Origin: Mesorhizobium ciceri WSM4083
GTDB taxonomy: Bacteria; Pseudomonadota; Alphaproteobacteria; Rhizobiales; Rhizobiaceae
Assembly: GCF_000519305.1 (NCBI RefSeq)
Contig: NZ_JAFG01000005.1
Location: 124,190 to 188,189 of the forward strand
Length of the DNA stretch: 64,000 nucleotides
Direction of reading: 5' to 3'
Shown here: positions 1 to 64,000 of the stretch, in pieces
Position numbering within the stretch: the first letter of the stretch is position 1
Layout: the number at the start of each line of letters is the position of its first letter
Program-made: the position numbers and the translations under genes
Notes under the pieces: generated by a model
Database searches by the model: none
What the model was told of the DNA's origin: nothing
What the model saw: the letters and a program-made list of their open reading frames with translations, nothing else

Positions 1-345
1 ATTCTGGCCATTCCCAATTCGGTCGCCTATGCCGTTTCCAAGGGTGGAATCAAGCAATTGACGGCGGTGATGGCCGTCGGATTGATCCCGCATAATATCC
101 GCGTCAACGCCATCGGCCCCGGCACCATCCTGACCGACATGGTCAAGAGTTCGGTCATGGCCAACGAAGCGCAGCGCCAGACCATCCTGTCGCGCACGCC
201 GAGCGGCCGCTGTGGCGAACCTTCGGAGATCGCCAGCGTCGCATCCTTCCTGGCCAGCGACGACGCTTCCTACATCGTCGGCCAGACCATCTATCCCGAT
301 GGCGGTCGCCTGATCCTGAACTATACGGTGCCGGTGAAGGACTGA
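1..345 (+). CDS. SDR family oxidoreductase, 3' part only
   Basis: This is the last 114 residues of a short-chain dehydrogenase/reductase; the reading frame is open to base 1, so the start lies before the window. The catalytic Tyr-x3-Lys (YAVSK) lies at bases 28-42, followed by the usual PG-T segment and the C-terminal substrate loop. The NAD-binding Gly-rich motif is missing because of the window edge. The C-terminus (IYPDGGRLILNYTVPVKD) is almost the same as that of the SDR at 12196-12975, so the two are close paralogues. The stop is 6 bases before pxpB, suggesting one operon. The substrate is unknown; a role in the same cyclic amide pathway is inference. Confidence 0.9.
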   Translation: MLAIPNSVAYAVSKGGIKQLTAVMAVGLIPHNIRVNAIGPGTILTDMVKSSVMANEAQRQTILSRTPSGRCGEPSEIASVASFLASDDASYIVGQTIYPDGGRLILNYTVPVKD

Positions 346-351
346 CCGCCC

Positions 352-1014
352 ATGGTTGTCGGCACCCCCCACATCAGCCTTGCGGGATCGGGCGCGCTGC
401 TGCTCGATGGCGCGCAGGGCGCCTTTAATGATACCACCCAGGAACTGGTCTGGGCGGTAGCGAACGCCGCGTTGACCCTCGAAGGGGTGTGCGAGGCCGT
501 TCCCGGCATGAACAACCTGCTCATAGTATTCGACCCGCTCGCCACGGATGCACCAAGCCTCAGCGAGCAGCTGAAGTCACTATGGGCCAGCACAGACGCC
601 CACGCGGTTGCCGGCACGCATCATACCATTCCCGTTCACTATGGCGGCGCGCGTGGCGAGGATCTCGCCGGCTGGGCCACGCATTGCGGCCTGTCTGTCG
701 ACGAGACCGTCAGGCACCACGCGGCGGCCACCTATACCGTCGCCGCCATCGGCGCCATGCCGGGCTTTCCCTATCTGTCCGGTCTCGACCCGCGGCTTGC
801 CTGGGCAAGGCGCAGCACGCCTCGCCTCAAAGTCACTGAGGGCGCCGTCATCATTGCTGGCGCGCAGGCGGGTATCATGCCGATGACTGCGCCGTCCGGC
901 TGGCACATCATCGGCCATACCGACGTGAAGCTGTTCAAGGCCGAAGCGGAATTGCCCGTGCTGCTCAGGCCCGGAGACAAAATCCGATTCGCAATCGCAG
1001 GGATCGAGGCATGA
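352..1014 (+). CDS. pxpB: 5-oxoprolinase subunit PxpB / KipI-AHS1 family
   Basis: This 220-residue protein belongs to the allophanate hydrolase subunit 1 (AHS1, KipI, PxpB) family. The family signature GFPYLSGLDPRL and the later AGAQAGIMPMTAPSGWHIIG segment are both present, and the length is normal. In E. coli and B. subtilis PxpA, PxpB and PxpC together open 5-oxoproline to glutamate with ATP. The same fold forms half of the carboxyltransferase domain of urea carboxylase. It starts 6 bases after the SDR stop and its own stop overlaps pxpC by 4 bases (ATGA), so it is translationally coupled to its partner subunit. pxpA is in the facing minus-strand operon together with biotin carboxylase and BCCP genes. 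Confidence 0.9.
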   Translation: MVVGTPHISLAGSGALLLDGAQGAFNDTTQELVWAVANAALTLEGVCEAVPGMNNLLIVFDPLATDAPSLSEQLKSLWASTDAHAVAGTHHTIPVHYGGARGEDLAGWATHCGLSVDETVRHHAAATYTVAAIGAMPGFPYLSGLDPRLAWARRSTPRLKVTEGAVIIAGAQAGIMPMTAPSGWHIIGHTDVKLFKAEAELPVLLRPGDKIRFAIAGIEA

Positions 1015-1991
1015 TCGAGATCCTCACCACCGGCCTGCCGAACACGGTCCAGGATCTCGGCCGGCCTGGTCATCTGGCGCTGGGGGTCAGCCATGGCGGC
1101 GCCATGGACAGGCAGGCGCTGGCGATCGCCAATCTCATGCTGGGCAATGACCCCTCGGCTGCCGGGATCGAGGTCGCGCTTCATCCGTTCCGGCTGCGCG
1201 CGCACATCGACACCGCCGTCGCCGTCACCGGCGCGGAATGCGCCGTCAGCGTCGGCGATCGGCCCTGCCCGCCCTGGTGGGCCATGACGATCCGCGCCGG
1301 CGAGACCCTAGTCCTCGAAGCACCGCGGGTCGGTGCGCGTTCCTATATCGCCTTTGCCGGCGGGCTCGATCTGCCTTCCGTCATGGGGTCGCGCGCGACG
1401 GATGTGAAAGGTGGTTTCGGCGGGTTTGCTGGACGCGGCCTGTCGCGCGGCGACCGGCTTGCGCTCAACCCTGCGCAATGCCGGCTTCCCGCGGGCGGCA
1501 TCGGCGCAGCGCTGGAGGAGCGACGGGGCGCGGCGGACGGCGCGGCCTCGGCAATCGAATTGCGGGTTCTGCCGGCCGCCGAGTTCGACGCCTTCACGCC
1601 GGAGGCCCAGGCGGCTTTCACCGGCAGCGAATGGAGCATCACCAACGACGCCAACCGCATGGGATACCGCCTTTCCGGGGAGACGCTTTCCCTCCTCTCG
1701 CCGCTGGAATTGCTGTCCCACGGGATCGTACCGGGCACCGTCCAGGTGCCGCCGTCCGGCCAGCCGATCATCCAGCTGGCCGATGCCAACACCTGCGGCG
1801 GCTATCCGAAGATCGCTACGGTGATCGAAGCCGACCTCTGGCGGCTGGCGCAAGCGCCGGTCGGCGCGCGCCTGCGGTTCTCGCCGGTCTCGATAGAAGC
1901 GTCGACGGCAGCGCTTCGCGCGAACCGGCAGCAACGTCGCGACTTTATCGCCGCCCGAAACCTCATGGCCGGCGAGCAGAGGGCTCCATGA
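1011..1991 (+). CDS. pxpC: 5-oxoprolinase subunit PxpC / AHS2 carboxyltransferase family
   Basis: This 326-residue protein is of the allophanate hydrolase subunit 2 (KipA/PxpC, biotin-dependent carboxyltransferase-like) family. The typical start (TTGLPNTVQDLGRPG), the GVSHGGAMD motif and the C-terminal stretch PSGQPIIQLAD-TCGGYPKIATV are all present. It pairs with PxpB to form the catalytic core that activates a lactam or carboxylates it in urea carboxylase relatives. It overlaps pxpB by 4 bases upstream and the epoxide-hydrolase-like gene by 4 bases downstream, so all three are coupled. Whether this set acts on 5-oxoproline or another lactam cannot be told from sequence; see the finding about the split carboxylase. 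Confidence 0.9.
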   Translation: MIEILTTGLPNTVQDLGRPGHLALGVSHGGAMDRQALAIANLMLGNDPSAAGIEVALHPFRLRAHIDTAVAVTGAECAVSVGDRPCPPWWAMTIRAGETLVLEAPRVGARSYIAFAGGLDLPSVMGSRATDVKGGFGGFAGRGLSRGDRLALNPAQCRLPAGGIGAALEERRGAADGAASAIELRVLPAAEFDAFTPEAQAAFTGSEWSITNDANRMGYRLSGETLSLLSPLELLSHGIVPGTVQVPPSGQPIIQLADANTCGGYPKIATVIEADLWRLAQAPVGARLRFSPVSIEASTAALRANRQQRRDFIAARNLMAGEQRAP

Positions 1992-3151
1992 AAATTCGTC
2001 CCTTCACCATCGAGATTGCCCAGTCTGAAATCGACGATTTGAAGAAGCGCATCTCGACCTGGCGCGAGCCGGACCAGTTGCAGGCAATAGGCTGGGCGCA
2101 GGGAACGGAATACGAGGAACTGAGCCGGCTTATGCAGCACTGGCGTACCGGCTTCGACTGGCGCAAGCATGAAGCCGCCTGGAACATCCATCCGCACTAC
2201 CAGACGGATATCGGCGGCCAAACCATCCATTTCATCCATGCGCGCGCCGCTGTGGCGACCAACAGAACGGTCATACTCACCCATGGCTGGCCAGGCAGCG
2301 TCTTCGAATTTCATGAACTGATCCCGCTTCTGACAGACCCGCTTTCGCATGGCGGAAGGCAGGAAGATGCCTTCAACGTCGTGGCCCCGTCGATTCCCGG
2401 CTATGGCTTTTCGAGCCGGCCGACCAGGCCTGGTCTCAACCTGTTCACCGTCGCCGATCTTTGGGCCGAGTTGATGAGCCGTCTCGGCTACAAGCGATAT
2501 CTCGCTCAGGGAGGCGATCTCGGCGCCAGCGTGTCGACCTGCCTGGCGCACGCGCATCCAGACAGTCTCGCCGGCGTGCATCTGAATTTCATCCCCGGCT
2601 CATTCTCACCGCCTCACGATGCAAGCCCGGATGGCGATTTGACTTTGGAAGAGCGCATCTTCCTGGAACGGAAAGCCGGATGGGCGGATCTTCATGGCGC
2701 CTATGCCCATATTCAAGCGACGCGTCCGCAAACGCTTGCCTACGGGCTGACGGATTCGCCGGTCGGACTGGCGGCGTGGATGATCGAAAAATTCCGCGAC
2801 TGGAGCGATTGCGATGGCGATCTGGCCAACGCCGCTTTTTCGCGCGACGACATGCTCGCCAACATCTCGCTCTACTGGTTCACCCGGACCGTCGCTTCGT
2901 CGATGCGGCTCTATTGGGAAACGCGCGCCCGTCCGCTTGCATTCGCGCCCGGCACGGCGATCAACGTCCCGCTTGCAGTGGCTTTGTTTCCCAAGGAATT
3001 GCCGATGCCGCCAAGGAGTTGGGTCGAGCGCGTCTTCAAGGACATCCGCCAGTGGACAGCGATGCCGCGCGGTGGTCATTTCGCAGCCCTCGAGCAGCCC
3101 GCTTTGCTTGCACAGGATCTAAGAGCCTTTGCCGGTGGTCTGGATTTTTAA
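1988..3151 (+). CDS. epoxide hydrolase-like alpha/beta hydrolase (EHN family)
   Basis: This 387-residue protein has the epoxide hydrolase N-terminal (EHN) domain (about residues 1-110: IRPFTIEIAQSEIDDLKKRI..TWREPDQ) followed by an alpha/beta hydrolase fold. The oxyanion-hole HGWPGSVFEF and the nucleophile elbow with Asp (QGGDLGASVST) fit microsomal-type epoxide hydrolases; the late His lies in RGGHFAALEQP. The open frame runs further upstream, but the ATG at 1988 gives the conserved N-terminus and a 4-base overlap with pxpC. Proteins of this type hydrolyse epoxides, though some family members act on other substrates. It sits inside the pxpBC transcription unit, so a role in the same pathway is likely but unproven. 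Confidence 0.85.
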   Translation: MKIRPFTIEIAQSEIDDLKKRISTWREPDQLQAIGWAQGTEYEELSRLMQHWRTGFDWRKHEAAWNIHPHYQTDIGGQTIHFIHARAAVATNRTVILTHGWPGSVFEFHELIPLLTDPLSHGGRQEDAFNVVAPSIPGYGFSSRPTRPGLNLFTVADLWAELMSRLGYKRYLAQGGDLGASVSTCLAHAHPDSLAGVHLNFIPGSFSPPHDASPDGDLTLEERIFLERKAGWADLHGAYAHIQATRPQTLAYGLTDSPVGLAAWMIEKFRDWSDCDGDLANAAFSRDDMLANISLYWFTRTVASSMRLYWETRARPLAFAPGTAINVPLAVALFPKELPMPPRSWVERVFKDIRQWTAMPRGGHFAALEQPALLAQDLRAFAGGLDF

Positions 3152-3189
3152 AGGCAGCGTTTGCGCGCAGCCAAGCCCGAAGGCCAGAA

Positions 3190-4221
3190 ATGACCAACAC
3201 CACGATCACCACCGATGCCCTGCATGAGCGCGTCGATGCAATTTTCCGCAAGGCCGGACTGAACCCCATTCAGGCCAGCGCCATCACAAGGGTCATCGTC
3301 GCGGCGGAACGCGATGCCTGCAAGTCACATGGCATCTACCGGATCGAAGGCGCCCTGCGGACGATCAAGGCCGGAAAGGTGAGCCCATACGCGGTGCCCG
3401 AGTTATTGCCGCAAGACGCACCGGCCATCGTCAAAGTGGATGCGAAGCACGGCTTCGCCAACCCGGCCTTCGAACTTGGTCTGCCTGTCCTGGTCGAGCG
3501 GGCACGCTCGTGCGGCATTGCCGCGCTCGCGATCAACGATGCGGTGCATTTTTCCGCCCTTTGGGTGGAGGTCGAAGCCTTGACCCAGGCAGGCCTTGCC
3601 GGCTTGGCCATGTGCCCGAGCTATGCCACCGTCGCTCCGACCGGTGGCAACGGACCGTTGCTGGGCACCAATCCTTTTGCCTTTGGCTGGCCGCGAGAAG
3701 AGCAGCCTCCCTACGTTTTCGACTTCGCGACCTCGGTTGCCGCGCGCGGCGAGATCGAGCTCTACCGCCGGGCCGACAAGAAGCTGCCGGAAGGCTGGGC
3801 CATGGATTCGGACGGCAGGCCAACGACCGACCCCGAAGCTGCCCTGGCGGGCGCCATGCTTCCCTTCGGCGGGCACAAGGGCTCCGCCATCGCGACGATG
3901 ATCGAGCTGCTCGCCGGGATCATGATCGGCGACCTGACCAGCCCCGAGGCGCTCAATGTGCTCGGCACCACGACGCTCTATCCATCGCATGGAGAGTTGG
4001 TCATCGCTTTCTCCCCGAAAGCCTTCGCCGCCGGCCGGCCCGGCAATCCGCTGGGCCGTGCTGAAGCGCTGTTCGAGGGGATCCTTGGCCAGGGCGCGCG
4101 CCTACCCTCGCAAAGGCGGTTCCTAGCCCGCGAGACGTCGGAGCGCGACGGTATCGTTCTCTCACACCAGGAAATGGAACAACTCGATCGTTTTCTCGAA
4201 CGGGGGCTCGACGCGGTCTGA
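3190..4221 (+). CDS. Ldh family (malate/L-lactate/ureidoglycolate DH, DpkA-like) oxidoreductase
   Basis: This 343-residue protein belongs to the Ldh_2 family of NAD(P)H dehydrogenases. Visible signatures are RVIVAAERDACKSHG near residue 40, the segment NDAVHFSALW, the nucleotide-binding GNGPLLGTNPFAFGWP and the late LPFGGHKGSA. Besides malate and lactate dehydrogenases the family includes DpkA-type reductases that reduce delta1-pyrroline-2-carboxylate or piperideine-2-carboxylate. The next gene is a proline-racemase-family protein with the dehydratase-type Thr, whose known product is delta1-pyrroline-2-carboxylate, so the imine-reductase reading is attractive. The frame is open far upstream; the ATG at 3190 gives the normal family length. 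Confidence 0.85.
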   Translation: MTNTTITTDALHERVDAIFRKAGLNPIQASAITRVIVAAERDACKSHGIYRIEGALRTIKAGKVSPYAVPELLPQDAPAIVKVDAKHGFANPAFELGLPVLVERARSCGIAALAINDAVHFSALWVEVEALTQAGLAGLAMCPSYATVAPTGGNGPLLGTNPFAFGWPREEQPPYVFDFATSVAARGEIELYRRADKKLPEGWAMDSDGRPTTDPEAALAGAMLPFGGHKGSAIATMIELLAGIMIGDLTSPEALNVLGTTTLYPSHGELVIAFSPKAFAAGRPGNPLGRAEALFEGILGQGARLPSQRRFLARETSERDGIVLSHQEMEQLDRFLERGLDAV

Positions 4222-4263
4222 ATCGGTATCGCCAAGGCCAAGACCAAATACAGGAGGAAAAAA

Positions 4264-5289
4264 ATGCGCTGGACGAAAACATTCACGGTCGTCGGCTGCC
4301 ATGCCGAAGGCGAAGTCGGCAATGTGATCACGGGAGGCGTCAAGGATGTTCCGGGCAAGACCATGTTCGAAAAGAAGGAGTATCTCGAAGAGCATATGGA
4401 CGACATTCGTGGGCTGCTCTTATTCGAGCCGCGCGGTGCGCCCTACGTCAACGGCAACATCATCCTGCCGCCTTGCGATCCCTCGGCGGATCTCGGCTAC
4501 GTCATAATTGAAAGCACGGAATACCCGCCCATGTCGGGCTCCAACACCATCTGCGTCGCCACCGTGGCGCTGGAAACGGGCATGGTGCCGATGAAGGAGC
4601 CTGAGACATTGCTGCGCATGGAAGCGCCGGCCGGCATGATCGAGGTGCGCTGCCTCTGCGAGAACGGCAAGGTGAAGCAGGTGGAGTTCACCAATGTGCC
4701 GGCTTTCGCGTTCCACCTCGACATACCTGTCGAAGTCGAGGGGCTCGGCACGATCACCGTCGACACCTCCTATGGCGGCATGACTTTCGCCCATGTGAAC
4801 GCCCGGGCACTGGGCTTTTCCATAACACCCGACGAGGCCCACCAGATGTCGCTGATGGGTCAACGCATCAAGAAGGCGGTCAACGAGCAGCTCAATGTCG
4901 TGCATCCGGAGAACCCGAAGATCCGCGACGTGTCCAACGTGATTTTCGAAGGTCCTATCGAGCGCATCGACGGGCGCGTGGATAGCATCAACGGTACGGT
5001 GTGCCTGCATGGCAGGCTCGATCGCTCGCCGACCGGCACCGGCACCACCGGGCGGCTTGCGGTGATGTCGGCAAAGGGGCAGATCGCCAAGGGCGAGCTG
5101 TTCCGCAACAGGTCGATCATCGGGACCCATTTCGATTCCCGCGTGATCGCCAATGCGCGTGTTGGCGATCGCGACGCTGTCGTGGTCACCATCGCCGGAC
5201 AGGCCTGGATTACCAGCATCGGCCAATATGGTCTCGACCCGACAGATCCCTATCCGCGCGGACATCGCCTCAGCGATGTCTGGTTCTGA
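4264..5289 (+). CDS. proline racemase family protein with Ser/Thr in place of both cysteines
   Basis: This 341-residue protein is of the proline racemase / 4-hydroxyproline epimerase / trans-3-hydroxyproline dehydratase family. A clear Shine-Dalgarno (AGGAGG) precedes the ATG. In racemases two cysteines act as acid and base. Here the first site reads PPMSGSNT (Ser91) and the second DRSPTGTGT (Thr257), so both cysteines are absent. Thr at the second site is typical of trans-3-hydroxy-L-proline dehydratases, which normally keep Cys at the first. The GTHFDSRV segment is intact. It follows an Ldh-family reductase by 42 bases, consistent with a dehydratase-reductase pair, but the Ser/Thr pair makes the exact reaction uncertain. 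Confidence 0.85.
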   Translation: MRWTKTFTVVGCHAEGEVGNVITGGVKDVPGKTMFEKKEYLEEHMDDIRGLLLFEPRGAPYVNGNIILPPCDPSADLGYVIIESTEYPPMSGSNTICVATVALETGMVPMKEPETLLRMEAPAGMIEVRCLCENGKVKQVEFTNVPAFAFHLDIPVEVEGLGTITVDTSYGGMTFAHVNARALGFSITPDEAHQMSLMGQRIKKAVNEQLNVVHPENPKIRDVSNVIFEGPIERIDGRVDSINGTVCLHGRLDRSPTGTGTTGRLAVMSAKGQIAKGELFRNRSIIGTHFDSRVIANARVGDRDAVVVTIAGQAWITSIGQYGLDPTDPYPRGHRLSDVWF

Positions 5290-5306
5290 AACGGACCCGA
5301 CCGTGC

Positions 5307-6080
5307 TCAGGCCGCGAACGCTCTGACCCTGACGCCGCTCGCCTCCAGCCGTCGCCGGACGCGCGCGGCGATGGCGACGGCTGCCGGGGTGTCGCTGTGG
5401 ACGCAGATCGAATCGATCGGCGTCTGCAGCATCTGTCCGGAAAGCGTCTCGATGGCACCTTGCTTGACCATTCGCACGACCCGTTCGGCCGCCTTCTCGG
5501 CGTCGTGGATGACAGCGCCTTCCAGCTTGCGCGAGACAAGAAAGCCTTCCTCCGTATAGGCGCGGTCGGCAAAGATTTCGGATCTGACCGTCAGGCCCGC
5601 GTCGCGCGCGATCCTGTCCTGGAAGCCAAACGCTATGGCCAGGCAGATCAGGCCGGGATCGACGGCCTTGACCGCGCGCGTCACGGCTTCGGCGACGCCA
5701 CGGTCGGTCTGGGTAAGATTGCCTAGCGCGCCATGCGCCTTCACATAGCGGATCGGGTGGCCGGCATAGGCGGAAAGCGCTTGCGCCGCGCCGATCTGGT
5801 AGGCGACCAGCCTCTCGATCTCATCCATGGAATGCGGGATGATGCGGCGTCCGAATCCCCACAGATCGGCGAAGCTCGGATGCGCGCCAACGGCAACGCC
5901 CTTGTCGCGCGCCATCGAGAACGTGGCCGCCATGATCTCGGGGTCGCCGGCATGAAAGCCGCAGGCCACATTGGCGGAACTGACGATGTCGAGGATCGCC
6001 GCATCGTCGCCGAGCCTGTAGGCTCCAAAACCCTCGCCCATGTCGGAATTGATATCGACCTGCAATCCTTGGGCCGCCAT
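5307..6080 (-). CDS. pxpA: 5-oxoprolinase subunit PxpA (LamB/YcsF family)
   Basis: This 257-residue protein has the LamB/YcsF family start VDINSDMGEGFGAYRLGDD and the SSANVACGFHAGDP motif, with an HGALGNLT segment further on. PxpA is the third subunit of ATP-dependent 5-oxoprolinase. The frame extends upstream, but the ATG at 6080 is preceded by AGGAAA at good spacing and gives the conserved N-terminus. It is the last gene of a five-gene minus operon (aminotransferase, BCCP, biotin carboxylase, degenerate BCCP, pxpA) and ends 17 bases from the convergent proline-racemase gene. Being separated from pxpBC and placed next to biotin enzymes suggests a joint complex or pathway. Confidence 0.9.
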   Translation of the reverse strand: MAAQGLQVDINSDMGEGFGAYRLGDDAAILDIVSSANVACGFHAGDPEIMAATFSMARDKGVAVGAHPSFADLWGFGRRIIPHSMDEIERLVAYQIGAAQALSAYAGHPIRYVKAHGALGNLTQTDRGVAEAVTRAVKAVDPGLICLAIAFGFQDRIARDAGLTVRSEIFADRAYTEEGFLVSRKLEGAVIHDAEKAAERVVRMVKQGAIETLSGQMLQTPIDSICVHSDTPAAVAIAARVRRRLEASGVRVRAFAA

Positions 6081-6118
6081 GGCGCTTTCCTCAGTGGTTC
6101 GAACCATCGCCTTTGCCT

Positions 6119-6511
6119 TCACGCCAGCTCGTAGAGCGGCGTGCCGTAGCCGACGACCGCTCCGTCCTCGATCAGCGCAGCACCCAGCACGCCGTCTACC
6201 GGCGCGAGTACGGCCCTCAGGCATGGGCCGACCTGCAGGACGCCGACCGTCTCGCCCTTGCGAACCACCTGGCCAGGTCCGGCAATCGGCCGACCGGTCG
6301 TTGGATGATCTAGACAGAACACACCGACGCCGGGCGCACGCACGCCCTTGAAGACCGTTTCGGCCTTCGGCGCGACTGCAGCCATGGGTGTTTCGGCAAC
6401 AACCGCCCGCATATGCAGGCGCAACGAAAAGCCGGCCTCCGACACTTCGATCTCGCCGATGCCGGCGCTAGCGCACCAGGCGGCCAGCCTTTCGATCTCT
6501 TCAATCGTCAT
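6119..6511 (-). CDS. BCCP-like biotinyl/lipoyl-domain protein lacking the biotin lysine
   Basis: This 130-residue protein has the same layout as the BCCP at 7880-8335: a short N-terminal helix-strand region ([30 protein letters not shown]) and a C-terminal biotinyl/lipoyl fold (about residues 56-130: [36 protein letters not shown]). At the hairpin where EAMKM should be, residues 92-98 read LQVGPCL, so no lysine is available for biotin. The ATG at 6511 has GAGG 5 bases before it and overlaps the biotin carboxylase gene by 11 bases. A structural or docking role in the carboxylase complex is inference; a non-functional remnant is possible, but the frame is intact and coupled. Confidence 0.75.
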
Positions 6512-7874
6512 CGCCGCCTCGTCCCTGGAGCAGACCGCCTTCAATGAGACGTTCAAGATGATGGATATCGAAGCCGCCGGCAGCGAAGCCGGGCTCCTCC
6601 ATCAGGAGGCCATGGAGCGGCGCGTTGGTGGCGATGCCGACAGCCTCCATCTCGCCCAGCGCGCCGCTCATGCGCCGGATCGCCTCGGCCCGCGTCGCGC
6701 CATGCGCCAGCAGCTTGGCCACCAGGGAATCGTAGTGCGGCGGCACGATGTAGCCGGAGTAGAGATGCGATTCGACGCGGATTCCCGGGCCGCCGGGCGG
6801 CGTCCAGCGCTCGACCCGGCCCGGATGCGGGCGAAAGCTATATGGATCTTCAGCGTTGATGCGGCATTCGATGGCGTGGCCCTGGATGCGGATGTCTTGC
6901 TGGCTGAACGACAGGGCTTCGCCCCGGGCGATGCGGATCTGCTCGCGCACGATATCGATGCCGGTGACGAGTTCAGTGACGGGATGCTCCACCTGCACGC
7001 GGGTGTTCATCTCGATGAAAGAGAAGCGCCCATCCTCGTAGAGGAATTCGAATGTGCCGGCACCGGTATAGCCGATGGTCAGGCATGCGCGGGCACACAG
7101 TTCGCCGATCTCGGCAATCGCCTCGCGGGCGATGCCGGGCGCCGGCGCCTCCTCGATGATCTTCTGGTGGCGGCGCTGCATGGAGCAATCCCGCTCGCCT
7201 AACCACACCGCCTTGCCATGCTTGTCCGCCAGAATCTGAATCTCGATATGGCGCGGGTGCTCAAGGAATTTCTCCAGATAGACTTGCGGGTTGCCGAAGG
7301 CCCGGTCCGCCTCTTTCGTCGCCATGGAAACGGCTTCCATTAGGGCGCGCTCCTCGCGCACGATGCGCATGCCGCGCCCGCCGCCGCCGCCCGCCGCCTT
7401 GACGATGACCGGATAGCCGATGGCCTCGGCAATGGCGCGCACTGCCTGCTCGTCCTGCGGCAGCGCCCCCTCCGAGCCTGCAACGCAGGGAACGCCGGCG
7501 GCGATCATCATGCGCTTGGCGGAGACCTTGTCGCCCATGGTGCGGATCGCCGCCGCGGACGGCCCGATGAAGGCAAGGCCGGCGTTTTCGACGGCCTCGG
7601 CGAAGGCCGCATTTTCCGAGAGGAACCCATAGCCCGGATGGATCGCGCCCGCGCCGGTAAGTTGCGCGGCGGTGATGATCTCGGCGATGTTGAGATAGCT
7701 CTCCGTCGCGGCAGCCGGCCCGATGCAGATCGCCCTGTCCGCCAGCGCGACATGGCGAAGGCTCGCATCAGCATCCGAGTACGCTGCCACCGTTTTCAAT
7801 CCGAGATCGCGGCAGGCGCGCAGGATGCGCAGCGCGATTTCACCGCGGTTGGCGATAAGGACGGTATCGAACAT
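6501..7874 (-). CDS. biotin carboxylase (AccC family)
   Basis: This 457-residue protein is a full-length biotin carboxylase: N-terminal pre-ATP-grasp domain ([16 protein letters not shown]), ATP-grasp Gly loop [11 protein letters not shown] near residue 160, the [12 protein letters not shown] motif and the [14 protein letters not shown] catalytic segment, followed by the C-terminal domain ECRINAEDP. It carboxylates biotin on a BCCP using ATP and bicarbonate. It lies 5 bases after the lysine-bearing BCCP and overlaps the degenerate BCCP, with pxpA next. No acetyl-CoA carboxyltransferase (accA/accD) is nearby, so the carboxyl acceptor is probably not acetyl-CoA; PxpB/PxpC-type subunits are the candidate transferase. 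It is probably a paralogue of the housekeeping AccC. Confidence 0.92.
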
Positions 7875-7879
7875 CGCCC

Positions 7880-8335
7880 TCAGCCCAAATCTTCGAGAAC
7901 GAACAGCACGTCGCCGGACTGCACGGCGGCATGGTCGTCGAAAGCGATCTGGACGATCCGCCCGGGGCGATCGGATTCCACGACGTTGAACGTCTTCATG
8001 GCTTCGAGGACGCCGACCTTCTGCCCTTCCATGACCGCATCGCCAACCGAAGCGAGCGGCGGTTCGCCTTCGGTGCCGGAACGGTAGAACACGCCGGTGA
8101 GCGGCGCGCGGATCGAATGCCGCGCGATGGGCGGAGCTGTCAAAGCCGGATTTGAGGAGACGGCGATGCCGGCGGCTGGCCCCGGCTGCGGCGAAGGCTG
8201 CGTCTGCGACGCGGATTGGGCCGGAGCCGCCTGCCTGGACATGCGGATGCGAACGCCGTCGCGCTCGATCTCCAGTTCGGCAATGGGCGAACGCGAGACA
8301 AATTCGATCAGCTTCTGGACGAAGTCGAGATCCAT
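7880..8335 (-). CDS. biotin carboxyl carrier protein (AccB-like)
   Basis: This 151-residue protein is a BCCP: N-terminal segment [13 protein letters not shown], a Pro/Ala/Gln-rich linker at about residues 35-70, and a C-terminal biotinyl domain ([25 protein letters not shown]). Lys114 in EAMKT is the expected biotin site; the residue after it is Thr rather than the common Met, as in several non-acetyl-CoA BCCPs. It is placed 5 bases before the biotin carboxylase start and 7 bases after the aminotransferase stop, in one tight operon. It would carry the carboxyl group to the PxpB/PxpC-like transferase if the split carboxylase model is right. Confidence 0.92.
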
Positions 8336-8342
8336 CGCCGGC

Positions 8343-9545
8343 CTATCGCAGCGCTTCGACAGCCTCGGCGATACGCCCGATCGCTTTTTCGATCAGGTCC
8401 ATCGACGTGGCTATGGAAATGCGGAAGTGCGGCGACAGGCCGTAGGCTGAGCCCTGCACCACCGCGACCCGTGCCTGATCGAGCAGGTAAAGCGAGAAAT
8501 CGTCGTCGCTGCCGATAGGAGTGCCGTCCGGGCGACGACGGCCGATCAGGGCCGAGCAATTGGGATAGAGATAGAAGGCGCCCTCGGGCGTCTGGCAGGT
8601 GAGGCTAGGAATCTTGCGCAGCAGCTCCAGTGCGCGGTCGCGCCGCGCCTGGAATTCGAGTGCCCGCGGACGAAGAAAGTCCTGAGGGCCTTCAAGTGCT
8701 GCTATGGTCGCGGCTTGCGAGATGGATGACGGGTTCGACGTGCTTTGGCTCTGCACGGTCGCCATGGCGCGGATCAACTCTTCCGGCCCGCCGGCATAGC
8801 CGATCCGCCAGCCGGTCATGGCATAGGCCTTCGACACACCATTGACCGTCAGCGTGCGGCCCTTCAGCCGCGGCTCGACGCCTGCAATGGTATGGAACGC
8901 GCGCCCGTCGAACAGGATATGCTCGTAGATGTCATCGGTCAGCACGTGGACATGCGGGTGATCGAGCAACACCTCGGCCAGCCCCGCAAGTTCGTCGCGG
9001 CTGTAGACGGCGCCAGTCGGATTGGAGGGCGTGTTGAGCAGCAGCCATTTGGTGCGCCAGGTAATGGCTGCTCGCAGGGCTTGCGGCGTCAATTTGAAGC
9101 CCTCTGCCTCCGTGCAGGGAACGACCACCGGCTTGCCTTCGCCGAGCAGGACGATGTCGGTGTAGGAAACCCAATAGGGCGCTGGGACAACCACCTCGTC
9201 GCCGGGAGCCAGCGTTGCCAGCAGGGCGTTGTAGATGATCTGCTTGGCGCCGCCCGCAACACTGATTTGCGAAGGCTCATAGTCGAGGCCGTTCTCGCGC
9301 CTGAATTTTCCGGCCACCGCCTTCTTCAGCGCGGCGGTGCCGTCGACCGCCGTATAGCGCGTCTCACCCCTGCGCATCGCCTCGTAGGCCGCCTCGACGA
9401 TGTGCGGTGGCGTTGGAAAATCCGGCTCGCCGGCGCTCAGGCTGATGACGTCGATGCCGGCCGAACGCATTTCGATCGCCCGCGCGGTGACCGCCATGCT
9501 GGGGCTCGGCTTGATGACGTCGAGACGGGGAGCGATGAGGCCCAC
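8343..9545 (-). CDS. class I/II PLP aminotransferase (aspartate aminotransferase-like)
   Basis: This 400-residue protein is a fold-type I aminotransferase of the AspC/AspB (Igamma) group. The GEPDFPTPPHI signature is near residue 40, the NTPSNPTGAVY segment binds the cofactor and substrate, and the PLP lysine lies in NGVSKAYAMTGWRIGY. The start is a GTG with GAGGA 6 bases upstream. It is the first gene of the minus operon leading to BCCP, AccC, BCCP-like and PxpA, and faces a divergent FAD oxidoreductase gene across 203 bases. A close paralogue lies at 42869-44071 next to hyuAB. The amino donor is unknown. Confidence 0.9.
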   Translation of the reverse strand: MGLIAPRLDVIKPSPSMAVTARAIEMRSAGIDVISLSAGEPDFPTPPHIVEAAYEAMRRGETRYTAVDGTAALKKAVAGKFRRENGLDYEPSQISVAGGAKQIIYNALLATLAPGDEVVVPAPYWVSYTDIVLLGEGKPVVVPCTEAEGFKLTPQALRAAITWRTKWLLLNTPSNPTGAVYSRDELAGLAEVLLDHPHVHVLTDDIYEHILFDGRAFHTIAGVEPRLKGRTLTVNGVSKAYAMTGWRIGYAGGPEELIRAMATVQSQSTSNPSSISQAATIAALEGPQDFLRPRALEFQARRDRALELLRKIPSLTCQTPEGAFYLYPNCSALIGRRRPDGTPIGSDDDFSLYLLDQARVAVVQGSAYGLSPHFRISIATSMDLIEKAIGRIAEAVEALR

Positions 9546-9603
9546 GGGAAATCCTCGGCATGGCTGCCGCGACGTTGCCGGGCAGGTGATATCTGTTACA
9601 AAT

Positions 9604-9632
9604 TGGATAATGTATTCTGTTTTTCACGTCAA
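9604..9632 (-). promoter_or_regulatory. candidate promoter for the aminotransferase-BCCP-AccC-PxpA operon
   Basis: Reading the minus strand, TTGACG (9632-9627) is followed after 17 bases by TATCCA (9609-9604), about 60 bases before the GTG start at 9545. The -35 box is good, the -10 box weak. The surrounding 9,546-9,748 spacer is notably A/T-rich for this genome and separates two divergent genes. Identified by eye only. Confidence 0.35.
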
Positions 9633-9748
9633 ACCTCTTTTTCTGCATCGAAGACCGGGTTATGTCTCGTTTTGGAGGTGGACCGATAGAGGAAGATATC
9701 CAATCCTTGTCGCCACGGATGATATTCGAGATAGGGAACACGATTGGT

Positions 9749-10927
9749 ATGGGCACAAACTATGATGTGGTGATCGTCGGCGGTGGCGTTGTCGGCAGCT
9801 CGATCGCCTACTTTCTGTCAGCCAATCCGGATTTCGATGGCAGGATCGCGGTGATCGAGCGGGACCCCTACTACACGGCGTCCTCGTCTTCCTTGTCGAC
9901 CAGCGCCATCCGCCAGCAGTTCGGCACGGCGCCCAACATTGCCATGTCGAAGTTTAGCATCCACTTCCTGCGCCAGGTAAAGACGCGGCTTGCCATCGGC
10001 GACGAGTTGGCCGACATCGGCCTGCATGAGCCCGGCTACCTCGTGCTGGCGACACCCGAGCGGGCAGACGCGCAGCGTGCCAAGAACCGCGTTCAGCGCG
10101 GCATGGGCGTCGACGCCGAACTGATCGAGCAGGTCGATCTGGCACGACGCTTCCCGTGGCTCAACACGGACGATCTCGCCCTTGGCTCGCTCGGCCTTGG
10201 CAGCGAAGGCTGGTTCGACGGCCCCGGCCTGATGCAGGCCTTCCGTCGAAAGGCGCGCACGCAGGGCGTGAACTATCTTGCCGCGACGGTGACCGGACTG
10301 ACCATGGCGTCTCCCCAAAAGGTCGGCGAAGTGGTGCTCGACAATGGCGACCGGCTTGCCGCCGGCACGGTGATCAACGCGGCCGGACCATGGAGCGCGG
10401 GCATTGCCAGGATGGCCGGCGCCGAGCTGCCGGTTGTCCCGAGCAAGCGCTGCGTCTTCGTCTTCGAAACGCCGGCAAGGATCGAAAACTGCCCCTTCGT
10501 CTTCGACACGAGCGGCTTCTGGCTGCGGCCGGAAGGTCAGCTCTTCCTGTGCGGTATTCCGCCGGTGCGCGACAACGATCCAGACGATTTTGGCCTGGAT
10601 GTGGACTACGACCTGTTCGACGACTTGATCTGGCCGGCGCTCGCCCATCGTGTGCCCGGGTTTGAGCAATTGCGGATGCTGCGCGCCTGGGCGGGGCTCT
10701 ACGAGTACAACACCTTCGACCACAGCGGCATCATCGGCCGGCATCCCGAGATCTCGAATTTTGTCCTGGCCACCGGCTTCAGCGGCCACGGCATGATGCA
10801 TGCAGCGGCGACCGGGTCGGGCGTCAGTGATCTCATTGCCTATGGCGAGTACCGCTCTGTCGACCTGTCGGCCTTCCGCTATGAAAGGATCGCTGGCAAT
10901 CAGCCTATCGAGGAACATGTCTACTGA
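9749..10927 (+). CDS. FAD-dependent oxidoreductase (DAO family, FOXRED1-like)
   Basis: This 392-residue protein is of the D-amino acid oxidase/sarcosine oxidase superfamily. The Rossmann motif VVIVGGGVVGSSIAYFL is at the N-terminus, then SSLSTSAIRQQFG (the segment around the flavin in this subfamily), and the C-terminal FAD motif near ATGFSGHGMMHA. The ATG at 9749 gives a normal N-terminus; an in-frame ATG at 9662 would add 29 unconserved residues. Such enzymes oxidise secondary or primary amino acids to imines, releasing H2O2 or reducing an acceptor. A paralogue lies at 23065-24282. It precedes a GntR regulator and faces the aminotransferase operon. Confidence 0.87.
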   Translation: MGTNYDVVIVGGGVVGSSIAYFLSANPDFDGRIAVIERDPYYTASSSSLSTSAIRQQFGTAPNIAMSKFSIHFLRQVKTRLAIGDELADIGLHEPGYLVLATPERADAQRAKNRVQRGMGVDAELIEQVDLARRFPWLNTDDLALGSLGLGSEGWFDGPGLMQAFRRKARTQGVNYLAATVTGLTMASPQKVGEVVLDNGDRLAAGTVINAAGPWSAGIARMAGAELPVVPSKRCVFVFETPARIENCPFVFDTSGFWLRPEGQLFLCGIPPVRDNDPDDFGLDVDYDLFDDLIWPALAHRVPGFEQLRMLRAWAGLYEYNTFDHSGIIGRHPEISNFVLATGFSGHGMMHAAATGSGVSDLIAYGEYRSVDLSAFRYERIAGNQPIEEHVY

Positions 10928-11033
10928 AGCGAAACGGGCGACATGGCATCGCGGTGACAACGGTGCTATGCGTCCACTTCTTCCATCAACACGGCGCCAG
11001 TCAACAAACAAGGCGGCCGCCCCAGGCTGATTC

Positions 11034-11687
11034 ATGCTCGTACAGAAGAAAACCATCTCGACCCAGGTCGCCGATGCCATCAGGCAGAAGATACTGATCG
11101 GTGAATACGAGGCCAATTTCCAACTGCGGCAGGAACATCTGGCCACCGAGTTCGGTGTCAGCCGAATTCCGGTGCGAGAGGCGCTGCATCAGCTTCATTC
11201 GGAAGGCTTCGTCACGCTGGTTTCCCACAAGGGCGCCGTCGTCACCTCCATTTCCCTGGACGAGATCCTCGAGCTCTACGAATTGCGAGCCCGGATCGAA
11301 ACATGGCTACTGGCCCTGGCCATTCCAAGGATGACGGAGGCAGACCTCGCGCTGGCCCGCGAGCGCGCAAAGCAGCACCAGGAGCAGGGCAAGACCGGCG
11401 AGTACTCGAACCAGCTCAACTGGAACTTCCACGCCGCGCTCTACCAGCCGTCCGGCCGCAAGGCGACGATCGAACTGGTCGGGCGCATCTACCAGCAGCT
11501 GGAACGCTACACGCGCATGATGGTGACGCTCACCGAAATCCAGGCCCAGTCCGACCGCGACCACTGGCAACTCATCGACCTGTGCGAAGCCAAGGATACG
11601 CTGCGCGCCGTCGGCCTGTTGGAAATGCATATCATCACCAGCGGTAAATTCCTGGTCGACCGGCTTCAGGAATTGCGGGGAAGCTGA
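11034..11687 (+). CDS. GntR family transcriptional regulator, FCD (FadR) subgroup
   Basis: This 217-residue regulator has an N-terminal GntR winged helix-turn-helix (residues about 8-70, with LRQEHLATEFGVSRIPVREALHQL split across the helices) and a C-terminal all-helical FCD effector domain (ELYELRARIETWLL..; DLCEAKDTLRAVGLLEMHI). FCD domains bind small carboxylates through conserved His/Asp residues. It lies downstream of the FAD oxidoreductase, 106 bases after its stop, and is convergent with the VOC gene. It may control the FAD oxidase or the pxp operons; no clear operator palindrome was seen near it. Confidence 0.9.
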   Translation: MLVQKKTISTQVADAIRQKILIGEYEANFQLRQEHLATEFGVSRIPVREALHQLHSEGFVTLVSHKGAVVTSISLDEILELYELRARIETWLLALAIPRMTEADLALARERAKQHQEQGKTGEYSNQLNWNFHAALYQPSGRKATIELVGRIYQQLERYTRMMVTLTEIQAQSDRDHWQLIDLCEAKDTLRAVGLLEMHIITSGKFLVDRLQELRGS

Positions 11688-11741
11688 CGGACCAGTCGTT
11701 CTTGGGCTTAATCGGCCTCCCCAATCCTTTGCGTTGGTGGA

Positions 11742-12191
11742 TCATTTGCCGGGCAGATTGGTTGCCCGGGTCAGCAGGATCACGCCTGCCTTGTCGGCTG
11801 TGTCGTAGTAGGTGAAGCCGGTGCGGTTTTCCCGGCGCCCGCGCATCAGCACGGCAAGCCCGTCGGTTTTCGCCTTGGTTTCGGCTGCGTCCGCATCACG
11901 AACCTCGAAGCCGATATGGAAGACGCCTTCACCCTTGCTGTCGAGATGAATTCGCTGCGGTGAAGGATCGCCGTTCGGCTGGCACAGCTGCAGCTGAACG
12001 TTCGGCAAGTTGCAAATCCGGTATTGCATCGCCTTGAAACCCTCGGGGCTTGGGACCTGCAATTCTTCGTATTCGGTCAGCGGCGGATAGGACTCCCATG
12101 GCCCGATGCCTATGGAGTCATAGTAGGCCTGCGCCTTGTCGATATCGTGCACGACGATGCAGATGTGATGCAGCTTGTCGAAATTACCCAT
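11742..12191 (-). CDS. VOC family protein (glyoxalase/dioxygenase superfamily)
   Basis: This 149-residue protein has the paired beta-alpha-beta-beta-beta units of the vicinal oxygen chelate superfamily: HHICIVVHDIDKAQAYYDSIG at the N-terminus (split by its metal-ligand His) and GVFHIGFEVRDADA in the second half. The Glu/His metal ligands appear to be present, so it could be a lyase, epimerase or dioxygenase. It is the last gene of the minus operon and starts 4 bases after the SDR stop with GGAG upstream of the ATG. A VOC gene is also part of the Pseudomonas itaconate cluster, whose counterpart here lies on the other side of the LysR gene. The substrate is unknown. Confidence 0.85.
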   Translation of the reverse strand: MGNFDKLHHICIVVHDIDKAQAYYDSIGIGPWESYPPLTEYEELQVPSPEGFKAMQYRICNLPNVQLQLCQPNGDPSPQRIHLDSKGEGVFHIGFEVRDADAAETKAKTDGLAVLMRGRRENRTGFTYYDTADKAGVILLTRATNLPGK

Positions 12192-12195
12192 TTTC

Positions 12196-12975
12196 CTACT
12201 CCTTGATCGGAACCGTATAGTTCAGCACCCGGCGCCCTCCGTCGGGGTAGATCGTCTCGCCGGTGATGTAGGAAGCGTCGTCGCTGGCCAGGAACGCCAC
12301 GACCGAAGCGATCTCGGCTGCCGTGCCGAGGCGCCCGAGCGGTGTGCGCGAAAGGACCGCCCGCCGCATTTCTTCCGAATCGATGAATGTCCCGTCCATG
12401 ACCATCTCCGTGGCGATGGTGCCCGGGCCGACACCGACCACACGGATGCCATGGGGAGCGAAGGCGACGGCTGCGGTGCTGGTGACCTGGTTCATGCCGC
12501 CCTTGGAGATCGCGTAGGTGGCGACACGCGGGTTGGCGAGGCCCGAATTGATCGACGACATGTTGATGATGGCGCCGCCTCCACCTTGCGCGATCATCTG
12601 GCGGGCTGCGGCCTGGGTGCCCATGAACGCGCCCTTCAGATTGACGGCGAGAACCCTGTCGTAGTCCGCCTCTGTGATGTCGAGAAAGTCCTGGACCGGA
12701 GCGATGCCGGCATTGTTGACCATGATGTCGACACGGCCGAACTTCGCCACCGCCGCTGCAATCAGCCCATCGACCTGGTCCTTCTTGCTGACATCCGTAA
12801 CCACCGCCAGGACGCTGTCGGTGGTGCCGATTGCAGCGGCACATTTTTTTAGCTCCACGGCATCGATGTCGCCGAGCACGAGCTTCGCGCCTTCGGCCAA
12901 AAAGCGTTCCGCGCAAGCGCGTCCGATGCCGCGCGCCGCGCCTGTGACAACCGCCACCTTGCCTGCCTGTCTCAT
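12196..12975 (-). CDS. SDR family oxidoreductase
   Basis: This 259-residue classical short-chain dehydrogenase has the NAD-binding TGAARGIGRA motif, NNAG, the catalytic Ser in NMSSINS, and Tyr-x3-Lys in YAISK. The ATG at 12975 is preceded by AAGGA at 6 bases; upstream in-frame starts lack such a site. Its C-terminus IYPDGGRRVLNYTVPIKE is nearly identical to that of the truncated SDR at the window start, so both probably act on similar substrates. It sits between aldehyde dehydrogenase and VOC genes in a minus operon. Confidence 0.92.
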   Translation of the reverse strand: MRQAGKVAVVTGAARGIGRACAERFLAEGAKLVLGDIDAVELKKCAAAIGTTDSVLAVVTDVSKKDQVDGLIAAAVAKFGRVDIMVNNAGIAPVQDFLDITEADYDRVLAVNLKGAFMGTQAAARQMIAQGGGGAIINMSSINSGLANPRVATYAISKGGMNQVTSTAAVAFAPHGIRVVGVGPGTIATEMVMDGTFIDSEEMRRAVLSRTPLGRLGTAAEIASVVAFLASDDASYITGETIYPDGGRRVLNYTVPIKE

Positions 12976-13069
12976 GTCCAATCCTTCGATCATTTGTAAG
13001 TCGGCCACCGTCTCAGGGAGCATGGGCCGAGCTTGGCTACGGATGGGGATTCTCCCACCGAAGCCTAGC

Positions 13070-14548
13070 TTAGCGGATAACGAAGGGATTGGCGGTCTTG
13101 CCGGCGGTGTCTATCCACACCGTCTTGGTCTGCAGATAGGAATTGATGGCATCCTGCCCGCTTTCGCGCCCGATACCGCTCCTCTTGTAGCCGCCGAAGG
13201 GCGCCATGTAGGAGACGGCACGGTATGAATTGATCCAAACCATCCCCGCCTCCATTGCGGCCGCGCCGCGCAACGCCCGGCCCATGTCGCTGGTCCATAT
13301 TCCCGCTGCCAGCCCGTAGGGGCTGTCATTGGCAATGGCGAAAGCCTCTTCCTCGTCGTCGAACGGAATGACCGACAGGATCGGTCCGAACACCTCTTCG
13401 CGCGCGATCCGCATGGTGTTGTTCACGCCGGTGAAGATGGTGGGCTCGACGAACCAGCCCTCGGCCAATTCACCCGAGGCCGGCTTGCCGCCGCCCAGCA
13501 CGCAAAGCGCACCCTCGCGGCGCGCGATGCCGAGATAGGACAGCACCTTCTCGCGCTGGGCTTGCGTGGTGATCGGCCCGACCTGCGTCTCTTGCAGCGC
13601 CGGATTGCCCAATCGAGCGCTGGCCGCCAGCGTTATAACGCCTTCCACGAACCGGTCGTGGATTTTGCGATGCACCAGCAGCCGCGGACCCGCGATGCAG
13701 GTCTGGCCGCTGGCCGCGAAGATGCCTGAGATCGCGCCGTTGACCGCGCTCTCGATATCGGCGTCGTCGAAGACGATGTTGGCCGATTTGCCGCCGAGCT
13801 CCAGCGTGACGACTTTTAGCTGTTCGGCAGCCGCTCGATAGACCGCGATCCCGCCAGGCTCACCACCGGTGAAGGCGATCTTGGCGACGTCGGGATGAGA
13901 GACGAGTGGCGCGCCGACATCAAGCGGCATGCCGGTAACGGTGTTGACCACGCCGGGCGGGAAGCCCGCCTGCGCAAACAGTTTCACGAATTCCAGCGTC
14001 GAGGCCGAGGCGTGTTCCGACGGCTTGATGACGACGGTGTTGCCTGCGGCCAGCAGCGGCGCGAGCTTCCATGTCAGAAGCAAAAGCGGTGAATTCCAGG
14101 GCACGATCGCTGCAATGACACCCAGTGGCTCGTGGCGGGTGAAAGCGAACATGCCAGCCTTGTCGATCGGCAGCACCGACCCTTCGACCTTGTCGGCAAG
14201 ACCGCCGAAATAGCGGAACCATTCCGGGATATAGCGCAGCTGTGCCGTCATTTCGGTGAGCAGCTTGCCATTGTCGCGCGTCTCGACGGCGGCAATACGA
14301 ACTGCGTTCTCGGCGATCAGATCGGCCAGCCGCACGAGCAGCTTGCCCCGCGCGGTCGGCGTGATGCCGGCCCATTCCTTCGATCGAAATGCTGCCTTCG
14401 CGGACGCCACGGCGGCGTCCACCTGGCTCACGCCTCCACGCGGGATCAGCGCCCAGGGCCTGCCGGTGAACGGATCATGGCTCTCGAATGTATCGGCTGT
14501 CGATTGCAACCGACCGCCGACCGTGTTCTGGAAACTGACCAGCGCCAT
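13070..14548 (-). CDS. NAD(P)-dependent aldehyde dehydrogenase
   Basis: This 492-residue aldehyde dehydrogenase has the cofactor-binding PWNSPLLLLTWK, the general-base Glu in LELGGKSANIVF and the catalytic Cys in SGQTCIAGPRLL. The length is normal for the family. The ATG at 14548 has GAGG at 6 bases; an in-frame TTG 12 bases upstream is less likely. It starts 8 bases after the ThDP beta-subunit gene, so the aldehyde made by that decarboxylase is the probable substrate. The identity of the aldehyde is not visible. Confidence 0.92.
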   Translation of the reverse strand: MALVSFQNTVGGRLQSTADTFESHDPFTGRPWALIPRGGVSQVDAAVASAKAAFRSKEWAGITPTARGKLLVRLADLIAENAVRIAAVETRDNGKLLTEMTAQLRYIPEWFRYFGGLADKVEGSVLPIDKAGMFAFTRHEPLGVIAAIVPWNSPLLLLTWKLAPLLAAGNTVVIKPSEHASASTLEFVKLFAQAGFPPGVVNTVTGMPLDVGAPLVSHPDVAKIAFTGGEPGGIAVYRAAAEQLKVVTLELGGKSANIVFDDADIESAVNGAISGIFAASGQTCIAGPRLLVHRKIHDRFVEGVITLAASARLGNPALQETQVGPITTQAQREKVLSYLGIARREGALCVLGGGKPASGELAEGWFVEPTIFTGVNNTMRIAREEVFGPILSVIPFDDEEEAFAIANDSPYGLAAGIWTSDMGRALRGAAAMEAGMVWINSYRAVSYMAPFGGYKRSGIGRESGQDAINSYLQTKTVWIDTAGKTANPFVIR

Positions 14549-14556
14549 ATCGGTCC

Positions 14557-15144
14557 TCAACAGGTGGCAAAGCCCAGATGGGCGCGAAAGCGGTTCTTGA
14601 CCTCGACCGCGTCGCGCGGCGGCAGCGAGCGCGGCAGGTTCTCGGCGGTGATTTTCAGCACGAAAAGGCGTGGACCGTCGGCCGCGCGACGAAGCTCTTC
14701 ACACAGCGTGTCGACCTCCTCCAGCGAACGCAACTCGGCGGTTTTCGAAAAACCGCAAGCGGCCGCGACCTTGTCAAAACCAATGCCCTTGCCGGTATGG
14801 CTGGACTGCATGCCGGTCTCGCCGAAATGCTGATTGTCGAGCACGACCAGGTCGAGATTTTTCGGCCGCGCCACCGAGATCGTGGCCAGCGAACCGAAGG
14901 CCATCAACTGTTCGCCATCCCCGGTGATCACCATGACCCGCTTGTCGGGCTGGGCCTGGGCAATCCCCAGGCCGATCAGCGCAGCGCCGCCCATGGCGCC
15001 CCACAGATAATAGTTGTCGTTGCGGTCGCCGGCGGCATGCACGTCGTAGCTCGGCGAGCCGAGACCGGTCACGACCAGGGCGCCATCGCGGGCGTCAAGC
15101 AGCTTCTTCACCGCAACCCGGCGGTCCATCGTCGGTAAATTCAT
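14557..15144 (-). CDS. ThDP-dependent 2-oxoacid decarboxylase, beta (PP domain) subunit
   Basis: This 195-residue protein is a stand-alone thiamine diphosphate PP domain. The Mg/ThDP motif begins at GDGEQLMAF and ends about 26 residues later at VVLDNQHFG. Size and layout match the beta subunits of sulfopyruvate and phosphonopyruvate decarboxylases (ComE-type). The frame is open upstream, but the ATG at 15144 lies 5 bases after the alpha-subunit stop with GGTGAG before it. The residues after the Asn (FGETGMQSSHTG) differ from textbook ComE, so the 2-oxoacid substrate is open. Confidence 0.85.
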   Translation of the reverse strand: MNLPTMDRRVAVKKLLDARDGALVVTGLGSPSYDVHAAGDRNDNYYLWGAMGGAALIGLGIAQAQPDKRVMVITGDGEQLMAFGSLATISVARPKNLDLVVLDNQHFGETGMQSSHTGKGIGFDKVAAACGFSKTAELRSLEEVDTLCEELRRAADGPRLFVLKITAENLPRSLPPRDAVEVKNRFRAHLGFATC

Positions 15145-15149
15145 GTCGC

Positions 15150-15722
15150 TCACCACTTCTTCTTGCCGAGCAGCCGCTGCCCGATCAGCACGGCAATCTG
15201 CTGGTCGGCGTCGAAAGCCATCAGGGCTGCTTGCGCCACCGTCTCCACCAGGTCGGGGCCGGTCTCGGCGCGCAGCACCCTGAGGCCGATCGCCTTCAGC
15301 GAGGCTTCCGTCGCCTGCCCCATCGGCACCTGCCACGGGTTGAATTCGGCCCATTCGCCACGCATCGTCACCAGGACGAGCAAGGGAAAGCGCGCCTGCA
15401 CGGGAAGCGACAGCATGTTGATGCAATTGCCGACGCCGGAGGATTGCATTAGTACGACGCTCCGCTTGCCGCCGAGCCAGGCGCCGGCGGCAATGGCGAT
15501 GCCCTCCTCCTCCGTCGTCAGCACGTTGGTGATGACCTCGGGTTCCTCACTGAAAAGGTGGATCAATGTGGTGTGGCCGGCATCGGGCACGTAGGACATG
15601 TGGCTGATGCCGGCAGCCTTGAGCACCTCATAGACCTGATCCGGCCATTGCCTTTCAGGCGCCGCCGGAGCGGCTGCAAGTGCTCCTGCTTCCGGATGTT
15701 TTGCTTCTACGCTCGCCGTCAC
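15150..15722 (-). CDS. ThDP-dependent 2-oxoacid decarboxylase, alpha (PYR domain) subunit
   Basis: This 190-residue protein is a stand-alone ThDP PYR domain: SYVPDAGHTTLIHLF, the cofactor-activating Glu in LTTEEEGIAIAAGAWLGG, and MQSSGVGNCINMLSL. It matches the alpha subunits of sulfopyruvate/phosphonopyruvate decarboxylase-like enzymes (ComD-type). The start is GTG at 15722 with a GGGGG stretch before it; no better in-frame start was found, and the first 20 residues look like a tail. It is the first gene of the minus operon and divergent from lysR across 101 bases that hold a LysR box. Confidence 0.83.
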   Translation of the reverse strand: MTASVEAKHPEAGALAAAPAAPERQWPDQVYEVLKAAGISHMSYVPDAGHTTLIHLFSEEPEVITNVLTTEEEGIAIAAGAWLGGKRSVVLMQSSGVGNCINMLSLPVQARFPLLVLVTMRGEWAEFNPWQVPMGQATEASLKAIGLRVLRAETGPDLVETVAQAALMAFDADQQIAVLIGQRLLGKKKW

Positions 15723-15802
15723 CTTGGACCCCCGGGAATTTGGATTGGAACCAGACTACCTCGGCTGTCCGATCTAATCTTCGTCTCTTTCTTGTGATCA
15801 GA

Positions 15803-15819
15803 TATAATGGTATTCGATA
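15803..15819 (+). promoter_or_regulatory. LysR-type T-N11-A box 1 (upstream of lysR)
   Basis: TAT-N11-ATA (TAT, AATGGTATTCG, ATA) lies 4 bases before the lysR ATG and 81 bases before the divergent ThDP alpha gene. It contains a perfect TATAAT. A 29-base stretch (15799-15827) including it matches 24 of 29 bases of the reverse complement of 16754-16782, which carries box 2. The LysR family typically binds T-N11-A; binding here is inferred. Confidence 0.6.
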
Positions 15820-15823
15820 GCTC

Positions 15824-16759
15824 ATGGAGTTATCGCAGCTACGCACCCTCATCCACGTCGCCGAACTCGGCAGCCTCAGCAAGGCCGCCGACCGGCTGCA
15901 CATCGCGCAGCCGGCGCTCAGCCGGCAGGTGCGCATGCTGGAGGAGGAATTGGGCTTTGCCCTTTTCCTGCGCCACGGACGCGGCATGGTGCTGTCCGAG
16001 CAGGGCAAGGAGGTGCTGACGCGCGCCATGCGCGTGATGGCCGAGATCGACGAGATCCGCGCCACGGCCACGCCCGCCGATGCGCCGCTGACCGGCGAAG
16101 TGGCCATCGGCCTGCCGCCCACGGTTGCCGACATTATTTCGCTGCCGCTGGCGGCCGCCTTCGGCAAGGCCCATCCCAAGGCGAAGCTCAGACTTGTCAG
16201 CGCCTATACAGGCTATCTGCTGGACTGGATGCACCGCGGCGAGGTCGACGTCGCGGTGCTCTACGATCCGCGTATGGCACGTTCGCTGCGCTCGCGCCCG
16301 CTGCTCCTGGAAAACCTCTTCCTGATCGGACCGCCGGATGCGGGATTTTCGACCGTGCGCGCCGTGTCGTTCGCCTCGCTCGCGGGCAAGCGCCTGCTGC
16401 TGCCCAGCATCAAGCACGGGCTGCGCATCATTGTCGAACGCTGCGCCACGGATGCCGGCATCACGCTCGATGTCGGCATCGAAGCGGACTCGTACTCGGC
16501 GCTGAAGGACCTGGTGCGCAACGGCCATGGCTGGACGATCCTGCCGCTCGCTCCCATCCATGCCGACGTGACCGCCGGGCTGCTCACCGCAGCGCCGCTT
16601 ATCGATCCGGTGCCCGTACGCCGCCTGATCCTTGCCTACCCGGCGGACCGGCCTGCCTCGCGGCTGGCGCGGTTTGCCGGACAAGCGATAGAGGACATCG
16701 CCAAGGATCTTGTCGGGCGGGCCGTCTGGGTTGGCCAGCTTCTCGGCCCTCCACCATAA
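15824..16759 (+). CDS. LysR family regulator, probably of the itaconate-type operon
   Basis: This 311-residue LysR-type regulator has an N-terminal HTH (LRTLIHVAELGSLSKAADRL; QPALSRQVRMLEEELG) and a periplasmic-binding-fold effector domain from about residue 90. It is divergent from the ThDP-decarboxylase operon and 105 bases upstream of the acyl-CoA dehydrogenase gene that begins the itaconate-type operon. In Pseudomonas a LysR gene adjoins the itaconate cluster in a similar way. Two T-N11-A boxes, one at each end of the gene, suggest it controls itself, the divergent operon and the downstream operon. No good ribosome site precedes the ATG. Confidence 0.92.
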   Translation: MELSQLRTLIHVAELGSLSKAADRLHIAQPALSRQVRMLEEELGFALFLRHGRGMVLSEQGKEVLTRAMRVMAEIDEIRATATPADAPLTGEVAIGLPPTVADIISLPLAAAFGKAHPKAKLRLVSAYTGYLLDWMHRGEVDVAVLYDPRMARSLRSRPLLLENLFLIGPPDAGFSTVRAVSFASLAGKRLLLPSIKHGLRIIVERCATDAGITLDVGIEADSYSALKDLVRNGHGWTILPLAPIHADVTAGLLTAAPLIDPVPVRRLILAYPADRPASRLARFAGQAIEDIAKDLVGRAVWVGQLLGPPP

Positions 16760-16761
16760 GC

Positions 16762-16778
16762 ATTCGAATTCCGTTATA
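16762..16778 (-). promoter_or_regulatory. LysR-type T-N11-A box 2 (upstream of acyl-CoA dehydrogenase operon)
   Basis: On the minus strand the site reads TAT, AACGGAATTCG, AAT, again T-N11-A, 3 bases after the lysR stop and about 87 bases before the acyl-CoA dehydrogenase ATG. Over 20 bases it differs from box 1 at three positions only. Its location is normal for an activator site of the downstream operon. Confidence 0.6.
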
Positions 16779-16864
16779 TCTGCTCACGTCTGCCTTGCAT
16801 TGCTGACAGGACATGGAGGCGCGATAGTGAGGCCCGCAGCAAGACAAAAAGCCGGACAAACCTC

Positions 16865-18013
16865 ATGGAATCCTATCAGGACATTCGCGATGCCGTCGCC
16901 AGGCTGTGCGCGCGCTTTCCCGGAGAATACTGGCGCGCACTCGACAGGGACATGACCTACCCCAGTGAATTCGTCGCAGCGTTGACGCAGGCCGGCTGGC
17001 TCTCGATCCTGATCCCGGAGGCGTATGGTGGCTCGGGCCTGCCGCTTTCGGCCGCCGCTGCCGTGCTGGAGGAAATCCAGCGCTCCGGCTGCAATGGCGG
17101 CGCCTGCCATGCGCAGATGTACACGATGGGCACGCTTGTTCGCCACGGCTCGGAAGCCCAGAAGCAGCGGTACCTGCCGAAGGTCGCCGCGGGAGAATTG
17201 CGTCTGCAGGCCTTCGGCGTCACGGAACCGAGCAGCGGCACCGACACGGGGGCGCTCAAGACCACTGCTCGCCTCGACGGCGATCATTTCGTGGTCAAGG
17301 GCCAGAAGATCTGGACCAGCCGCGCCGAGCATTCGGATCTGATGCTGCTGCTGGCGCGGACCACGCCGCTCACGGACGGCATGAAGAAGACCGACGGCCT
17401 TTCCGTTCTCATCGTCGACATGCGCGAAGCCGTTGGCAACGGCCTCACCATCCGGCCGATCCGCACCATGATGAACCATGCCACCACCGAAGTGTTCTTC
17501 GACGATCTGCGCGTGCCGGCCGAAAACCTGATCGGCGAAGAAGGAAAGGGATTCCGCTACATCCTCTCGGGCATGAACGCCGAGCGTATCCTGATATCAG
17601 CCGAGTGCATCGGCGATGCGAAATGGTTCATCGAAAAGGCCAGCACCTACGCAAAGGAGCGGCATGTGTTTGGCCGGGCAATCGGCCAGAACCAGGGCAT
17701 CCAGTTTCCGATCGCCAGGGCCTACGCCAACATGCGCGCGGCCGAATTGATGGTGCGCGAGGCGCTGAGCCTCTACGAGGCCGGCAAGAACCCCGGCGCC
17801 GAAGCCAACATGGCCAAGATGCTGGCGGCCGACGCCTCTAACGAGGCCGCCAATGTCTGCATCCAGACGCATGGCGGCTTCGGTTTCGCGGAAGAGTACG
17901 ATGTCGAGCGCAAGTTCCGCGAGACGCGTCTCTATCAAGTCGCGCCGATCTCGACCAACCTCATCTTGTCATACCTTTCCGAGCACGTGCTTGGACTGCC
18001 GCGTTCCTACTAG
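16865..18013 (+). CDS. acyl-CoA dehydrogenase
   Basis: This 382-residue flavoprotein has the acyl-CoA dehydrogenase domains in order: helical N-terminal domain to about 115, central beta domain with FGVTEPSSGTDTG and GQKIWTSRAEHSD, and C-terminal helical domain ending in the catalytic Glu region GGFGFAEEYDVERKFRE. It is the first gene of an operon with a quinone reductase, type III CoA-transferase, MaoC-type hydratase, CitE-like lyase and MmgE/PrpD. The same set includes an acyl-CoA dehydrogenase in Pseudomonas itaconate clusters, where its role is not essential for the three core steps; a methylsuccinyl-type substrate is possible. Confidence 0.92.
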   Translation: MESYQDIRDAVARLCARFPGEYWRALDRDMTYPSEFVAALTQAGWLSILIPEAYGGSGLPLSAAAAVLEEIQRSGCNGGACHAQMYTMGTLVRHGSEAQKQRYLPKVAAGELRLQAFGVTEPSSGTDTGALKTTARLDGDHFVVKGQKIWTSRAEHSDLMLLLARTTPLTDGMKKTDGLSVLIVDMREAVGNGLTIRPIRTMMNHATTEVFFDDLRVPAENLIGEEGKGFRYILSGMNAERILISAECIGDAKWFIEKASTYAKERHVFGRAIGQNQGIQFPIARAYANMRAAELMVREALSLYEAGKNPGAEANMAKMLAADASNEAANVCIQTHGGFGFAEEYDVERKFRETRLYQVAPISTNLILSYLSEHVLGLPRSY

Positions 18014-18022
18014 GAGTCGCCC

Positions 18023-18763
18023 GTGAACGTCCTCATCGTCTATGCACACCCGGAAGCAAAATCCTTCAACGGCGCCATGAAAGATCTGGCCGTGGAAACC
18101 TTGACCCGCGCAGGCCACGATGTAGTCGTCAGCGACCTCTATGCGATGGGCTTCAATCCTGTCGCAGGGCCGGGCGACGTATCGGGCGAGCGTAACGATC
18201 CGGACTTCTTCAGCCTGCCGCGCGAACAGACCGCCGCCTACGAGGCCGGCGCACTCTCGGCCGACATAAACGCCGAGGTCGAAAAGGTGAAGCTGGCGGA
18301 TTTCGTGCTGTTCCAGTTCCCGGTCTGGTGGTTCGGAATGCCCGCAATGCTCAAGGGCTGGGCCGATCGTGTCTTCGCGCGCGGTTTCGCCTATCTGCCG
18401 GGCCGCAAATACGACACCGGCATGTTCAGGGGAAAGCTCGCCATGGTGGCCGCCACCACAGGCACGTCGGCCGACACCTACGCGCCCGACGGCATCGATG
18501 GCGACATCCTCACAGTGCTGTGGCCGATCCACAATGGCCTGCTGCGCTACTCAGGCTTCGACGTGCTGCCGCCCTTCGTCGCCTATATGCCGGGCCGTGT
18601 CGGCGACGATGGCCGGAAGGCCTATCTGGAGGCCTACCGCAAGAGGCTTGAAGACATCGATGGCACGCCGAGGCTTTTCTTCCACGCTGCCGAGGATTAC
18701 GGCAAAAACGAGCGGCTGAAGCCTGGCGTGCTGGCGCGCTCGGGGGTGCAGCGCAATGTCTGA
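18023..18763 (+). CDS. NAD(P)H-dependent flavodoxin-fold quinone oxidoreductase
   Basis: This 246-residue protein belongs to the NQO1/KefF/MdaB flavodoxin-like fold: MNVLIVYAHPEAKSFNGAM at the start, the FMN/FAD loop FQFPVWWFGMPAMLKGW and the following VFARGFAY segment. The start is GTG with AGGAG at good spacing, 9 bases after the acyl-CoA dehydrogenase stop; it overlaps the CoA-transferase gene by 8 bases. Such enzymes reduce quinones with two electrons. It is not part of the best-known itaconate operons; it might reoxidise flavin or protect from reactive enones. Confidence 0.88.
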   Translation: MNVLIVYAHPEAKSFNGAMKDLAVETLTRAGHDVVVSDLYAMGFNPVAGPGDVSGERNDPDFFSLPREQTAAYEAGALSADINAEVEKVKLADFVLFQFPVWWFGMPAMLKGWADRVFARGFAYLPGRKYDTGMFRGKLAMVAATTGTSADTYAPDGIDGDILTVLWPIHNGLLRYSGFDVLPPFVAYMPGRVGDDGRKAYLEAYRKRLEDIDGTPRLFFHAAEDYGKNERLKPGVLARSGVQRNV

Positions 18764-19886
18764 CGGCGCCCGCCTACTGGAGGGCCTGTTTGTCGTTTCG
18801 ATCGAGCAGGCCGTCGCCGCTCCGCTCTGCACGGTCCGCCTTGCCGATGCCGGCGCACGCGTCGTGAAGATCGAGCGCCCGGAAGGCGAAACCGCGCGCC
18901 ACTACGATTCCGCAGTGGAGGGCATGTCGGCTTACTTCGTCTGGCTCAACCGCGGCAAGGAAAGCGCGGTACTCGACCTGAAAGCCGAGCACGACCTGGC
19001 TTTGCTGCACCGGATGGTGGCGCGCGCGGATGTTCTCGTGCAGAATCTCGCGCCGGGCGCCATCGACAGGCTCGGCCTCTCCGCCGATGTGATTGCGGAA
19101 AAGTTCCCCCGGCTGATCGCCATCAACATCGTCGGCTACGGGCAGGATACGCCCTACGCGGCCATGCGCGCCTACGACATGCTGGTGCAGGCCGAAAGCG
19201 GCATCTGCGCCGTTACCGGTACGCCGGACACGCCGAGCAAGGTCGGGGTTTCCGTCGCCGACATCGCCACCGGTATGAACGCCCATGCGGCGATCCTCGA
19301 AGCCCTGTTGGCGCGCCAGAAGACCGGGCGCGGCCGCATTGTCGAGATTGCCATGTTCGACGCCATGGCCGATTGGATGACCGTGCCGCTGCTGCACTAC
19401 GAATATGCGGGCCGCGAGACCCAGAGATATGGCCTGGCGCACGCTTCGATCTACCCCTATCGACCCTATGCCTGTCGGGATGGCAGCGTGGTCGTGTCCA
19501 TCCAGCAGAACAATGAATGGAAGCGCTTCTGCACGCTCGTGCTGCAAAGGCAGGATCTGTTCGCCGACGAACGCTTCGCCACCAATGCCTGGCGGGTTGC
19601 CAACCGCACGGCGCTCGACGCCGAGATCGAACCGATCTTCGCGGCAATCGACTGCGAAGCGGCCATAGACCGTCTCGACGAGGCGCAGATCGCCTGGGGT
19701 CGGGTGAGCGCAATGCGCGACCTTCCGCACCACAAGGCGTTGCGCCGGACAGAGGTGGCGCTGCCGGACGGCAGGCGCATCCCCGTGCCGATTCCGGCAG
19801 GACGGTCGGAGGGGTTCGCAACGGTACCCAGCGTTCCCGCCCTTGGCGCCGATACGGACCGGATCCGGTCCGAATTCGCCGCCTGA
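18756..19886 (+). CDS. ict: type III CoA-transferase, probably itaconate CoA-transferase
   Basis: This 376-residue protein is a CaiB/BaiF (family III) CoA-transferase. The start (LEGLFVVSIEQAVAAPLCTVRLADAGARVVKIERPEGE, split) is typical, and the catalytic Asp is expected in GVSVADIATGMNAHAAI. Family III enzymes move CoA between carboxylates. The gene lies directly before a MaoC-like hydratase and a CitE-like lyase, the exact order of functions (activate, hydrate, cleave) of itaconate degradation to acetyl-CoA and pyruvate. The substrate call rests on this context; a mesaconate or methylsuccinate transferase is the main alternative. Confidence 0.8.
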   Translation: MSDGARLLEGLFVVSIEQAVAAPLCTVRLADAGARVVKIERPEGETARHYDSAVEGMSAYFVWLNRGKESAVLDLKAEHDLALLHRMVARADVLVQNLAPGAIDRLGLSADVIAEKFPRLIAINIVGYGQDTPYAAMRAYDMLVQAESGICAVTGTPDTPSKVGVSVADIATGMNAHAAILEALLARQKTGRGRIVEIAMFDAMADWMTVPLLHYEYAGRETQRYGLAHASIYPYRPYACRDGSVVVSIQQNNEWKRFCTLVLQRQDLFADERFATNAWRVANRTALDAEIEPIFAAIDCEAAIDRLDEAQIAWGRVSAMRDLPHHKALRRTEVALPDGRRIPVPIPAGRSEGFATVPSVPALGADTDRIRSEFAA

Positions 19887-19896
19887 CGAGGATCTC

Positions 19897-20739
19897 ATGA
19901 GCCTGGACACAAGCACGCTGCAGGAATGGGTTGGACGCACCCACGAGGTCGAGGACATCGTGACCCCGCGCCTGCTGGCCAGCTTTGGCGCCACGCTTGG
20001 GGACTACGCAGCGCAAACTGCAGAGGGCGCGGCCGCGCCCGGACTGCACTGGTGCCTGACACCCGACATTGCCGACCTGCGCGAACTCGGACCTGATGGG
20101 CACCCGGCCAAGGGCGGCTTCCTGCCACCGGTGCCGCTTCCGCGCCGCATGTGGGCTGCCAGCGATGTGCGTTTCATGGCTCCGATCCGCTCCGGCGACC
20201 GCATCCGCCGCAGCTCGACATTGACCGCCATAGAGGAGAAACAGGGCCGCACCGGGCCGCTAACCTTCGTCACGGTCCGGCACGACATTGCCAACGACGC
20301 TGGTCCGGTGATCGAGGAGGACCAGACCATCGTCTATCGCGGCGCCGAAGCCGCTGCAGCGCCCCCTGCCCCGCCGGCCAATTCGGCCCTGGCCGCATCG
20401 CACGAGCGCATGATCGACATCGATCCCGTGCTGCTCTTTCGATATTCCGCGCTGACCTTCAACGGGCACCGCATCCACTATGACGCGCCCTACGCCACGG
20501 GGGTCGAGCGCTATCCCGGGCTCGTCATCCATGGCCCGCTGCAGGCGACGCTGCTGATGAACTTCGCCGCCGCCATTGTGGGCACGTCGCCGCGCCGCTT
20601 CTCATTCCGCGGCGTCCATCCGGCGACCGGCTCGCAGCGCCTGCTTCTAAGCGCAACATCGCCTGGCCAAGACGGCATGGCTCTCGAGGTCCGGTCGGTC
20701 GACGGCCATGTGACGGTGAAGGCCACGGCGCGATGGTAA
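19897..20739 (+). CDS. ich: MaoC-like hydratase, probably itaconyl-CoA hydratase
   Basis: This 280-residue protein has two hot-dog modules: an N-terminal FAS1-like dehydratase domain (WGVGRTHEVED-type start, residues 10-150) and a C-terminal MaoC-type half with the signature FNGHRIHYDAPYATGVE and YPGLVIHGPLQA. The family covers mesaconyl-C4-CoA hydratase and itaconyl-CoA hydratase. The ATG at 19897 is chosen over upstream in-frame codons because it is preceded by GAGGA and gives the family N-terminus. It overlaps the lyase gene by 7 bases. In the proposed pathway it makes (S)-citramalyl-CoA. Confidence 0.82.
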   Translation: MSLDTSTLQEWVGRTHEVEDIVTPRLLASFGATLGDYAAQTAEGAAAPGLHWCLTPDIADLRELGPDGHPAKGGFLPPVPLPRRMWAASDVRFMAPIRSGDRIRRSSTLTAIEEKQGRTGPLTFVTVRHDIANDAGPVIEEDQTIVYRGAEAAAAPPAPPANSALAASHERMIDIDPVLLFRYSALTFNGHRIHYDAPYATGVERYPGLVIHGPLQATLLMNFAAAIVGTSPRRFSFRGVHPATGSQRLLLSATSPGQDGMALEVRSVDGHVTVKATARW

Positions 20740-21545
20740 GCTTCGTCACGCCTGTCGTGCCGCTTTTCGTGCCGGGCTCGCGTCCTGAGCGGTTTGACAA
20801 GGCCGACAGCAGCGGCGCGGACGCGGTCATCCTCGACCTCGAGGATGCCGTCGCCCCTGGCGACAAGGACCGCGCTCGCGAAGCAATCGTTGCTCGTGCG
20901 GCCACACTGAAATCCGCAGTCGTGGTCCGCATCAACGCCGCCGGCACACCTTGGCACGAAGCGGACGTCGATGCCGTGCGGCGCCTCGACGGCGTCTCCG
21001 TCATGCTGCCCAAGGCCGAACGTCCGGAAGACATTGCTGATATGGCCAGGCACTTGGCACGCAGCGTTTCCGTCATCGCGCTCATTGAGAGCGCCGTCGG
21101 CCTCGTCAACCTGCCGGACATATTGGCCACCTCAGGCGTCGTTGCCGTCGCCTTCGGTTCGGTTGACTTCTCGCTCGATCTCGGTTGCGCGCATGATCGG
21201 CTGACCCTGCTTGCGGCCCGCAATGAAATCGTCTGGCGCTCGCGCGCGGCTGGCCGGGCCGCGCCGATCGACGGCGTGACGACCGACCTGAGCAGCCCTG
21301 AAATCACCGAAGATGACGCCCGCCACGCCATGAGGATGGGTTTCGGCGGCAAGATGGCCATCCATCCGAGACAGATCGAGCCTATTCGCAATGGCTTTCG
21401 CCCGAGCGAAAATGACATCACATGGGCACGCGACATCATTGGCGCAGCCTCATCAGGCGAAGCCAGCAAGGTGAATGGCGAAATGGTGGACCGGCCGGTG
21501 ATCGAGCGAGCAAGGCAGGTTCTGCGCCGCGCCGCTTTCGTCTAA
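20733..21545 (+). CDS. ccl: CitE-like CoA ester lyase, probably citramalyl-CoA lyase
   Basis: This 270-residue protein is of the HpcH/HpaI/CitE TIM-barrel family. The start LFVPGSRPERFDKA, the DLEDAVAPGDKDRAR motif, the metal-ligand Glu in ALIESAVGLVN and Asp in FGSVDFSLDLG are present. Enzymes of this size cleave malyl-, citramalyl- or related CoA esters. Placed after the CoA-transferase and hydratase genes it fits (S)-citramalyl-CoA lyase giving acetyl-CoA and pyruvate. The start codon lies inside the hydratase gene, so translation is coupled. Confidence 0.82.
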   Translation: MVSFVTPVVPLFVPGSRPERFDKADSSGADAVILDLEDAVAPGDKDRAREAIVARAATLKSAVVVRINAAGTPWHEADVDAVRRLDGVSVMLPKAERPEDIADMARHLARSVSVIALIESAVGLVNLPDILATSGVVAVAFGSVDFSLDLGCAHDRLTLLAARNEIVWRSRAAGRAAPIDGVTTDLSSPEITEDDARHAMRMGFGGKMAIHPRQIEPIRNGFRPSENDITWARDIIGAASSGEASKVNGEMVDRPVIERARQVLRRAAFV

Positions 21546-21570
21546 AGAGCATGCAGGGGAGGAGCAACAG

Positions 21571-22947
21571 ATGAGCACGGACACCGCCGATTGGCCGACC
21601 GCCAGACTTTGCGCCTTTATCGCTGAACTCGATTTCGAACAGATCCCGCCGCGCGTCGTTCATTTCGCGCAAGGACTGATGATCGACTGGCTCGGCTCGG
21701 CGCTGGCTGGCAAGGGCGCGCACCAGGTCGAGATGATCGACGGCTTTGCGCGTGCCATGGGGCCGGCGGACGGCCCAAGCACCATCATCCCGACGCGGCG
21801 GCGCACCAGCCCCTATTTCGCAGCGATGGTCAATGCGGCGGCCTCCCATGTCGTGGAGCAGGACGACGTTCACAACGGCTCGGTCTTTCACCCCGCGGCG
21901 GTGATCTTTCCGGCCGTCCTGGCTGTTGCGGAGGCTGAGGGGAAGACCGGCCGCGAAGTCCTGACTGCCTGCATCGCCGGCTATGAAGTGGGCATCCGCG
22001 TAGGAGAATTCCTCGGACGCTCGCACTACGAGATATTCCACACCACCGGCACGGCCGGCGCGGTCGCCGCGGCCGCGGCGGTCGGCAAGTTGATCGGGCT
22101 GGACGCAGCCGGCCTCAACCATGCTCTCGGCTCCGCCGGCACCCAAGCGGGAGGGCTCTGGGAATTCCTGCGCGATGCCGCCGATTCCAAGCAGCTTCAT
22201 ACGGCGCGAGCGGCGGCCAACGGCCTGTTTTCTGCCTATCTGGCGCGCGATGGCTTCAAGGGGGCCGCGCAGATTCTAGAAGGGAAAAAAGGCATGGCGG
22301 CCGGCATGTCCAGCGACGCCGATCCGGCCCGCCTGACGGACGGGCTCGGCAGCCGTTGGGCAACCGAGGAGACCTCCTTCAAATGGCACGCAGCCTGCCG
22401 GCACACTCATCCAGCCGCCGACGCGCTGCAGTCTCTCATGCGCCGCGAAGGGCTCGGTCCGGACGACATCGCTGATGTGGTGACCCATGTCCATCAGGGA
22501 GCCATCGATGTCCTGGGCGCGGTGGTCGTTCCGCAAACCGTCCACCAGGCGAAGTTCTCCATGGGCACGGTTTTGGGGCTGATCGCCGTTCACGGCGTCG
22601 CCGACCTCGACGCTTTCGAACACCATGCACTTGCCGACACCCGCGTCGCCCGTTTCCGCGCGAAGGTGCGGATGGAACTCGACGCCGAGGTCGACACCCT
22701 TTATCCCAAGCAGTGGGCTGGCAAGGTAAGCGTCACGACCGTTGACGGCCGCAAGCTCAATGCCCGCGTCGACGAGCCCAAGGGAGATCCCGGCAACACC
22801 CTTTCGAAACAGGAACTGGAAGCCAAGGCTTTACGTCTTGCCGAATTTCGAGGCGGGGCCACGGCTGACGAGATGCGCCGCTGCATTGCCCGTGTCTGGA
22901 AACTCGATCAGCCCGGGAGCACGGCGGAAATATTTGCTGAATGTTAG
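21571..22947 (+). CDS. MmgE/PrpD family protein
   Basis: This 458-residue protein belongs to the MmgE/PrpD family, which contains 2-methylcitrate dehydratases and also cis-aconitate decarboxylase, the enzyme that makes itaconate. Visible family features are LDWLGSALAG near residue 40, NAAASHVVEQDDVHNGSVFHPAAVIFPAVLA (split), and FKWHAACRHTHPAADAL. It is the last gene of the itaconate-type operon, preceded by AGGGGAGGAG. A PrpD-like gene occupies the same cluster in Pseudomonas. Its reaction is unassigned; isomerisation or hydration of a branched C5-C6 acid is possible. Confidence 0.88.
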   Translation: MSTDTADWPTARLCAFIAELDFEQIPPRVVHFAQGLMIDWLGSALAGKGAHQVEMIDGFARAMGPADGPSTIIPTRRRTSPYFAAMVNAAASHVVEQDDVHNGSVFHPAAVIFPAVLAVAEAEGKTGREVLTACIAGYEVGIRVGEFLGRSHYEIFHTTGTAGAVAAAAAVGKLIGLDAAGLNHALGSAGTQAGGLWEFLRDAADSKQLHTARAAANGLFSAYLARDGFKGAAQILEGKKGMAAGMSSDADPARLTDGLGSRWATEETSFKWHAACRHTHPAADALQSLMRREGLGPDDIADVVTHVHQGAIDVLGAVVVPQTVHQAKFSMGTVLGLIAVHGVADLDAFEHHALADTRVARFRAKVRMELDAEVDTLYPKQWAGKVSVTTVDGRKLNARVDEPKGDPGNTLSKQELEAKALRLAEFRGGATADEMRRCIARVWKLDQPGSTAEIFAEC

Positions 22948-23064
22948 CCGCTATCGCGCCGAAGGACTGCGCCCTCCTGAAGTGGATGGAGTATCTCTCA
23001 CTAAAATGCAATTTCATTGGACGCTGAATGCCCGAGATAAAATGGGGTGGTCGATCGTCTCGCT

Positions 23065-24282
23065 TTAGATCACTGCTTCCTCGAGAAACGGCTCGTTGCG
23101 CTCTATGCGCTCGTAACAGAACGGCGAAAGATCGAGCGTCTGGAAAGCCCCGTGAACGATAAGTTCTGAAACGGCCCGGCCCACGGCTGGCGACTGTTGC
23201 AGCCCGTGCCCCGAGAAGCCGTTGGCAAACATGAAATTGGTCACCTGCGGGTGGAAGCCGACGATGCCGTTGTGGTCGAGCATGTTGTACTCGTAGTGGC
23301 CGGTCCAACTGGTCTGGACCTTGAGTGCGTCGAAAGACGGAATGCGGTGCCAGAGTGCCGGCCAGATGTAGTCGTCGAACTCTTCATGGTGCATTTCAAA
23401 GTCGTCGTAGCCGGCCGGTCCGTCGCCTTGCGGCGTGTTGCCGGTGAGAAAAAGCTCGCCTTCGGGACGCACGAATGTTCCGGAAAGGTCGATGACATTG
23501 GGCATCCGGCCGGGGATCGGGTTGGCGCTGGCGAAGACGAAGCTGTAGCGCTTGTAGGGCGCGACCGGAATCGACAGGCCGGCCATGGCGGCCACCTGCT
23601 GCGCGCGCGGGCCCGCGGCGTTGACCAATGTTCCGCAGGCAACCGTCTGTCCGGTCGCGAGGCGCACCGAGACGACCCGCCCATCGGCGATGTCCAGCCC
23701 TGTCACGGCATTGTCGATATACTCGACGCCGCTGGCGCGGGCGGCGCGGCGGAAACCGTTCATCAGCCCCACGGAATCGAACCAGCCCTCTTCCCTAGCC
23801 CCCCAGGAACCGCCACCAAGATCCTCCACATTGAGCCAGGGGAAGCGATCCTTCAGCAGGCCCGGCTCAAGGAACACCGTGTGGGCCCCAAAACTGCGCT
23901 GCAGGTCGACGCGCTCGCGGGCCGCTTCGACGCCGTCGGGTGAACAGCAGTAGAGATATCCATGCTCCTTGAAGCCGAGGTCGGGTGCCGGTTCGTCCTT
24001 GTAGAAAGGTGCCATGCGCTCCTGGAATCCATGGATGATCTCGATGCCGAACTGGCTGATCTTCACATTGATCGGATTGGAATATTGCTGCCGGATCGCA
24101 CTGGTGGAGAGCGCCGTCGACGAGAATTCGTAGCTCGAGTCGCGTTCGACCACGAGGATCGAGGCGCCGCTGCCCAGCGCCTGGCTCAGCCAGTAGGCCG
24201 TGGACGAGCCGACAACCGCACCGCCGACGATGACGATGTCGTAGGCGTTGCGCGATGGCGCTTTGTACGGGGGGATCGGCAT
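23065..24282 (-). CDS. FAD-dependent oxidoreductase (DAO family, FOXRED1-like), paralogue 2
   Basis: This 405-residue protein is a second member of the DAO family: IVIVGGAVVGSSTAYWL at the N-terminus, SSTALSTSAIRQQY, WFDSVGLMNGFRRAA in the middle and FANGFSGHGLQQSPAVG at the C-terminal FAD site. It shares these blocks with the enzyme at 9749-10927. It follows the HpaI-type aldolase gene by 15 bases in a two-gene minus operon and is convergent with the MmgE/PrpD gene. It probably oxidises an amino or hydroxy acid; the presence of ridA in the divergent operon fits an imine-releasing oxidase. Confidence 0.88.
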   Translation of the reverse strand: MPIPPYKAPSRNAYDIVIVGGAVVGSSTAYWLSQALGSGASILVVERDSSYEFSSTALSTSAIRQQYSNPINVKISQFGIEIIHGFQERMAPFYKDEPAPDLGFKEHGYLYCCSPDGVEAARERVDLQRSFGAHTVFLEPGLLKDRFPWLNVEDLGGGSWGAREEGWFDSVGLMNGFRRAARASGVEYIDNAVTGLDIADGRVVSVRLATGQTVACGTLVNAAGPRAQQVAAMAGLSIPVAPYKRYSFVFASANPIPGRMPNVIDLSGTFVRPEGELFLTGNTPQGDGPAGYDDFEMHHEEFDDYIWPALWHRIPSFDALKVQTSWTGHYEYNMLDHNGIVGFHPQVTNFMFANGFSGHGLQQSPAVGRAVSELIVHGAFQTLDLSPFCYERIERNEPFLEEAVI

Positions 24283-24297
24283 GGCTGTATCTCCGGT

Positions 24298-25062
24298 CTA
24301 CTGATTGAACGAAGCGACCAAGGCATCCGAGCCCCGCGCAAGCAGGCCGAGGTCGGAACCAACGGCAACCATGGTGAAGCCGTCGGCAAGATACTGATCG
24401 GCATCGGTCTTTGCAGGGGCCAGGATCCCACTGGCCTTGCCCGCCGCCGTTGCTGCCTTGCGCACCGAGGCGATCGCTTCTTGAACGTGTGCCGCACCGG
24501 GATTGCCCATCGCACCCATATTGGTGGAAAGGTCGCCGGGTCCGACGAAGAGAACGTCGACGCCGTCGACCGCCGCGATCTCGGCGGCATTGGCGACGCC
24601 TAATTCATCCTCGATCTGTACGGCGAGAAGCTGCTGCTCACGCGCCTTGGCGTGGTAACCGGCGATGCGGCCGAAGCCGTTGGCACGGTGACCGACCGAG
24701 AAGCCGCGAAATCCGCCAGGCGCATATGTCATGGCCGCGACGATGGCGCGCGCCTGATCCGCCGTCCGCACATTGGGGATCATCAGGCTGCGCGCACCGA
24801 TATCCAGGGCCTGCTTGATCAGATTGGGATCGTCGGAAGGCAGCCTGACGACGGCCTCGCTGTCGAAGCCGCCCATGACCTGCAACTGGGCCATGATGCT
24901 GCGCAGATGGTTGGGGCTATGCTCGCCATCGATCAGCAGCCAGCCGGCGCCGGAGCCTGCGACAATTTCCGTCGTCAGGGCGGAAGCCAGCGAGCACCAG
25001 ATGCCGATATGGGCGCGGCCGGCCGACACGGCAGCCTTCAGCGTATTGGGGCGCTCTTGCAT
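24298..25062 (-). CDS. HpcH/HpaI family aldolase
   Basis: This 254-residue class II aldolase has the family layout of HpaI and GarL: WLLIDGEHSPN near the N-terminus, the metal-ligand Glu in VQIEDELGV and Asp in DGVDVLFVGPGDLSTNMG. These enzymes split 4-hydroxy-2-oxoacids into pyruvate (or a 2-oxoacid) and an aldehyde. It is the first gene of the minus operon with the FAD oxidase and divergent from the hydroxyisobutyrate-dehydrogenase-like gene. A 21-base inverted repeat lies 42 bases upstream of its start. Confidence 0.9.
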   Translation of the reverse strand: MQERPNTLKAAVSAGRAHIGIWCSLASALTTEIVAGSGAGWLLIDGEHSPNHLRSIMAQLQVMGGFDSEAVVRLPSDDPNLIKQALDIGARSLMIPNVRTADQARAIVAAMTYAPGGFRGFSVGHRANGFGRIAGYHAKAREQQLLAVQIEDELGVANAAEIAAVDGVDVLFVGPGDLSTNMGAMGNPGAAHVQEAIASVRKAATAAGKASGILAPAKTDADQYLADGFTMVAVGSDLGLLARGSDALVASFNQ

Positions 25063-25103
25063 TTTGCGGTCAGTCTCCGATGAGCGGAAGGGCGTTGAAA
25101 TTT

Positions 25104-25124
25104 GTATGATGTCCTATATCATAC
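25104..25124. promoter_or_regulatory. perfect inverted repeat, candidate GntR operator
   Basis: GTATGAT, 7 bases, ATCATAC. The arms are perfect and 7 bases long. The site lies 41 bases before the aldolase start (minus) and 56 bases before the + strand dehydrogenase start, in the shared promoter region. FCD-type GntR proteins commonly bind short palindromes of this kind, and such a regulator (28133-28921) ends the + operon, so autoregulation is likely. Found by eye. Confidence 0.6.
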
Positions 25125-25180
25125 GGCAATAATTTGCTGCAAGATGCAATGCGCACCAACCTTCGTACAGGGGTTTGAGA

Positions 25181-26071
25181 ATGAAGATCGGGTTCATCGG
25201 GCTAGGCGTCATGGGAGCGCCGATGGCGCGCCATCTCGTCGACGCGGGACATGAGATCGTCACGGTTCTGAACCGCTCTCCCCTGCCTGAAGACCTCAAG
25301 GCAGTGGTCGTTGCCTCTCCTGCCGATGTGGCGCGGATGTCCGAGATCATAGTGACCATGCTGCCCGACACGCCGGATGTGGAGCGCGTCCTGGTTGGAG
25401 GAAACGGCGTCCTCGAGGGGCTGTCGGCCGGCAAGCTGGTCATCGACATGAGTTCGATCAGCCCCATCGCCACCGCGGAATTCGCAAGCCAACTGCGACA
25501 TGCGGGAGCCGGCTACCTCGACGCCCCGGTCTCGGGCGGTGAAGTCGGCGCCAAGGCGGCAAGCCTCACCATCACGGTCGGCGGGCCGGCCGCCGAGTTC
25601 GAGCGCGCGCTGCCGATCTTTCAGACGCTGGGCAAGAACATCACCTTGATCGGCGAGCACAATGGCGCCGGCCAGACTTGCAAGATCGCAAATCAGATCA
25701 TCGTCGCGCTCAACATAGAGGCCGTGGCGGAAGCGCTCGTCTTTGCCAGCAAGGCCGGCTGCGACCCGGCAAAGGTGCGCACCGCGCTGATGGGCGGCTT
25801 TGCCTCGTCCCGCGTGCTGGAGGTGCATGGCGAGCGCATGATCGCCCGTGCGTTCGCCCCGGGCTTTCGCATGCGGCTTCACCAGAAGGATCTCAACCTC
25901 GCGCTTGAAAGCGCCCGCGCGCTTGGCGTCTCGCTGCCGAACACCGCGACGGCGCAACAACTGATGAGCGCCTGCTCAGCCCGACCGGGCGGCGCGGAGG
26001 CCGACCACTCGGCCCTCGTCCAGGCGCTGGAGATCCTCAGCGCCCATGAACTGTCAAAAGAAAAGGAATGA
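25181..26071 (+). CDS. 3-hydroxyisobutyrate dehydrogenase / tartronate semialdehyde reductase-like
   Basis: This 296-residue beta-hydroxyacid dehydrogenase has the N-terminal IGFIGLGVMGAPMARHL Rossmann motif, the substrate-binding DAPVSGGEVGAKAASLTI and the catalytic Lys in GAGQTCKIANQ. The ATG at 25181 gives the conserved start; a TTG 6 bases upstream is less likely. It reduces a semialdehyde or oxidises a 3-hydroxyacid. Next to an HpaI-type aldolase, a GarR-like role (tartronate semialdehyde from pyruvate-aldehyde cleavage) is plausible, as in glucarate pathways. The AroE-like gene follows after 4 bases. Confidence 0.88.
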   Translation: MKIGFIGLGVMGAPMARHLVDAGHEIVTVLNRSPLPEDLKAVVVASPADVARMSEIIVTMLPDTPDVERVLVGGNGVLEGLSAGKLVIDMSSISPIATAEFASQLRHAGAGYLDAPVSGGEVGAKAASLTITVGGPAAEFERALPIFQTLGKNITLIGEHNGAGQTCKIANQIIVALNIEAVAEALVFASKAGCDPAKVRTALMGGFASSRVLEVHGERMIARAFAPGFRMRLHQKDLNLALESARALGVSLPNTATAQQLMSACSARPGGAEADHSALVQALEILSAHELSKEKE

Positions 26072-26075
26072 ACCG

Positions 26076-26888
26076 ATGCGCGGAACCGGCAAGGCCGACA
26101 TCTTCGTGATGCTGGCCCATCCCGTGGCACACGCCAAGAGCCCCGGCATATTCAACGAGATCTTCGAGCAAAAGGAGCTCGACAGCCTCATGGTGCCATT
26201 GAGTTGCCGCCCGGAGGATTTCGAAGCCTTCTGGGCCGGCATCACGGCAGCCGAGAATATAAGGGGCGTCATCATCTCGGTGCCCTACAAGGTCGCGGTC
26301 TATCACAAATGCTCTGCCGCTCACGACCGCGCCGCGCGGGTGCAAAGCGCCAATTCCGTGCGCCGGCTACCCGATGGCAGCTGGTACGCCGACAATTTCG
26401 ACGGTGTCGGCTTCATCGATGGCCTCAACGCGGGCGGGCATAAGATTGCCGGCCGCCGCATCCTCCAGGTCGGCGCCGGCGGCGCCGGCGCGTCCCTGGC
26501 CTATTGTCTCGCGGAAGCCGGCGCCGAAGAGATCCGCCTCGCCGACATCGATACCGGTCGCGCCGAAAAGCTGGCGACGCTGGTTGCGCAGGTCTTCCCG
26601 AAATGCCGCATCCAGGTTGGAGAGGCCGAGCCTTCCGGCATGGATATGGCGATCAACGCCACGCCGGTCGGCATGCACGCCGGCGACCCGCCGCCGCTGG
26701 ATGTAAGCCGGCTGACCCCGGACATGACGGTCGTCGACATCATCATGGAGCCCGCCGAGACCCCCCTGCTAAAGGCGGCGAAAGAGATTGGCTGCCGCAT
26801 TCAACCGGGGCGCCCGATGATGGATTTCCAGGTCCGGGCCATGTCCGAATTCTTCGACATCGAAGGCAAGGACCGCGGCCATGGCTGA
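26076..26888 (+). CDS. shikimate dehydrogenase-like protein with altered substrate pocket
   Basis: This 270-residue protein is of the AroE family: N-terminal substrate domain, NADP fold with VGAGGAGASLAY and the INATPVGM segment. The catalytic Lys (SVPYK) and Asp (NFDG) and the Asn in SANSV are kept. Two substrate-contact positions differ from E. coli AroE: the first Ser of the SKS-type motif is Ala20 (HAKSP) and the Thr of NTDG is Phe. The start at 26076 has AAGGA at 8 bases and follows the previous stop by 4 bases. It overlaps the next SDR by 8 bases. A catabolic rather than aromatic-biosynthesis role is inferred. Confidence 0.85.
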   Translation: MRGTGKADIFVMLAHPVAHAKSPGIFNEIFEQKELDSLMVPLSCRPEDFEAFWAGITAAENIRGVIISVPYKVAVYHKCSAAHDRAARVQSANSVRRLPDGSWYADNFDGVGFIDGLNAGGHKIAGRRILQVGAGGAGASLAYCLAEAGAEEIRLADIDTGRAEKLATLVAQVFPKCRIQVGEAEPSGMDMAINATPVGMHAGDPPPLDVSRLTPDMTVVDIIMEPAETPLLKAAKEIGCRIQPGRPMMDFQVRAMSEFFDIEGKDRGHG

Positions 26889-27687
26889 GACATTGACGGC
26901 CGTGGTCATCGGCGGCACGTCCGGCATCGGACGCGCGATAGCGCTGCGCTTCGCAGAAGACGGCTATCATGTGGTCGTCGCCGGCCGGGATGCGACGAGG
27001 GGCAATGAGGCGGTGGGCGCTTGTGAGGCGGCGGGCGCGCCGCGCGCGCTGTTTGTCCAAACCGATGTCGCCGAATCCGGCTCGGTGGAGGCGCTGGCGC
27101 AGGCCGTCAGCGATGGGTTCGGCACGCCTCAAATCGTCGTCAACTGCGCCGGCATCCTGCAGAGCGGCAAGTACGTCCTCGACCAGGATCTGGACGAGGA
27201 CGAGAAGATGTGGCGGGTGAATTATCGCGGCACGTTGCTGGGGTGCCAGGTGTTCGGCCGGCTGATGTCGGCCGCCCGGCGAGGCGCGATCCTGAATGTC
27301 GGCTCGCTTGCCTCCTTCGCGCCGCTGTCCCTGCCCGCCTACACGCCCGGAAAGCATGCCGTCCTGGCCTTGACCCAGATCCTGGCCGCCGAGCTCGGTC
27401 CGCACGGCGTACGCGTCAATGCGGTGGCACCCGGCTACACGCTTTCGGACGGTCTGAAAGCCAGGATCGCCAAGGGTGAGCGCAACCCCGAAGCCATCCA
27501 GGCGACCACGGCGCTGCGCCGCTTCGTCGAGCCGCGCGACGTTGCCGAGGCGGCGCTGTTCCTCTGCTCCGACCGAGCCGCATCGATAACCGGCGTGACC
27601 CTGCCCGTCGACGCCGGCTGGCTCGTTCAGGCGCCCTACGCACAATATCTGCAGGGAAACCCCATCCGCCCGACGCCGGCAATCTGA
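26881..27687 (+). CDS. SDR family oxidoreductase
   Basis: This 268-residue classical SDR has the NAD(P) motif GGTSGIGRAIAL, NCAG in place of NNAG, Ser in NVGSLAS and Tyr-x3-Lys in YTPGK. The ATG lies inside the AroE-like gene (8-base overlap), so translation is coupled. Substrate unknown; the operon also holds a hydroxyacid dehydrogenase and RidA, so it probably interconverts a hydroxy and oxo group of the same intermediate. Confidence 0.9.
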   Translation: MAETLTAVVIGGTSGIGRAIALRFAEDGYHVVVAGRDATRGNEAVGACEAAGAPRALFVQTDVAESGSVEALAQAVSDGFGTPQIVVNCAGILQSGKYVLDQDLDEDEKMWRVNYRGTLLGCQVFGRLMSAARRGAILNVGSLASFAPLSLPAYTPGKHAVLALTQILAAELGPHGVRVNAVAPGYTLSDGLKARIAKGERNPEAIQATTALRRFVEPRDVAEAALFLCSDRAASITGVTLPVDAGWLVQAPYAQYLQGNPIRPTPAI

Positions 27688-27728
27688 CCCCATCCGGCGA
27701 AGGCCGGAAATCTAACGAGGACAATTCA

Positions 27729-28076
27729 GTGAACGACATCAAGCGCTTCGACTTCGACACCCGCATCCACCACGGCGTCATCCACAATGGCACCCTCTAC
27801 CTCACGGGCCAGGTCGCAAAGCCGGGTCAGTCCGCAGCCGACCAGATGCGCGAGGCGCTGGCCAAGGTCGACGCCCTGCTTGCCAAGGCCGGTACCGACA
27901 AGACCCGCATCCTTCACGTGCAGATGTGGCTGGACGACATCAGGGATTTCGACGAAGTCAACACGGTCTGGGACGCATGGATGCCCGGGGAGCACGCACC
28001 GGCGCGCTCATCGGGCGAAGGACGGATGGCCAAGTCCGGAATGCTGGTCGAGTTGATCGTCACCGCGGCGGTTTGA
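27729..28076 (+). CDS. RidA family protein (reactive intermediate deaminase)
   Basis: This 115-residue protein is of the RidA/YjgF/UK114 family. HNGTLYLTGQVA and the later GEHAPARSSGEG carry the conserved Gly and the Arg that binds the carboxylate of the imine. The family hydrolyses enamines or imines to 2-oxoacids and ammonia. The spacing after the Arg differs from canonical RidA, so it belongs to one of the Rid2-7 type subgroups. GTG start. It fits beside FAD amino acid oxidases and aminotransferases in this island. Confidence 0.9.
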   Translation: MNDIKRFDFDTRIHHGVIHNGTLYLTGQVAKPGQSAADQMREALAKVDALLAKAGTDKTRILHVQMWLDDIRDFDEVNTVWDAWMPGEHAPARSSGEGRMAKSGMLVELIVTAAV

Positions 28077-28132
28077 ATGGCCGTGCCGGTTCGGGCATCA
28101 TCCTGCATCTGGCATCGGCGTGGGGAACACTG

Positions 28133-28921
28133 ATGACGAAGCGCAAGCCTCTTTCCACCGTCGTGGCCGAGAGCCTGTCCGAAAAGATCCGTTCCGGATC
28201 TCTGCTTCCCGGCGCGCAATTGCCGACCGAGGCGGAGCTTTGTGCCGAGTACGACGTCAGCCGGACGGTGGTGCGGGAAGCGGTGGCGCGATTGCGCTCC
28301 GACGGCATGGTGGTGCCGCAGCAGGGGCGCGGCATGTTCGTCAGCGAAACGCCGGCGCCGCGCAATTTCTCGATCCCTGACGAGGCGCTGAGGACCTTGC
28401 CGGAAACCATTGCCCTGCTCGAACTGAGATTGAGTGTCGAAGTGGAGTCCGCCGGGCTGTGCGCGGAACGGCGCACCGATGCGGAGGCGAGTGGAATCCG
28501 AGCCCTGATGGAACAGGTCGACGCCCAGCAAGCGGATCCCGCAATCGTCCAGATCCACTACGACTATGATTTCCATCTGGCGATCGCCAAAGCCGCGCGC
28601 AACGAATTCATCCACGGCTTCCTGAGCTATCTCAGGCCGATGATCGTTCCGCGCTTTCAACTGGGTTATGTCGTCACGCCGGCGCTCAAGGACAGCTACT
28701 ACGCACGCATTCACAACGAGCACAAAACCATCGTCGACGCCATCGAAAGGCAGGACGGTCGTGCCGCTCGCCAGGCCATGCGCAAGCATCTGCACAACAG
28801 CCTCGGGCGCGTGCGCGCTTTGGCCCGGGCTTCAGGCGTCGCGGCGACAGAGGCCGAGCAGAAGGCGGCTGCGGCCTCGCTCTTTACCGATATGAAAAGA
28901 CCTGTTTCGACGGGCGGATAG
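28133..28921 (+). CDS. GntR family transcriptional regulator, FCD (FadR) subgroup
   Basis: This 262-residue regulator has a GntR winged helix-turn-helix at residues about 8-75 (LPTEAELCAEYDVSRTVVREAV, split by the turn; QQGRGMFV wing) and a C-terminal FCD domain with the metal-ligand His residues in YDYDFHLAIAKA and MRKHLHNS. It is the last gene of the + operon begun at 25181 and probably binds the inverted repeat at 25104-25124. The ATG at 28133 is chosen; the frame is open further upstream but without conserved sequence. Confidence 0.9.
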   Translation: MTKRKPLSTVVAESLSEKIRSGSLLPGAQLPTEAELCAEYDVSRTVVREAVARLRSDGMVVPQQGRGMFVSETPAPRNFSIPDEALRTLPETIALLELRLSVEVESAGLCAERRTDAEASGIRALMEQVDAQQADPAIVQIHYDYDFHLAIAKAARNEFIHGFLSYLRPMIVPRFQLGYVVTPALKDSYYARIHNEHKTIVDAIERQDGRAARQAMRKHLHNSLGRVRALARASGVAATEAEQKAAAASLFTDMKRPVSTGG

Positions 28922-29197
28922 GCCCTCGGCTTCAATCACCCGGGCCCAGACTAGTCACGCATTGCGAAAGCCTTGTTTTTGCTCCGCCAGCTGACCTGAA
29001 CCGGTTCCCGTAGGCTGAGAATATCATTTTCCCGTCGTTTCCTTCGATTTTCAGCCTCGGCGCCGAGGTGACCACCTGTCCAGTTTTCGGGCGGGAAAAG
29101 AGAATTCGAAAGTTTATCTTTCCTTTTTGCTGGTTTTCTTGGTTTCGCGGCGCCGGCTCGCACCGCACACTGAAAGCTAGGCAAACGGGGAAGCCAC
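28922..29197. other. 276-base non-coding stretch with palindromes and a shared motif
   Basis: No gene was seen. It holds the 14-base perfect palindrome CCTCGGCGCCGAGG (29055-29068), flanked by TTTTCCCG (29027-29034) and CGGGAAAA (29092-29099) as outer arms, then ATTCGAAAGTTT (29104-29115) and TTTCTTGGTTTCG (29135-29147). The last two recur upstream of the ThDP gene at 37493. Probably the promoter and control region of the SDR gene at 29198. Confidence 0.5.
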
Positions 29198-29908
29198 GTG
29201 ACGACAGCCTTCATCACAGGTGCGACGAGCGGCATAGGGCGGGCCATGGCGATCGCACTGAGCGACGCCGGCTATGACGTCTATGCGGTCGGGCGCAGCC
29301 AGTCCGCGCTCAAGGAGTTGCAGGCCGAGCGGTCCGGCATCGTGCCCATCGCAGTCGACATCACCGACCGCGAGGCGCTGGAGGCTGTTCTGGTGGATCT
29401 GACCATCGATGTGCTGATCAACAATGCCGGGGTCATGCCGCCGCTGGGCAATTTCGCCGACATGAAGATATCAGACATCGACACCACGCTGGAGATAAAC
29501 CTCAGCGCGGCAATCATGCTCACCCGCCTCGTCGTTCCGCAGATGCGCGATCGGCAGTCTGGCCACATCTTGTTCACCGGCTCCACCGCGGGCCACGCGG
29601 CATATTCCAACATTGCCGTCTATTCAGCCACCAAGGCGGCGATATCAGGCTTTGCCGCAGCCTTGCGCACCGACCTCTCCCCATCAGGCATACGCGTCAC
29701 CGAGATCGTCGCCGGCCGTGTCGAGACGCAGCTCTACCAGGACATCCTCGACGCCAAGGCGCGCGCCGCCATGTACGCCAGCAAAGTGGTGCAGCCGGAT
29801 GACGTGGCCAGAATGGTGGTCGCGGTGCTCGGCCTGCCCGCGTGGGCCGACGTTACCCGTTTCGACATCATGCCGACATGGCCAACCTCGCCAAGCGGCA
29901 CCAAGTAA
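29198..29908 (+). CDS. SDR family oxidoreductase
   Basis: This 236-residue SDR has [21 protein letters not shown], Ser in FTGSTAG and Tyr-x3-Lys in YSATK. The short C-terminus resembles the YdfG/serine-dehydrogenase type SDRs. The start is GTG, GGGGAAGCCAC upstream. It is followed after 11 bases by another SDR, and a LysR gene comes next; the three probably act together with the transporter genes downstream. Substrate unknown. Confidence 0.9.
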
Positions 29909-29919
29909 GGAAAACTGGA

Positions 29920-30669
29920 ATGAAGGATCTTTCCGTTCTGATCGTAGGCGGCGGCGCCGGTCTCGGCGCGCTTTTGGCCAGGATGGCTGTAGAGGCCGGG
30001 GCTGCAAAGATCGGCATCATCGACATCAACCAGGACGCCGCCGAAGCCGCTCTCGCACCGGCAAAGGCCAACGGCCTGCCGACCGCGACCGCCCTATGCG
30101 ACATCCAGGTCGGCCCTCAGTGCCACGCCGCCTTCGACGCCATTGTTTCGAAGCTCGGACGTATCGACACATTGATCAATTGCGCCGCGATCTACCCTCG
30201 CCGCCCACTCCTCGAGATCAGCGACGCCGATTGGGATGCCTCCAATGGCATCAACATCAAGGGCACCTATCACATGATGGTGGCAGCCGTTCGCCACATG
30301 CAGTCGCAGGAGCCGAAGAGCCATGTGCGTGGCCGGATCGTCAACCTGACATCCGTCGATGCCTTCAAGGCACATCCGCAGAACGCCCACTATGCGGCAA
30401 CCAAGGCCGCCGTGGTCAGCCTGACGCGCTCCTTTGCCCATGACGTCGCAAAACACGGAATCCTGGTCAATTCGGTAGCCCCCGCAGGCATGGCCACGGA
30501 GCGGGCCAAGGCTCTCGGCTTCCTCGAGGAACTGGCCAAGGCTAGTCCGCTGGGTCGCGGTGCAGAGCCCACGGAGATCGCCGAGTGGGTGCTCATGACG
30601 GGCGGTCCCAAGAACACCTATATGACCGGAGAAAACGTAATTGTTTCAGGTGGTTATATATACGCCTGA
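29920..30669 (+). CDS. SDR family oxidoreductase
   Basis: This 249-residue SDR has an unusual Gly-rich loop [16 protein letters not shown] in place of TGxxxGIG, then INCAAIYPR at the NNAG position, Ser in LTSVDA and Tyr-x3-Lys in YAATK. AAGGA lies 7 bases before the ATG at 29920. The changed cofactor loop is still compatible with NAD(P) binding. It forms a pair with the SDR directly upstream; two consecutive SDRs suggest sequential oxidation or an epimerising oxidation-reduction. Confidence 0.88.
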
Positions 30670-30739
30670 GCTATCTTCGCGGTGCCTGCGGCGCTGAAAT
30701 GTCCAACAGGAACGCAAGCGAAAGGAGGTGGAATACACG

Positions 30740-31690
30740 ATGACCGGCAAGCTCCGCCTTCCCTCGCTGAATGCGCTTCGCGTCTTCCACGCCGTCGCGC
30801 AGCACAAGAGCTTTCGGCAGGCGGCGGATGAATTGCTGGTTACGCCACAGGCCGTCGGACAGCAGATCAAGCTTCTGGAGGACACGCTTCAGGTGACGCT
30901 GTTCGAGCGCAAGGGTCGGTCGGTCGAATTGACCGAGTCGGCCATCCTTCTCTCGCACTATGTCAAAGCCGGGTTCGACGAGTTTTCCGAAGGTGTTCGC
31001 CGCGTCACCAAGTCGAATTACCGGGACCGAATCAACCTGAATGCGAGCCCCTACTTCGCGACCCACTATCTGCTGCCTCGGCTATCCCTGTTCCGGGAGA
31101 TATTGCCGGGTGCGGATCTGCGCCTGACGACGATGGTCGACCTGCCCGATTTCGGACGCGACGACATCGATATGACCGTCCAGTGGGGCTATGGCAATTG
31201 GCCGGACTACGAGACCATACTGCTGGTGCCTGATCCGAAGGTCATCTGCTGCACTCCGGCCATCGGCGAGAGCATCAAGTCGGCGCAGGATCTGACGTTG
31301 TTCACGTTGCTGGACACCGTCAAGTCGAAGCGCCTTTGGCCAGACATTTTACGCCACCTTGCCATCGAGCAGACGGACGGCAACCGAAGCATCAGCTTCG
31401 ACGATGCCGCAACCATGCGCCGTGCAACCCTGCAAGGCATCGGCGTCGGTCTCGTCTCCGTCATCGACGCCGAGGAAGATTTGAGGTCGGGCGCGCTGGT
31501 CGCGCCGGTTGGCCGCGACGCCCTTGCCGATATGCGGCCGGAGGAAGTCCCTGGGTTCTACCTGATCGTCCCACGCGGGCACCTGCGCGTGAAGGCGGTG
31601 GCTGCCCTTCATCGATGGCTCGCCCAGCAGGATTGGGGCAGCGATCTGAAGATCTCCTCCGTGCCGAAACCGACCCCGCTTTCCGACTAG
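30740..31690 (+). CDS. LysR family regulator, GcvA type
   Basis: This 316-residue LysR protein has the GcvA-like start LPSLNALRVFHAVAQ and HTH (AADELLVTPQAVGQQIKLLE), and an effector domain with SPYFATHYLLPRL and DIDMTVQWGYG. A strong ribosome site (AGGAGG) precedes the ATG at 30740. It sits between the two SDR genes and the aapJ-like gene, all on the same strand, and may regulate uptake and the SDRs. The recognition helix has Gly where most relatives have Ser/Arg (AVGQQ), noted only. Confidence 0.9.
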   Translation: MTGKLRLPSLNALRVFHAVAQHKSFRQAADELLVTPQAVGQQIKLLEDTLQVTLFERKGRSVELTESAILLSHYVKAGFDEFSEGVRRVTKSNYRDRINLNASPYFATHYLLPRLSLFREILPGADLRLTTMVDLPDFGRDDIDMTVQWGYGNWPDYETILLVPDPKVICCTPAIGESIKSAQDLTLFTLLDTVKSKRLWPDILRHLAIEQTDGNRSISFDDAATMRRATLQGIGVGLVSVIDAEEDLRSGALVAPVGRDALADMRPEEVPGFYLIVPRGHLRVKAVAALHRWLAQQDWGSDLKISSVPKPTPLSD

Positions 31691-31710
31691 GAGCGGCTTT
31701 GAGACCGAGC

Positions 31711-31731
31711 TCCGAAAGAAACCTTTTCGGA
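31711..31731 (+). promoter_or_regulatory. inverted repeat upstream of aapJ
   Basis: TCCGAAA, 7 bases, TTTCGGA: perfect 7-base arms, 20 bases after the LysR stop and 47 bases before the aapJ start. No T-run follows, so it is more likely an operator or RNA hairpin than a strong terminator. Confidence 0.4.
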
Positions 31732-31777
31732 CCTCCAACAACAAGAAACCAAACAACCTCAACAGTGGAGACGGAAC

Positions 31778-32812
31778 ATGAAGACGATGAAATGGGGGGC
31801 CGCAGCCATGGCCCTTGGACTTGTGCATTTTGCAGCGCCGGCAGAAGCCGCCGGTGGCAAGACGCTGGAAACCGTCAAGGCGCGCGGCGTGCTCAACTGC
31901 ACCGGCCATGACGGATCCTATCTCGGTTTCGCCGAAGTCGACGACAAGGGCAACTGGAAGGGCATGGACATCGATCTCTGCCGGGCGGTGGCCACGGCCG
32001 TGCTCGGCGACCCGGCAAAGCTGAAGGTCGTTCCGATCAGCTGGGCGCAGCGCTGGCCGTCCCTGCAGTCGGGCGATGTCGACATCATCATCAAGGCGTC
32101 GGGCGGCACGCTCAGCCGAGACACCGAGCTCGGGCTGCAATTTTCCATGTCCTACTACCTCGGAACCACCAAGGTGATGGCGCACAAGGAGCTCAATCTC
32201 AAGTCGCTCAAGGATGCCGCCGGCGGCACGATCTGCATTCCCGCCGGCACGTCGCAGGAACAGCAGGTCGCGGCCTATACGGCCAAGCTCGGCATCAAGC
32301 TCGAACCCGTGCTCATCGAAAAGACCGAGGAGCTCGAGCAGGCCTATTTCTCCGGACGCTGCGATCTCTATGCGCAGTGGGGCCCGACGCTCGCCATTGC
32401 GCGTATCGCCAAGAGCAAGGTTGACGACCATGTCATCCTGCCCGACGTGCTTGCCGTCGAGCCTGAGGTCATGATCATGCGCCAGGGCGACGACAATTGG
32501 GTCGACATCGCCAACTGGACGCTGAGCACCCTGATCTTCGCCGAGCAGGAAGGCATCACCTCCAAGAACGTCGACGAGATCAAGGCCAAGCCGACGTCGC
32601 CGCAAGTCGCCAAGTTCCTCGGCGTCACGCCAGGCATGGGCAAGGGTCTCGGTCTCGATGACGACTGGGCCTACAAGGTGATCAAGAACGTCGGCAATTA
32701 CGGCGAAATCTTCGAGCGCGACCTCGGCAAGGACTCGCCCTACAAGATGGACCGCGAGTTGACCAACCTTTGGAACAATGGCGGTGTCCTGTTCCCGCTG
32801 GTGATCGACTGA
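31778..32812 (+). CDS. aapJ: general L-amino acid ABC transporter, substrate-binding protein AapJ
   Basis: This 344-residue protein has a Sec signal peptide (MKTMKWGAAAMALGLVHFAA, cleavage after AEA near residue 24) and the family 3 solute-binding fold: VKARGVLNCTGHDG, WKGMDIDLCRAVA, and GGTICIPAGTS. It matches AapJ/BztA-type binding proteins, longer than the usual 260-residue members. It works in the periplasm and feeds the AapQ/AapM/AapP complex encoded downstream. A strong stem-loop follows its stop, probably keeping its transcript in excess. The ligand may be specialised in this island copy. Confidence 0.9.
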   Translation: MKTMKWGAAAMALGLVHFAAPAEAAGGKTLETVKARGVLNCTGHDGSYLGFAEVDDKGNWKGMDIDLCRAVATAVLGDPAKLKVVPISWAQRWPSLQSGDVDIIIKASGGTLSRDTELGLQFSMSYYLGTTKVMAHKELNLKSLKDAAGGTICIPAGTSQEQQVAAYTAKLGIKLEPVLIEKTEELEQAYFSGRCDLYAQWGPTLAIARIAKSKVDDHVILPDVLAVEPEVMIMRQGDDNWVDIANWTLSTLIFAEQEGITSKNVDEIKAKPTSPQVAKFLGVTPGMGKGLGLDDDWAYKVIKNVGNYGEIFERDLGKDSPYKMDRELTNLWNNGGVLFPLVID

Positions 32813-32838
32813 TCCGTCCTTAACTCACCCGCTCCAGG

Positions 32839-32863
32839 CCCCGCCCGGCACAGCCGGGCGGGG
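32839..32863 (+). terminator. strong stem-loop between aapJ and aapQ
   Basis: CCCCGCCCGGC, loop ACA, GCCGGGCGGGG: a perfect 11-base GC stem, 26 bases after the aapJ stop and 28 before aapQ. No T-run follows, so it is best read as a transcript-stabilising or attenuating hairpin, common after binding-protein genes, which need higher expression than the permease genes. Confidence 0.6.
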
Positions 32864-32891
32864 TCGGCGACAATTCGGCAAGGATCTTTGG

Positions 32892-34055
32892 ATGGTCAGC
32901 CTGCTGAGAAATCAAAAGGTCCGCAACGCGCTGTTGCAGGTCCTTTACGTCGGCTCGATCGCGGCGATGGTGCTCGCCGGCATCGTGATCGCGCGCCGCA
33001 ATCTGGCTGACCAGGGGATCACCTCCGGATTCGACTTTCTGTTCAAGTCGACGGGTTGGGATGTGAATTTCTCGCTGCTGCCCGCCACCGCCAATGATCC
33101 TTATTGGTGGTACTTTCTCATCGGCATCATCAACACGCTGTTCCTGGGCAGCGTCGGCCTGATACTGGCGACTATCGTGGGAACGATCGTCGGTCTTGCG
33201 CGGACATCCTCGAACGATCTGGCGCGGCTGCTCGGCCGCACCTATGTGGACATCTTCCGCAACATCCCGCTGATCCTCCAGGTCTTCTTCTGGTACGCGA
33301 TCATCACGCACCTGCCGACGCCGCGCAGCGCGCATGAAGCCTGGGGCTTCCTGCTGACCAGTCGCGGGCTCTACATTCCATTCCCGAACGTCGGCAGTGC
33401 CGCGTTTGCCGCAGCCACAGTGGCTGTGATCGCGGCCATCGTGCTGCCGGCCTGGCTGGGCAGGACGTCGCGCCTTGCCCAGCCGATCGGCCAGCGGCGC
33501 GCCATCCAGCTTGCCGCCGCCGCAGTGGCGCTGGCCTGCGCGGCCATCATTCTGGCTCTCGGACGTCTGCCGGATACGCCGCTGCTGGACTTCCCTGCCC
33601 TGCAAGGCCTCAATCTGAGAGGCGGCCTGCGTATCCCTCCGGAGTTCGCCACCCTCGCTATCGCCATCGCCATCTATGGCGGCTCCTACATTGCGGAGAT
33701 CGTACGCGGAGGCTTCAAATCTGTCGGCACCGGCCAGGTCGAGGCCGCCCTCTCCCTGGGCCTCAGTCCCTGGCGGGTCTTCACGCTGGTGCGGCTGCCC
33801 CTGGCGCTGCGTGCCATGCTGCCGATCCTTGCCAACCAGTATGTCTGGCTGATGAAGGCGACGACGATGGGCATCGCGGTGGGTTTCACCGACTTCTTCA
33901 TGATTGTGGCGCTGACGATCAACCATTCCGGGCAGACCCTCGAAGCGATCGGCATCCTGATGGCAGGCTTCCTCGCCATCAATCTCAGCCTTGCCGCCGT
34001 CTTCAACCGCATCAACAAGGCAATTGCCCTCAAGGGCAATCAGCTGAGGGGCTGA
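32892..34055 (+). CDS. aapQ: amino acid ABC transporter permease AapQ
   Basis: This 387-residue inner-membrane permease matches AapQ/BztB. After a first membrane span (VLYVGSIAAMVLAGIVIA) it carries a long insert between the first spans, as usual in this subfamily, then the HisM/GlnP-type permease domain. The EAA-like cytoplasmic loop for ATPase contact is GQVEAALSLGLSPWRVFTLV. It stands between aapJ and aapM, with only 3 bases to aapM. Confidence 0.92.
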   Translation: MVSLLRNQKVRNALLQVLYVGSIAAMVLAGIVIARRNLADQGITSGFDFLFKSTGWDVNFSLLPATANDPYWWYFLIGIINTLFLGSVGLILATIVGTIVGLARTSSNDLARLLGRTYVDIFRNIPLILQVFFWYAIITHLPTPRSAHEAWGFLLTSRGLYIPFPNVGSAAFAAATVAVIAAIVLPAWLGRTSRLAQPIGQRRAIQLAAAAVALACAAIILALGRLPDTPLLDFPALQGLNLRGGLRIPPEFATLAIAIAIYGGSYIAEIVRGGFKSVGTGQVEAALSLGLSPWRVFTLVRLPLALRAMLPILANQYVWLMKATTMGIAVGFTDFFMIVALTINHSGQTLEAIGILMAGFLAINLSLAAVFNRINKAIALKGNQLRG

Positions 34056-34058
34056 GAG

Positions 34059-35138
34059 ATGGAGATGGTCGTTGTCGCTCCACCCGCTCCCGGCAGGCTC
34101 GAGGATCTGAGGCGACGCTTCTTCGCGACGCCGCTTCAGGCGGTGGTGTCGCTGGCCTGCCTGACGATCATGGTCTTCCTGGTCTGGAAGCTGCTGAACT
34201 GGGCGGTTTTCTCGGCTGTCTTCACCACCAGCGGCGGACCGGAGGCCTGCCAGGCGGCAGCGGGCGCCTGCTGGTCGGTCATCGCAGCGAGATGGCGGAT
34301 CATCTTCTTCGGCCTCTATCCTTACGAAGGACAATGGCGCTCGGCGCTGGCCTGCGTCGCCGTGGTGGTGATGACGGTGCTGAGCTGTATCCCGGCATTC
34401 TGGACGGGCCGCCGGATCGCGCTGGTATGGGGAGCCGGAACAGGCCTTTTCTACGTGTTGATGAAAGGCGGCGTGCTTGGCCTTGCCCATGTCGGCGAGG
34501 AAGCCTGGGGCGGGCTGGCGCTGACCCTGTTCATCTTCGTGACCACCTGCCTGATCGGTTTCCCCTTGGCAATCTGCCTGGCCTTGCTGCGCCGGTCGGA
34601 GCTGCCCTGGATTTCCCGGACCACCGGCCTCATCATCGACGGGGTCCGGTCGCTTCCGCTGATATCGATCCTCTTCACCTTTGCCGTGGTTCTGCCGTTC
34701 GCGCTGCCGCAATGGCTGCAGGGCGACAAGCTCTACCGCGTGATCCTCGGCTCCGCTCTGTTCTTCTCCGCCTATCAGGCGGAGATCGTGCGAGGCGGCA
34801 TGCAGGGCGTTGCGACAGGACAGGAAGAGGCTGCCATGGCGCTTGGCATGCGCTATTGGCAACGCATCAGCCGCATCCTCCTGCCTCAGGCCATGCGCAA
34901 CGCCATGCCGGCAACGATCAACCAGTTCGTCATCTCGTTCAAGGAGACCTCGCTGGTGGTCATCGTCGGTTTCTTCGAGATCCTGGCTTCCGGCAATGCC
35001 GCCTATGGCACCGGCGAATGGCGCTTCGCCTATGTCGAAGTCTATGCCTTCATAGCCTTCATCTACTTCATCTTCGTCTTCAGCCTGTCCCGCTACGGCG
35101 CCTTTCTCGAGCGCCGCATGTCGGTCAGCGAACGCTAA
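34059..35138 (+). CDS. aapM: amino acid ABC transporter permease AapM
   Basis: This 359-residue permease matches AapM/BztC. The N-terminal half has a large insert with membrane spans (VVSLACLTIMVFLVWKLLNW; SALACVAVVVMTVLSCIPAF), and the C-terminal half the permease fold with the EAA loop GQEEAAMALGMRYWQRISRI and SFKETSLVVIVGFFEIL. It would pair with AapQ to form the membrane channel. Its stop overlaps the Shine-Dalgarno of aapP. Confidence 0.92.
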   Translation: MEMVVVAPPAPGRLEDLRRRFFATPLQAVVSLACLTIMVFLVWKLLNWAVFSAVFTTSGGPEACQAAAGACWSVIAARWRIIFFGLYPYEGQWRSALACVAVVVMTVLSCIPAFWTGRRIALVWGAGTGLFYVLMKGGVLGLAHVGEEAWGGLALTLFIFVTTCLIGFPLAICLALLRRSELPWISRTTGLIIDGVRSLPLISILFTFAVVLPFALPQWLQGDKLYRVILGSALFFSAYQAEIVRGGMQGVATGQEEAAMALGMRYWQRISRILLPQAMRNAMPATINQFVISFKETSLVVIVGFFEILASGNAAYGTGEWRFAYVEVYAFIAFIYFIFVFSLSRYGAFLERRMSVSER

Positions 35139-35150
35139 GGAGGCGTGCAG

Positions 35151-35909
35151 GTGACCTCGACCAATTCGACCGGTGAGCCGGCGCTCCGTATAGAAAACCT
35201 CGACAAATACTACGGCACGTTCCAAGCACTGCGCGGGATAAACCTTTCCGTACAACGGGGCGAAAAAATCGTCGTCTGCGGACCCTCCGGCTCCGGCAAG
35301 TCGACCATGATCCGCTGCATCAACCGCCTCGAGCAGCACAATGGCGGCCGCATCGTCGTGCTCGGCACCGAACTCAACGACGATGTCGGCAACATCGACG
35401 AGATCAGGCGCGAAGTCGGCATGGTGTTCCAGCACTTCAACCTGTTCCCGCACATGACGGTGCTGGAGAACTGCATGATCTCCCCGATGATCGTGCGCAA
35501 GCAGCCGCGGGCGCAAGCCGAGGCAACCGCCCGCCACTACCTGGAGAAGGTGCGCATTCCCGAGCAGGCCATGAAATATCCCAGCCAATTGTCCGGCGGT
35601 CAGCAGCAGCGAGTCGCGATTGCACGTGCTCTTTGCATGCAGCCGCAGATCATGCTGTTCGACGAACCGACCTCGGCGCTCGATCCCGAAATGGTCTCCG
35701 AAGTGCTTGATGTCATGGTCACGCTTGCCTCCGAGGGCATGACTATGATCTGCGTGACGCATGAGATGGGCTTTGCGCGTCGCGTGGCGGACCGGGTGCT
35801 TTTCATGGACGGCGGCGAGATCCTCGAAGAAGCGCCTCCGGACGAGTTCTTCACCTCTTCCCGCAACGAGCGCACCCGACAATTCCTGTCGCAGGTGCTG
35901 GGTCATTGA
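35151..35909 (+). CDS. aapP: amino acid ABC transporter ATP-binding protein AapP
   Basis: This 252-residue ATPase has Walker [11 protein letters not shown]-loop [11 protein letters not shown], signature [15 protein letters not shown], Walker [15 protein letters not shown] and the switch His in CVTHEMGFA. It is typical of polar amino acid importers (GlnQ/AapP). AAGGAGG ends 7 bases before the GTG at 35151; an in-frame GTG 6 bases upstream is too close to that site. Confidence 0.93.
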
Positions 35910-35969
35910 TTGGAAGCAACGGTCCGGAACGTGTCGCACGGCACGCCCTCAGCTAACTCGGGTAAATCA

Positions 35970-37376
35970 ATGACCGATCCCGCCACCGCGCTGCACGAGA
36001 TTCTCGGGCCGAAAGGCTGGCTTTCGGGCCGGGATGCCGAGCCCTACCGGCGCGATTGGCTCAATCGCTACGGCGTCGCACCTCTGGGCGTTGCCAGGCC
36101 CGCGAATACGTCGCAGGTTGCCAGTGTCGTCAAGCTATGTCGCGAGGCAGGGCTGGCGGTGGTGCCCCAGGGCGGGAACACCGGGCTTTGCGGCGCCGCC
36201 GTCGCCGAGCAGCCAAATGCGGTGATCGTCTCGCTTTCACGCATGGCGGCGATCGGGAAGCCGGATCTGGACAGCGGATCGATCGTCGTCGAGGCGGGTG
36301 TCGTGCTGGCCGCGCTGCACGAAGCGCTTGAACCGACTGACCTGATGTTTCCAATGCATCTCGGCGCGGAAGGCAGCGCCAGGATCGGCGGCCTGATCGG
36401 CACCAATGCCGGCGGCAGCCAGGCTTTCCGCTACGGCATGATGCAGGATCTCGTCCTGGGTCTCGAAGTCGTGACGCCTGACGGCCGGGTTTGGGACGGA
36501 CTGCGCGCGGTGCAGAAGGACAATGCCGGCTATCAACTACGCAAGCTGTTCTGCGGCGCTGAGGGCACGCTCGGCATCGTCACGCGCGCGATCCTGCGGC
36601 TCTACTTCAAGCCTCGGCAGCAAGCGAGCGCCCTTTTGGTCCTGCCCGATTTTGCTGCCGCCGTTTCGTTCGGCGCCTTCCTGCGCGGCGAGGCCGGGGA
36701 ATTCCTGACTGGCCTCGAGTTCTTCTCCGATGTCGGCCTGCAACTGGCGCTCAAGCACCTGCCCGACCTTGCCTACCAACTGGAAACACGGGGCGACGTC
36801 TATCTGCTGGTCGAACTGGCATCGGGATCGTCACGTGTTCCCTTGGACGAGATCCTGGCTTCGGCGCTGGAATGGGGCATGGAACAGGGCCTGGTCTGCG
36901 ACGGCGCGCTGGCGGCGACGGGTGCGCATCGGGCACAGTTCTGGCGGCTGCGTGAAGAGCAACCGGAGGGACAGAGGCTGGAAGGCGACCAGCTCAAGCA
37001 CGACATCTCAGTGCCTCCAGGTGCAATCGCCCGTTTCGTGATGGCAGGCGCGAAGATCTGCGGCGGCATTCTTCCCGGCGTGCGGATAAACCCGTTCGGG
37101 CACCTCGGCGACGGAAACATCCACTACAATTTGTCTCCGCCGGAAGGTCGAGCCGATTTCGACGGCAAGGCCGAACTGTTCGCCGAGGCGCTGTCATCTC
37201 TTGCCACTCAGATGGGCGGCAGCTTTGCGGCCGAGCATGGGCTTGGCCGGGCAAAGGTGGTCATGGCCGACCGCAATCGCGGCCTGGTGGAGCGAGAGCT
37301 CATGGCGCGGCTCAAAGGTGCGTTCGATCCGCTGGCCACGATGAACCCGGACGTCCTGGTGCGCGCCTCTCAGTAA
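35970..37376 (+). CDS. FAD-linked 2-hydroxyacid dehydrogenase (GlcD / D-2-hydroxyglutarate DH-like)
   Basis: This 468-residue protein has an N-terminal PCMH FAD-binding domain (VVPQGGNTGLCGAAV, GLIGTNAGGSQAFRYG) and a C-terminal FAD-linked oxidase domain with the HLGDGNIHYNL metal-site motif and AAEHGLGRAK. It belongs with GlcD, D-lactate and D-2-hydroxyglutarate dehydrogenases, which pass electrons to quinone or electron-transfer flavoprotein. The ATG at 35970 gives the family start, 60 bases after the aapP stop. It could oxidise a 2-hydroxyacid made from the imported substrate. Confidence 0.88.
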   Translation: MTDPATALHEILGPKGWLSGRDAEPYRRDWLNRYGVAPLGVARPANTSQVASVVKLCREAGLAVVPQGGNTGLCGAAVAEQPNAVIVSLSRMAAIGKPDLDSGSIVVEAGVVLAALHEALEPTDLMFPMHLGAEGSARIGGLIGTNAGGSQAFRYGMMQDLVLGLEVVTPDGRVWDGLRAVQKDNAGYQLRKLFCGAEGTLGIVTRAILRLYFKPRQQASALLVLPDFAAAVSFGAFLRGEAGEFLTGLEFFSDVGLQLALKHLPDLAYQLETRGDVYLLVELASGSSRVPLDEILASALEWGMEQGLVCDGALAATGAHRAQFWRLREEQPEGQRLEGDQLKHDISVPPGAIARFVMAGAKICGGILPGVRINPFGHLGDGNIHYNLSPPEGRADFDGKAELFAEALSSLATQMGGSFAAEHGLGRAKVVMADRNRGLVERELMARLKGAFDPLATMNPDVLVRASQ

Positions 37377-37492
37377 AGAAAAACTTTCGAATAGACGGCA
37401 TTTCTTGGTTTCGTCTCGATCCGCCAGCGTGCACGTATGAATCCGAAAGGCAGGCTCGGTCCGCTTGCCGCCTGAATGAAGGATGTCGCAGC
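37377..37492 (+). promoter_or_regulatory. leader of the ThDP-hyuAB operon with shared motif
   Basis: AAACTTTCGAAT (37381-37392) and TTTCTTGGTTTCG (37401-37413) repeat elements of the 28922-29197 region (the first in inverted orientation). AAGGA lies before the ATG at 37493. The shared elements suggest one regulator for both units. Confidence 0.4.
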
Positions 37493-39163
37493 ATGATCCG
37501 CAATGGCGGTCGCCTTCTTGTCGAGTGCCTGATCGCGCTCGGCGCGACCAAGAGTTTCGGTGTGCCGGGCGAAAGCTACCTGGCCGTGCTGGACGCGCTG
37601 CACGACACTCATGGAAAGCTGGACTACGTGCTGTGTCGCAATGAAGGCGGTGCGGCATTCATGGCCTCGGCCTACGGCAAGCTGACGGGCTCGCCGGGCA
37701 TCTGCTTCGTGACGCGTGGCCCGGGCGTAACCAATGCGTCCATCGGGGTGCACACCGCGATGCAAGACAGTTCGCCGATGATCCTGTTCGTTGGCCAGGT
37801 CGGCACCGACATGCGCGGCCGCGAAGCGTTCCAGGAGATCGACTACCGGGCGGTGTTCGGCACGATGGCGAAATGGGCCGTGGAAATCGACGATGTCGAG
37901 CGCCTCCCGGAAATCATTGCCCGGGCCTGGACCACGGCGCTGACCGGGCGGCCCGGCCCCGTGGTGATCGCCCTGCCCGAGGACATGCTGACGACGCTGA
38001 CCGATGTCGCTGCACTCAGCGGACCGGCCAGGCTGTTCGAGGCCGCGGCCGATGCCGACGCGCTGGCCGAGGCCCAATCCATGCTTGCCGCCGCCCGCAG
38101 GCCGGTCGTCCTGATCGGCGGCGCCAACTGGTCCGCTGACGGGCGCGCCGCGCTCCAGGCTTTCGCCGAAACCTCCGACATTCCGGTGGTCGCGGCGTTC
38201 CGTTTCCAGGATCAGTTCGACAATGGTTCGCCGGTCTTCGTCGGCGAGGCCGGTGTCGGCATGGTCCCGCATGTCAAGACGCTGATCCGCGACGCCGATG
38301 TGATTCTGGCGATCAATGTGCGCTTTGGCGAGATGACCACGGATGGCTACACGCTGCTGTCCGTGCCCGAGCCGAAGCAGAAGCTGATCCATGTGCACGG
38401 TTCGGATCGCGAGATCGGCAAGATCTACGTGCCCTCGCTTGGCATCCATGCCGGGCCGAACGCCTTCGCCAAGGCGCTCTCGCCGGTCAAGGGCGACTGG
38501 GCCGCGTGGCGGTCGCAGGCGCGCCAAAGCTATGAGGGCACGTTCATCGCTCCGGCCCAGCCGGGCCCGGTCGACATGGTCGAGGTCAGCCGCTGGCTGC
38601 GCGAGAACCTACCCACCGACGTCATCCTCACCAATGGCGCCGGCAATTTCACCGTGTGGCCAAACAAGTTCTTCAAGTTCGGACCGAAGGCACGGCTGCT
38701 GGCGCCGCAATCCGGCGCCATGGGCTACGGCCTGCCGGCGGCCATCGCGGCCAAGGTGGCCTTTCCCGACCGCACGGTGGTCTGTTTTGCCGGCGACGGC
38801 GATTTCCAGATGAACTGCCAGGAGTTGGGGACGGCGATGCAGGCCGGAGCGCAGCCGATCGTCCTGATCCTGAACAATGGCATCTACGGCACCATCCGCG
38901 CCCATCAGGAGCGGCACTATCCGGCGCGCGTATCGGGAACCAACATCGAGAACCCGGATTTCGTCGGCATCGCCCGGGCCTATGGCTTCCATGCCGAGCG
39001 AGTCGGCGCGACCGGCGATTTCGCCGGTGCTTTCGGCAGGGCGCTGGCGTCCGCGACCGGCGCGGTCCTGGAGCTGGATATTTCCCCGGAGGCGATCACG
39101 CCGCGTCAGACCCTTTCCCAAATGCGCGACGCAGCGCTCGCTTCGCAGAAGGCCAACGCATGA
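37493..39163 (+). CDS. ThDP-dependent enzyme, acetolactate synthase/benzoylformate decarboxylase-like
   Basis: This 556-residue enzyme has the three domains of the POX/IlvB family: PYR with the activating Glu in CRNEGGAAFMASAYG (near residue 50), a central TPP_enzyme_M domain, and PP with FAGDGDFQMNCQELGTAMQAG and LNNGIYGTIRAHQ. It is probably a 2-oxoacid decarboxylase, carboligase or oxidase; no FAD or regulatory subunit clue allows a choice. Its stop overlaps hyuA by 4 bases, so it is tightly coupled to the hydantoinase/oxoprolinase pair. Confidence 0.87.
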   Translation: MIRNGGRLLVECLIALGATKSFGVPGESYLAVLDALHDTHGKLDYVLCRNEGGAAFMASAYGKLTGSPGICFVTRGPGVTNASIGVHTAMQDSSPMILFVGQVGTDMRGREAFQEIDYRAVFGTMAKWAVEIDDVERLPEIIARAWTTALTGRPGPVVIALPEDMLTTLTDVAALSGPARLFEAAADADALAEAQSMLAAARRPVVLIGGANWSADGRAALQAFAETSDIPVVAAFRFQDQFDNGSPVFVGEAGVGMVPHVKTLIRDADVILAINVRFGEMTTDGYTLLSVPEPKQKLIHVHGSDREIGKIYVPSLGIHAGPNAFAKALSPVKGDWAAWRSQARQSYEGTFIAPAQPGPVDMVEVSRWLRENLPTDVILTNGAGNFTVWPNKFFKFGPKARLLAPQSGAMGYGLPAAIAAKVAFPDRTVVCFAGDGDFQMNCQELGTAMQAGAQPIVLILNNGIYGTIRAHQERHYPARVSGTNIENPDFVGIARAYGFHAERVGATGDFAGAFGRALASATGAVLELDISPEAITPRQTLSQMRDAALASQKANA

Positions 39164-41256
39164 CCAGTACGGCAAATGACATCCGTCTCGGCGCGGATAT
39201 CGGCGGCACATTCACCGATATCGTGGTCGATGTGCGCGGCATGATCTTTTCGACCAAGATCCTGACCAACTATGCCGCCCCCGAACAGGCCATCCTCGAC
39301 GGCATCGAGATCGTCGTGCGCGACGCCGGCATCACACTGGCGGACCTCGACATCGTCATCCACGGCACCACGCTGGCGACCAACGCGCTCATCGAACGGC
39401 GTGGCGCCAAGACGGCGCTGGTCACCACCGAAGGGTTTCGCGATGTCATCGAGATGCGCACGGAAAACCGGTTCGAACAGTATGATCTGAACCTGAAACT
39501 GCCGCCGCCGCTGATCCCGCGCGAACATCGCTATACGGTCAAGGGGCGCATCGGCGCGGACGGACGGGAATTGCAGCCGCTGGACGAAGCGGCGCTCGAC
39601 GAGATCGCCGACAGCATCGCCGCCGGCGGCTTCGGCGCCGTCGCCATCGGCTTCATCCATTCCTATATGGACCCGGTGCATGAGCGGCGGGCGCGCGAAA
39701 TCCTCGCCAGAAAGCTCGACATACCGATTTCCATCAGCGCCGAGGTCTCGCCGCAGATGCGCGAGTTCGAACGCTTCAACACGGTTTGCGCCAATGCCTA
39801 TGTCCGGCCGCAGATGGCCGACTATCTGGTGCGCCTCCAGGTGCGGCTGAAGGAGATGGGGGCGAACTGCCCAGTGTTCATGATCCACTCGGGCGGCGGC
39901 CTGATCTCGGTGGAAACCGCGTCCGAATTTCCGGTGCGCCTGGTCGAGTCCGGACCTGCCGGCGGCGCCATCTTCGCGGCCGACGTGGCGCGGCGCTTCG
40001 ATCTGGACTCCGTCGTCTCCTACGACATGGGCGGGACGACCGCGAAGATCTGCCTGATCGAGGACTATTCGCCGCGCACGGCGCGGACCTTCGAGGTCGC
40101 CCGCACCTATCGCTTCTGCAAGGGCTCCGGCATGCCGATCTCGATCCCCGTCATCGAGATGATCGAGATCGGCGCCGGCGGCGGCTCGATCGCCTGGGTC
40201 GACGCCATGGGACGCATCCAGACCGGCCCGGAAAGTGCCGGGTCCGAACCCGGTCCCGCCTGCTACGGGCGCGGCGGCAGCCGCCCGGCCATCACCGATG
40301 CCGACCTGGTGCTGGGCAAACTCGATCCCGACAATTTCGCCGGCGGCGCCATCAGACTCGACACCCAGGCTTCCGAGCAGGCAATCACCCGTGATGTCGG
40401 CACCCGGCTTTCGCTCAATTCCGTTTCCGCCGCTTTCGGCATCTGCGAGGTCGTCGACGAGAACATGGCCAATGCCGCCCGCGTGCACGCGGTGGAAAAC
40501 GGCAAGAACATCTCCGACAATGTCATGATCGCCTTTGGCGGCGCCGCGCCCCTGCACGCGGCACGGCTGTGCGAAAAACTTGGCGTAGAACAGTGCCTTG
40601 TTCCGCAAGGCGCCGGCGTCGGTTCGGCCATCGGCTTCCTCAAGGCGCCGTTCGGCTACGAGGCGCTGGCTTCCAAATTGATGCGGCTGTCGCGTTTCGA
40701 TGCATGCGAGGTGAATGCGCTGCTCGACGGGCTGAAGACGACCGCCGAGAGCTTCGTGCGGGCCGGCACCGACGGTGCCATCACCCGCGAGATCACCGCC
40801 TTCATGCGCTATGCCGGCCAGGGTTGGGAAATCCCGGTGCCGCTGCCCGACAGGGCGTTCAAGCCCGGCGACGATGTGAGCCTCAAGGACGCTTTCCGGG
40901 ACAATTACGCGCGCTTCTTCGGCCGTGCCATTGATGGCCTTGACGGGTTGGAAATCGAAATCGTCACCTGGTCGGTCAAAGCGCAAGACGTGCGACCGGC
41001 CCCCGCCAGGCACGCTATCACCATGGGGACACGACCCGTTGCTGCTTCGCAGACGCGCGGGGTTTTCGACCCGACGACCGGAACGGTGCAGATTTCGGCT
41101 ATCATCGAACGCGCCGACCTCTCGCCGGGGGATCGCATCAGTGGTCCGGCGGTGATCGTCGAGCGTGAGACGTCGACGGTCGTCACCACTCTCTTCGATG
41201 CCGTGCTGCAGAGCGACGGTTCGATCCTCCTGATCCGCAAAGGGGTCCAGGCATGA
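39160..41256 (+). CDS. hyuA: hydantoinase/oxoprolinase family protein, A subunit
   Basis: This 698-residue protein is the HyuA-type subunit: N-terminal actin-like ATP-binding fold (LGADIGGTFTDIVV), VIHGTTLATNALIERRGA, and SYDMGGTTAKICLIED in the second phosphate-binding region, then AFGGAAPLHAARLCEKLG. Together with HyuB it forms ATP-dependent N-methylhydantoinase, 5-oxoprolinase or acetone/acetophenone carboxylase-type complexes. The ATG at 39160 overlaps the ThDP enzyme stop (ATGA) although the frame is open far upstream. The substrate is unknown. Confidence 0.9.
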   Translation: MTSTANDIRLGADIGGTFTDIVVDVRGMIFSTKILTNYAAPEQAILDGIEIVVRDAGITLADLDIVIHGTTLATNALIERRGAKTALVTTEGFRDVIEMRTENRFEQYDLNLKLPPPLIPREHRYTVKGRIGADGRELQPLDEAALDEIADSIAAGGFGAVAIGFIHSYMDPVHERRAREILARKLDIPISISAEVSPQMREFERFNTVCANAYVRPQMADYLVRLQVRLKEMGANCPVFMIHSGGGLISVETASEFPVRLVESGPAGGAIFAADVARRFDLDSVVSYDMGGTTAKICLIEDYSPRTARTFEVARTYRFCKGSGMPISIPVIEMIEIGAGGGSIAWVDAMGRIQTGPESAGSEPGPACYGRGGSRPAITDADLVLGKLDPDNFAGGAIRLDTQASEQAITRDVGTRLSLNSVSAAFGICEVVDENMANAARVHAVENGKNISDNVMIAFGGAAPLHAARLCEKLGVEQCLVPQGAGVGSAIGFLKAPFGYEALASKLMRLSRFDACEVNALLDGLKTTAESFVRAGTDGAITREITAFMRYAGQGWEIPVPLPDRAFKPGDDVSLKDAFRDNYARFFGRAIDGLDGLEIEIVTWSVKAQDVRPAPARHAITMGTRPVAASQTRGVFDPTTGTVQISAIIERADLSPGDRISGPAVIVERETSTVVTTLFDAVLQSDGSILLIRKGVQA

Positions 41257-42872
41257 GCGACATCTTGGAAATCCGCATGCAGGTGATGTGGAATCGCCTG
41301 ATTTCGGTGGTCGAGGAGCAGGCGCTGACCCTGTTGCGCACGGCCTTCTCGACATCGGTGCGTGAATCGGGCGACCTGTCGGCCGGCGTGTTCAATCCGC
41401 GCGGCGAGATGCTGGCGCAGGCGGTGACCGGCACGCCCGGGCATGTGAACACCATGGCCGAGGCCGTGCTGCAATTCATGAACGAGATCCCGCGCGAGGA
41501 GATGTACGAGGGCGACACCTATGTCACCAACGATCCCTGGAAAGGCACTGGTCATCTCCATGACATCACCATGGTCTCGCCGTCGTTCCTCAACGGCGAA
41601 CTGGTGGCGTTCTTCGCCTGCACCGCACACGTGGTCGATGTTGGCGGACGTGGCTTCGGCGCCGACGGCAAGTCGGTCTACGAGGAAGGCATCCAGATCC
41701 CGATCATGAAGTTCGCCGAGCGCGGCAAGGTGAACCTCGATCTGGTGAAGATCCTGCGCGCCAATGTACGCGAGCCGAACCAGGTCGTCGGCGACTTCTA
41801 TTCGCTGGCCGCCTGCAACGAGGTCGGCCATCGCCGCCTGGTCGACATGATGAAGGAGATCGGCCTGGCATCGTTGGACAGGCTGGGAGAGTTCATCTTC
41901 ACGCGCACGCATGACGCGACGCTGGAACGCATCAAGGCGCTGCCGAAAGGCACCTGGTCGAACGAGTTGGTGACCGACGGCTACGATACGCCGGTCAAGC
42001 TGGTGGCAGCCGTCTCGATTGGCGACGACCATTTGAACGTCGATTTCTCCGGCACCGATCCGACAAGCCGATGGGGCATCAACGTTCCGATCATCTACAG
42101 CAAGGCCTATGCCTGCTACGCCCTGAAATGCGTGGTGGCGCCGGAGATCCCGAACAATGCGGCCTCGCTTGCTCTGTTCACCATTTCGTCGCCGACCAAC
42201 ATCCTGAACGCTCCGCGACCGGCGCCGGTCTCCCTGCGCCACGTCATCGGCCATATGGTGCCCGATCTGGTGCTGGGCGCGCTGGCCAAGGCGCTGCCGG
42301 GCCAGATCCTTGCCGAAGGCGCGGCGGCACTGTGGAACATCCACATCTCGGTCAGGCCGGTCGCCGGCGGCGACGGGCGCCGCGCCGAGGTGCTGATGTT
42401 CAATTCCGGCGGCATGGGCGCACGCCCGACGCTGGACGGGCTTTCCGCCACTGCCTTTCCGTCCGGTGTCCATACGATGCCGATCGAGGCGACCGAGCAC
42501 ACCGGACCGATCGTCATCTGGCGCAAGGAACTGCGTCCCGATTCCGGCGGTGACGGGGAATTTCGCGGCGGCCTCGGCCAGATCCTGGAAATCGCGGCCA
42601 CCGAAGGTCACGAGTTCGACTTCTCCGCCATGTTCGACCGGGTCAAACATCCGGCCAAGGGCCGCAATGGCGGCAAGGACGGGATCGCCGGTATCGTCAG
42701 GCTCGACGATGGCACGCTGATGCGCCCCAAGGGCTGGCAGCACGTTCCGGAAGGGCGTCGGCTGGTTCTGGAACTTCCCGGCGGTGGTGGCTATGGCGAT
42801 CCCGCCAGGCGCAGTACGGAGGCGCGGGCACAGGACGTGTCCAGGGGCTATATTTCGGAGAAAAGCCGATGA
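41253..42872 (+). CDS. hyuB: hydantoinase/oxoprolinase family protein, B subunit
   Basis: This 539-residue protein is the HyuB-type subunit: SDLSAGVFNPRGEMLAQA-like N-terminal segment, GHVNTM, and the metal/substrate motif TNDPWKGTGHLHDITMV, followed by VAFFACTAHVVDVGG. It is the partner of HyuA directly upstream (4-base ATGA overlap) and overlaps the following aminotransferase gene by 4 bases. The size of the pair is that of prokaryotic 5-oxoprolinase/hydantoinase, without the third subunit seen in acetone carboxylase. Confidence 0.9.
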   Translation: MSDILEIRMQVMWNRLISVVEEQALTLLRTAFSTSVRESGDLSAGVFNPRGEMLAQAVTGTPGHVNTMAEAVLQFMNEIPREEMYEGDTYVTNDPWKGTGHLHDITMVSPSFLNGELVAFFACTAHVVDVGGRGFGADGKSVYEEGIQIPIMKFAERGKVNLDLVKILRANVREPNQVVGDFYSLAACNEVGHRRLVDMMKEIGLASLDRLGEFIFTRTHDATLERIKALPKGTWSNELVTDGYDTPVKLVAAVSIGDDHLNVDFSGTDPTSRWGINVPIIYSKAYACYALKCVVAPEIPNNAASLALFTISSPTNILNAPRPAPVSLRHVIGHMVPDLVLGALAKALPGQILAEGAAALWNIHISVRPVAGGDGRRAEVLMFNSGGMGARPTLDGLSATAFPSGVHTMPIEATEHTGPIVIWRKELRPDSGGDGEFRGGLGQILEIAATEGHEFDFSAMFDRVKHPAKGRNGGKDGIAGIVRLDDGTLMRPKGWQHVPEGRRLVLELPGGGGYGDPARRSTEARAQDVSRGYISEKSR

Positions 42873-44071
42873 GCTACATTTCCTCGCGCCTGTCCGTGGT
42901 CAAGCCGTCGGCTTCGATGGCGGCCTCCCAGGCCGCCAGGGCGCTACGGGCCAAAGGCGTCGACGTCATCGACCTTGGCCTTGGCGAACCTGATTTTCCG
43001 ACGCCTGCCCACATCATCGAAGCAGCCTATGCAGCCGCCAAAGCGGGCCAGACCCTCTACACTGCCGCAGCCGGCTCGCCGGAAGTGCGCGAGGCCGTGG
43101 CCGGGAAGTTCAGGCGCGAGAACGGGCTGGACTACACGGCCGACGACATCGTCGTTGCCAACGGCGCCAAGCAGATCATCTTCAACGCGCTGATGGCGAC
43201 GCTGGAACCCGGCGACGAGGCCATCCTGCCCGCGCCCTATTTCGTCTCCTATCCTGAGATGGTGAAGCTGCTTGGCGGCACGCCCGTCACGGTCGAATGC
43301 AGGGAAAGCGGCGGCTTCAGGCTGACGCCCGAACTCTTGGAAAAGGCGATCACGCCGAGAACCAAATGGCTGTTCCTTAACATGCCCGGCAATCCATCCG
43401 GCGCAGTCTACTCGGCCGACGATCTCAAGGCGCTTGGCGCGGTCCTTGCCAGGCATCCGCAAGTGCTCATCCTGTCGGACGAGATCTATGAACACATCAT
43501 CTTCGATGGTCGCGAATTCGTGTCGTTCGGCAAGGCCTGCCCGGACCTGAAGGACCGAAGCCTTATCGTCAACGGCGTGGCCAAGGCCTACGCGATGACC
43601 GGCTGGCGTGTCGGTTATGCAGCCGGCCCGGCGCCACTGGTCAAGGCGATGTCGACGATCCAGAGCCAGTCGGTCACTTCGGTCTGCTCGATTGCCCAGG
43701 CGGCGACGGTCGCCGCATTGAACGGCCCGCAGGACGAGGTGACCCGTTTCCGCGAGGCATTCGAGGCGCGCAGGAACCTGGTCGTCGATGGCATAAGGCG
43801 CATCAACGGCCTGACGCTGCCGCCGCCCGAAGGCGCCTTCTATGCCTATATCGGCTGCGCCAGCCTGATCGGCCGCAGGACCCCAAGAGGCGTCGTGCTG
43901 GAGGACGATACGGCGGTGGCGACCTATCTCCTCAACGAAGGCCGCGTGGCATCGGTGCCGGGTGCTGCCTACGGACTTTCACCCTATTTCCGCATCTCCA
44001 CCGCCACCAGCGAGGAGGTGCTCGCCGAAGCGATCGAGCGGATCAATGCCGCCGTCGCGCAAGTGGAGTAG
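42869..44071 (+). CDS. class I/II PLP aminotransferase (aspartate aminotransferase-like)
   Basis: This 400-residue aminotransferase has GLGEPDFPTPAHI, LNMPGNPSGAVY and the PLP Lys in NGVAKAYAMTGWRVGY. It is a clear paralogue of 8343-9545: both have KFRRENGLDY and the YAMTGWR block. The 4-base overlap with hyuB means co-translation. It probably transaminates the amino acid released by HyuAB or makes the 2-oxoacid used by the ThDP enzyme. Confidence 0.9.
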   Translation: MSYISSRLSVVKPSASMAASQAARALRAKGVDVIDLGLGEPDFPTPAHIIEAAYAAAKAGQTLYTAAAGSPEVREAVAGKFRRENGLDYTADDIVVANGAKQIIFNALMATLEPGDEAILPAPYFVSYPEMVKLLGGTPVTVECRESGGFRLTPELLEKAITPRTKWLFLNMPGNPSGAVYSADDLKALGAVLARHPQVLILSDEIYEHIIFDGREFVSFGKACPDLKDRSLIVNGVAKAYAMTGWRVGYAAGPAPLVKAMSTIQSQSVTSVCSIAQAATVAALNGPQDEVTRFREAFEARRNLVVDGIRRINGLTLPPPEGAFYAYIGCASLIGRRTPRGVVLEDDTAVATYLLNEGRVASVPGAAYGLSPYFRISTATSEEVLAEAIERINAAVAQVE

Positions 44072-44074
44072 ACC

Positions 44075-44887
44075 ATGCCCCATTACGAACGCATCCTGAT
44101 CACCGGCGCAGCCGGCCGGCTCGGCTCGGAACTGCGAAAGGGACTGGTGCCGCTGGCAAAAACCATCCGCCTGGCGGGTCGCGAACCGTTCGGCGATCTT
44201 GCTCCTCACGAGGAAGAAGCGGTCTTCGATCTCGCCGACATGGAGGCCACCATCGCAGCGACAAAGTATTGCGATGCGATCGTGCATTTCGGCGGCGCGC
44301 CGCTTGAATGCGAATGGCAAACGATCCTGGATTCCAGCATCCGTGGTTCGTACCACATCTACGAAGGTGCCCGGAAACACGGCGTGAAGCGGGTCATCTA
44401 TGCTTCCTCGGTGCATGCCATCGGCTATCATGAGGTCGAAGCCCATATCGGCGTCGACGCGCCGGTGCGCCCCGACAGCCTCTACGGCGTGTCGAAGAAT
44501 TTCGTCGAAAGCCTGAGCCGGCTCTACTGGGACAAGTTCGGTATTGAGACGGCTTGCCTGCGTATCTTCTCGTCCTTCCCCGAACCGGCCGACCGACGCA
44601 TGCTGTGGTCGTATCTTTCCTTCGCCGACTGCGTGCGCCTGGTCGAAGCAGCACTGACGGCGCCGCGCGTCGGGCACACAATCTCGTTCGGCATATCCGA
44701 CAACAAGCTGAAAATGGTCGACAACAGCGGCGCCAACCATCTGGGATTTGTTCCGCAGGATAGTGCCGAGTCGTTCCGCACAGCGGTCGAGGCGAAGACG
44801 CAGATTCCGGATCCCAAGGCGCCATCGGTGAAGTATCTGGGCGGGTGGTTCTGCGAGCTTGGCCATCCGGACGACAAGCGGGCGTAA
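44075..44887 (+). CDS. NAD-dependent epimerase/dehydratase, uronate dehydrogenase-like
   Basis: This 270-residue extended-SDR-like protein has the NAD motif ITGAAGRLGSELR, FGGAPLE, VIYASSVHAIGY and Tyr-x3-Lys in YGVSKNFVE. The blocks CLRIFSSFPEPADRRML and VGHTISFGISDN match uronate dehydrogenases (Udh), which oxidise galacturonate or glucuronate to aldarolactones. It is the last gene of the hyuAB operon, 3 bases after the aminotransferase. In this setting the substrate may not be a uronate. Confidence 0.85.
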   Translation: MPHYERILITGAAGRLGSELRKGLVPLAKTIRLAGREPFGDLAPHEEEAVFDLADMEATIAATKYCDAIVHFGGAPLECEWQTILDSSIRGSYHIYEGARKHGVKRVIYASSVHAIGYHEVEAHIGVDAPVRPDSLYGVSKNFVESLSRLYWDKFGIETACLRIFSSFPEPADRRMLWSYLSFADCVRLVEAALTAPRVGHTISFGISDNKLKMVDNSGANHLGFVPQDSAESFRTAVEAKTQIPDPKAPSVKYLGGWFCELGHPDDKRA

Positions 44888-44966
44888 CTATCAAAATACC
44901 GATCCGCTAGATTGCGCAGACGGAAGCCCAACTGTTCAATCGTCGCTCGCCTCCGCGTTGATTGCC

Positions 44967-45152
44967 ATGATCGACGCCAAGCGCAAGGGCAAAAAACCCC
45001 CGAAACCCGCGCCGAAACCCAAAGAGAACGTGGTCGACCTGGCCTCGGTTCTCCCCCGGGGGCGGCATCCTACGCGGAAAGTGCGCGTGCTCACCGAGAT
45101 GCTGATTGAGTATTTCAAACGCAACCCGGATGTTTGGGGTCCTGACGGCTAG
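44967..45152 (+). pseudogene. small ORF, possible Ku C-terminal remnant fused to another fragment
   Basis: A 61-codon reading frame in the 44,888-45,345 gap. Residues from ATG (IDAKRKGKKPPKPAPKPKE, then NVVDL) resemble the C-terminal linker of bacterial Ku proteins, where a Lys/Pro-rich stretch precedes a VVNLMDAL-type segment. After VVDLASVL the sequence changes to RHPTRKVRVLTEMLIEYF and DVWG, which looks more like the tail of a LysR regulator. No complete ku is present. Probably a decayed, chimeric remnant; it could also be an unrelated small gene. The rest of the gap (45,153-45,345) shows nothing recognisable. Confidence 0.35.
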
Positions 45153-45345
45153 GACACGAACGGTTCGAAGCCTTGTCAAGGAACCGCGCTCGACGGTCCC
45201 ATTCCGAGCCGTCGCGTTCGGCGACATTCTCGCACGTTCCGCGCGTCGGGGCTCTTACGCAAAAGACAGAGGCTTTAGCGTTTGGAAAGGGAGATGTGTT
45301 TCTTCTCGAGGGAGCAGGCGGCGCGCCGGCAGCAGAGGCGAATCG

Positions 45346-46143
45346 ATGGATATCTTTGGCATCAAGGCACTTCTGATCTGCGCGCTGATCTTCATTCCGT
45401 TCGAACATCTCTTTGCCGAGCGGCCGCAGAAGATCTTCCGCAAGGGTTTCGCTGTCGATCTGATCTATCTGCTGTTCAACGGCTTCATCATAAAGCTGGC
45501 CATCGTCATGATGGCGGCAGGCGCGCTCGGTGCTGCTGCACTTCTGGTCCCGCCGGGGATAACGCAGGCCGTCAGCGGCCAGCCCGTCTGGCTGCAGGTT
45601 GCCGAAATCATCGTGATCACCGATGTCGGCGTCTACTGGACACATCGGGCCTTCCACAAAATCCCCGCGCTTTGGAAGTTCCATGCCGTTCACCACGGCA
45701 TCGAGGAACTCGACTGGCTCGGGGCCTTCCACAATCATCCCGTCGACGCCATCGTCACAAAGGCAATATCGCTGACGCCGATCTTTTTCCTCGGCTTCTC
45801 GGAAGCGTCGATCGCCGTCTTTTCGACTCTCTACCTTGGACATACGCTGCTTGTGCATTCAAACGTGCGGATTCCGTTCGGCCCCTTGAAGTGGCTGATC
45901 GCCAGCCCGCAGTTCCATCGCTGGCACCATGCCAACCAGCGCGAAGCCTATGACAAGAACTTCGCCGGGCAGTTGCCTTTCCTCGACCTGCTGTTCGGCA
46001 CCTACAATCCCACCGGTGACAAGGTGCCGGACAAGTACGGCGTCGACGATCCGATCCCTTCCACCTATTTCGGCCAGATCGGCTATCCGCTCCTGCGCCG
46101 CAGGAAACCGCCGAACCGGGCGCTGCCGAACACCGAGGCCTGA
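45346..46143 (+). CDS. sterol desaturase / fatty acid hydroxylase family membrane protein
   Basis: This 265-residue membrane protein has the histidine clusters of the fatty acid hydroxylase superfamily: HRAFHK, HAVHHG, HNHP and HRWHHA, which hold a di-iron centre, placed between hydrophobic spans (ALLICALIFIPFEHLF; IIKLAIVMMAAGALGAAALL). It oxidises or desaturates a lipid, possibly a hopanoid, carotenoid or ornithine lipid. The ATG at 45346 gives a natural membrane start; the frame is open upstream. Confidence 0.88.
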   Translation: MDIFGIKALLICALIFIPFEHLFAERPQKIFRKGFAVDLIYLLFNGFIIKLAIVMMAAGALGAAALLVPPGITQAVSGQPVWLQVAEIIVITDVGVYWTHRAFHKIPALWKFHAVHHGIEELDWLGAFHNHPVDAIVTKAISLTPIFFLGFSEASIAVFSTLYLGHTLLVHSNVRIPFGPLKWLIASPQFHRWHHANQREAYDKNFAGQLPFLDLLFGTYNPTGDKVPDKYGVDDPIPSTYFGQIGYPLLRRRKPPNRALPNTEA

Positions 46144-46242
46144 CGGCTGGCTCGACGGTGCGGCATCCACGCCGGTCCCCTTCGAGCCGTGGAACGCCGA
46201 ACGGGAAGGCTTTTCGTCTCGAATCGGCTAAACCTTCGAGGC

Positions 46243-46938
46243 ATGAACGAGACCTCACTCTATGCGCCGGTGAAGCGGTTCCTCGAAAGCCTCGACTTTG
46301 TCGTCAAAGGCGAGATCGGCGGCTGCGATGTCGTTGCATTGCGCGAGGGCGAGCCGCCGATTGTCGTCATCTGCGAGTTGAAGCTGCAGTTCAATCTCGA
46401 ACTGGTGCTGCAAGGTGTCGATCGCGCGGCGGCCTGCGACGAGGTGTGGCTGGCCGCGCGCATGTCGGCTCGCGGCAAGGGACGCGAAAGCGATGCCAGG
46501 TTCCGCAATCTCTGCCGCCGGCTTGGTTTCGGCCTGCTTGGCGTGACCGCGACGGACCGGGTCGAGGTGCTTCTCAGCCCGATCGCGCTGGCGCCGCGCA
46601 AGAATGCCCGCCGGCGCTCTCGCCTGGTCGACGAGCACCAGCGCCGTCGCGGCGATCCGGTTGTGGGGGGCGGGACGCGCAATCCGATCATGACGGCCTA
46701 TCGCCAAAGCGCCCTCGCCTGCGCTGCCGCCATGGTGGACGGACCCAGGCGGCCGCGGGATCTGAAGGCGGTGACGCCGATCGCGCCGAAAATCCTGCAG
46801 CACAATGTTTATGGCTGGTTCGCGCGCGTCGACCGCGGCCTTTACGATCTTACCGATGCCGGCCGTGCGTCTTTGGTCCGCTGGCCGCAGGCATCGCACG
46901 AATCCCGACACGCAATTTTGAACGCACCGGCCATATGA
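46243..46938 (+). CDS. DUF2161 family protein, putative PD-(D/E)XK nuclease fold
   Basis: This 231-residue protein matches the DUF2161 family. The motif GGCDVVALREG...VVICELKL (Asp near residue 28, Glu-x-Lys near residue 46) is the PD-(D/E)XK nuclease core. The C-terminal half has a helix-turn-helix-like region ending in ARVDRGLYDLTDAGRASL. Function unknown; a DNA-related phosphodiesterase is the usual inference. It stands alone between the desaturase and a DUF930 gene. The ATG at 46243 is the start that gives NETSLYAPVKRFLE. Confidence 0.8.
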   Translation: MNETSLYAPVKRFLESLDFVVKGEIGGCDVVALREGEPPIVVICELKLQFNLELVLQGVDRAAACDEVWLAARMSARGKGRESDARFRNLCRRLGFGLLGVTATDRVEVLLSPIALAPRKNARRRSRLVDEHQRRRGDPVVGGGTRNPIMTAYRQSALACAAAMVDGPRRPRDLKAVTPIAPKILQHNVYGWFARVDRGLYDLTDAGRASLVRWPQASHESRHAILNAPAI

Positions 46939-47012
46939 TTGAAGATTCCCGCGGCGTCCGAGGCGGTTCGCTCGGTTGATTTCTCCGACAAAATATGTTG
47001 CTTGTCCCGCCC

Positions 47013-47402
47013 ATGAAGAAGCTCTGCATGACCGCCTTGGCGTCAGTGACACTGAGTTTTCCAGCCGTCGCAATGGACAATGCATTGCGCGCCGGTCTGA
47101 TGAAACTCGATCCCCAAACTCGCCTTGAACAGCGTTGCGACGCCGAAGTGCTCGACCGCATTACCCATGACGATCGCAAATTCAAAGCCGACCGCGTCGT
47201 CGCCTACGCCTTTGCGACGCCCGAGATGGGTGCCGATGCGATCAAGAGCCCGGGTGCTGCGTTTCGCAGCAAGGGGCAGTGGTACAGGCTGAAATTCAAG
47301 TGCCAGACCGCACCGGACCATATGGAAGTCCTGCAGCTCCGCTACCGGATCGGCGACGAGATTCCGGAAGCCGACTGGGCAAAGTATAATCTCTACGATT
47401 GA
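47013..47402 (+). CDS. DUF930 family secreted protein
   Basis: This 129-residue protein has a signal peptide (MKKLCMTALASVTLSFPAVA) and the DUF930 core found in rhizobia and brucellae: LDPQTRLEQRCDAEVL, VAYAFATPEM and RSKGQWYRLKFKCQT. Two conserved Cys (in QRCDAE and KFKCQT) may form a disulfide in the periplasm. Function unknown. An in-frame start 18 bases upstream is less likely because the ATG at 47013 begins the signal peptide. Confidence 0.82.
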   Translation: MKKLCMTALASVTLSFPAVAMDNALRAGLMKLDPQTRLEQRCDAEVLDRITHDDRKFKADRVVAYAFATPEMGADAIKSPGAAFRSKGQWYRLKFKCQTAPDHMEVLQLRYRIGDEIPEADWAKYNLYD

Positions 47403-47583
47403 TTTGTGATCGGCCATGGTTTTGCCTGGCTGTCGGCGAGTGCCGCGAGCCTTGGATCCGGCTTGACGTGACGATGCTTCGGTGACGGCGCCACGCGTGA
47501 TCCCTTGACGCCAAGGGACCACCAAGTTAGGGCCTCTGGATAATCGACGAACACTCGGCAAAATCAGCAAGGGCTTCCTGTCG

Positions 47584-48246
47584 ATGGACATTTTTTTCAG
47601 CGCTGCCAGTCTGACCGCCCTGCTCCAGGTCATCGCCATCGATCTCGTGCTGGCCGGCGACAATGCAATCGTCATCGGCCTTGCCGCTGCCGGCCTGCCT
47701 GCCGAACAACGCAAGAAGGCGATTCTTCTCGGCGTGGTGGCGGCTACGGTGCTGCGCATCGGGTTTGCCGCAATTACCGTCAAGCTGCTGGCGATCGTCG
47801 GCCTGCTGCTGGCCGGCGGCATCCTGCTGCTGTGGGTCTGCTGGAAGATGTATCGCGAGCTTCGCACGTCGCATGCCGACGAGCTGGAAGCGACCGAGGC
47901 GCTGTCTAACTCCGATTTCGACAGCGACAATGCGGTGGCCGGCAAGACGAAGCGCAAGACCCTTGGCCAGGCTGCCTTGCAGATTGTCGTCGCCGACGTG
48001 TCGATGTCGCTCGACAACGTGCTGGCTGTCGCGGGTGCCGCGCGCGATCATTTTCCGGTGCTGGTTATCGGCCTGGTGCTGTCGATCGCGCTGATGGGCC
48101 TCGCCGCGACTTTCATTGCCAAGCTGCTGCATCGCCACCGCTGGATTGCCTATGTCGGCCTGCTGATCATTTTCTATGTGGCTTTGGACATGGTCTATCG
48201 TGGCGCGGTGGAAGTCTGGCCGCACGTAAACGGCGCCGTCGGCTGA
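47584..48246 (+). CDS. TerC family integral membrane protein
   Basis: This 220-residue membrane protein has the TerC family signature Asp residues: VIAIDLVLAGDNAIVIGLAA in the first span and VVADVSMSLDNVLAVAGAA in the second repeat, with about six to seven membrane spans. Relatives (YkoY, YjbE, Alx) export Mn2+ or work in metallation of exported proteins. The 181-base leader was checked for a yybP-ykoY Mn riboswitch core and none was found. Confidence 0.9.
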   Translation: MDIFFSAASLTALLQVIAIDLVLAGDNAIVIGLAAAGLPAEQRKKAILLGVVAATVLRIGFAAITVKLLAIVGLLLAGGILLLWVCWKMYRELRTSHADELEATEALSNSDFDSDNAVAGKTKRKTLGQAALQIVVADVSMSLDNVLAVAGAARDHFPVLVIGLVLSIALMGLAATFIAKLLHRHRWIAYVGLLIIFYVALDMVYRGAVEVWPHVNGAVG

Positions 48247-48388
48247 GACCGCATCAGCCGCGGCTTCGATCCGGAGCTCGGTCCGCGGCGCAATCGCCAT
48301 GCGTTTTGCCGCATAGCAGGCCTGCCCATACCAATACCGCAATAAGTGTGGTACTGCGCCGCAATCCTGAAAAGCCCGGAAACCCTCT

Positions 48389-49702
48389 ATGTCCGCTCCC
48401 CGCGTGAGTTTTGTCAGTCTTGGATGCCCGAAGGCCCTTGTGGATTCGGAGCGCATCATCACGCGCCTGCGCGCCGAAGGTTACGAAATCGCGCGCAAGC
48501 ATGACGGCGCCGACCTCGTCGTCGTCAACACCTGCGGCTTTCTCGATTCCGCCCGCGACGAGTCGCTCAACGCCATCGGCTCCGCGCTTTCGGAAAACGG
48601 CCGGGTGATCGTCACCGGTTGCCTGGGCGCCGAGCCGGACGTCATTCGCGAAAAGCACCCCAACGTGCTGGCGATCACCGGGCCGCAGGCCTATGAGAGC
48701 GTGATGGCTGCGGTCCATGAGGCCGCACCGCCTTCGCACGACCCCTATATCGATCTCCTGCCACCGCAGGGCGTCAAGCTGACGCCGCGCCACTACGCCT
48801 ATCTCAAGATTTCCGAAGGCTGCAACAACCGCTGCACCTTCTGCATCATTCCCGCACTGCGTGGCGACCTCGTCTCGCGGCCGGCGGCCGATGTGCTGCG
48901 CGAAGCCGAGAAACTGGCCAAGGCTGGCGTCAAGGAACTTCTGGTCATCTCGCAGGACACCAGCGCCTACGGCATCGACATCAAGTACCAGACGTCGATG
49001 TTCGGCGACCGTGAGGTGCGCGCGAAATTCCTCGATCTGTCCGAGGAACTGGGCAAGCTCGGCATCTGGGTGCGCATGCACTATGTCTACCCCTACCCGC
49101 ATGTCGCCGACGTCATCCCGCTGATGGCAGAGGGCAAGATCCTGCCTTACCTGGATATCCCGTTCCAGCATGCCTCGCCGCAGGTGTTGAAGAACATGCG
49201 CCGGCCGGCGCATGGCGAAAAGACGCTCGAGCGCATTCGCGGCTGGCGCGAGGTCTGCCCGGATCTGGCCATCCGCTCCACCTTCATCGTCGGCTTCCCC
49301 GGCGAGACGGATGACGATTTCGAGATGCTGCTCGACTGGCTCGATGAAGCCAAGATCGACCGCGCCGGCTGCTTCAAATATGAGCCGGTCCGCGGCGCCC
49401 GTTCCAACGATCTCGGTCTCGAACAGGTCCCGCAGGAGATCAAGGAGGCGCGCTGGCACCGCTTCATGCAGCGCCAGCAGAAGATTTCGGCGACGCAGCT
49501 GGCCAAGAAGGTCGGCAAGCGCCTGCCAGTGCTGATCGACGAGGCGCACGGCACGTCGGCAAAGGGCCGCACCAAATACGACGCGCCCGAGATCGACGGC
49601 TCGGTGCACATCCAGTCGCGCCGTCCGCTGCGCCAAGGCGACATCGTCACCGTCAAGATCGACCGCGCCGATGCCTATGACCTCTATGGTTCGGCGGTCT
49701 GA
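48389..49702 (+). CDS. rimO: ribosomal protein S12 methylthiotransferase RimO
   Basis: This 437-residue radical SAM enzyme has the three domains of RimO: N-terminal MTTase domain with Cys residues in [21 protein letters not shown] and TGCLG (second Fe-S cluster), radical SAM Cys-x3-Cys-x2-Cys in [13 protein letters not shown], and a C-terminal TRAM domain ([11 protein letters not shown]...VTVKIDRA). The [12 protein letters not shown] start separates it from MiaB. It adds a methylthio group to Asp of ribosomal protein S12. Confidence 0.96.
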
Positions 49703-49801
49703 CGGGCCGTATTTACTACATCTGGCGATAGTTCAGCCGTCTTAACCCGCTCAGCCGCGATCCGCTCTATGGTTTGCTGACCGTAGATGCGGGAAATGCG
49801 G

Positions 49802-50908
49802 ATGATCACCAGACCTGCGGAACAAAATTACATCGCGACGCTGGACCTGCTCAGGCTGGCGGCAGCACTTGCCGTCGTGTTCTTCCATTATTTCTTTCGC
49901 GGCGCTGCCGCCGAGGGCTACCTCGCGCAGGGTTACCCGCTTGCGGCACCGTTCGCCCTCTACGGCTATCTCGGCGTCAATCTGTTCTTCCTGATCAGCG
50001 GTTTCGTCATTGCCTGGTCGGCGGAAAACCGCAGCTGGGATCAGTTTGCGGTCGCGCGGGTCGTTCGCCTCTATCCGGGCTTCCTGCTCTGCATGACGAT
50101 CACCTTCGCGATTGTCTTTCTTGCCGGGTCACCGCTGCTTTCGGCCTCTTTCGTTCAGTATGCCGCCAATCTGTCGATGTTCGCGCCGGCGTTCGGTCAG
50201 CCCTTCATGGACGGCGTCTACTGGTCGATCGTTCTTGAACTGGTGTTCTACGGCTGGGTAACGCTGGCCCTGCTCACCGGGCTGTTTCAGAAACGCAAGC
50301 TGGAGCTGATCTTCATCTGGCTGGCGATCTCGGCCTTGAACGAGTTCTTCATCGGCAGCGGCGCCGCTAGGCTGCTGTTCATCACCGAGTTCGGACCGTT
50401 CTTCGCCGCCGGCGTGCTGGTCCACCACCTGCATGCTCATGGCCGTTCACTGCCTGCAATGCTGCTGCTTGCCGCCGCGTTCCTGATCTCCTGTGGCACG
50501 CTGTCGGTAACGCAGCACTGGATGCTTGGCCACTACGGCATTGCCGTTGCCTCCGCCAATCTCGTCGTCGCCAACGTCGTCATGCACGCGACCTTGATCG
50601 GCGCGGTGCTGCTGCGCAATCGTCTGCGGCCGTCGGCGCTCACCCTGGCGCTGGGCGGGCTGACCTATCCGCTCTATTTGCTGCACCAGGACATCGGCTA
50701 TCTCGCCATCAATACGGCAACGCCCCTTGTCGGCAAATGGCTTGCCGCCTTTGGCTGCATCGCGCTGATGCTCTTCGTTTCGTGGGCGATCTGGCGCACC
50801 TGCGAACGACCCGCGCAGCTTCTGCTCCGGGTTTGGCTCGGCCGCGCGGTTGATGCCGGCCTGGGGCGGTTTCGCCGCATCTCAGCCGGAGCGCAGCCCG
50901 CCGAATGA
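49802..50908 (+). CDS. acyltransferase family 3 membrane protein
   Basis: This protein of about 368 residues is an acyltransferase 3 family member (as OafA, NodX, OpgC): LDLLRLAAALAVVFFHYFFRG with the catalytic His, GYLGVNLFFLISGFVIAWS, and around ten membrane spans. It would O-acylate a surface sugar or glycan. Three nearby ATGs are possible (49787, 49796, 49802); the last has GGGA at 8 bases. It ends beside a hairpin that faces the BMP transporter operon. Confidence 0.88.
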   Translation: MITRPAEQNYIATLDLLRLAAALAVVFFHYFFRGAAAEGYLAQGYPLAAPFALYGYLGVNLFFLISGFVIAWSAENRSWDQFAVARVVRLYPGFLLCMTITFAIVFLAGSPLLSASFVQYAANLSMFAPAFGQPFMDGVYWSIVLELVFYGWVTLALLTGLFQKRKLELIFIWLAISALNEFFIGSGAARLLFITEFGPFFAAGVLVHHLHAHGRSLPAMLLLAAAFLISCGTLSVTQHWMLGHYGIAVASANLVVANVVMHATLIGAVLLRNRLRPSALTLALGGLTYPLYLLHQDIGYLAINTATPLVGKWLAAFGCIALMLFVSWAIWRTCERPAQLLLRVWLGRAVDAGLGRFRRISAGAQPAE

Positions 50909-50912
50909 AGAA

Positions 50913-50930
50913 GGGCGCCTCGCGGCGCCC
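50913..50930. terminator. bidirectional terminator-like hairpin
   Basis: GGGCGCC, loop TCGC, GGCGCCC: a perfect 7-base GC stem between the convergent acyltransferase and BMP genes. The flanks are T-rich on the + side (TCCTCATTTCG) rather than a full T-run, so termination is likely but not certain. Confidence 0.6.
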
Positions 50931-50955
50931 TCCTCATTTCGACCTTTTGCGCTGC

Positions 50956-52023
50956 TTACTGCGGCAGCTTGTCGTCGACGCCCTTCACATAAAAATTCAT
51001 GCCGAGCAGCGTGCCGTCGTCGGCGACTTCACCATCCTTCAGCCACGGCGTGCCGTCCTGCTTGGCAACCGGTCCGGTGAAGGGGTTCCAGCCGCCGGCG
51101 ATCTTCTTTTCGGTGGCTTCGGCCATCGCCTTAACGTCGTCGGGCATGTTGGTGTAGGCCGACATCTTGACGGCGCCGTCCTTGATGCCGAGCCAGACAT
51201 TGTCCGGCTTCCAGGTGCCGTCGAGCGCGGCCTGGACGCGGCTGATGTAATACGGACCCCATTCGTCGGTGAGCGAGGTCAACTGCGCGTTCGGCGCGAA
51301 CTTGATCATGTCGGAGGACTGGCCGAAGCCTTTCAGCTTGCGCTCCTCGGCCACCTGCAGGGCAGCGGTCGAATCGGTGTGCTGGACGATGATGTCGGCG
51401 CCCTGGTCGAACAGCGCCTTGGCGGCGTCGGCTTCCTTGCCCGGATCGAACCAGGAGTTCACCCAGACGATCTTGGCCTTGAAGTTCGGATTGATCGACT
51501 GCGCGCCGAGCATGAAGGAGTTGATGCCCATCACCACTTCGGGGATCGGGAAGGAAACGATATAGCCGGCGACCCCAGCCTTCGATTCCTTGGCGGCGAT
51601 CTGGCCAAGAATGTAGCGGCCTTCGTAGAAGCGCGCATTGTAGATGCCGAGATTGTCAGCGGTCTTGTAACCGGTGGCGTGCTCGAACATCACCTTCGGG
51701 AATTTCTTGGCGACCTTCACTTCCGGGTCCATGAAGCCGAAGGAGGTGCCGAAGATGATCTTGCAGCCTTCGCGTGCCAGGCGCTCGAAAGCACGGTCGG
51801 CATCGGGGCCTTCCGAGACGTTTTCGAGATAGGCGGTCTCGACCTTGTCACCGAGCGCCTTCTCCACCTCGAGACGGCCCTGATCGTGCTGGTAGGAGTA
51901 GCCGAAGTCGCCGATCGGGCCGGTGTAGACCCAGCAGGCCTTCAGCTTGTCCGCGGCCTCGGCCGTCGCTGCCAGCGACATGGCGGCGGTCGTGGTCATC
52001 AGGGCAATAAGCAGTTTTTTCAT
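50956..52023 (-). CDS. BMP family ABC transporter substrate-binding protein
   Basis: This 355-residue protein has a signal peptide (MKKLLIALMTTTAAMSLAAT, cleavage after AEA) and the Bmp/PnrA-like fold: KACWVYTGPIGDFGYSYQHDQG and GVAGYIVSFPIPEVVMGINSF. There is no lipobox Cys, so it is a free periplasmic protein, as expected in a Gram-negative. AGAGG precedes the ATG at 52023; the open frame continues upstream only as antisense-like sequence. The family binds nucleosides or purines. It is the last gene of the minus ABC operon, an unusual position for the binding protein. Confidence 0.9.
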   Translation of the reverse strand: MKKLLIALMTTTAAMSLAATAEAADKLKACWVYTGPIGDFGYSYQHDQGRLEVEKALGDKVETAYLENVSEGPDADRAFERLAREGCKIIFGTSFGFMDPEVKVAKKFPKVMFEHATGYKTADNLGIYNARFYEGRYILGQIAAKESKAGVAGYIVSFPIPEVVMGINSFMLGAQSINPNFKAKIVWVNSWFDPGKEADAAKALFDQGADIIVQHTDSTAALQVAEERKLKGFGQSSDMIKFAPNAQLTSLTDEWGPYYISRVQAALDGTWKPDNVWLGIKDGAVKMSAYTNMPDDVKAMAEATEKKIAGGWNPFTGPVAKQDGTPWLKDGEVADDGTLLGMNFYVKGVDDKLPQ

Positions 52024-52073
52024 CGTGTTACCTCTCTGAGTTAAGCCTTGGAGCTTCCCGTTTGTTTTTATTG

Positions 52074-52994
52074 TCAACGATCCGGAACGAATGGCTGCCC
52101 CAAGGAAGCCGGCGTGTTCATCATCGTCAGACGCTTGTTGCGCGAGATTAGAACGAGAACCACGACGGTTGCCAGATAGGGCAGCGAAGAAAGGAACTGT
52201 GAGGGCACTGGAATGCCAAAAGCCTGTGCATGAAGCTGGCCGATCCACACCGCGCCGAAGATGTAGGCGCCGGCCAGCACCCGCCATGGCCGCCACGAGG
52301 CGAACACCACCAGCGCCAGCGCAATCCAGCCGCGGCCGGCGCTCATGTTCTCGACCCATTGCGGCGTGTAGACCAGCGAGAGATGGCCGCCGGCAAGGCC
52401 GGCACAGGCACCGCCGAAGATGACCGCGAGGTAGCGATAACGGATCACCTTGATGCCAAGCGCATGCGCCGAGGTGTGGCTGTCGCCGATCGAACGCAGC
52501 GTCAGTCCGGTCCGGGTCTTGAACAGGAACCACATGACGGCAGCGGTGAGCGCGATCGAGATGTAGAAGATCGGATCCTGCCCGAACAGCAGCCTGCCGA
52601 CCACAGGGATTTCCGTCAGGCCGGGAATGTAGAGGTTGGGCAGCCTTTCGCCGGGCTGGCCGACGAATCTGGTGCCCATCATGCCGGACAGGCCAAGGCC
52701 GAGCAGCGTCAGCGACAGGCCGGTCGCCACCTGGTTGGTGGCCAGCGACAGCGTCATGACGGCAAACAGCAGCGAGAACACCGCGCCCATGGCGATAGCC
52801 GCCAGAAGGCCGATCCAGGGTGATCCGGTGAGATAGGTTGCACCGAAGCCGCCGACGGCGCCCATGATCATCATGCCCTCGACGCCGAGATTGAGCACGC
52901 CGGAGCGCTCGACCACCAATTCGCCGATTGCCGCGATCAGCAGCGGCGTTGCCGCGGTGGCGATGGTCAGAAGGATGTTTACGGTGATGTCCAT
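52074..52994 (-). CDS. nucleoside-type ABC transporter permease
   Basis: This 306-residue permease is of the branched-chain/BMP transporter class (BPD_transp_2): [37 protein letters not shown] and [19 protein letters not shown] are typical. It has about eight to ten membrane spans. It starts on the base that ends the other permease gene (TGATG overlap) and would form the heterodimeric channel with it. Confidence 0.92.
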
Positions 52995-54124
52995 CAGCGG
53001 GCTTCCTTCAGCTTCGGCGCGGCTTCGAGTTTGGCCACGCCTTCCGGTTTGGTCAGCGCCAGGCCGATCACGCGGATGCGGTAGTGGATGAGCGTGTCGC
53101 AGCCGAGCACGAAGAACAGCAGCATGCCCTGGAACACCCGCGCCACCTTGTCGGAGATGCCGAGCGCGCTCTGCACCGCTTCGCCGCCGAGATAGGTCAG
53201 CGCCAGCACCAGACCGGCGGCAACGATGCCGAGCGGGTTGAGGCGGCCAAGGAAAGCCACGATGATGGCGGTGAAGCCATAGCCGGGCGAAATGACAGGC
53301 TGCAACTGCCCGATGGCGCCTGAGACTTCCGAGATGCCGGCAAGCCCCGCCAGCGCGCCTGACAGCAGGAAAGCAAAAAAGACCATGCGGTTAAGGCCGA
53401 AGCCGGCGAAGCGCCCTGCCCGCGGGCTTGAGCCAAGCACGCGCACCTCAAAACCTTTCAGCATGCGGCTCATCAGGATCCAGACCAGCACCGCGGCGAC
53501 CAGCGCGAAGACAAAACCCCAGTTTGCCCGTCCGGCATCCGGCATCAGTTCCGGCAACACCGCCGAATCGTTGAACTGGATGGTCTGCGGGAAGCCATGG
53601 CCCTGCGGATCGCGCCAGGGGCCGCGCACCAGCCAATCAAGGAAAAGCTGCGCGACATAGACCAGCATCAGGCTGGTCAGGATCTCGTTGGTGCCGAAGC
53701 GGGTCTTGAGCAGAGCCGGGATCGCTGCATAGGCCGCGCCGCCAACCATGCCGAGCAACAGCATCAGCGGCAGCACCAGCGGGCCTTCGAACTGCGGAAA
53801 CAGCACCGGCACCATCGAGCCGACGATGCCGCCGAGGATGAACTGGCCTTCGGCGCCGATGTTCCAGATGTTGGCCTTATAGCAAACAGAGAGGCCGACG
53901 GCGATCAGGATGAGCGGCGCGGCCTTGATCGCCAGCTCATGCAACTGCCAGACCTGGCTGATCGGCTCGATGAAATAGATATTGAACGCGGTCAGCGGAT
54001 TGACGCCGAGCAGCGCGAACATGACGGCGCCGGCAATGATGGTCAGCGCAAAGGCAATGAACGGCGACAGGGCCGAAAACAGCATGGAACGCTGCGGGCG
54101 TTTGACGAGTTCGAGGCGCATCAT
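52994..54124 (-). CDS. nucleoside-type ABC transporter permease
   Basis: This 376-residue permease has the same class features: ALTIIAGAVMFALLGVNPLTAF, WNIGAEGQFILGGIVGSM, and the cytosolic loop near MVFFAFLLSGALAGLAGISE. It precedes the second permease gene with a 1-base overlap and follows the ATPase gene with a 4-base overlap, so the four transporter genes are co-transcribed. Confidence 0.92.
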   Translation of the reverse strand: MMRLELVKRPQRSMLFSALSPFIAFALTIIAGAVMFALLGVNPLTAFNIYFIEPISQVWQLHELAIKAAPLILIAVGLSVCYKANIWNIGAEGQFILGGIVGSMVPVLFPQFEGPLVLPLMLLLGMVGGAAYAAIPALLKTRFGTNEILTSLMLVYVAQLFLDWLVRGPWRDPQGHGFPQTIQFNDSAVLPELMPDAGRANWGFVFALVAAVLVWILMSRMLKGFEVRVLGSSPRAGRFAGFGLNRMVFFAFLLSGALAGLAGISEVSGAIGQLQPVISPGYGFTAIIVAFLGRLNPLGIVAAGLVLALTYLGGEAVQSALGISDKVARVFQGMLLFFVLGCDTLIHYRIRVIGLALTKPEGVAKLEAAPKLKEAR

Positions 54125-55686
54125 GCCGTCTCCAGCGTGTGTTCGGCGTGGCCTGGTTCGGCGCCGCCCATCAGCAAGCCGACCCTCTCGAAGGTGGCTT
54201 CAGCGATCGGAATTGGCCTCGACAACTCGCCATTGTGCATGACCGCGATCGCATCCGATATCTCGAACAGCTCGTCGAGATCCTGGCTGATCACCAGCAC
54301 CGCCGATCCGCTGCGCGACAACTCGATCAAGGCCTGGCGGATGTGGGCGGCAGCGCCCGCATCCACGCCCCAGGTCGGCTGGTTCACCACCATGACGCTT
54401 GGCCGTCGGTCGAGTTCGCGGCCCACGATGAATTTCTGCAGATTGCCGCCCGAAAGGGCCGCGGCCTCCGGATCCGGCGCACTCTTGCGCACATCCATCG
54501 CCTCGATGATGCGTTGGGACGCGGCCTGGATGGCAGCGCTCTTGACCATTCCGCCGGAACCGACGAACGCCTTGCCGTCGGTGGCATGGCGCGACAGCAG
54601 CAGGTTTTCGGAAAGCTTCATGCGCGGTGCGGCACCGTGGCCGAGGCGCTCTTCCGGCACGAAGGCGGCGCCCAGCAGGCGGCGTCCGGTGATGGTGAGG
54701 CCTCCCGCATCCTTGCCACGAATGCGCACCGAGGCGGCATCCTGCTGCAGCACCTCGCCGGAGACGGTTTCAAAGAACTCGCCCTGGCCGTTGCCGGCGA
54801 CACCGGCTATGCCGATCACCTCACCGGCGCGGACATTCAGGTTGATGCCCTTGAGCGGTATCGAGAACGGCGTTGCCGGTTTGCGATTGAGATTGCGGAT
54901 TTCGAGCAGCGGCTGCGCCTTGTCGATACCCTCGACCGGCGCGCGCACCACGGCCTGCACCTCGTTGCCCACCATCATGCGAGCCAGCGAAGACGCGGTT
55001 TCCTCACGTGGATTGCAGTGGCCGACCACCTTGCCGTGGCGCAGCACCGTGGCGCGGTCGCAGATGCGTTTGACCTCTTCGAGCCGGTGCGAGATGTAGA
55101 GGATGGATTTGCCTTCCGAGCGCAGGCGCTCCAGTGTCTCGAACAGCTTGTCGGCTTCCTGCGGCGTCAGCACCGAGGTCGGTTCGTCCAGGATGATGAG
55201 CTGCGGCGTCTGCAGCAGGCAGCGGATGATTTCGATGCGCTGGCGTTCGCCCACCGACAGGTCGCCGACCAGCGAGTCAGGATCGAGCGGCAGGCCATAG
55301 CTGAAGGAAAGCGCCCTCGCCTTGGCAGCGATGCTGCTGATCGGCGAGCCGTCGTCCAGCGACAGCGCGATGTTTTCGGCCGCGGTCAGCGCCTCGAACA
55401 GCGAAAAATGCTGGAACACCATGCCGATGCCAAGTTTTTTCGCGGCGCCGGGGCTGGAAATCCTGACGGCCTGGCCGTTCCAGAAGATCTCGCCGGCATT
55501 GGGCTCCAGCGAACCGAACAGCATCTTGACCAGCGTCGACTTGCCGGCGCCGTTTTCGCCGAGCAAGGCGTGGATTTCACCCCTGGCGATGTCGAGATCG
55601 ATATGATCGCACGCCGTCAGCGTGCCGAATATCTTGGTGAGGCCACGCACCTCAAGCAGGTTCGTGCCGTCCTGATTTGCACTCAC
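54121..55686 (-). CDS. nucleoside/sugar-type ABC transporter ATP-binding protein (two domains)
   Basis: This 521-residue protein carries two ATPase domains, as RbsA/MglA and BMP-system ATPases do. Domain 1 has Walker A GENGAGKST, signature LSVGERQRIEI and Walker B LIILDEPTSVLT. Domain 2 lacks a full Walker A (GVAGNGQGEFF) but has signature LSGGNLQKFIVGREL; its Walker B position is VMVVNQPTWGVD, so it is probably weak in hydrolysis. The GTG start at 55686 is chosen because GGGAGG lies 4-5 bases before it. Confidence 0.9.
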   Translation of the reverse strand: MSANQDGTNLLEVRGLTKIFGTLTACDHIDLDIARGEIHALLGENGAGKSTLVKMLFGSLEPNAGEIFWNGQAVRISSPGAAKKLGIGMVFQHFSLFEALTAAENIALSLDDGSPISSIAAKARALSFSYGLPLDPDSLVGDLSVGERQRIEIIRCLLQTPQLIILDEPTSVLTPQEADKLFETLERLRSEGKSILYISHRLEEVKRICDRATVLRHGKVVGHCNPREETASSLARMMVGNEVQAVVRAPVEGIDKAQPLLEIRNLNRKPATPFSIPLKGINLNVRAGEVIGIAGVAGNGQGEFFETVSGEVLQQDAASVRIRGKDAGGLTITGRRLLGAAFVPEERLGHGAAPRMKLSENLLLSRHATDGKAFVGSGGMVKSAAIQAASQRIIEAMDVRKSAPDPEAAALSGGNLQKFIVGRELDRRPSVMVVNQPTWGVDAGAAAHIRQALIELSRSGSAVLVISQDLDELFEISDAIAVMHNGELSRPIPIAEATFERVGLLMGGAEPGHAEHTLETA

Positions 55687-55773
55687 AGTGCCTCCCATCT
55701 GGTTAGCCAGACATGTTCTGTGTTCCCGCAGGTATGGTAGGCGCGGCCGGCTCTCATCGGAAAGCGGCACGCG

Positions 55774-55808
55774 TCTTGAAAGAGCTTCAAGAATTTCAGC
55801 GGAAATTC
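55774..55808. promoter_or_regulatory. two adjacent inverted repeats before the ABC transporter operon
   Basis: TCTTGAA, AGAGC, TTCAAGA (55774-55792) is followed directly by GAATTTC, AGCG, GAAATTC (55791-55808). Both have perfect 7-base arms, and they share two bases. They lie about 90 bases upstream of the ATPase gene start, in the 145-base spacer after the quinone oxidoreductase gene. A double operator or alternative hairpin is possible. Confidence 0.45.
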
Positions 55809-55831
55809 AAGGGATAGCAAGGCAGAACGGA

Positions 55832-56809
55832 CTAAGGGATGAGAATGGTCGTCCCTGTGGTCCTGCGGCCCTCGAGGTCGGAATGCGCCTTGCCGGCGTC
55901 CTTGAGCGCGTAGCGCTGGTTGATCTTGATCTCGACCGCGCCGCTGAGCACGACCTCGAACAGGGCGGCGGCAGAAGCGTCGAGGTCCTCGCGTTTTGCG
56001 TTGTAGACGAACAGTGTCGGCCTTGTTGCGAACAGCGAGCCCTTCTGTGCCAGCAACGACATGCTGAACGGCGGTATGGGTCCCGAGGACTGGCCAAAGC
56101 TGACGAACATGCCAAGCGGCCGCAGGCAGTCGAGCGAAGCCGGAAATGTGTCGTTGCCGACCGAATCGTAGACGACGTCGCATTTTTTGCCGCCGGTAAT
56201 AGCGGCGACGCCGGCAACGAAATCCTGTTCCTTGTAGTTGATGACGTGGTCGAATCCGTGCGCCCTGGCGAGCTCGATCTTGTCGGACGAGCTGGCGGTG
56301 CCGATGACGGTGGCGCCGAGATGTTTTGCCCATTGGCCGAGGATCAGTCCGACGCCGCCTGCCGCGGCATGGAACAGGATCGTGTCGCCGGCCTTCACCT
56401 TGAACGTCCGGCGCAGCAGATATTCCGCGGTCATGCCCTTCAGCATCATCGCTGCGGCCTGTTCGTCGCTGATGCCATCCGGCACCTTGACGACGCGGCT
56501 GGCATCGATGACGCGTTCTTGCGCATAAGCCCCCGTCGTCACCGCATAGGCGATGCGATCGCCCGGATTCAGCCAGTCGACGCCCTCGCCGACTTCCAGC
56601 ACCACGCCGGCGGCTTCGCTGCCTGGCACGAGCGGGAAGCCGCCGGGTGGCGGATAGAGGCCAGAGCGATGGTAGACATCGATGAAATTGAGGCCGATCG
56701 CGGTGTGCCGGACCAGGATCTGCCCGGATCCCGGCTGGCCGGGGTCAGTGTCCTCATAGGTCAGAACTTCCGGGCCGCCATTGGCGTGGATGCGGATCGC
56801 TTTGGACAT
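55832..56809 (-). CDS. NADPH:quinone oxidoreductase (zinc-free MDR family, Qor)
   Basis: This 325-residue protein is of the Qor branch of medium-chain dehydrogenases: GLNFIDVYHRSGLYP, VPGSEAAGVVLEVGEGV, and the NADPH-binding AAAGGVGLILGQWAKHLGA. The Cys/His ligands of structural and catalytic zinc are absent, as normal for Qor. It reduces quinones or alkenals with NADPH. It is the last gene of the minus unit DUF2182-DUF1326-pcs-qor, 28 bases after pcs. Confidence 0.9.
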   Translation of the reverse strand: MSKAIRIHANGGPEVLTYEDTDPGQPGSGQILVRHTAIGLNFIDVYHRSGLYPPPGGFPLVPGSEAAGVVLEVGEGVDWLNPGDRIAYAVTTGAYAQERVIDASRVVKVPDGISDEQAAAMMLKGMTAEYLLRRTFKVKAGDTILFHAAAGGVGLILGQWAKHLGATVIGTASSSDKIELARAHGFDHVINYKEQDFVAGVAAITGGKKCDVVYDSVGNDTFPASLDCLRPLGMFVSFGQSSGPIPPFSMSLLAQKGSLFATRPTLFVYNAKREDLDASAAALFEVVLSGAVEIKINQRYALKDAGKAHSDLEGRRTTGTTILIP

Positions 56810-56837
56810 AGCTTAGACTTCCTCTGGGAGTGGCTGA

Positions 56838-57683
56838 TCAGGCCTTTTTGGCGCCGAGCTTGGGAAAGAACTGCATGATGCCGCCGATGCAGGCAAGGTA
56901 AAGCCCGGTGATGGTGATGCCGATCTTGGTGAAGGTGCTGACCTGCTCGCCCAGCACGCCGATCTGATCGTAGAAGGCAGCGAGCGCCGCCTGGGCCAGG
57001 GCAAGCGCGCCGAAAGCGCACCACAAGAGAGTCATCCCAAGGTTGATGCGCCGTAGCCGCACCACCCGCACCGGGTGGATGAAGTTGATCGGCACGAAAG
57101 TCAGGACGCCGGCCACCACCACAACCGCGAACGAAACCCATTGTCCGGGCTCGATTACGAACAGGGTGAACACCACCATGTTCCAGACTACGGGGAATCC
57201 CTTGAAGAAATTCTCCTTCGTCTTCATGCCGGTGTCGGCATAGTAGATGGCGCTGGAAACGACGATGATCGCCGCCGACAGGAATGACAGGCCCTCGCCC
57301 ATGAAGCCGCGCTGATAGAGGGCGAAGGCCGGGATCAGCACGTAGGTCACGTAGTCGATGATGTTGTCGAGCAGTTCGCCCGACCAAGTCGGCAGGATTT
57401 CCTTGACCTCGAGCTTGCGCGCGATCGGTCCATCGATGCCGTCGACGAACAATGCCAGCCCGAGCCACCAGAACATCGCCGTCCAGCGCTCTTCGCTTGC
57501 CGCCACCAGCGACAGGAAGGCCAGGAACGAGCCTGATGCGGTCAAGAGATGGACGGAGAACGCCCTCGCCTGTGGCCAGGTGACCTTCTTCTTCGGCCTG
57601 GGGATCCGGTCCGTTATCTTTTTGGCGGCTTTGCGTGCTGCCAAATTCCTGGCCGTTGTGTTCTTGCTCACGGGCCCCGCCAA
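56838..57683 (-). CDS. pcs: phosphatidylcholine synthase
   Basis: This 281-residue membrane protein carries the phosphatidylcholine synthase form of the CDP-alcohol phosphotransferase motif, DG-x2-AR-x12-G-x3-D-x3-D, beginning at DGIDGPIAR near residue 81. A basic N-terminal tail of about 35 residues precedes about eight membrane spans. It condenses choline and CDP-diacylglycerol directly to phosphatidylcholine, a pathway typical of rhizobia and other host-associated alphaproteobacteria. Its first 16 bases overlap the DUF1326 gene. Confidence 0.95.
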   Translation of the reverse strand: MAGPVSKNTTARNLAARKAAKKITDRIPRPKKKVTWPQARAFSVHLLTASGSFLAFLSLVAASEERWTAMFWWLGLALFVDGIDGPIARKLEVKEILPTWSGELLDNIIDYVTYVLIPAFALYQRGFMGEGLSFLSAAIIVVSSAIYYADTGMKTKENFFKGFPVVWNMVVFTLFVIEPGQWVSFAVVVVAGVLTFVPINFIHPVRVVRLRRINLGMTLLWCAFGALALAQAALAAFYDQIGVLGEQVSTFTKIGITITGLYLACIGGIMQFFPKLGAKKA

Positions 57684-58282
57684 TCCAGCTTGCAGATTTC
57701 GGCCGAACGGCCGGCGAAATTCCAGTTGCGGCCGAAAGCCCGCATCTTGCTCTTGTCGGACCTGGCCACGATGATCTCGGGCGCGATCCAGTATTCCGAA
57801 TTGCTGATCACCGTGTCCTTGTCGCGGTCCTTGCCTTGGATGGGTGTCACCGCCCCGTCGATGATCTTCGGAATCTGGAAGATACGCGTCTTGTCACGCG
57901 TCTCATAGGTGATCGGCACTTGTTCGACACCGAGGAATTTGCCGACGAGGATGGAGAGCAGCGATGTGGTTCCGCCTGCCTTGCCGGTGAAGATCTTGGT
58001 CAGCGCCTTGACCGCGTAGACCGAGGCTCGGTTGTCGATGAACAGGCCGGCGGTCCAGTTGCCGCGGCTCATGTAGCCGGGGATTTCCATAATCAGCCCG
58101 AGATTGAGGCCGGACAGATCGACCTCACCGAAATGGCCTGCATCGATACGAAACCCCGCCCAGGTCTGGCAATAGCCTTCGGTCGGCGGATGATTGCCAA
58201 GCGATAGCACGCAGGGGCAAAAAACCGTGCAATTGCAGGAGAGTACGAGCTCTCCCTTCATCGCCCAGCTCTGGTCTGCCAT
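57668..58282 (-). CDS. DUF1326 domain protein with Cys-rich N-terminus
   Basis: This 204-residue protein belongs to the DUF1326 family. The N-terminus has CNCTVFCPCVLS, a cysteine group suitable for metal or Fe-S binding, followed by GYCQTWAGFRIDAG. No signal peptide is seen. It is encoded 14 bases after the DUF2182 membrane protein, its usual partner, and overlaps pcs. Function unknown; transport or handling of a metal has been suggested for the pair. The ATG at 58282 is chosen; the frame is open upstream. Confidence 0.85.
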   Translation of the reverse strand: MADQSWAMKGELVLSCNCTVFCPCVLSLGNHPPTEGYCQTWAGFRIDAGHFGEVDLSGLNLGLIMEIPGYMSRGNWTAGLFIDNRASVYAVKALTKIFTGKAGGTTSLLSILVGKFLGVEQVPITYETRDKTRIFQIPKIIDGAVTPIQGKDRDKDTVISNSEYWIAPEIIVARSDKSKMRAFGRNWNFAGRSAEICKLDWRGP

Positions 58283-58296
58283 CGATTTCCCCCCAC

Positions 58297-59193
58297 TCAC
58301 AGCGAGACTACTAGCAGCGCGGCTGCCCAGACAAGCAGTATCGCACCGGCCAGCCGGGTTGGAACCCTGCTGGCTGTTTGTTTTTCGATCAGGGTGAACA
58401 GCCCGATCAACGCCATCCAGAAAATGTTCATGACGCCAACGGCGAACATCACCAGCATCAAGGCCCAGCAGCAGCCGAGACACCACAGACCTTGCGCGAC
58501 ACCGAGCCGAAAGACGCTGGCCGGCCTGGCGCTCCAGTTCGCGAAAAGGATCGAGAACGGGTTCTTGCATTTCTTCAGGCAAGCTTCCTTCAGGCCGCTG
58601 AACTGGTAGAGGCCGGCGATCAGGAGAGCGAGCGCACCGGCAAGGCCGACGACCGGATCGAGCATCCCGGCTGACGAGGCGAATGCATGGGCGGCCAAGG
58701 TCAGTGCCGCGAACATCATTGACGCGGCGAGCCAGACGCTGAGGTAACCGGCGACCAGCACCAGCGGGTGAACGACCGGTTCGCCCTTGATGTGTGCCGT
58801 GTCAGTGATCTCGCAATAGGTGCGGATCATCGGCGCCGCCGAAGGCAGCATCGTCGCGATCGCCATCAGGAACCACATCGAAACGAGCGCGCCTGCCTGC
58901 AAGCCGAGACCTGCGTTCAAAGGCACCGGTGAGAGGCACAGCACAAAGAACCGTTCCAGGAAATCGGGCAGCGGCAGTTGCGGCAGGCTGCGCAGGATCG
59001 TGTCGCCGGGGGCGCCGACGCCCGCAATTCCAGTTTGAGACCCGCGGATCGCCATCGCTGCCAGAGACAGCCAGGCAAGCAGGATGCAAGCGCCGACAAC
59101 GACGTTTACCGTGACCCGAGGATTGCGCGCGATGCCGGCCATGGCGCGGCCGGCGCGGTCGAGATGGCTGAAGTCGTCCTGCTGGCCGGTCAT
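58297..59193 (-). CDS. DUF2182 domain membrane protein
   Basis: This membrane protein of about 298 residues matches DUF2182. Key features are the cytosolic or interfacial ACLKKCKNPFS and the CLGCCWALMLVMFAVGVMN segment, with His/Cys residues that could bind metal, and about seven membrane spans. In-frame ATGs at 59235 and 59193 are both possible; the latter is chosen for its spacing to GGA. It heads the DUF2182-DUF1326-pcs-qor unit and is divergent from a UbiH-type gene. Confidence 0.83.
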   Translation of the reverse strand: MTGQQDDFSHLDRAGRAMAGIARNPRVTVNVVVGACILLAWLSLAAMAIRGSQTGIAGVGAPGDTILRSLPQLPLPDFLERFFVLCLSPVPLNAGLGLQAGALVSMWFLMAIATMLPSAAPMIRTYCEITDTAHIKGEPVVHPLVLVAGYLSVWLAASMMFAALTLAAHAFASSAGMLDPVVGLAGALALLIAGLYQFSGLKEACLKKCKNPFSILFANWSARPASVFRLGVAQGLWCLGCCWALMLVMFAVGVMNIFWMALIGLFTLIEKQTASRVPTRLAGAILLVWAAALLVVSL

Positions 59194-59305
59194 GACATCC
59201 GAATGGGCCGAATCGCCGCGTTGATCAAGCTGCATGATCTGACCTATATGCTCATCGAACGGCAGGTCGGGTGGACCGCCTCGCATTGCAAGCCGGAAGC
59301 CGATC

Positions 59306-60517
59306 TTGGAGCATCAGCAAACTGCGCGGATACTGGTTGCCGGCACGGGGCCGGCAGGGCTGATCGCGGCGCTCGGTTTTGCCGCCGAAGGTTTCCCGGT
59401 GACATTGGTCGGGCCGGAGGCCACCGCCCCCGATGGCCGCACGACGGCCCTGATGAACCCTGCCTTGAAAGTGCTCGACCGGCTTGGTGTGCTCGAAGCC
59501 GTCAAATCCAAGGCGGCGCCCCTGAAAGTGATGCGCATCGTTGACGCCACCAGCCGGCTGATCCGCAGCCCGGTCGTCACCTTCCGTGCCAGCGAGATCG
59601 ACGAGGATCAATTCGGGCTGAACCTTCCCAACAGCGTCCTCAACCCGGCACTCGCCAGCGCCGTTGCCGCGCATGCCGGCATCGACTGGCTGAGGTCGAT
59701 AGTGGCGAACTGGCATCTCGATGCCGAGCACGCCCGTGCCATCCTGGCCGACGGAAGCACGGTCGACGCAGCGCTGGCGGTCGCCGCCGATGGGCGGTTG
59801 TCACCGGCGCGCCAGGCAGCCGGCATCTCGACTTCGGCCCGCTCCTATCCGCAGGCAGCTCTCGTCCTCAATTTCGGCCATAGCGGCGACCACGCCTTCA
59901 CCTCGACCGAATTCCACACCGAGACCGGTCCGTTCACGCAGGTTCCCCTGCCCGGCAATCGCTCCAGCCTGGTCTGGGTGGTCAAGCCCGAGACCGCGAC
60001 CGACCTCGCCGCACTGGAGGATGCGACGCTTTCTCAGCGGGTCGAACAGCAGATGCAGTCGATGCTGGGCCGGGTGACGGTCGAACCGGGCCGGCAGATC
60101 TATCCGCTTTCGGCGGTGACACCGCTGCGTTTCGCCCGAGATCGGGTGGCGCTGGTCGGCGAAGCGGCCCATGTGTTTCCGCCGATCGGCGCGCAAGGCC
60201 TCAATCTCGGCATCAGGGATATCGACGATCTAATTGGAATCGCTTGTGAAAATCGAGCTGACCCAGGCGCCGCCAAGGCGCTTGCGGCCTACGATTTCAA
60301 GCGCCGCCCCGACATTCTGGCGCGCAGCAGCGCGGTCAACCTGCTCAACATGTCGCTGCTTTCCGACATGCTGCCAGCGCAGATGGCCCGCGTTGCCGGG
60401 CTCGGCGTGCTCGGAGGCTTCGCGCCGCTTCGGGCTTTTTTCATGCGCGAGGGGCTTCGTCCCGGCAGCGGTTTTGCCGCGCTTGCCGGCGGGTTAGGGA
60501 AACAGGTCCGGCGCTAG
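59306..60517 (+). CDS. UbiH/UbiF/UbiL family FAD-dependent hydroxylase
   Basis: This 403-residue flavin monooxygenase has the FAD motif VAGTGPAGLIAALGFAAEG, a DG motif (AVAADGRLSPARQAAGI) and the GD-type motif ALVGEAAHVFPPIGAQGLNLG. It belongs to the ubiquinone-ring hydroxylases; alphaproteobacteria often use UbiL here. The start is TTG at 59306 with GGAAG before it. Its 3' end overlaps the convergent AEC transporter gene by 24 bases. Confidence 0.88.
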   Translation: MEHQQTARILVAGTGPAGLIAALGFAAEGFPVTLVGPEATAPDGRTTALMNPALKVLDRLGVLEAVKSKAAPLKVMRIVDATSRLIRSPVVTFRASEIDEDQFGLNLPNSVLNPALASAVAAHAGIDWLRSIVANWHLDAEHARAILADGSTVDAALAVAADGRLSPARQAAGISTSARSYPQAALVLNFGHSGDHAFTSTEFHTETGPFTQVPLPGNRSSLVWVVKPETATDLAALEDATLSQRVEQQMQSMLGRVTVEPGRQIYPLSAVTPLRFARDRVALVGEAAHVFPPIGAQGLNLGIRDIDDLIGIACENRADPGAAKALAAYDFKRRPDILARSSAVNLLNMSLLSDMLPAQMARVAGLGVLGGFAPLRAFFMREGLRPGSGFAALAGGLGKQVRR

Positions 60518-61456
60518 GATGTTGTGCCGGATCAGGTAGAGCAGCCCGGTGACGGTCACGACCGACAGGCAGGTTGTGATCAGCACACTGGCCGACGCGC
60601 GCTGTACCCAGACGCCATACTGCTGGGCGATGACGAAGACGTTGGTGGCGGTCGGCAATGCCGCCAGAAGCACCGCCGAGAAGACCCATGTCTGAGAGAA
60701 ATTGCCGATCCAGCTTAGCACGACATAGCAGAGCAACGGGTGCAGGATCAGCTTCAGCGCCGCAATCGGAACCATCTCGTGCGGGACGCGATTGAGCGGC
60801 CTGAGCGCCAGCGTGACGCCCATGGCAAACAGCGCGCAAGGTGCGGCCGCCCGGGAAAGATATTCCAGAAAGCGCTCCACCGGCACGGGCGGTAGAAAGC
60901 CGATATAGGCGGCGCCGACACCCAGGGCGGTTGCGATGATGAACGGGTGCAGGACGATCTTGCGCACTACACCCAGCGCAAGCCGGAGAGGAGTGGTCTT
61001 CTCGTCGCCCGACAGCGCCATCATCATGGGCGCGATGGCGAAATGCATGATGTTCTCGAAACAAAAGATCAGGGCGACCGGCACTGCCGCCGCCTCGCCG
61101 AAGGCCAGCAATGCCAGGCCCGGCCCCATATAGCCGATATTGCCATAGGCGGCCGCGAGCGCCTTGATGGTCGATTGCGCTATCTCGCCGCGCGAGGTCA
61201 GCACCGACCCCATGAACATCAAGGAAAATATCATGAAGGTCGAGACGACCGAGCCGAAGATGAAGCGCCATTCCGTCAGGTCTTCGAACGGCGTCTTGGC
61301 AAGCAGTTGGAAGAAAAGTGCCGGCAGCGCGACATAGACGATGAACGTGTTCATCCAGCCGAGCGCCTCCAGCGGCTGCCTGGTGATGCGCGCCACCAGA
61401 AACCCGACAAAAATCAAGCCGAAGAACGGAAGAACAAGACCGATGACGTCAGACAT
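60494..61456 (-). CDS. AEC family transporter (auxin efflux carrier type)
   Basis: This 320-residue membrane protein is of the AEC (auxin efflux carrier) family with about ten spans: VLPFFGLIFVGFLVARI at the N-terminus, GNIGYMGPGLALLAFGEAA in the crossover region of the first repeat and TNVFVIAQQYGVW in the second. Bacterial members move malate, malonate or other organic anions. It overlaps the 3' end of the UbiH-type gene in antisense. Confidence 0.9.
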   Translation of the reverse strand: MSDVIGLVLPFFGLIFVGFLVARITRQPLEALGWMNTFIVYVALPALFFQLLAKTPFEDLTEWRFIFGSVVSTFMIFSLMFMGSVLTSRGEIAQSTIKALAAAYGNIGYMGPGLALLAFGEAAAVPVALIFCFENIMHFAIAPMMMALSGDEKTTPLRLALGVVRKIVLHPFIIATALGVGAAYIGFLPPVPVERFLEYLSRAAAPCALFAMGVTLALRPLNRVPHEMVPIAALKLILHPLLCYVVLSWIGNFSQTWVFSAVLLAALPTATNVFVIAQQYGVWVQRASASVLITTCLSVVTVTGLLYLIRHNILAPDLFP

Positions 61457-61581
61457 TTTTATGCTGGTCCGAAACCCTGGCGCCGGGCTAGCCCGTTGCT
61501 TAATAGGGCGTCAAGCGCCTCGGGATTGAATTGATGCGCGGTCTGCGCCAAATAAGCCCAAGGAATTCAGTGGTGAGTACG

Positions 61582-61905
61582 ATGAAAACAGCCAAATTCG
61601 CAATCGGACAGGTGGTTCGCCACCGGCTGTTTCCATTCAGGGGCATCATTTTCGACGTCGACCCGCAATTCGCCAACACCGACGAGTGGTACGAAGCCAT
61701 CCCCGCCGACGTTCGGCCCCGCAAGGATCAGCCCTTCTATCACCTGCTCGCCGAGAATTCGGAGACCGAATACATCGCCTACGTCTCCGAGCAGAATCTG
61801 CTCGAGGACCAGTCGGGTGAGCCGGTCCGGCATCCGCAGATCAAGGAGATGTTCGACAAGAGGCCGGACGGCGGCTACCAGCCGAAACGGCAGTCAAGGC
61901 ACTAA
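61582..61905 (+). CDS. hspQ: heat shock protein HspQ (YccV/hemimethylated DNA-binding family)
   Basis: This 107-residue protein matches HspQ: KFAIGQVVRHRLFPFRGIIFDVDPQF at the N-terminus (split), DQPFYHLLAENSETEYIAYVSEQNL, and a charged C-terminus. In E. coli HspQ helps degrade unfolded or mutant proteins as a Lon specificity enhancer and binds hemimethylated DNA. The ATG at 61582 matches the family length; two in-frame GTGs lie 9-12 bases upstream. It is followed by a strong terminator. Confidence 0.9.
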   Translation: MKTAKFAIGQVVRHRLFPFRGIIFDVDPQFANTDEWYEAIPADVRPRKDQPFYHLLAENSETEYIAYVSEQNLLEDQSGEPVRHPQIKEMFDKRPDGGYQPKRQSRH

Positions 61906-61924
61906 CCCGCGGAGAGACGGGCAC

Positions 61925-61953
61925 AAAAAAGCGGGGCATGACCCCGCTTTTTT
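61925..61953. terminator. strong bidirectional rho-independent terminator
   Basis: AAAAAAGCGGGG, loop CATGA, CCCCGCTTTTTT: a perfect 12-base stem with A-run and T-run on the two sides, so it ends transcripts in both directions. It lies between hspQ (stop 61905) and the convergent IalB-family gene (stop 61977). Confidence 0.95.
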
Positions 61954-61976
61954 GCTGGCTCGGCGATATCGGCCGA

Positions 61977-62606
61977 TCAGTTGGCGGTCTTCGCCTTGTC
62001 CTGCTCTTCCTTGAGCTTCTTGGCGAAATCCTGGTTGTTCTTGGCGACGAAGTCCTGAAGCTTCTTCTGCCGGTCCTCGATGTCCGACTGCTGCAGTGCC
62101 GGGCCGTCATAGGCGCCGCTGAAGCCCTGCAGGGCGATCTTGATCGGATTGGGCTGGTTCTGGAAATTGACGGAAGTCAGCGTGATCGCCTGGCCTTTCT
62201 TGAATGCCGCGACGAGCTGATCGGTCAGCGGCACTTCGGCCACGCAACGATCCGGGAAGCAGATCACATAGTCGAGCTTCTGCGCCTTGCCGGTGTCGAT
62301 CTGCAGGCCGATGCCGGGAGGCACCAGACGGCCGGTCGGAACAGTCACCTGGAACACCTTGCGGTTCACCTTGCCCTTCAGCTCGATCAGGCTGACGCCG
62401 GTGACCAGCTGGCCGTTGCCGGCGGTGGTGATGTTCTGGACGTTGCAGATGTCGACGTCTTCCTGCTTGGTGCAGGCCTTGAACCAGCCTTGCGGAATCT
62501 GCTGTTGCTGCTGTGCGGAAGCGGCGGGGAGTCCTGCGCCCAGAAAGCCGATCACGCCAGCGGCCATGACCGACAGGCGGTACGCGTTGCTGTTCAGGCT
62601 CGTCAT
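61977..62606 (-). CDS. invasion associated locus B (IalB) family protein
   Basis: This 209-residue protein has a signal peptide (about residues 1-32, ending LPAASA) and the IalB core: WFKACTKQEDVDICNVQNI, GIGLQIDTGKAQKLDYVICFPDRCVAEVPL and FKKGQAITLTSVNFQ. Four Cys are expected to form disulfides in the periplasm. A charged helical tail rich in Lys/Gln/Asp follows. The name comes from Bartonella; the function in free-living relatives is unclear. AGGAA precedes the ATG at 62606. It is divergent from the yejA-like gene. Confidence 0.9.
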   Translation of the reverse strand: MTSLNSNAYRLSVMAAGVIGFLGAGLPAASAQQQQQIPQGWFKACTKQEDVDICNVQNITTAGNGQLVTGVSLIELKGKVNRKVFQVTVPTGRLVPPGIGLQIDTGKAQKLDYVICFPDRCVAEVPLTDQLVAAFKKGQAITLTSVNFQNQPNPIKIALQGFSGAYDGPALQQSDIEDRQKKLQDFVAKNNQDFAKKLKEEQDKAKTAN

Positions 62607-62668
62607 GTCGTGCACTTCCTCTCAAATGATCCCGGGACCGGCTTCTTCGTGCCGTGTGGTCCAGCTAC

Positions 62669-62691
62669 CTGTTGCCGAAATGAGGCAACAG
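62669..62691. promoter_or_regulatory. perfect inverted repeat between ialB-like and yejA-like genes
   Basis: CTGTTGCC, 7 bases, GGCAACAG: perfect 8-base arms, 62 bases upstream of the IalB-family start and 147 bases upstream of the peptide-binding protein start. A candidate operator or hairpin in the divergent promoter. Confidence 0.45.
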
Positions 62692-62838
62692 AATGACTTC
62701 GGAGGGCGTGTTACACTGCAAGCGAGGCCGAATCCAGCCCGGCGTCAGCAATTGTTGAACGCGCGGTTGGCCGGCGCGCCGCCGCCTCATGCTAGGGTGC
62801 ACACCGAATCATCAAGCCGACCCAGTAAGGAGACGGTC

Positions 62839-64000
62839 ATGGGCCGCGTTGTTGTTTGGCTGATCACCGGGATATCGTTTCTCGCCCTTTCGCATCAGCC
62901 GGCCGCATCGGAGCCGAAGCACGCTATCGCCATGAAGGGCGAGCCGGCGCTGCCGCCCGGCTATACGCATTTCGACTACGTCAATCCCGACGCGCCGAAG
63001 GGTGGCTCGATCACCTATTGCGTCGTCGGCAGCTTCGACAATCTCAATCCTTTCATCCTCAAGAGCCTGCGCACGACGGCGCGCGGCATGATGGATACGA
63101 TCTTCGGCAATCTGGTCTTCGAGCCGTTGATGCAGCGCAATGCCGACGAGGCTTTCACACTCTACGGTTTGTTGGCCGACAGCGCCGACATGGACCCGGA
63201 GCGCAAGAGCATCGAATTCCATCTCAATCCGAAGGCCAAATGGTCGGACGGTCAGCCGGTGACGCCGGAGGACGTGCTGTTCAGCTATGACGTCTACACC
63301 GAGAAAGGCCGACCGCCTTACAGCGACCGCATGGCCAGGGTCGCCAAGCTCGAAAAGACCGGCGATCACAGCGTGCGCTTCACCTTCAACGACAAGGCCG
63401 ATCGCGAATTCCCGCTGATCATCGCGCTGACCCCGATCATCCCGAAGCACGCCTTCGACAAGGAGACTTTCGACAGGACGACACTCAAGCCGGTGATCGG
63501 CAGCGGCCCTTATACGATCGCGCAGGTGCAGCCCGGCCAGCGCATCGTGTTCAAGCGCAACCCGGATTACTGGGGCAAGGATGTCCCGGCCAAGCGCGGC
63601 TTCGACAATTACGACCAGATCACCATCGAGTATTTCCTCAACGCCAACGCCAAGCTCGAAGCGTTCAAGAAAGGCCTTTGCGCCATCGACGACGACAGCG
63701 ATCCGGTGAAGCGCGAGCGCGATCTCGATTTTCCGGCCTTCCACAAGGGCGACGTGGTCGCCGAAACCTTCGACACCGGCATTCCTCCCGTGGTGACCGG
63801 TTTCCTGTTCAACACGCGGTTGCCGAAATTCGCCAACCCTGTCGTGCGGCGCGCGCTCGGCATGCTCTACGACTTCGAATGGGCCAACAAGAACCTGTTC
63901 GGCGGCAAATACACGCGCACGATGAGTTATTGGCAGAATTCCGAGCTTTCCGCGCTCGGCCATCCGGCCGACGACAGGGAGAAAGCGCTTCTGGCGCCCT
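62839..64000 (+). CDS. YejA-type peptide ABC transporter substrate-binding protein, 5' part
   Basis: The gene is cut by the window end; 387 codons are visible. It starts with a signal peptide (MGRVVVWLITGISFLALSHQ) and family 5 solute-binding features: HFDYVNPDAPKGGSITY, LNPFILKSLR, WSDGQPVTPEDVLFSYD and VIGSGPYTI. AAGGAG precedes the ATG at 62839. The start KHAIAMKGEPALPPGYTHFDYVN resembles YejA, the periplasmic subunit of the YejABEF microcin C/oligopeptide importer. Permease and ATPase genes would be expected beyond the window. Confidence 0.9.
   Translation, partial: MGRVVVWLITGISFLALSHQPAASEPKHAIAMKGEPALPPGYTHFDYVNPDAPKGGSITYCVVGSFDNLNPFILKSLRTTARGMMDTIFGNLVFEPLMQRNADEAFTLYGLLADSADMDPERKSIEFHLNPKAKWSDGQPVTPEDVLFSYDVYTEKGRPPYSDRMARVAKLEKTGDHSVRFTFNDKADREFPLIIALTPIIPKHAFDKETFDRTTLKPVIGSGPYTIAQVQPGQRIVFKRNPDYWGKDVPAKRGFDNYDQITIEYFLNANAKLEAFKKGLCAIDDDSDPVKRERDLDFPAFHKGDVVAETFDTGIPPVVTGFLFNTRLPKFANPVVRRALGMLYDFEWANKNLFGGKYTRTMSYWQNSELSALGHPADDREKALLAP

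Follow-up and report, generated by a model that had tools for sequence, protein, structure and literature searches.

Gene content of two facing operons

The window, a stretch of 64,000 nucleotides from Mesorhizobium ciceri WSM4083 (contig NZ_JAFG01000005.1, positions 124,190 to 188,189), contains two operons that face each other, with pxpBC on the plus strand and pxpA, BCCP, and accC on the minus strand. An earlier sequence-only reading had described this layout and named five genes (PxpB, PxpC, PxpA, AccC, and BCCP), and indeed each of the five is an open reading frame that matches its family. In the plus-strand operon, PxpB (CT_C_D/AHS1; 352..1014, +; E = 1.7e-62) passes the equivalog TIGR00370 at 174.6 bits (cut-off 145.55), while PxpC (CT_A_B/AHS2; 1011..1991, +; E = 1.4e-91) scores 296 bits against the curated PxpC equivalog NF045499, below its 500 bits. 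Relatives of this PxpC carry the NCBI name "biotin-dependent carboxyltransferase family protein." The operon also includes an epoxide-hydrolase-family protein (1988..3151, +) and an Ldh_2 family oxidoreductase (3190..4221, +). A proline racemase family protein (4264..5289, +) has T3LHyp dehydratase as its best NCBIfam match, below the cut-off of that model.

The minus strand encodes PxpA (LamB/YcsF; 5307..6080, -; E = 6.2e-92), a putative ring-opening hydrolase; the biotin carboxylase AccC (6501..7874, -; TIGR00514, 687 bits, above the cut-off of 626.5); and BCCP1 (7880..8335, -; TIGR00531, 96.7 bits, E = 1.8e-27, below the cut-off of 115.2), which has the biotinyl-Lys in LEAMKTF (biotin motif EAMKT). 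The sequence-only reading had counted these as all the parts, overlooking a sixth gene between PxpA and AccC. This gene, BCCP2 (6119..6511, -), shares 11 bases with the 3' end of accC; its product is a Lys-less BCCP paralog of 130 aa, which matches TIGR00531 (E = 2e-9) and Pfam Biotin_lipoyl (20.1 bits), both below cut-off. A PLP aminotransferase (8343..9545, -; PRK06107-like, below that model's cut-off) is a recurrent neighbor and may catalyze the next pathway step. The locus holds pxpA, pxpB, and pxpC, with PxpB recognized by the 5-oxoprolinase model, as well as the domain families of urea carboxylase (BC, BCCP, and AHS1/AHS2) on separate proteins.

The active site of AccC is conserved: it is identical to E. 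coli BC at 13 of 13 checked positions, and 271 of 449 aligned residues are identical to E. coli AccC. In the AccC tree, the sequences from this gene set form one clade that adjoins the two housekeeping AccC. BCCP1 resembles the carrier of bacterial acetyl-CoA carboxylase; however, the AccC/BCCP1 pair is additional to the housekeeping accB-accC pair, which lies elsewhere in the genome, as do accA and other carboxyltransferases. The sequence-only reading had reported no accA or accD, and this holds for the window's contig, C24, which has no match to PF03255 or PF01039; the genome's matches are on C40, C1, C8, and C13.

Recurrence of the gene set and its relation to known enzymes

The association of AccC/BCCP with PxpBC, for which the sequence-only reading had proposed a survey of genomes, recurs elsewhere, which points to more than a chance arrangement. 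The full six-gene set (AccC, BCCP with Lys, BCCP without Lys, PxpA, PxpB, and PxpC) was found at 58 of 80 named loci matched by PxpC, including L174, where PxpA is ~8 kb away, and it occurs in eight gene orders. The Lys-less BCCP is present at 77 of the 80 loci, and 14 of the 80 lack AccC alone and keep both BCCPs. In an even draw of 150 genomes, AccC/BCCP genes lie beside pxpBC at 14 of 42 non-fused PxpC loci (12 of 40 once two loci of the window's own genome are removed); at the majority (28 of 42), plain PxpBC has no accBC in its vicinity. In 4 of 6 type C loci, AccC and BCCP are fused in one open frame, which is adjacent to a second that encodes a PxpB-PxpC fusion. Across 57 loci, pairwise distances of the six proteins covary with r of 0.67-0.93, compared with at most 0.14 in permutations; these values are uncorrected for the species tree. 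Since the set recurs in many related bacteria, its parts probably work together as one enzyme. Further neighbors of the set are an RraA aldolase and an amino-acid transporter.

PxpA, PxpB, and PxpC are homologous to those of the E. coli pxpBCA 5-oxoprolinase, which is not known to need biotin, and the window's set differs by the addition of AccC and two BCCPs. In a tree built with a quick method, PxpC clusters with its E. coli counterpart and lies at a distance from the carboxyltransferase (CT) of urea carboxylase. The E. coli enzyme is described as ATP-dependent in the available text of PMC13274462. Urea carboxylase from K. lactis (3va7/5i8i) shares the domain families BC, CT (AHS2+AHS1), and BCCP with the window, and according to the available text of PMC5770610, its CT general base is K1605. 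In our alignment, where this column is near a gap, the K1605 equivalent is Lys in 5/5 type B sequences and 3/3 urea carboxylases, and Arg in 29/29 type A (plain PxpB), 6/6 type C, 21/21 type D (the window's type), and 1/1 type E. Thus, the split urea carboxylase of the sequence-only reading is not supported if taken literally: PxpC belongs with E. coli PxpC, and the base Lys is replaced by Arg. Moreover, unlike the K. lactis enzyme, the window's set consists of separate proteins with a CT distant in the tree, has PxpA in place of allophanate hydrolase, and includes a Lys-less BCCP. One PxpC position, E. coli Q250, tracks linkage to biotin carboxylase with exceptions: it is Q in 27/29 type A, V in B, P in C, N or A in D, and P in urea carboxylase, and also Q in 1/21 type D and in type E. 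Because an independent-pairs test was not significant, we gave up treating Q250 as a sign of a biotin-free enzyme and do not use it as proof.

Motif changes give an indication of the substrate. The window's PxpB has GAMPGF, with A for the aromatic F of the GFxPGF motif, and its PxpA has KAHGALGN in place of KPHGALYN and HSD in place of HGD. Both changes at aromatic residues are constant, with PxpB F replaced by A or S in 21/21 sampled loci and PxpA Y replaced by G or A in 21/21. Small residues in place of the aromatics of plain PxpB and PxpA suggest that the enzyme probably accepts a bulkier compound than 5-oxoproline.

BCCP2, a carrier-like protein without the biotin site

BCCP2 has Pro at the position of the biotinyl-Lys (E. 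coli AccB K122) and retains an AccB-like N-terminal helix/strand and a biotinyl-domain fold that resembles the E. coli biotinyl domain. Lys is absent at the biotin site in 76/76 aligned Lys-less BCCPs, a count that is partly built in because the group was selected by a missing [AVS][ML]K near the C-terminus; what does not depend on this selection is that a locus holds one BCCP with Lys and one without. In the tree, a branch with SH-aLRT 92 has the Lys-less BCCPs together on one side; the alignment has few columns, and the branches are long. Among the best 32 matches in a BCCP profile search of 150 phylum genomes, 30 came with loci: 26 have Lys (25 by the rule and L221 by reading), and four do not (the window, L059, L048, and L074). 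These four belong to the profile alignment, and all are at PxpBC loci.

Seven loci were compared with the window for dN/dS. BCCP2 values are 0.23-0.42 at six Mesorhizobium loci (L108 gave no BCCP2 value), which indicates purifying selection, and BCCP1 values are 0.20-0.33 at six loci, leaving out 0.74 at L106, a contig-cut locus with a mismatched pair. Given the similarity of the two ranges, we rejected the idea that BCCP2 is a decaying pseudogene.

A conserved BCCP paralog without the biotin Lys, beside BC and BCCP, is reminiscent of plant BADC, a BCCP relative without a biotinylation motif in heteromeric acetyl-CoA carboxylase (available text of PMC11926652). The likeness is one of features, and BCCP2 differs in being bacterial and operon-encoded, with PxpBC rather than AccA/AccD as the presumed CT. 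For Lactiplantibacillus pentosus, the available text of PMC12427679 lists both an extra BC and BCCP copy and pxpB and pxpC as species features, although it treats them as separate functions and mentions no Lys-less BCCP. Within the literature reached by our search, which left out most subscription papers, we found no experiment on PxpABC with AccC/BCCP or on Lys-less BCCP in bacteria, and the available texts of PMC8453981, PMC11001197, PMC10061817, and PMC13390462 added nothing on accBC.

A possible biotin-dependent lactam-opening enzyme

We consider it somewhat more likely than not that the products of the six genes form a single enzyme, driven by ATP and dependent on biotin, that opens a lactam and in which BCCP2 is structural. 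AccC would carboxylate biotin on BCCP1 using ATP and bicarbonate, and carboxylated BCCP1 would dock on PxpB-PxpC, which would pass the carboxyl group to the lactam (N- or O-carboxylation); this transfer would stand in for the step in which plain PxpBC is described as phosphorylating directly with ATP. PxpA would then hydrolyze the activated ring with loss of CO2, and the ring-opened amino acid may be transaminated and then split by an aldolase. BCCP2, unable to carry biotin at the usual site, would fill a BCCP position on AccC or bridge AccC/BCCP1 to PxpBC, by analogy with the role proposed for BADC. To judge from the neighboring aminotransferase, RraA aldolase, and amino-acid transporter, the substrate may be a pyroglutamate that is substituted or hydroxylated. 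More tentatively, at somewhat less than an even chance, the set could represent a widespread proteobacterial class of biotin-dependent lactamases, in which carboxybiotin replaces ATP phosphorylation, built on 5-oxoprolinase-type PxpABC separately from urea carboxylase, with a constant BADC-type Lys-less subunit and a substituted pyroglutamate-like substrate.

There is a physical precedent for the association of PxpBC with BC-BCCP. PDB entry 9yx5 (2025) has the title "long chain acyl-CoA carboxylase complex from M. smegmatis with MSMEG_0435-MSMEG_0436 bound." In this solved structure, PxpB/PxpC homologs (AHS1/AHS2) are bound to a complex that includes the BC-BCCP subunit AccA3. The precedent does not extend to the Lys-less carrier, and 9yx5 was not among the matches listed in our PxpA and BCCP2 structure searches. 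It also differs from the window, where BC and BCCP are separate proteins rather than one chain of a long-chain acyl-CoA carboxylase and PxpB is type D, whereas the M. smegmatis PxpB has type C motifs. These differences count against a single biotin enzyme, as do the grouping of PxpC, Arg at the K1605 position, the Q250 exceptions, the plain loci that prevail in the even draw, and the loci without a local AccC.

Some of these observations would fit two enzymes acting in sequence, namely a biotin-free PxpABC lactamase that uses ATP in a step of its own, alongside AccC/BCCP1/BCCP2, which would serve another carboxylation of the pathway. These observations are the placement of PxpC with its E. coli counterpart and the Arg that, in this set and in plain PxpB alike, aligns with the base of urea carboxylase. 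However, AccC/BCCP would then be without a nearby acceptor enzyme, because the contig has no PF03255/PF01039 carboxyltransferase, and the set stays together despite rearrangement, its fusions adjoin in type C loci, and homologs of PxpBC are bound to BC-BCCP in 9yx5. Two enzymes are thus unlikely. Quite unlikely, too, is a regulatory role in which BCCP2 acts as a dominant negative and competes for AccC with BCCP1, a role otherwise compatible with a single enzyme; the retained AccB-like N-terminal region and biotinyl fold would allow it, and inhibition was once proposed for BADC, although the available text of PMC11926652, which reports that proposal, argues against it. BCCP2 occurs one for one with BCCP1 in the clusters, even where AccC is absent, which fits a subunit better. 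Finally, it is very improbable that AccC/BCCP1 is an extra acetyl-CoA carboxylase half that raises malonyl-CoA and is unrelated to PxpABC, since, even though AccC passes the acetyl-CoA carboxylase model and adjoins housekeeping AccC in the tree, the genome has separate accB-accC and accA, the contig has no accA/accD, and linkage to pxpABC persists across loci.

A trans-3-hydroxyproline route was set aside as the purpose of the system, as only a part of the surveyed loci have proline-racemase and Ldh_2 genes nearby; a literature search pairing this route with 5-oxoprolinase found no paper.

If the proposed single enzyme is biotin-dependent, it would show how carboxybiotin can take the place of ATP on a single protein scaffold. 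It would also allow the role of Lys-less BCCP (BADC) subunits, which is disputed, to be studied in a bacterium. The gene set hints that a lactam is consumed by rhizobia as well as by other bacteria of soils and plants. Public records call the parts acetyl-CoA carboxylase and 5-oxoprolinase subunits, so a distinct enzyme is likely hidden under other names. At six plasmid loci for which the missing Lys was checked, the Lys-less BCCP is recorded as biotin attachment protein, biotin/lipoyl-containing protein, acetyl-CoA carboxylase BCCP subunit, or hypothetical protein.

The six-gene locus and its host genome

All five genes named in the sequence-only reading are present with their family matches confirmed: PxpB (352-1014) and PxpC (1011-1991) on the plus strand, and PxpA (5307-6080), AccC (6501-7874) and BCCP1 (7880-8335), the carrier with a biotinyl lysine, on the minus strand. 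That reading overlooked a sixth gene between AccC and PxpA, BCCP2 (6119-6511, minus strand), a 130-residue BCCP paralogue that lacks the lysine and scores under the cut-offs of the BCCP models. In the plus-strand operon, pxpB and pxpC are followed by genes for an epoxide hydrolase family member, an Ldh_2 oxidoreductase, and a member of the proline racemase family. The minus-strand operon that faces it encodes an aminotransferase (8343-9545), BCCP1, AccC, BCCP2, and PxpA. An SDR that extends into the window lies directly upstream in the same genome, together with an aldolase of the RraA family and a Peripla_BP_6 periplasmic binding protein. The window corresponds to contig C24 (124190-188189) of a 6.85 Mb genome, and its PxpC is 94% identical to that on plasmid pMESCI01 of M. 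ciceri WSM1271.

The AccC/BCCP pair of the window is not the housekeeping acetyl-CoA carboxylase (ACC). A further accB-accC pair (C1:231-233 kb) has the top TIGR00514 score in the genome, accA lies on C40, and more carboxyltransferase matches are found on C1, C8, and C13. The host genome contains no plain PxpBC, since its two PF02626 matches both belong to pxp-accBC sets: that of the window and a second, type B set (AccC with a short BCCP) at C13:650-654 kb (locus L061, C13:645000-663000). L061 has a short BCCP, a urea-carboxylase-like Lys in PxpB, and an additional PxpA gene nearby on the opposite strand.

Our literature search for PxpABC combined with AccC/BCCP found no account of this combination. 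In the excerpts available, PxpABC is described as ATP-dependent (PMC13274462), a split carboxyltransferase gene pair was flagged as unstudied in 2011 (PMC3199775, section 8), a fused BC-BCCP occurs within an acetyl-CoA carboxylase (PMC11077971), and an extra BC plus BCCP and pxpBC are listed for one species with no link made between them (PMC12427679).

Recurrence and relationships of the gene set

We examined recurrence in three sets of loci. In 20 hand-chosen regions around BCCP2 matches and paired BCCPs from 151 same-family genomes, 19 included PxpA, PxpB, PxpC, and BCCPs with and without Lys, and 14 of those 19 also had AccC. Profiles built from these regions were used to annotate 80 named loci chosen by PxpC, the best 80 of 531 relatives and thus biased toward the window's PxpC type. 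All six genes occur in 58/80 (in L174, PxpA is ~8 kb away), in eight arrangements, and hosts include Mesorhizobium, Rhizobium, Sinorhizobium, Acetobacter, Gluconobacter, Paraburkholderia, Cupriavidus, Variovorax, and Pseudomonas. Fourteen loci have everything except a local AccC (L111-L115, L119, L120, L151, L154, L162, L167, L171, L177, and L179), which suggests that they share the housekeeping biotin carboxylase. Three lack only PxpA, one lacks only the Lys-containing BCCP (L106, contig-cut), and one has only PxpABC plus the Lys-less BCCP (L175, with PxpB in two frames). The Lys-less BCCP is present in 77/80, including L184, and absent from L149, L155, and L183, the latter two cut near PxpC.

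The third set was not hand-chosen: among 150 genomes drawn evenly from the phylum, 45 contained PF02626 matches, 62 in all. Nineteen lie in frames of urea carboxylase size, and the three inspected all include BC and BCCP. We inspected 42 of the remaining 43, leaving out one contig-end fragment: 28 are type A (plain PxpBC, no accC/BCCP within the ~18 kb retrieved), four type B, six type C (AccC-BCCP), three type D (the window's type), and one type E (L074, a distant relative with a Lys-less BCCP). Dedicated biotin carboxylase genes thus accompany 14/42 loci, or 12/40 without the window genome's own two. The co-occurrence of AccC/BCCP with pxpBC that the sequence-only reading proposed to survey is therefore found in both the named loci and the even draw. 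Its label "urea-carboxylase-like" did not hold for placement: in a PxpC tree built by a quick method, types D (support 94), C, and B and urea carboxylase each form a single group, and the sister group of D comprises E. coli PxpC, L069, and L074 and does not include urea carboxylase. Biotin-carboxylase linkage requires four changes on this tree, pointing to repeated gain or loss. In the AccC tree, D and E form one clade adjoining the two housekeeping AccC included.

Across 57 loci, distances among the six proteins correlate at 0.67-0.93 versus ≤0.14 when permuted, with organism kinship still included in these values. The six-gene system is real and conserved, under misleading names, and it is likely biotin dependent. 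PDB 9yx5 (released 2025-11-26), "Structure of the long chain acyl-CoA carboxylase complex from Mycobacterium smegmatis with MSMEG_0435-MSMEG_0436 bound," holds AHS1 and AHS2 chains (V, W) homologous to PxpB/PxpC plus the AccA3 subunit, so binding of a PxpBC-type pair to a BC-BCCP complex is on record. By eye, the motifs of the AHS1 chain are those of type C. In type C loci, PxpB-PxpC share a single open frame in 5/6, AccC-BCCP in 5/6, and both in 4/6. The PxpB-PxpC frames are in L076, L077, L078, L084, and L089, four of which adjoin an AccC-BCCP frame. A solved structure thus sets a precedent for PxpBC-type proteins associating with BC-BCCP; what is new is the Lys-less carrier.

Active sites and the Lys-less carrier

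AccC keeps 13/13 checked E. coli biotin carboxylase positions. K1605 is the base of Kluyveromyces lactis urea carboxylase (PMC5770610); we placed it by counting and aligned it to PxpB. This column is Lys in 5/5 type B and 3/3 urea carboxylases, so the mechanism of type B may resemble that of urea carboxylase more closely. It is Arg in 29/29 A, 6/6 C, 21/21 D, and one E, and type D would accordingly rely on a different base or different chemistry. The Phe of the PxpB motif GFxPGF is kept in 29/29 A, 6/6 C, and 4/5 B (the remaining B is unmatched by the pattern) and is Ala/Ser in 21/21 D and 75/79 named loci. Similarly, the Tyr of KPHGALYN in PxpA is found in 18/25 A, 5/5 B, and 6/6 C and is Gly/Ala in 21/21 D and 72/75 named loci. 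Type D thus lacks an aromatic side chain in each of two subunits, a hint that its substrate is larger. At E. coli position 219, PxpA has Gly in 25/25 plain and 6/6 type C loci and Ser in 5/5 type B and 18/21 type D.

The whole of BCCP2 aligns with E. coli AccB, N-terminal helix and strand included, and it has Q-V-G-P in place of E-A-M-K122. The closest structure to its AlphaFold model (mean pLDDT 90.6) is the E. coli biotinyl domain 1bdo, with TM-scores of 0.85 (target length) and 0.54 (query). Lys occupies the biotin site in 0/76 alignable Lys-less proteins, where Pro is most frequent (29), and Lys-less BCCPs fall on one side of a branch in a tree of few columns and long branches (SH-aLRT 92). 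Each of six annotated plasmid loci has one BCCP with Lys and one without; NCBI names the latter biotin attachment protein, biotin/lipoyl-containing protein (2), acetyl-CoA carboxylase BCCP subunit (2), and hypothetical protein. Plant BADC proteins, BCCP relatives without the biotin motif, share this anatomy; PMC11926652 reports that they aid BC-BCCP assembly and gives an older model of BADC as inhibitor. BCCP2 is also present in the 14/80 loci without AccC, which points to an affiliation with BCCP1 and PxpBC.

Neighboring genes and possible substrate route

The aminotransferase is nearby in 13 of 21 loci (L039-L057, L059, and L074) and 24/80 named loci versus 0/28 type A; the RraA-family aldolase is nearby in 10/21, 24/80, and 2/28, respectively. 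On annotated plasmids, the same set often occurs with an amino-acid ABC transporter and SDR. A route might run from lactam to ring-opened amino acid, then through transamination to retro-aldol cleavage. Both neighbors accompany 21/80 named loci and neither is within ~9 kb of most (53/80), so this substrate route is a lead only.

In the proline-racemase-family protein (4264-5289, plus strand), two positions where Cys is usual are occupied by Ser (MSGSNT) and Thr (SPTGTGT); this protein may act as an atypical dehydratase or epimerase. At 39118-44071 (plus strand), HyuA/HyuB-type hydantoinase/oxoprolinase genes precede another aminotransferase, which shares its Pfam family with the one at 8343-9545; this gives the window an additional, unrelated module for opening lactams or hydantoins. 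Two FAD-dependent oxidoreductases, at 9749-10927 (plus strand; DAO by domain scan, the only one of the two scanned) and 23065-24282 (minus strand), look alike by eye and lie in one catabolic region.
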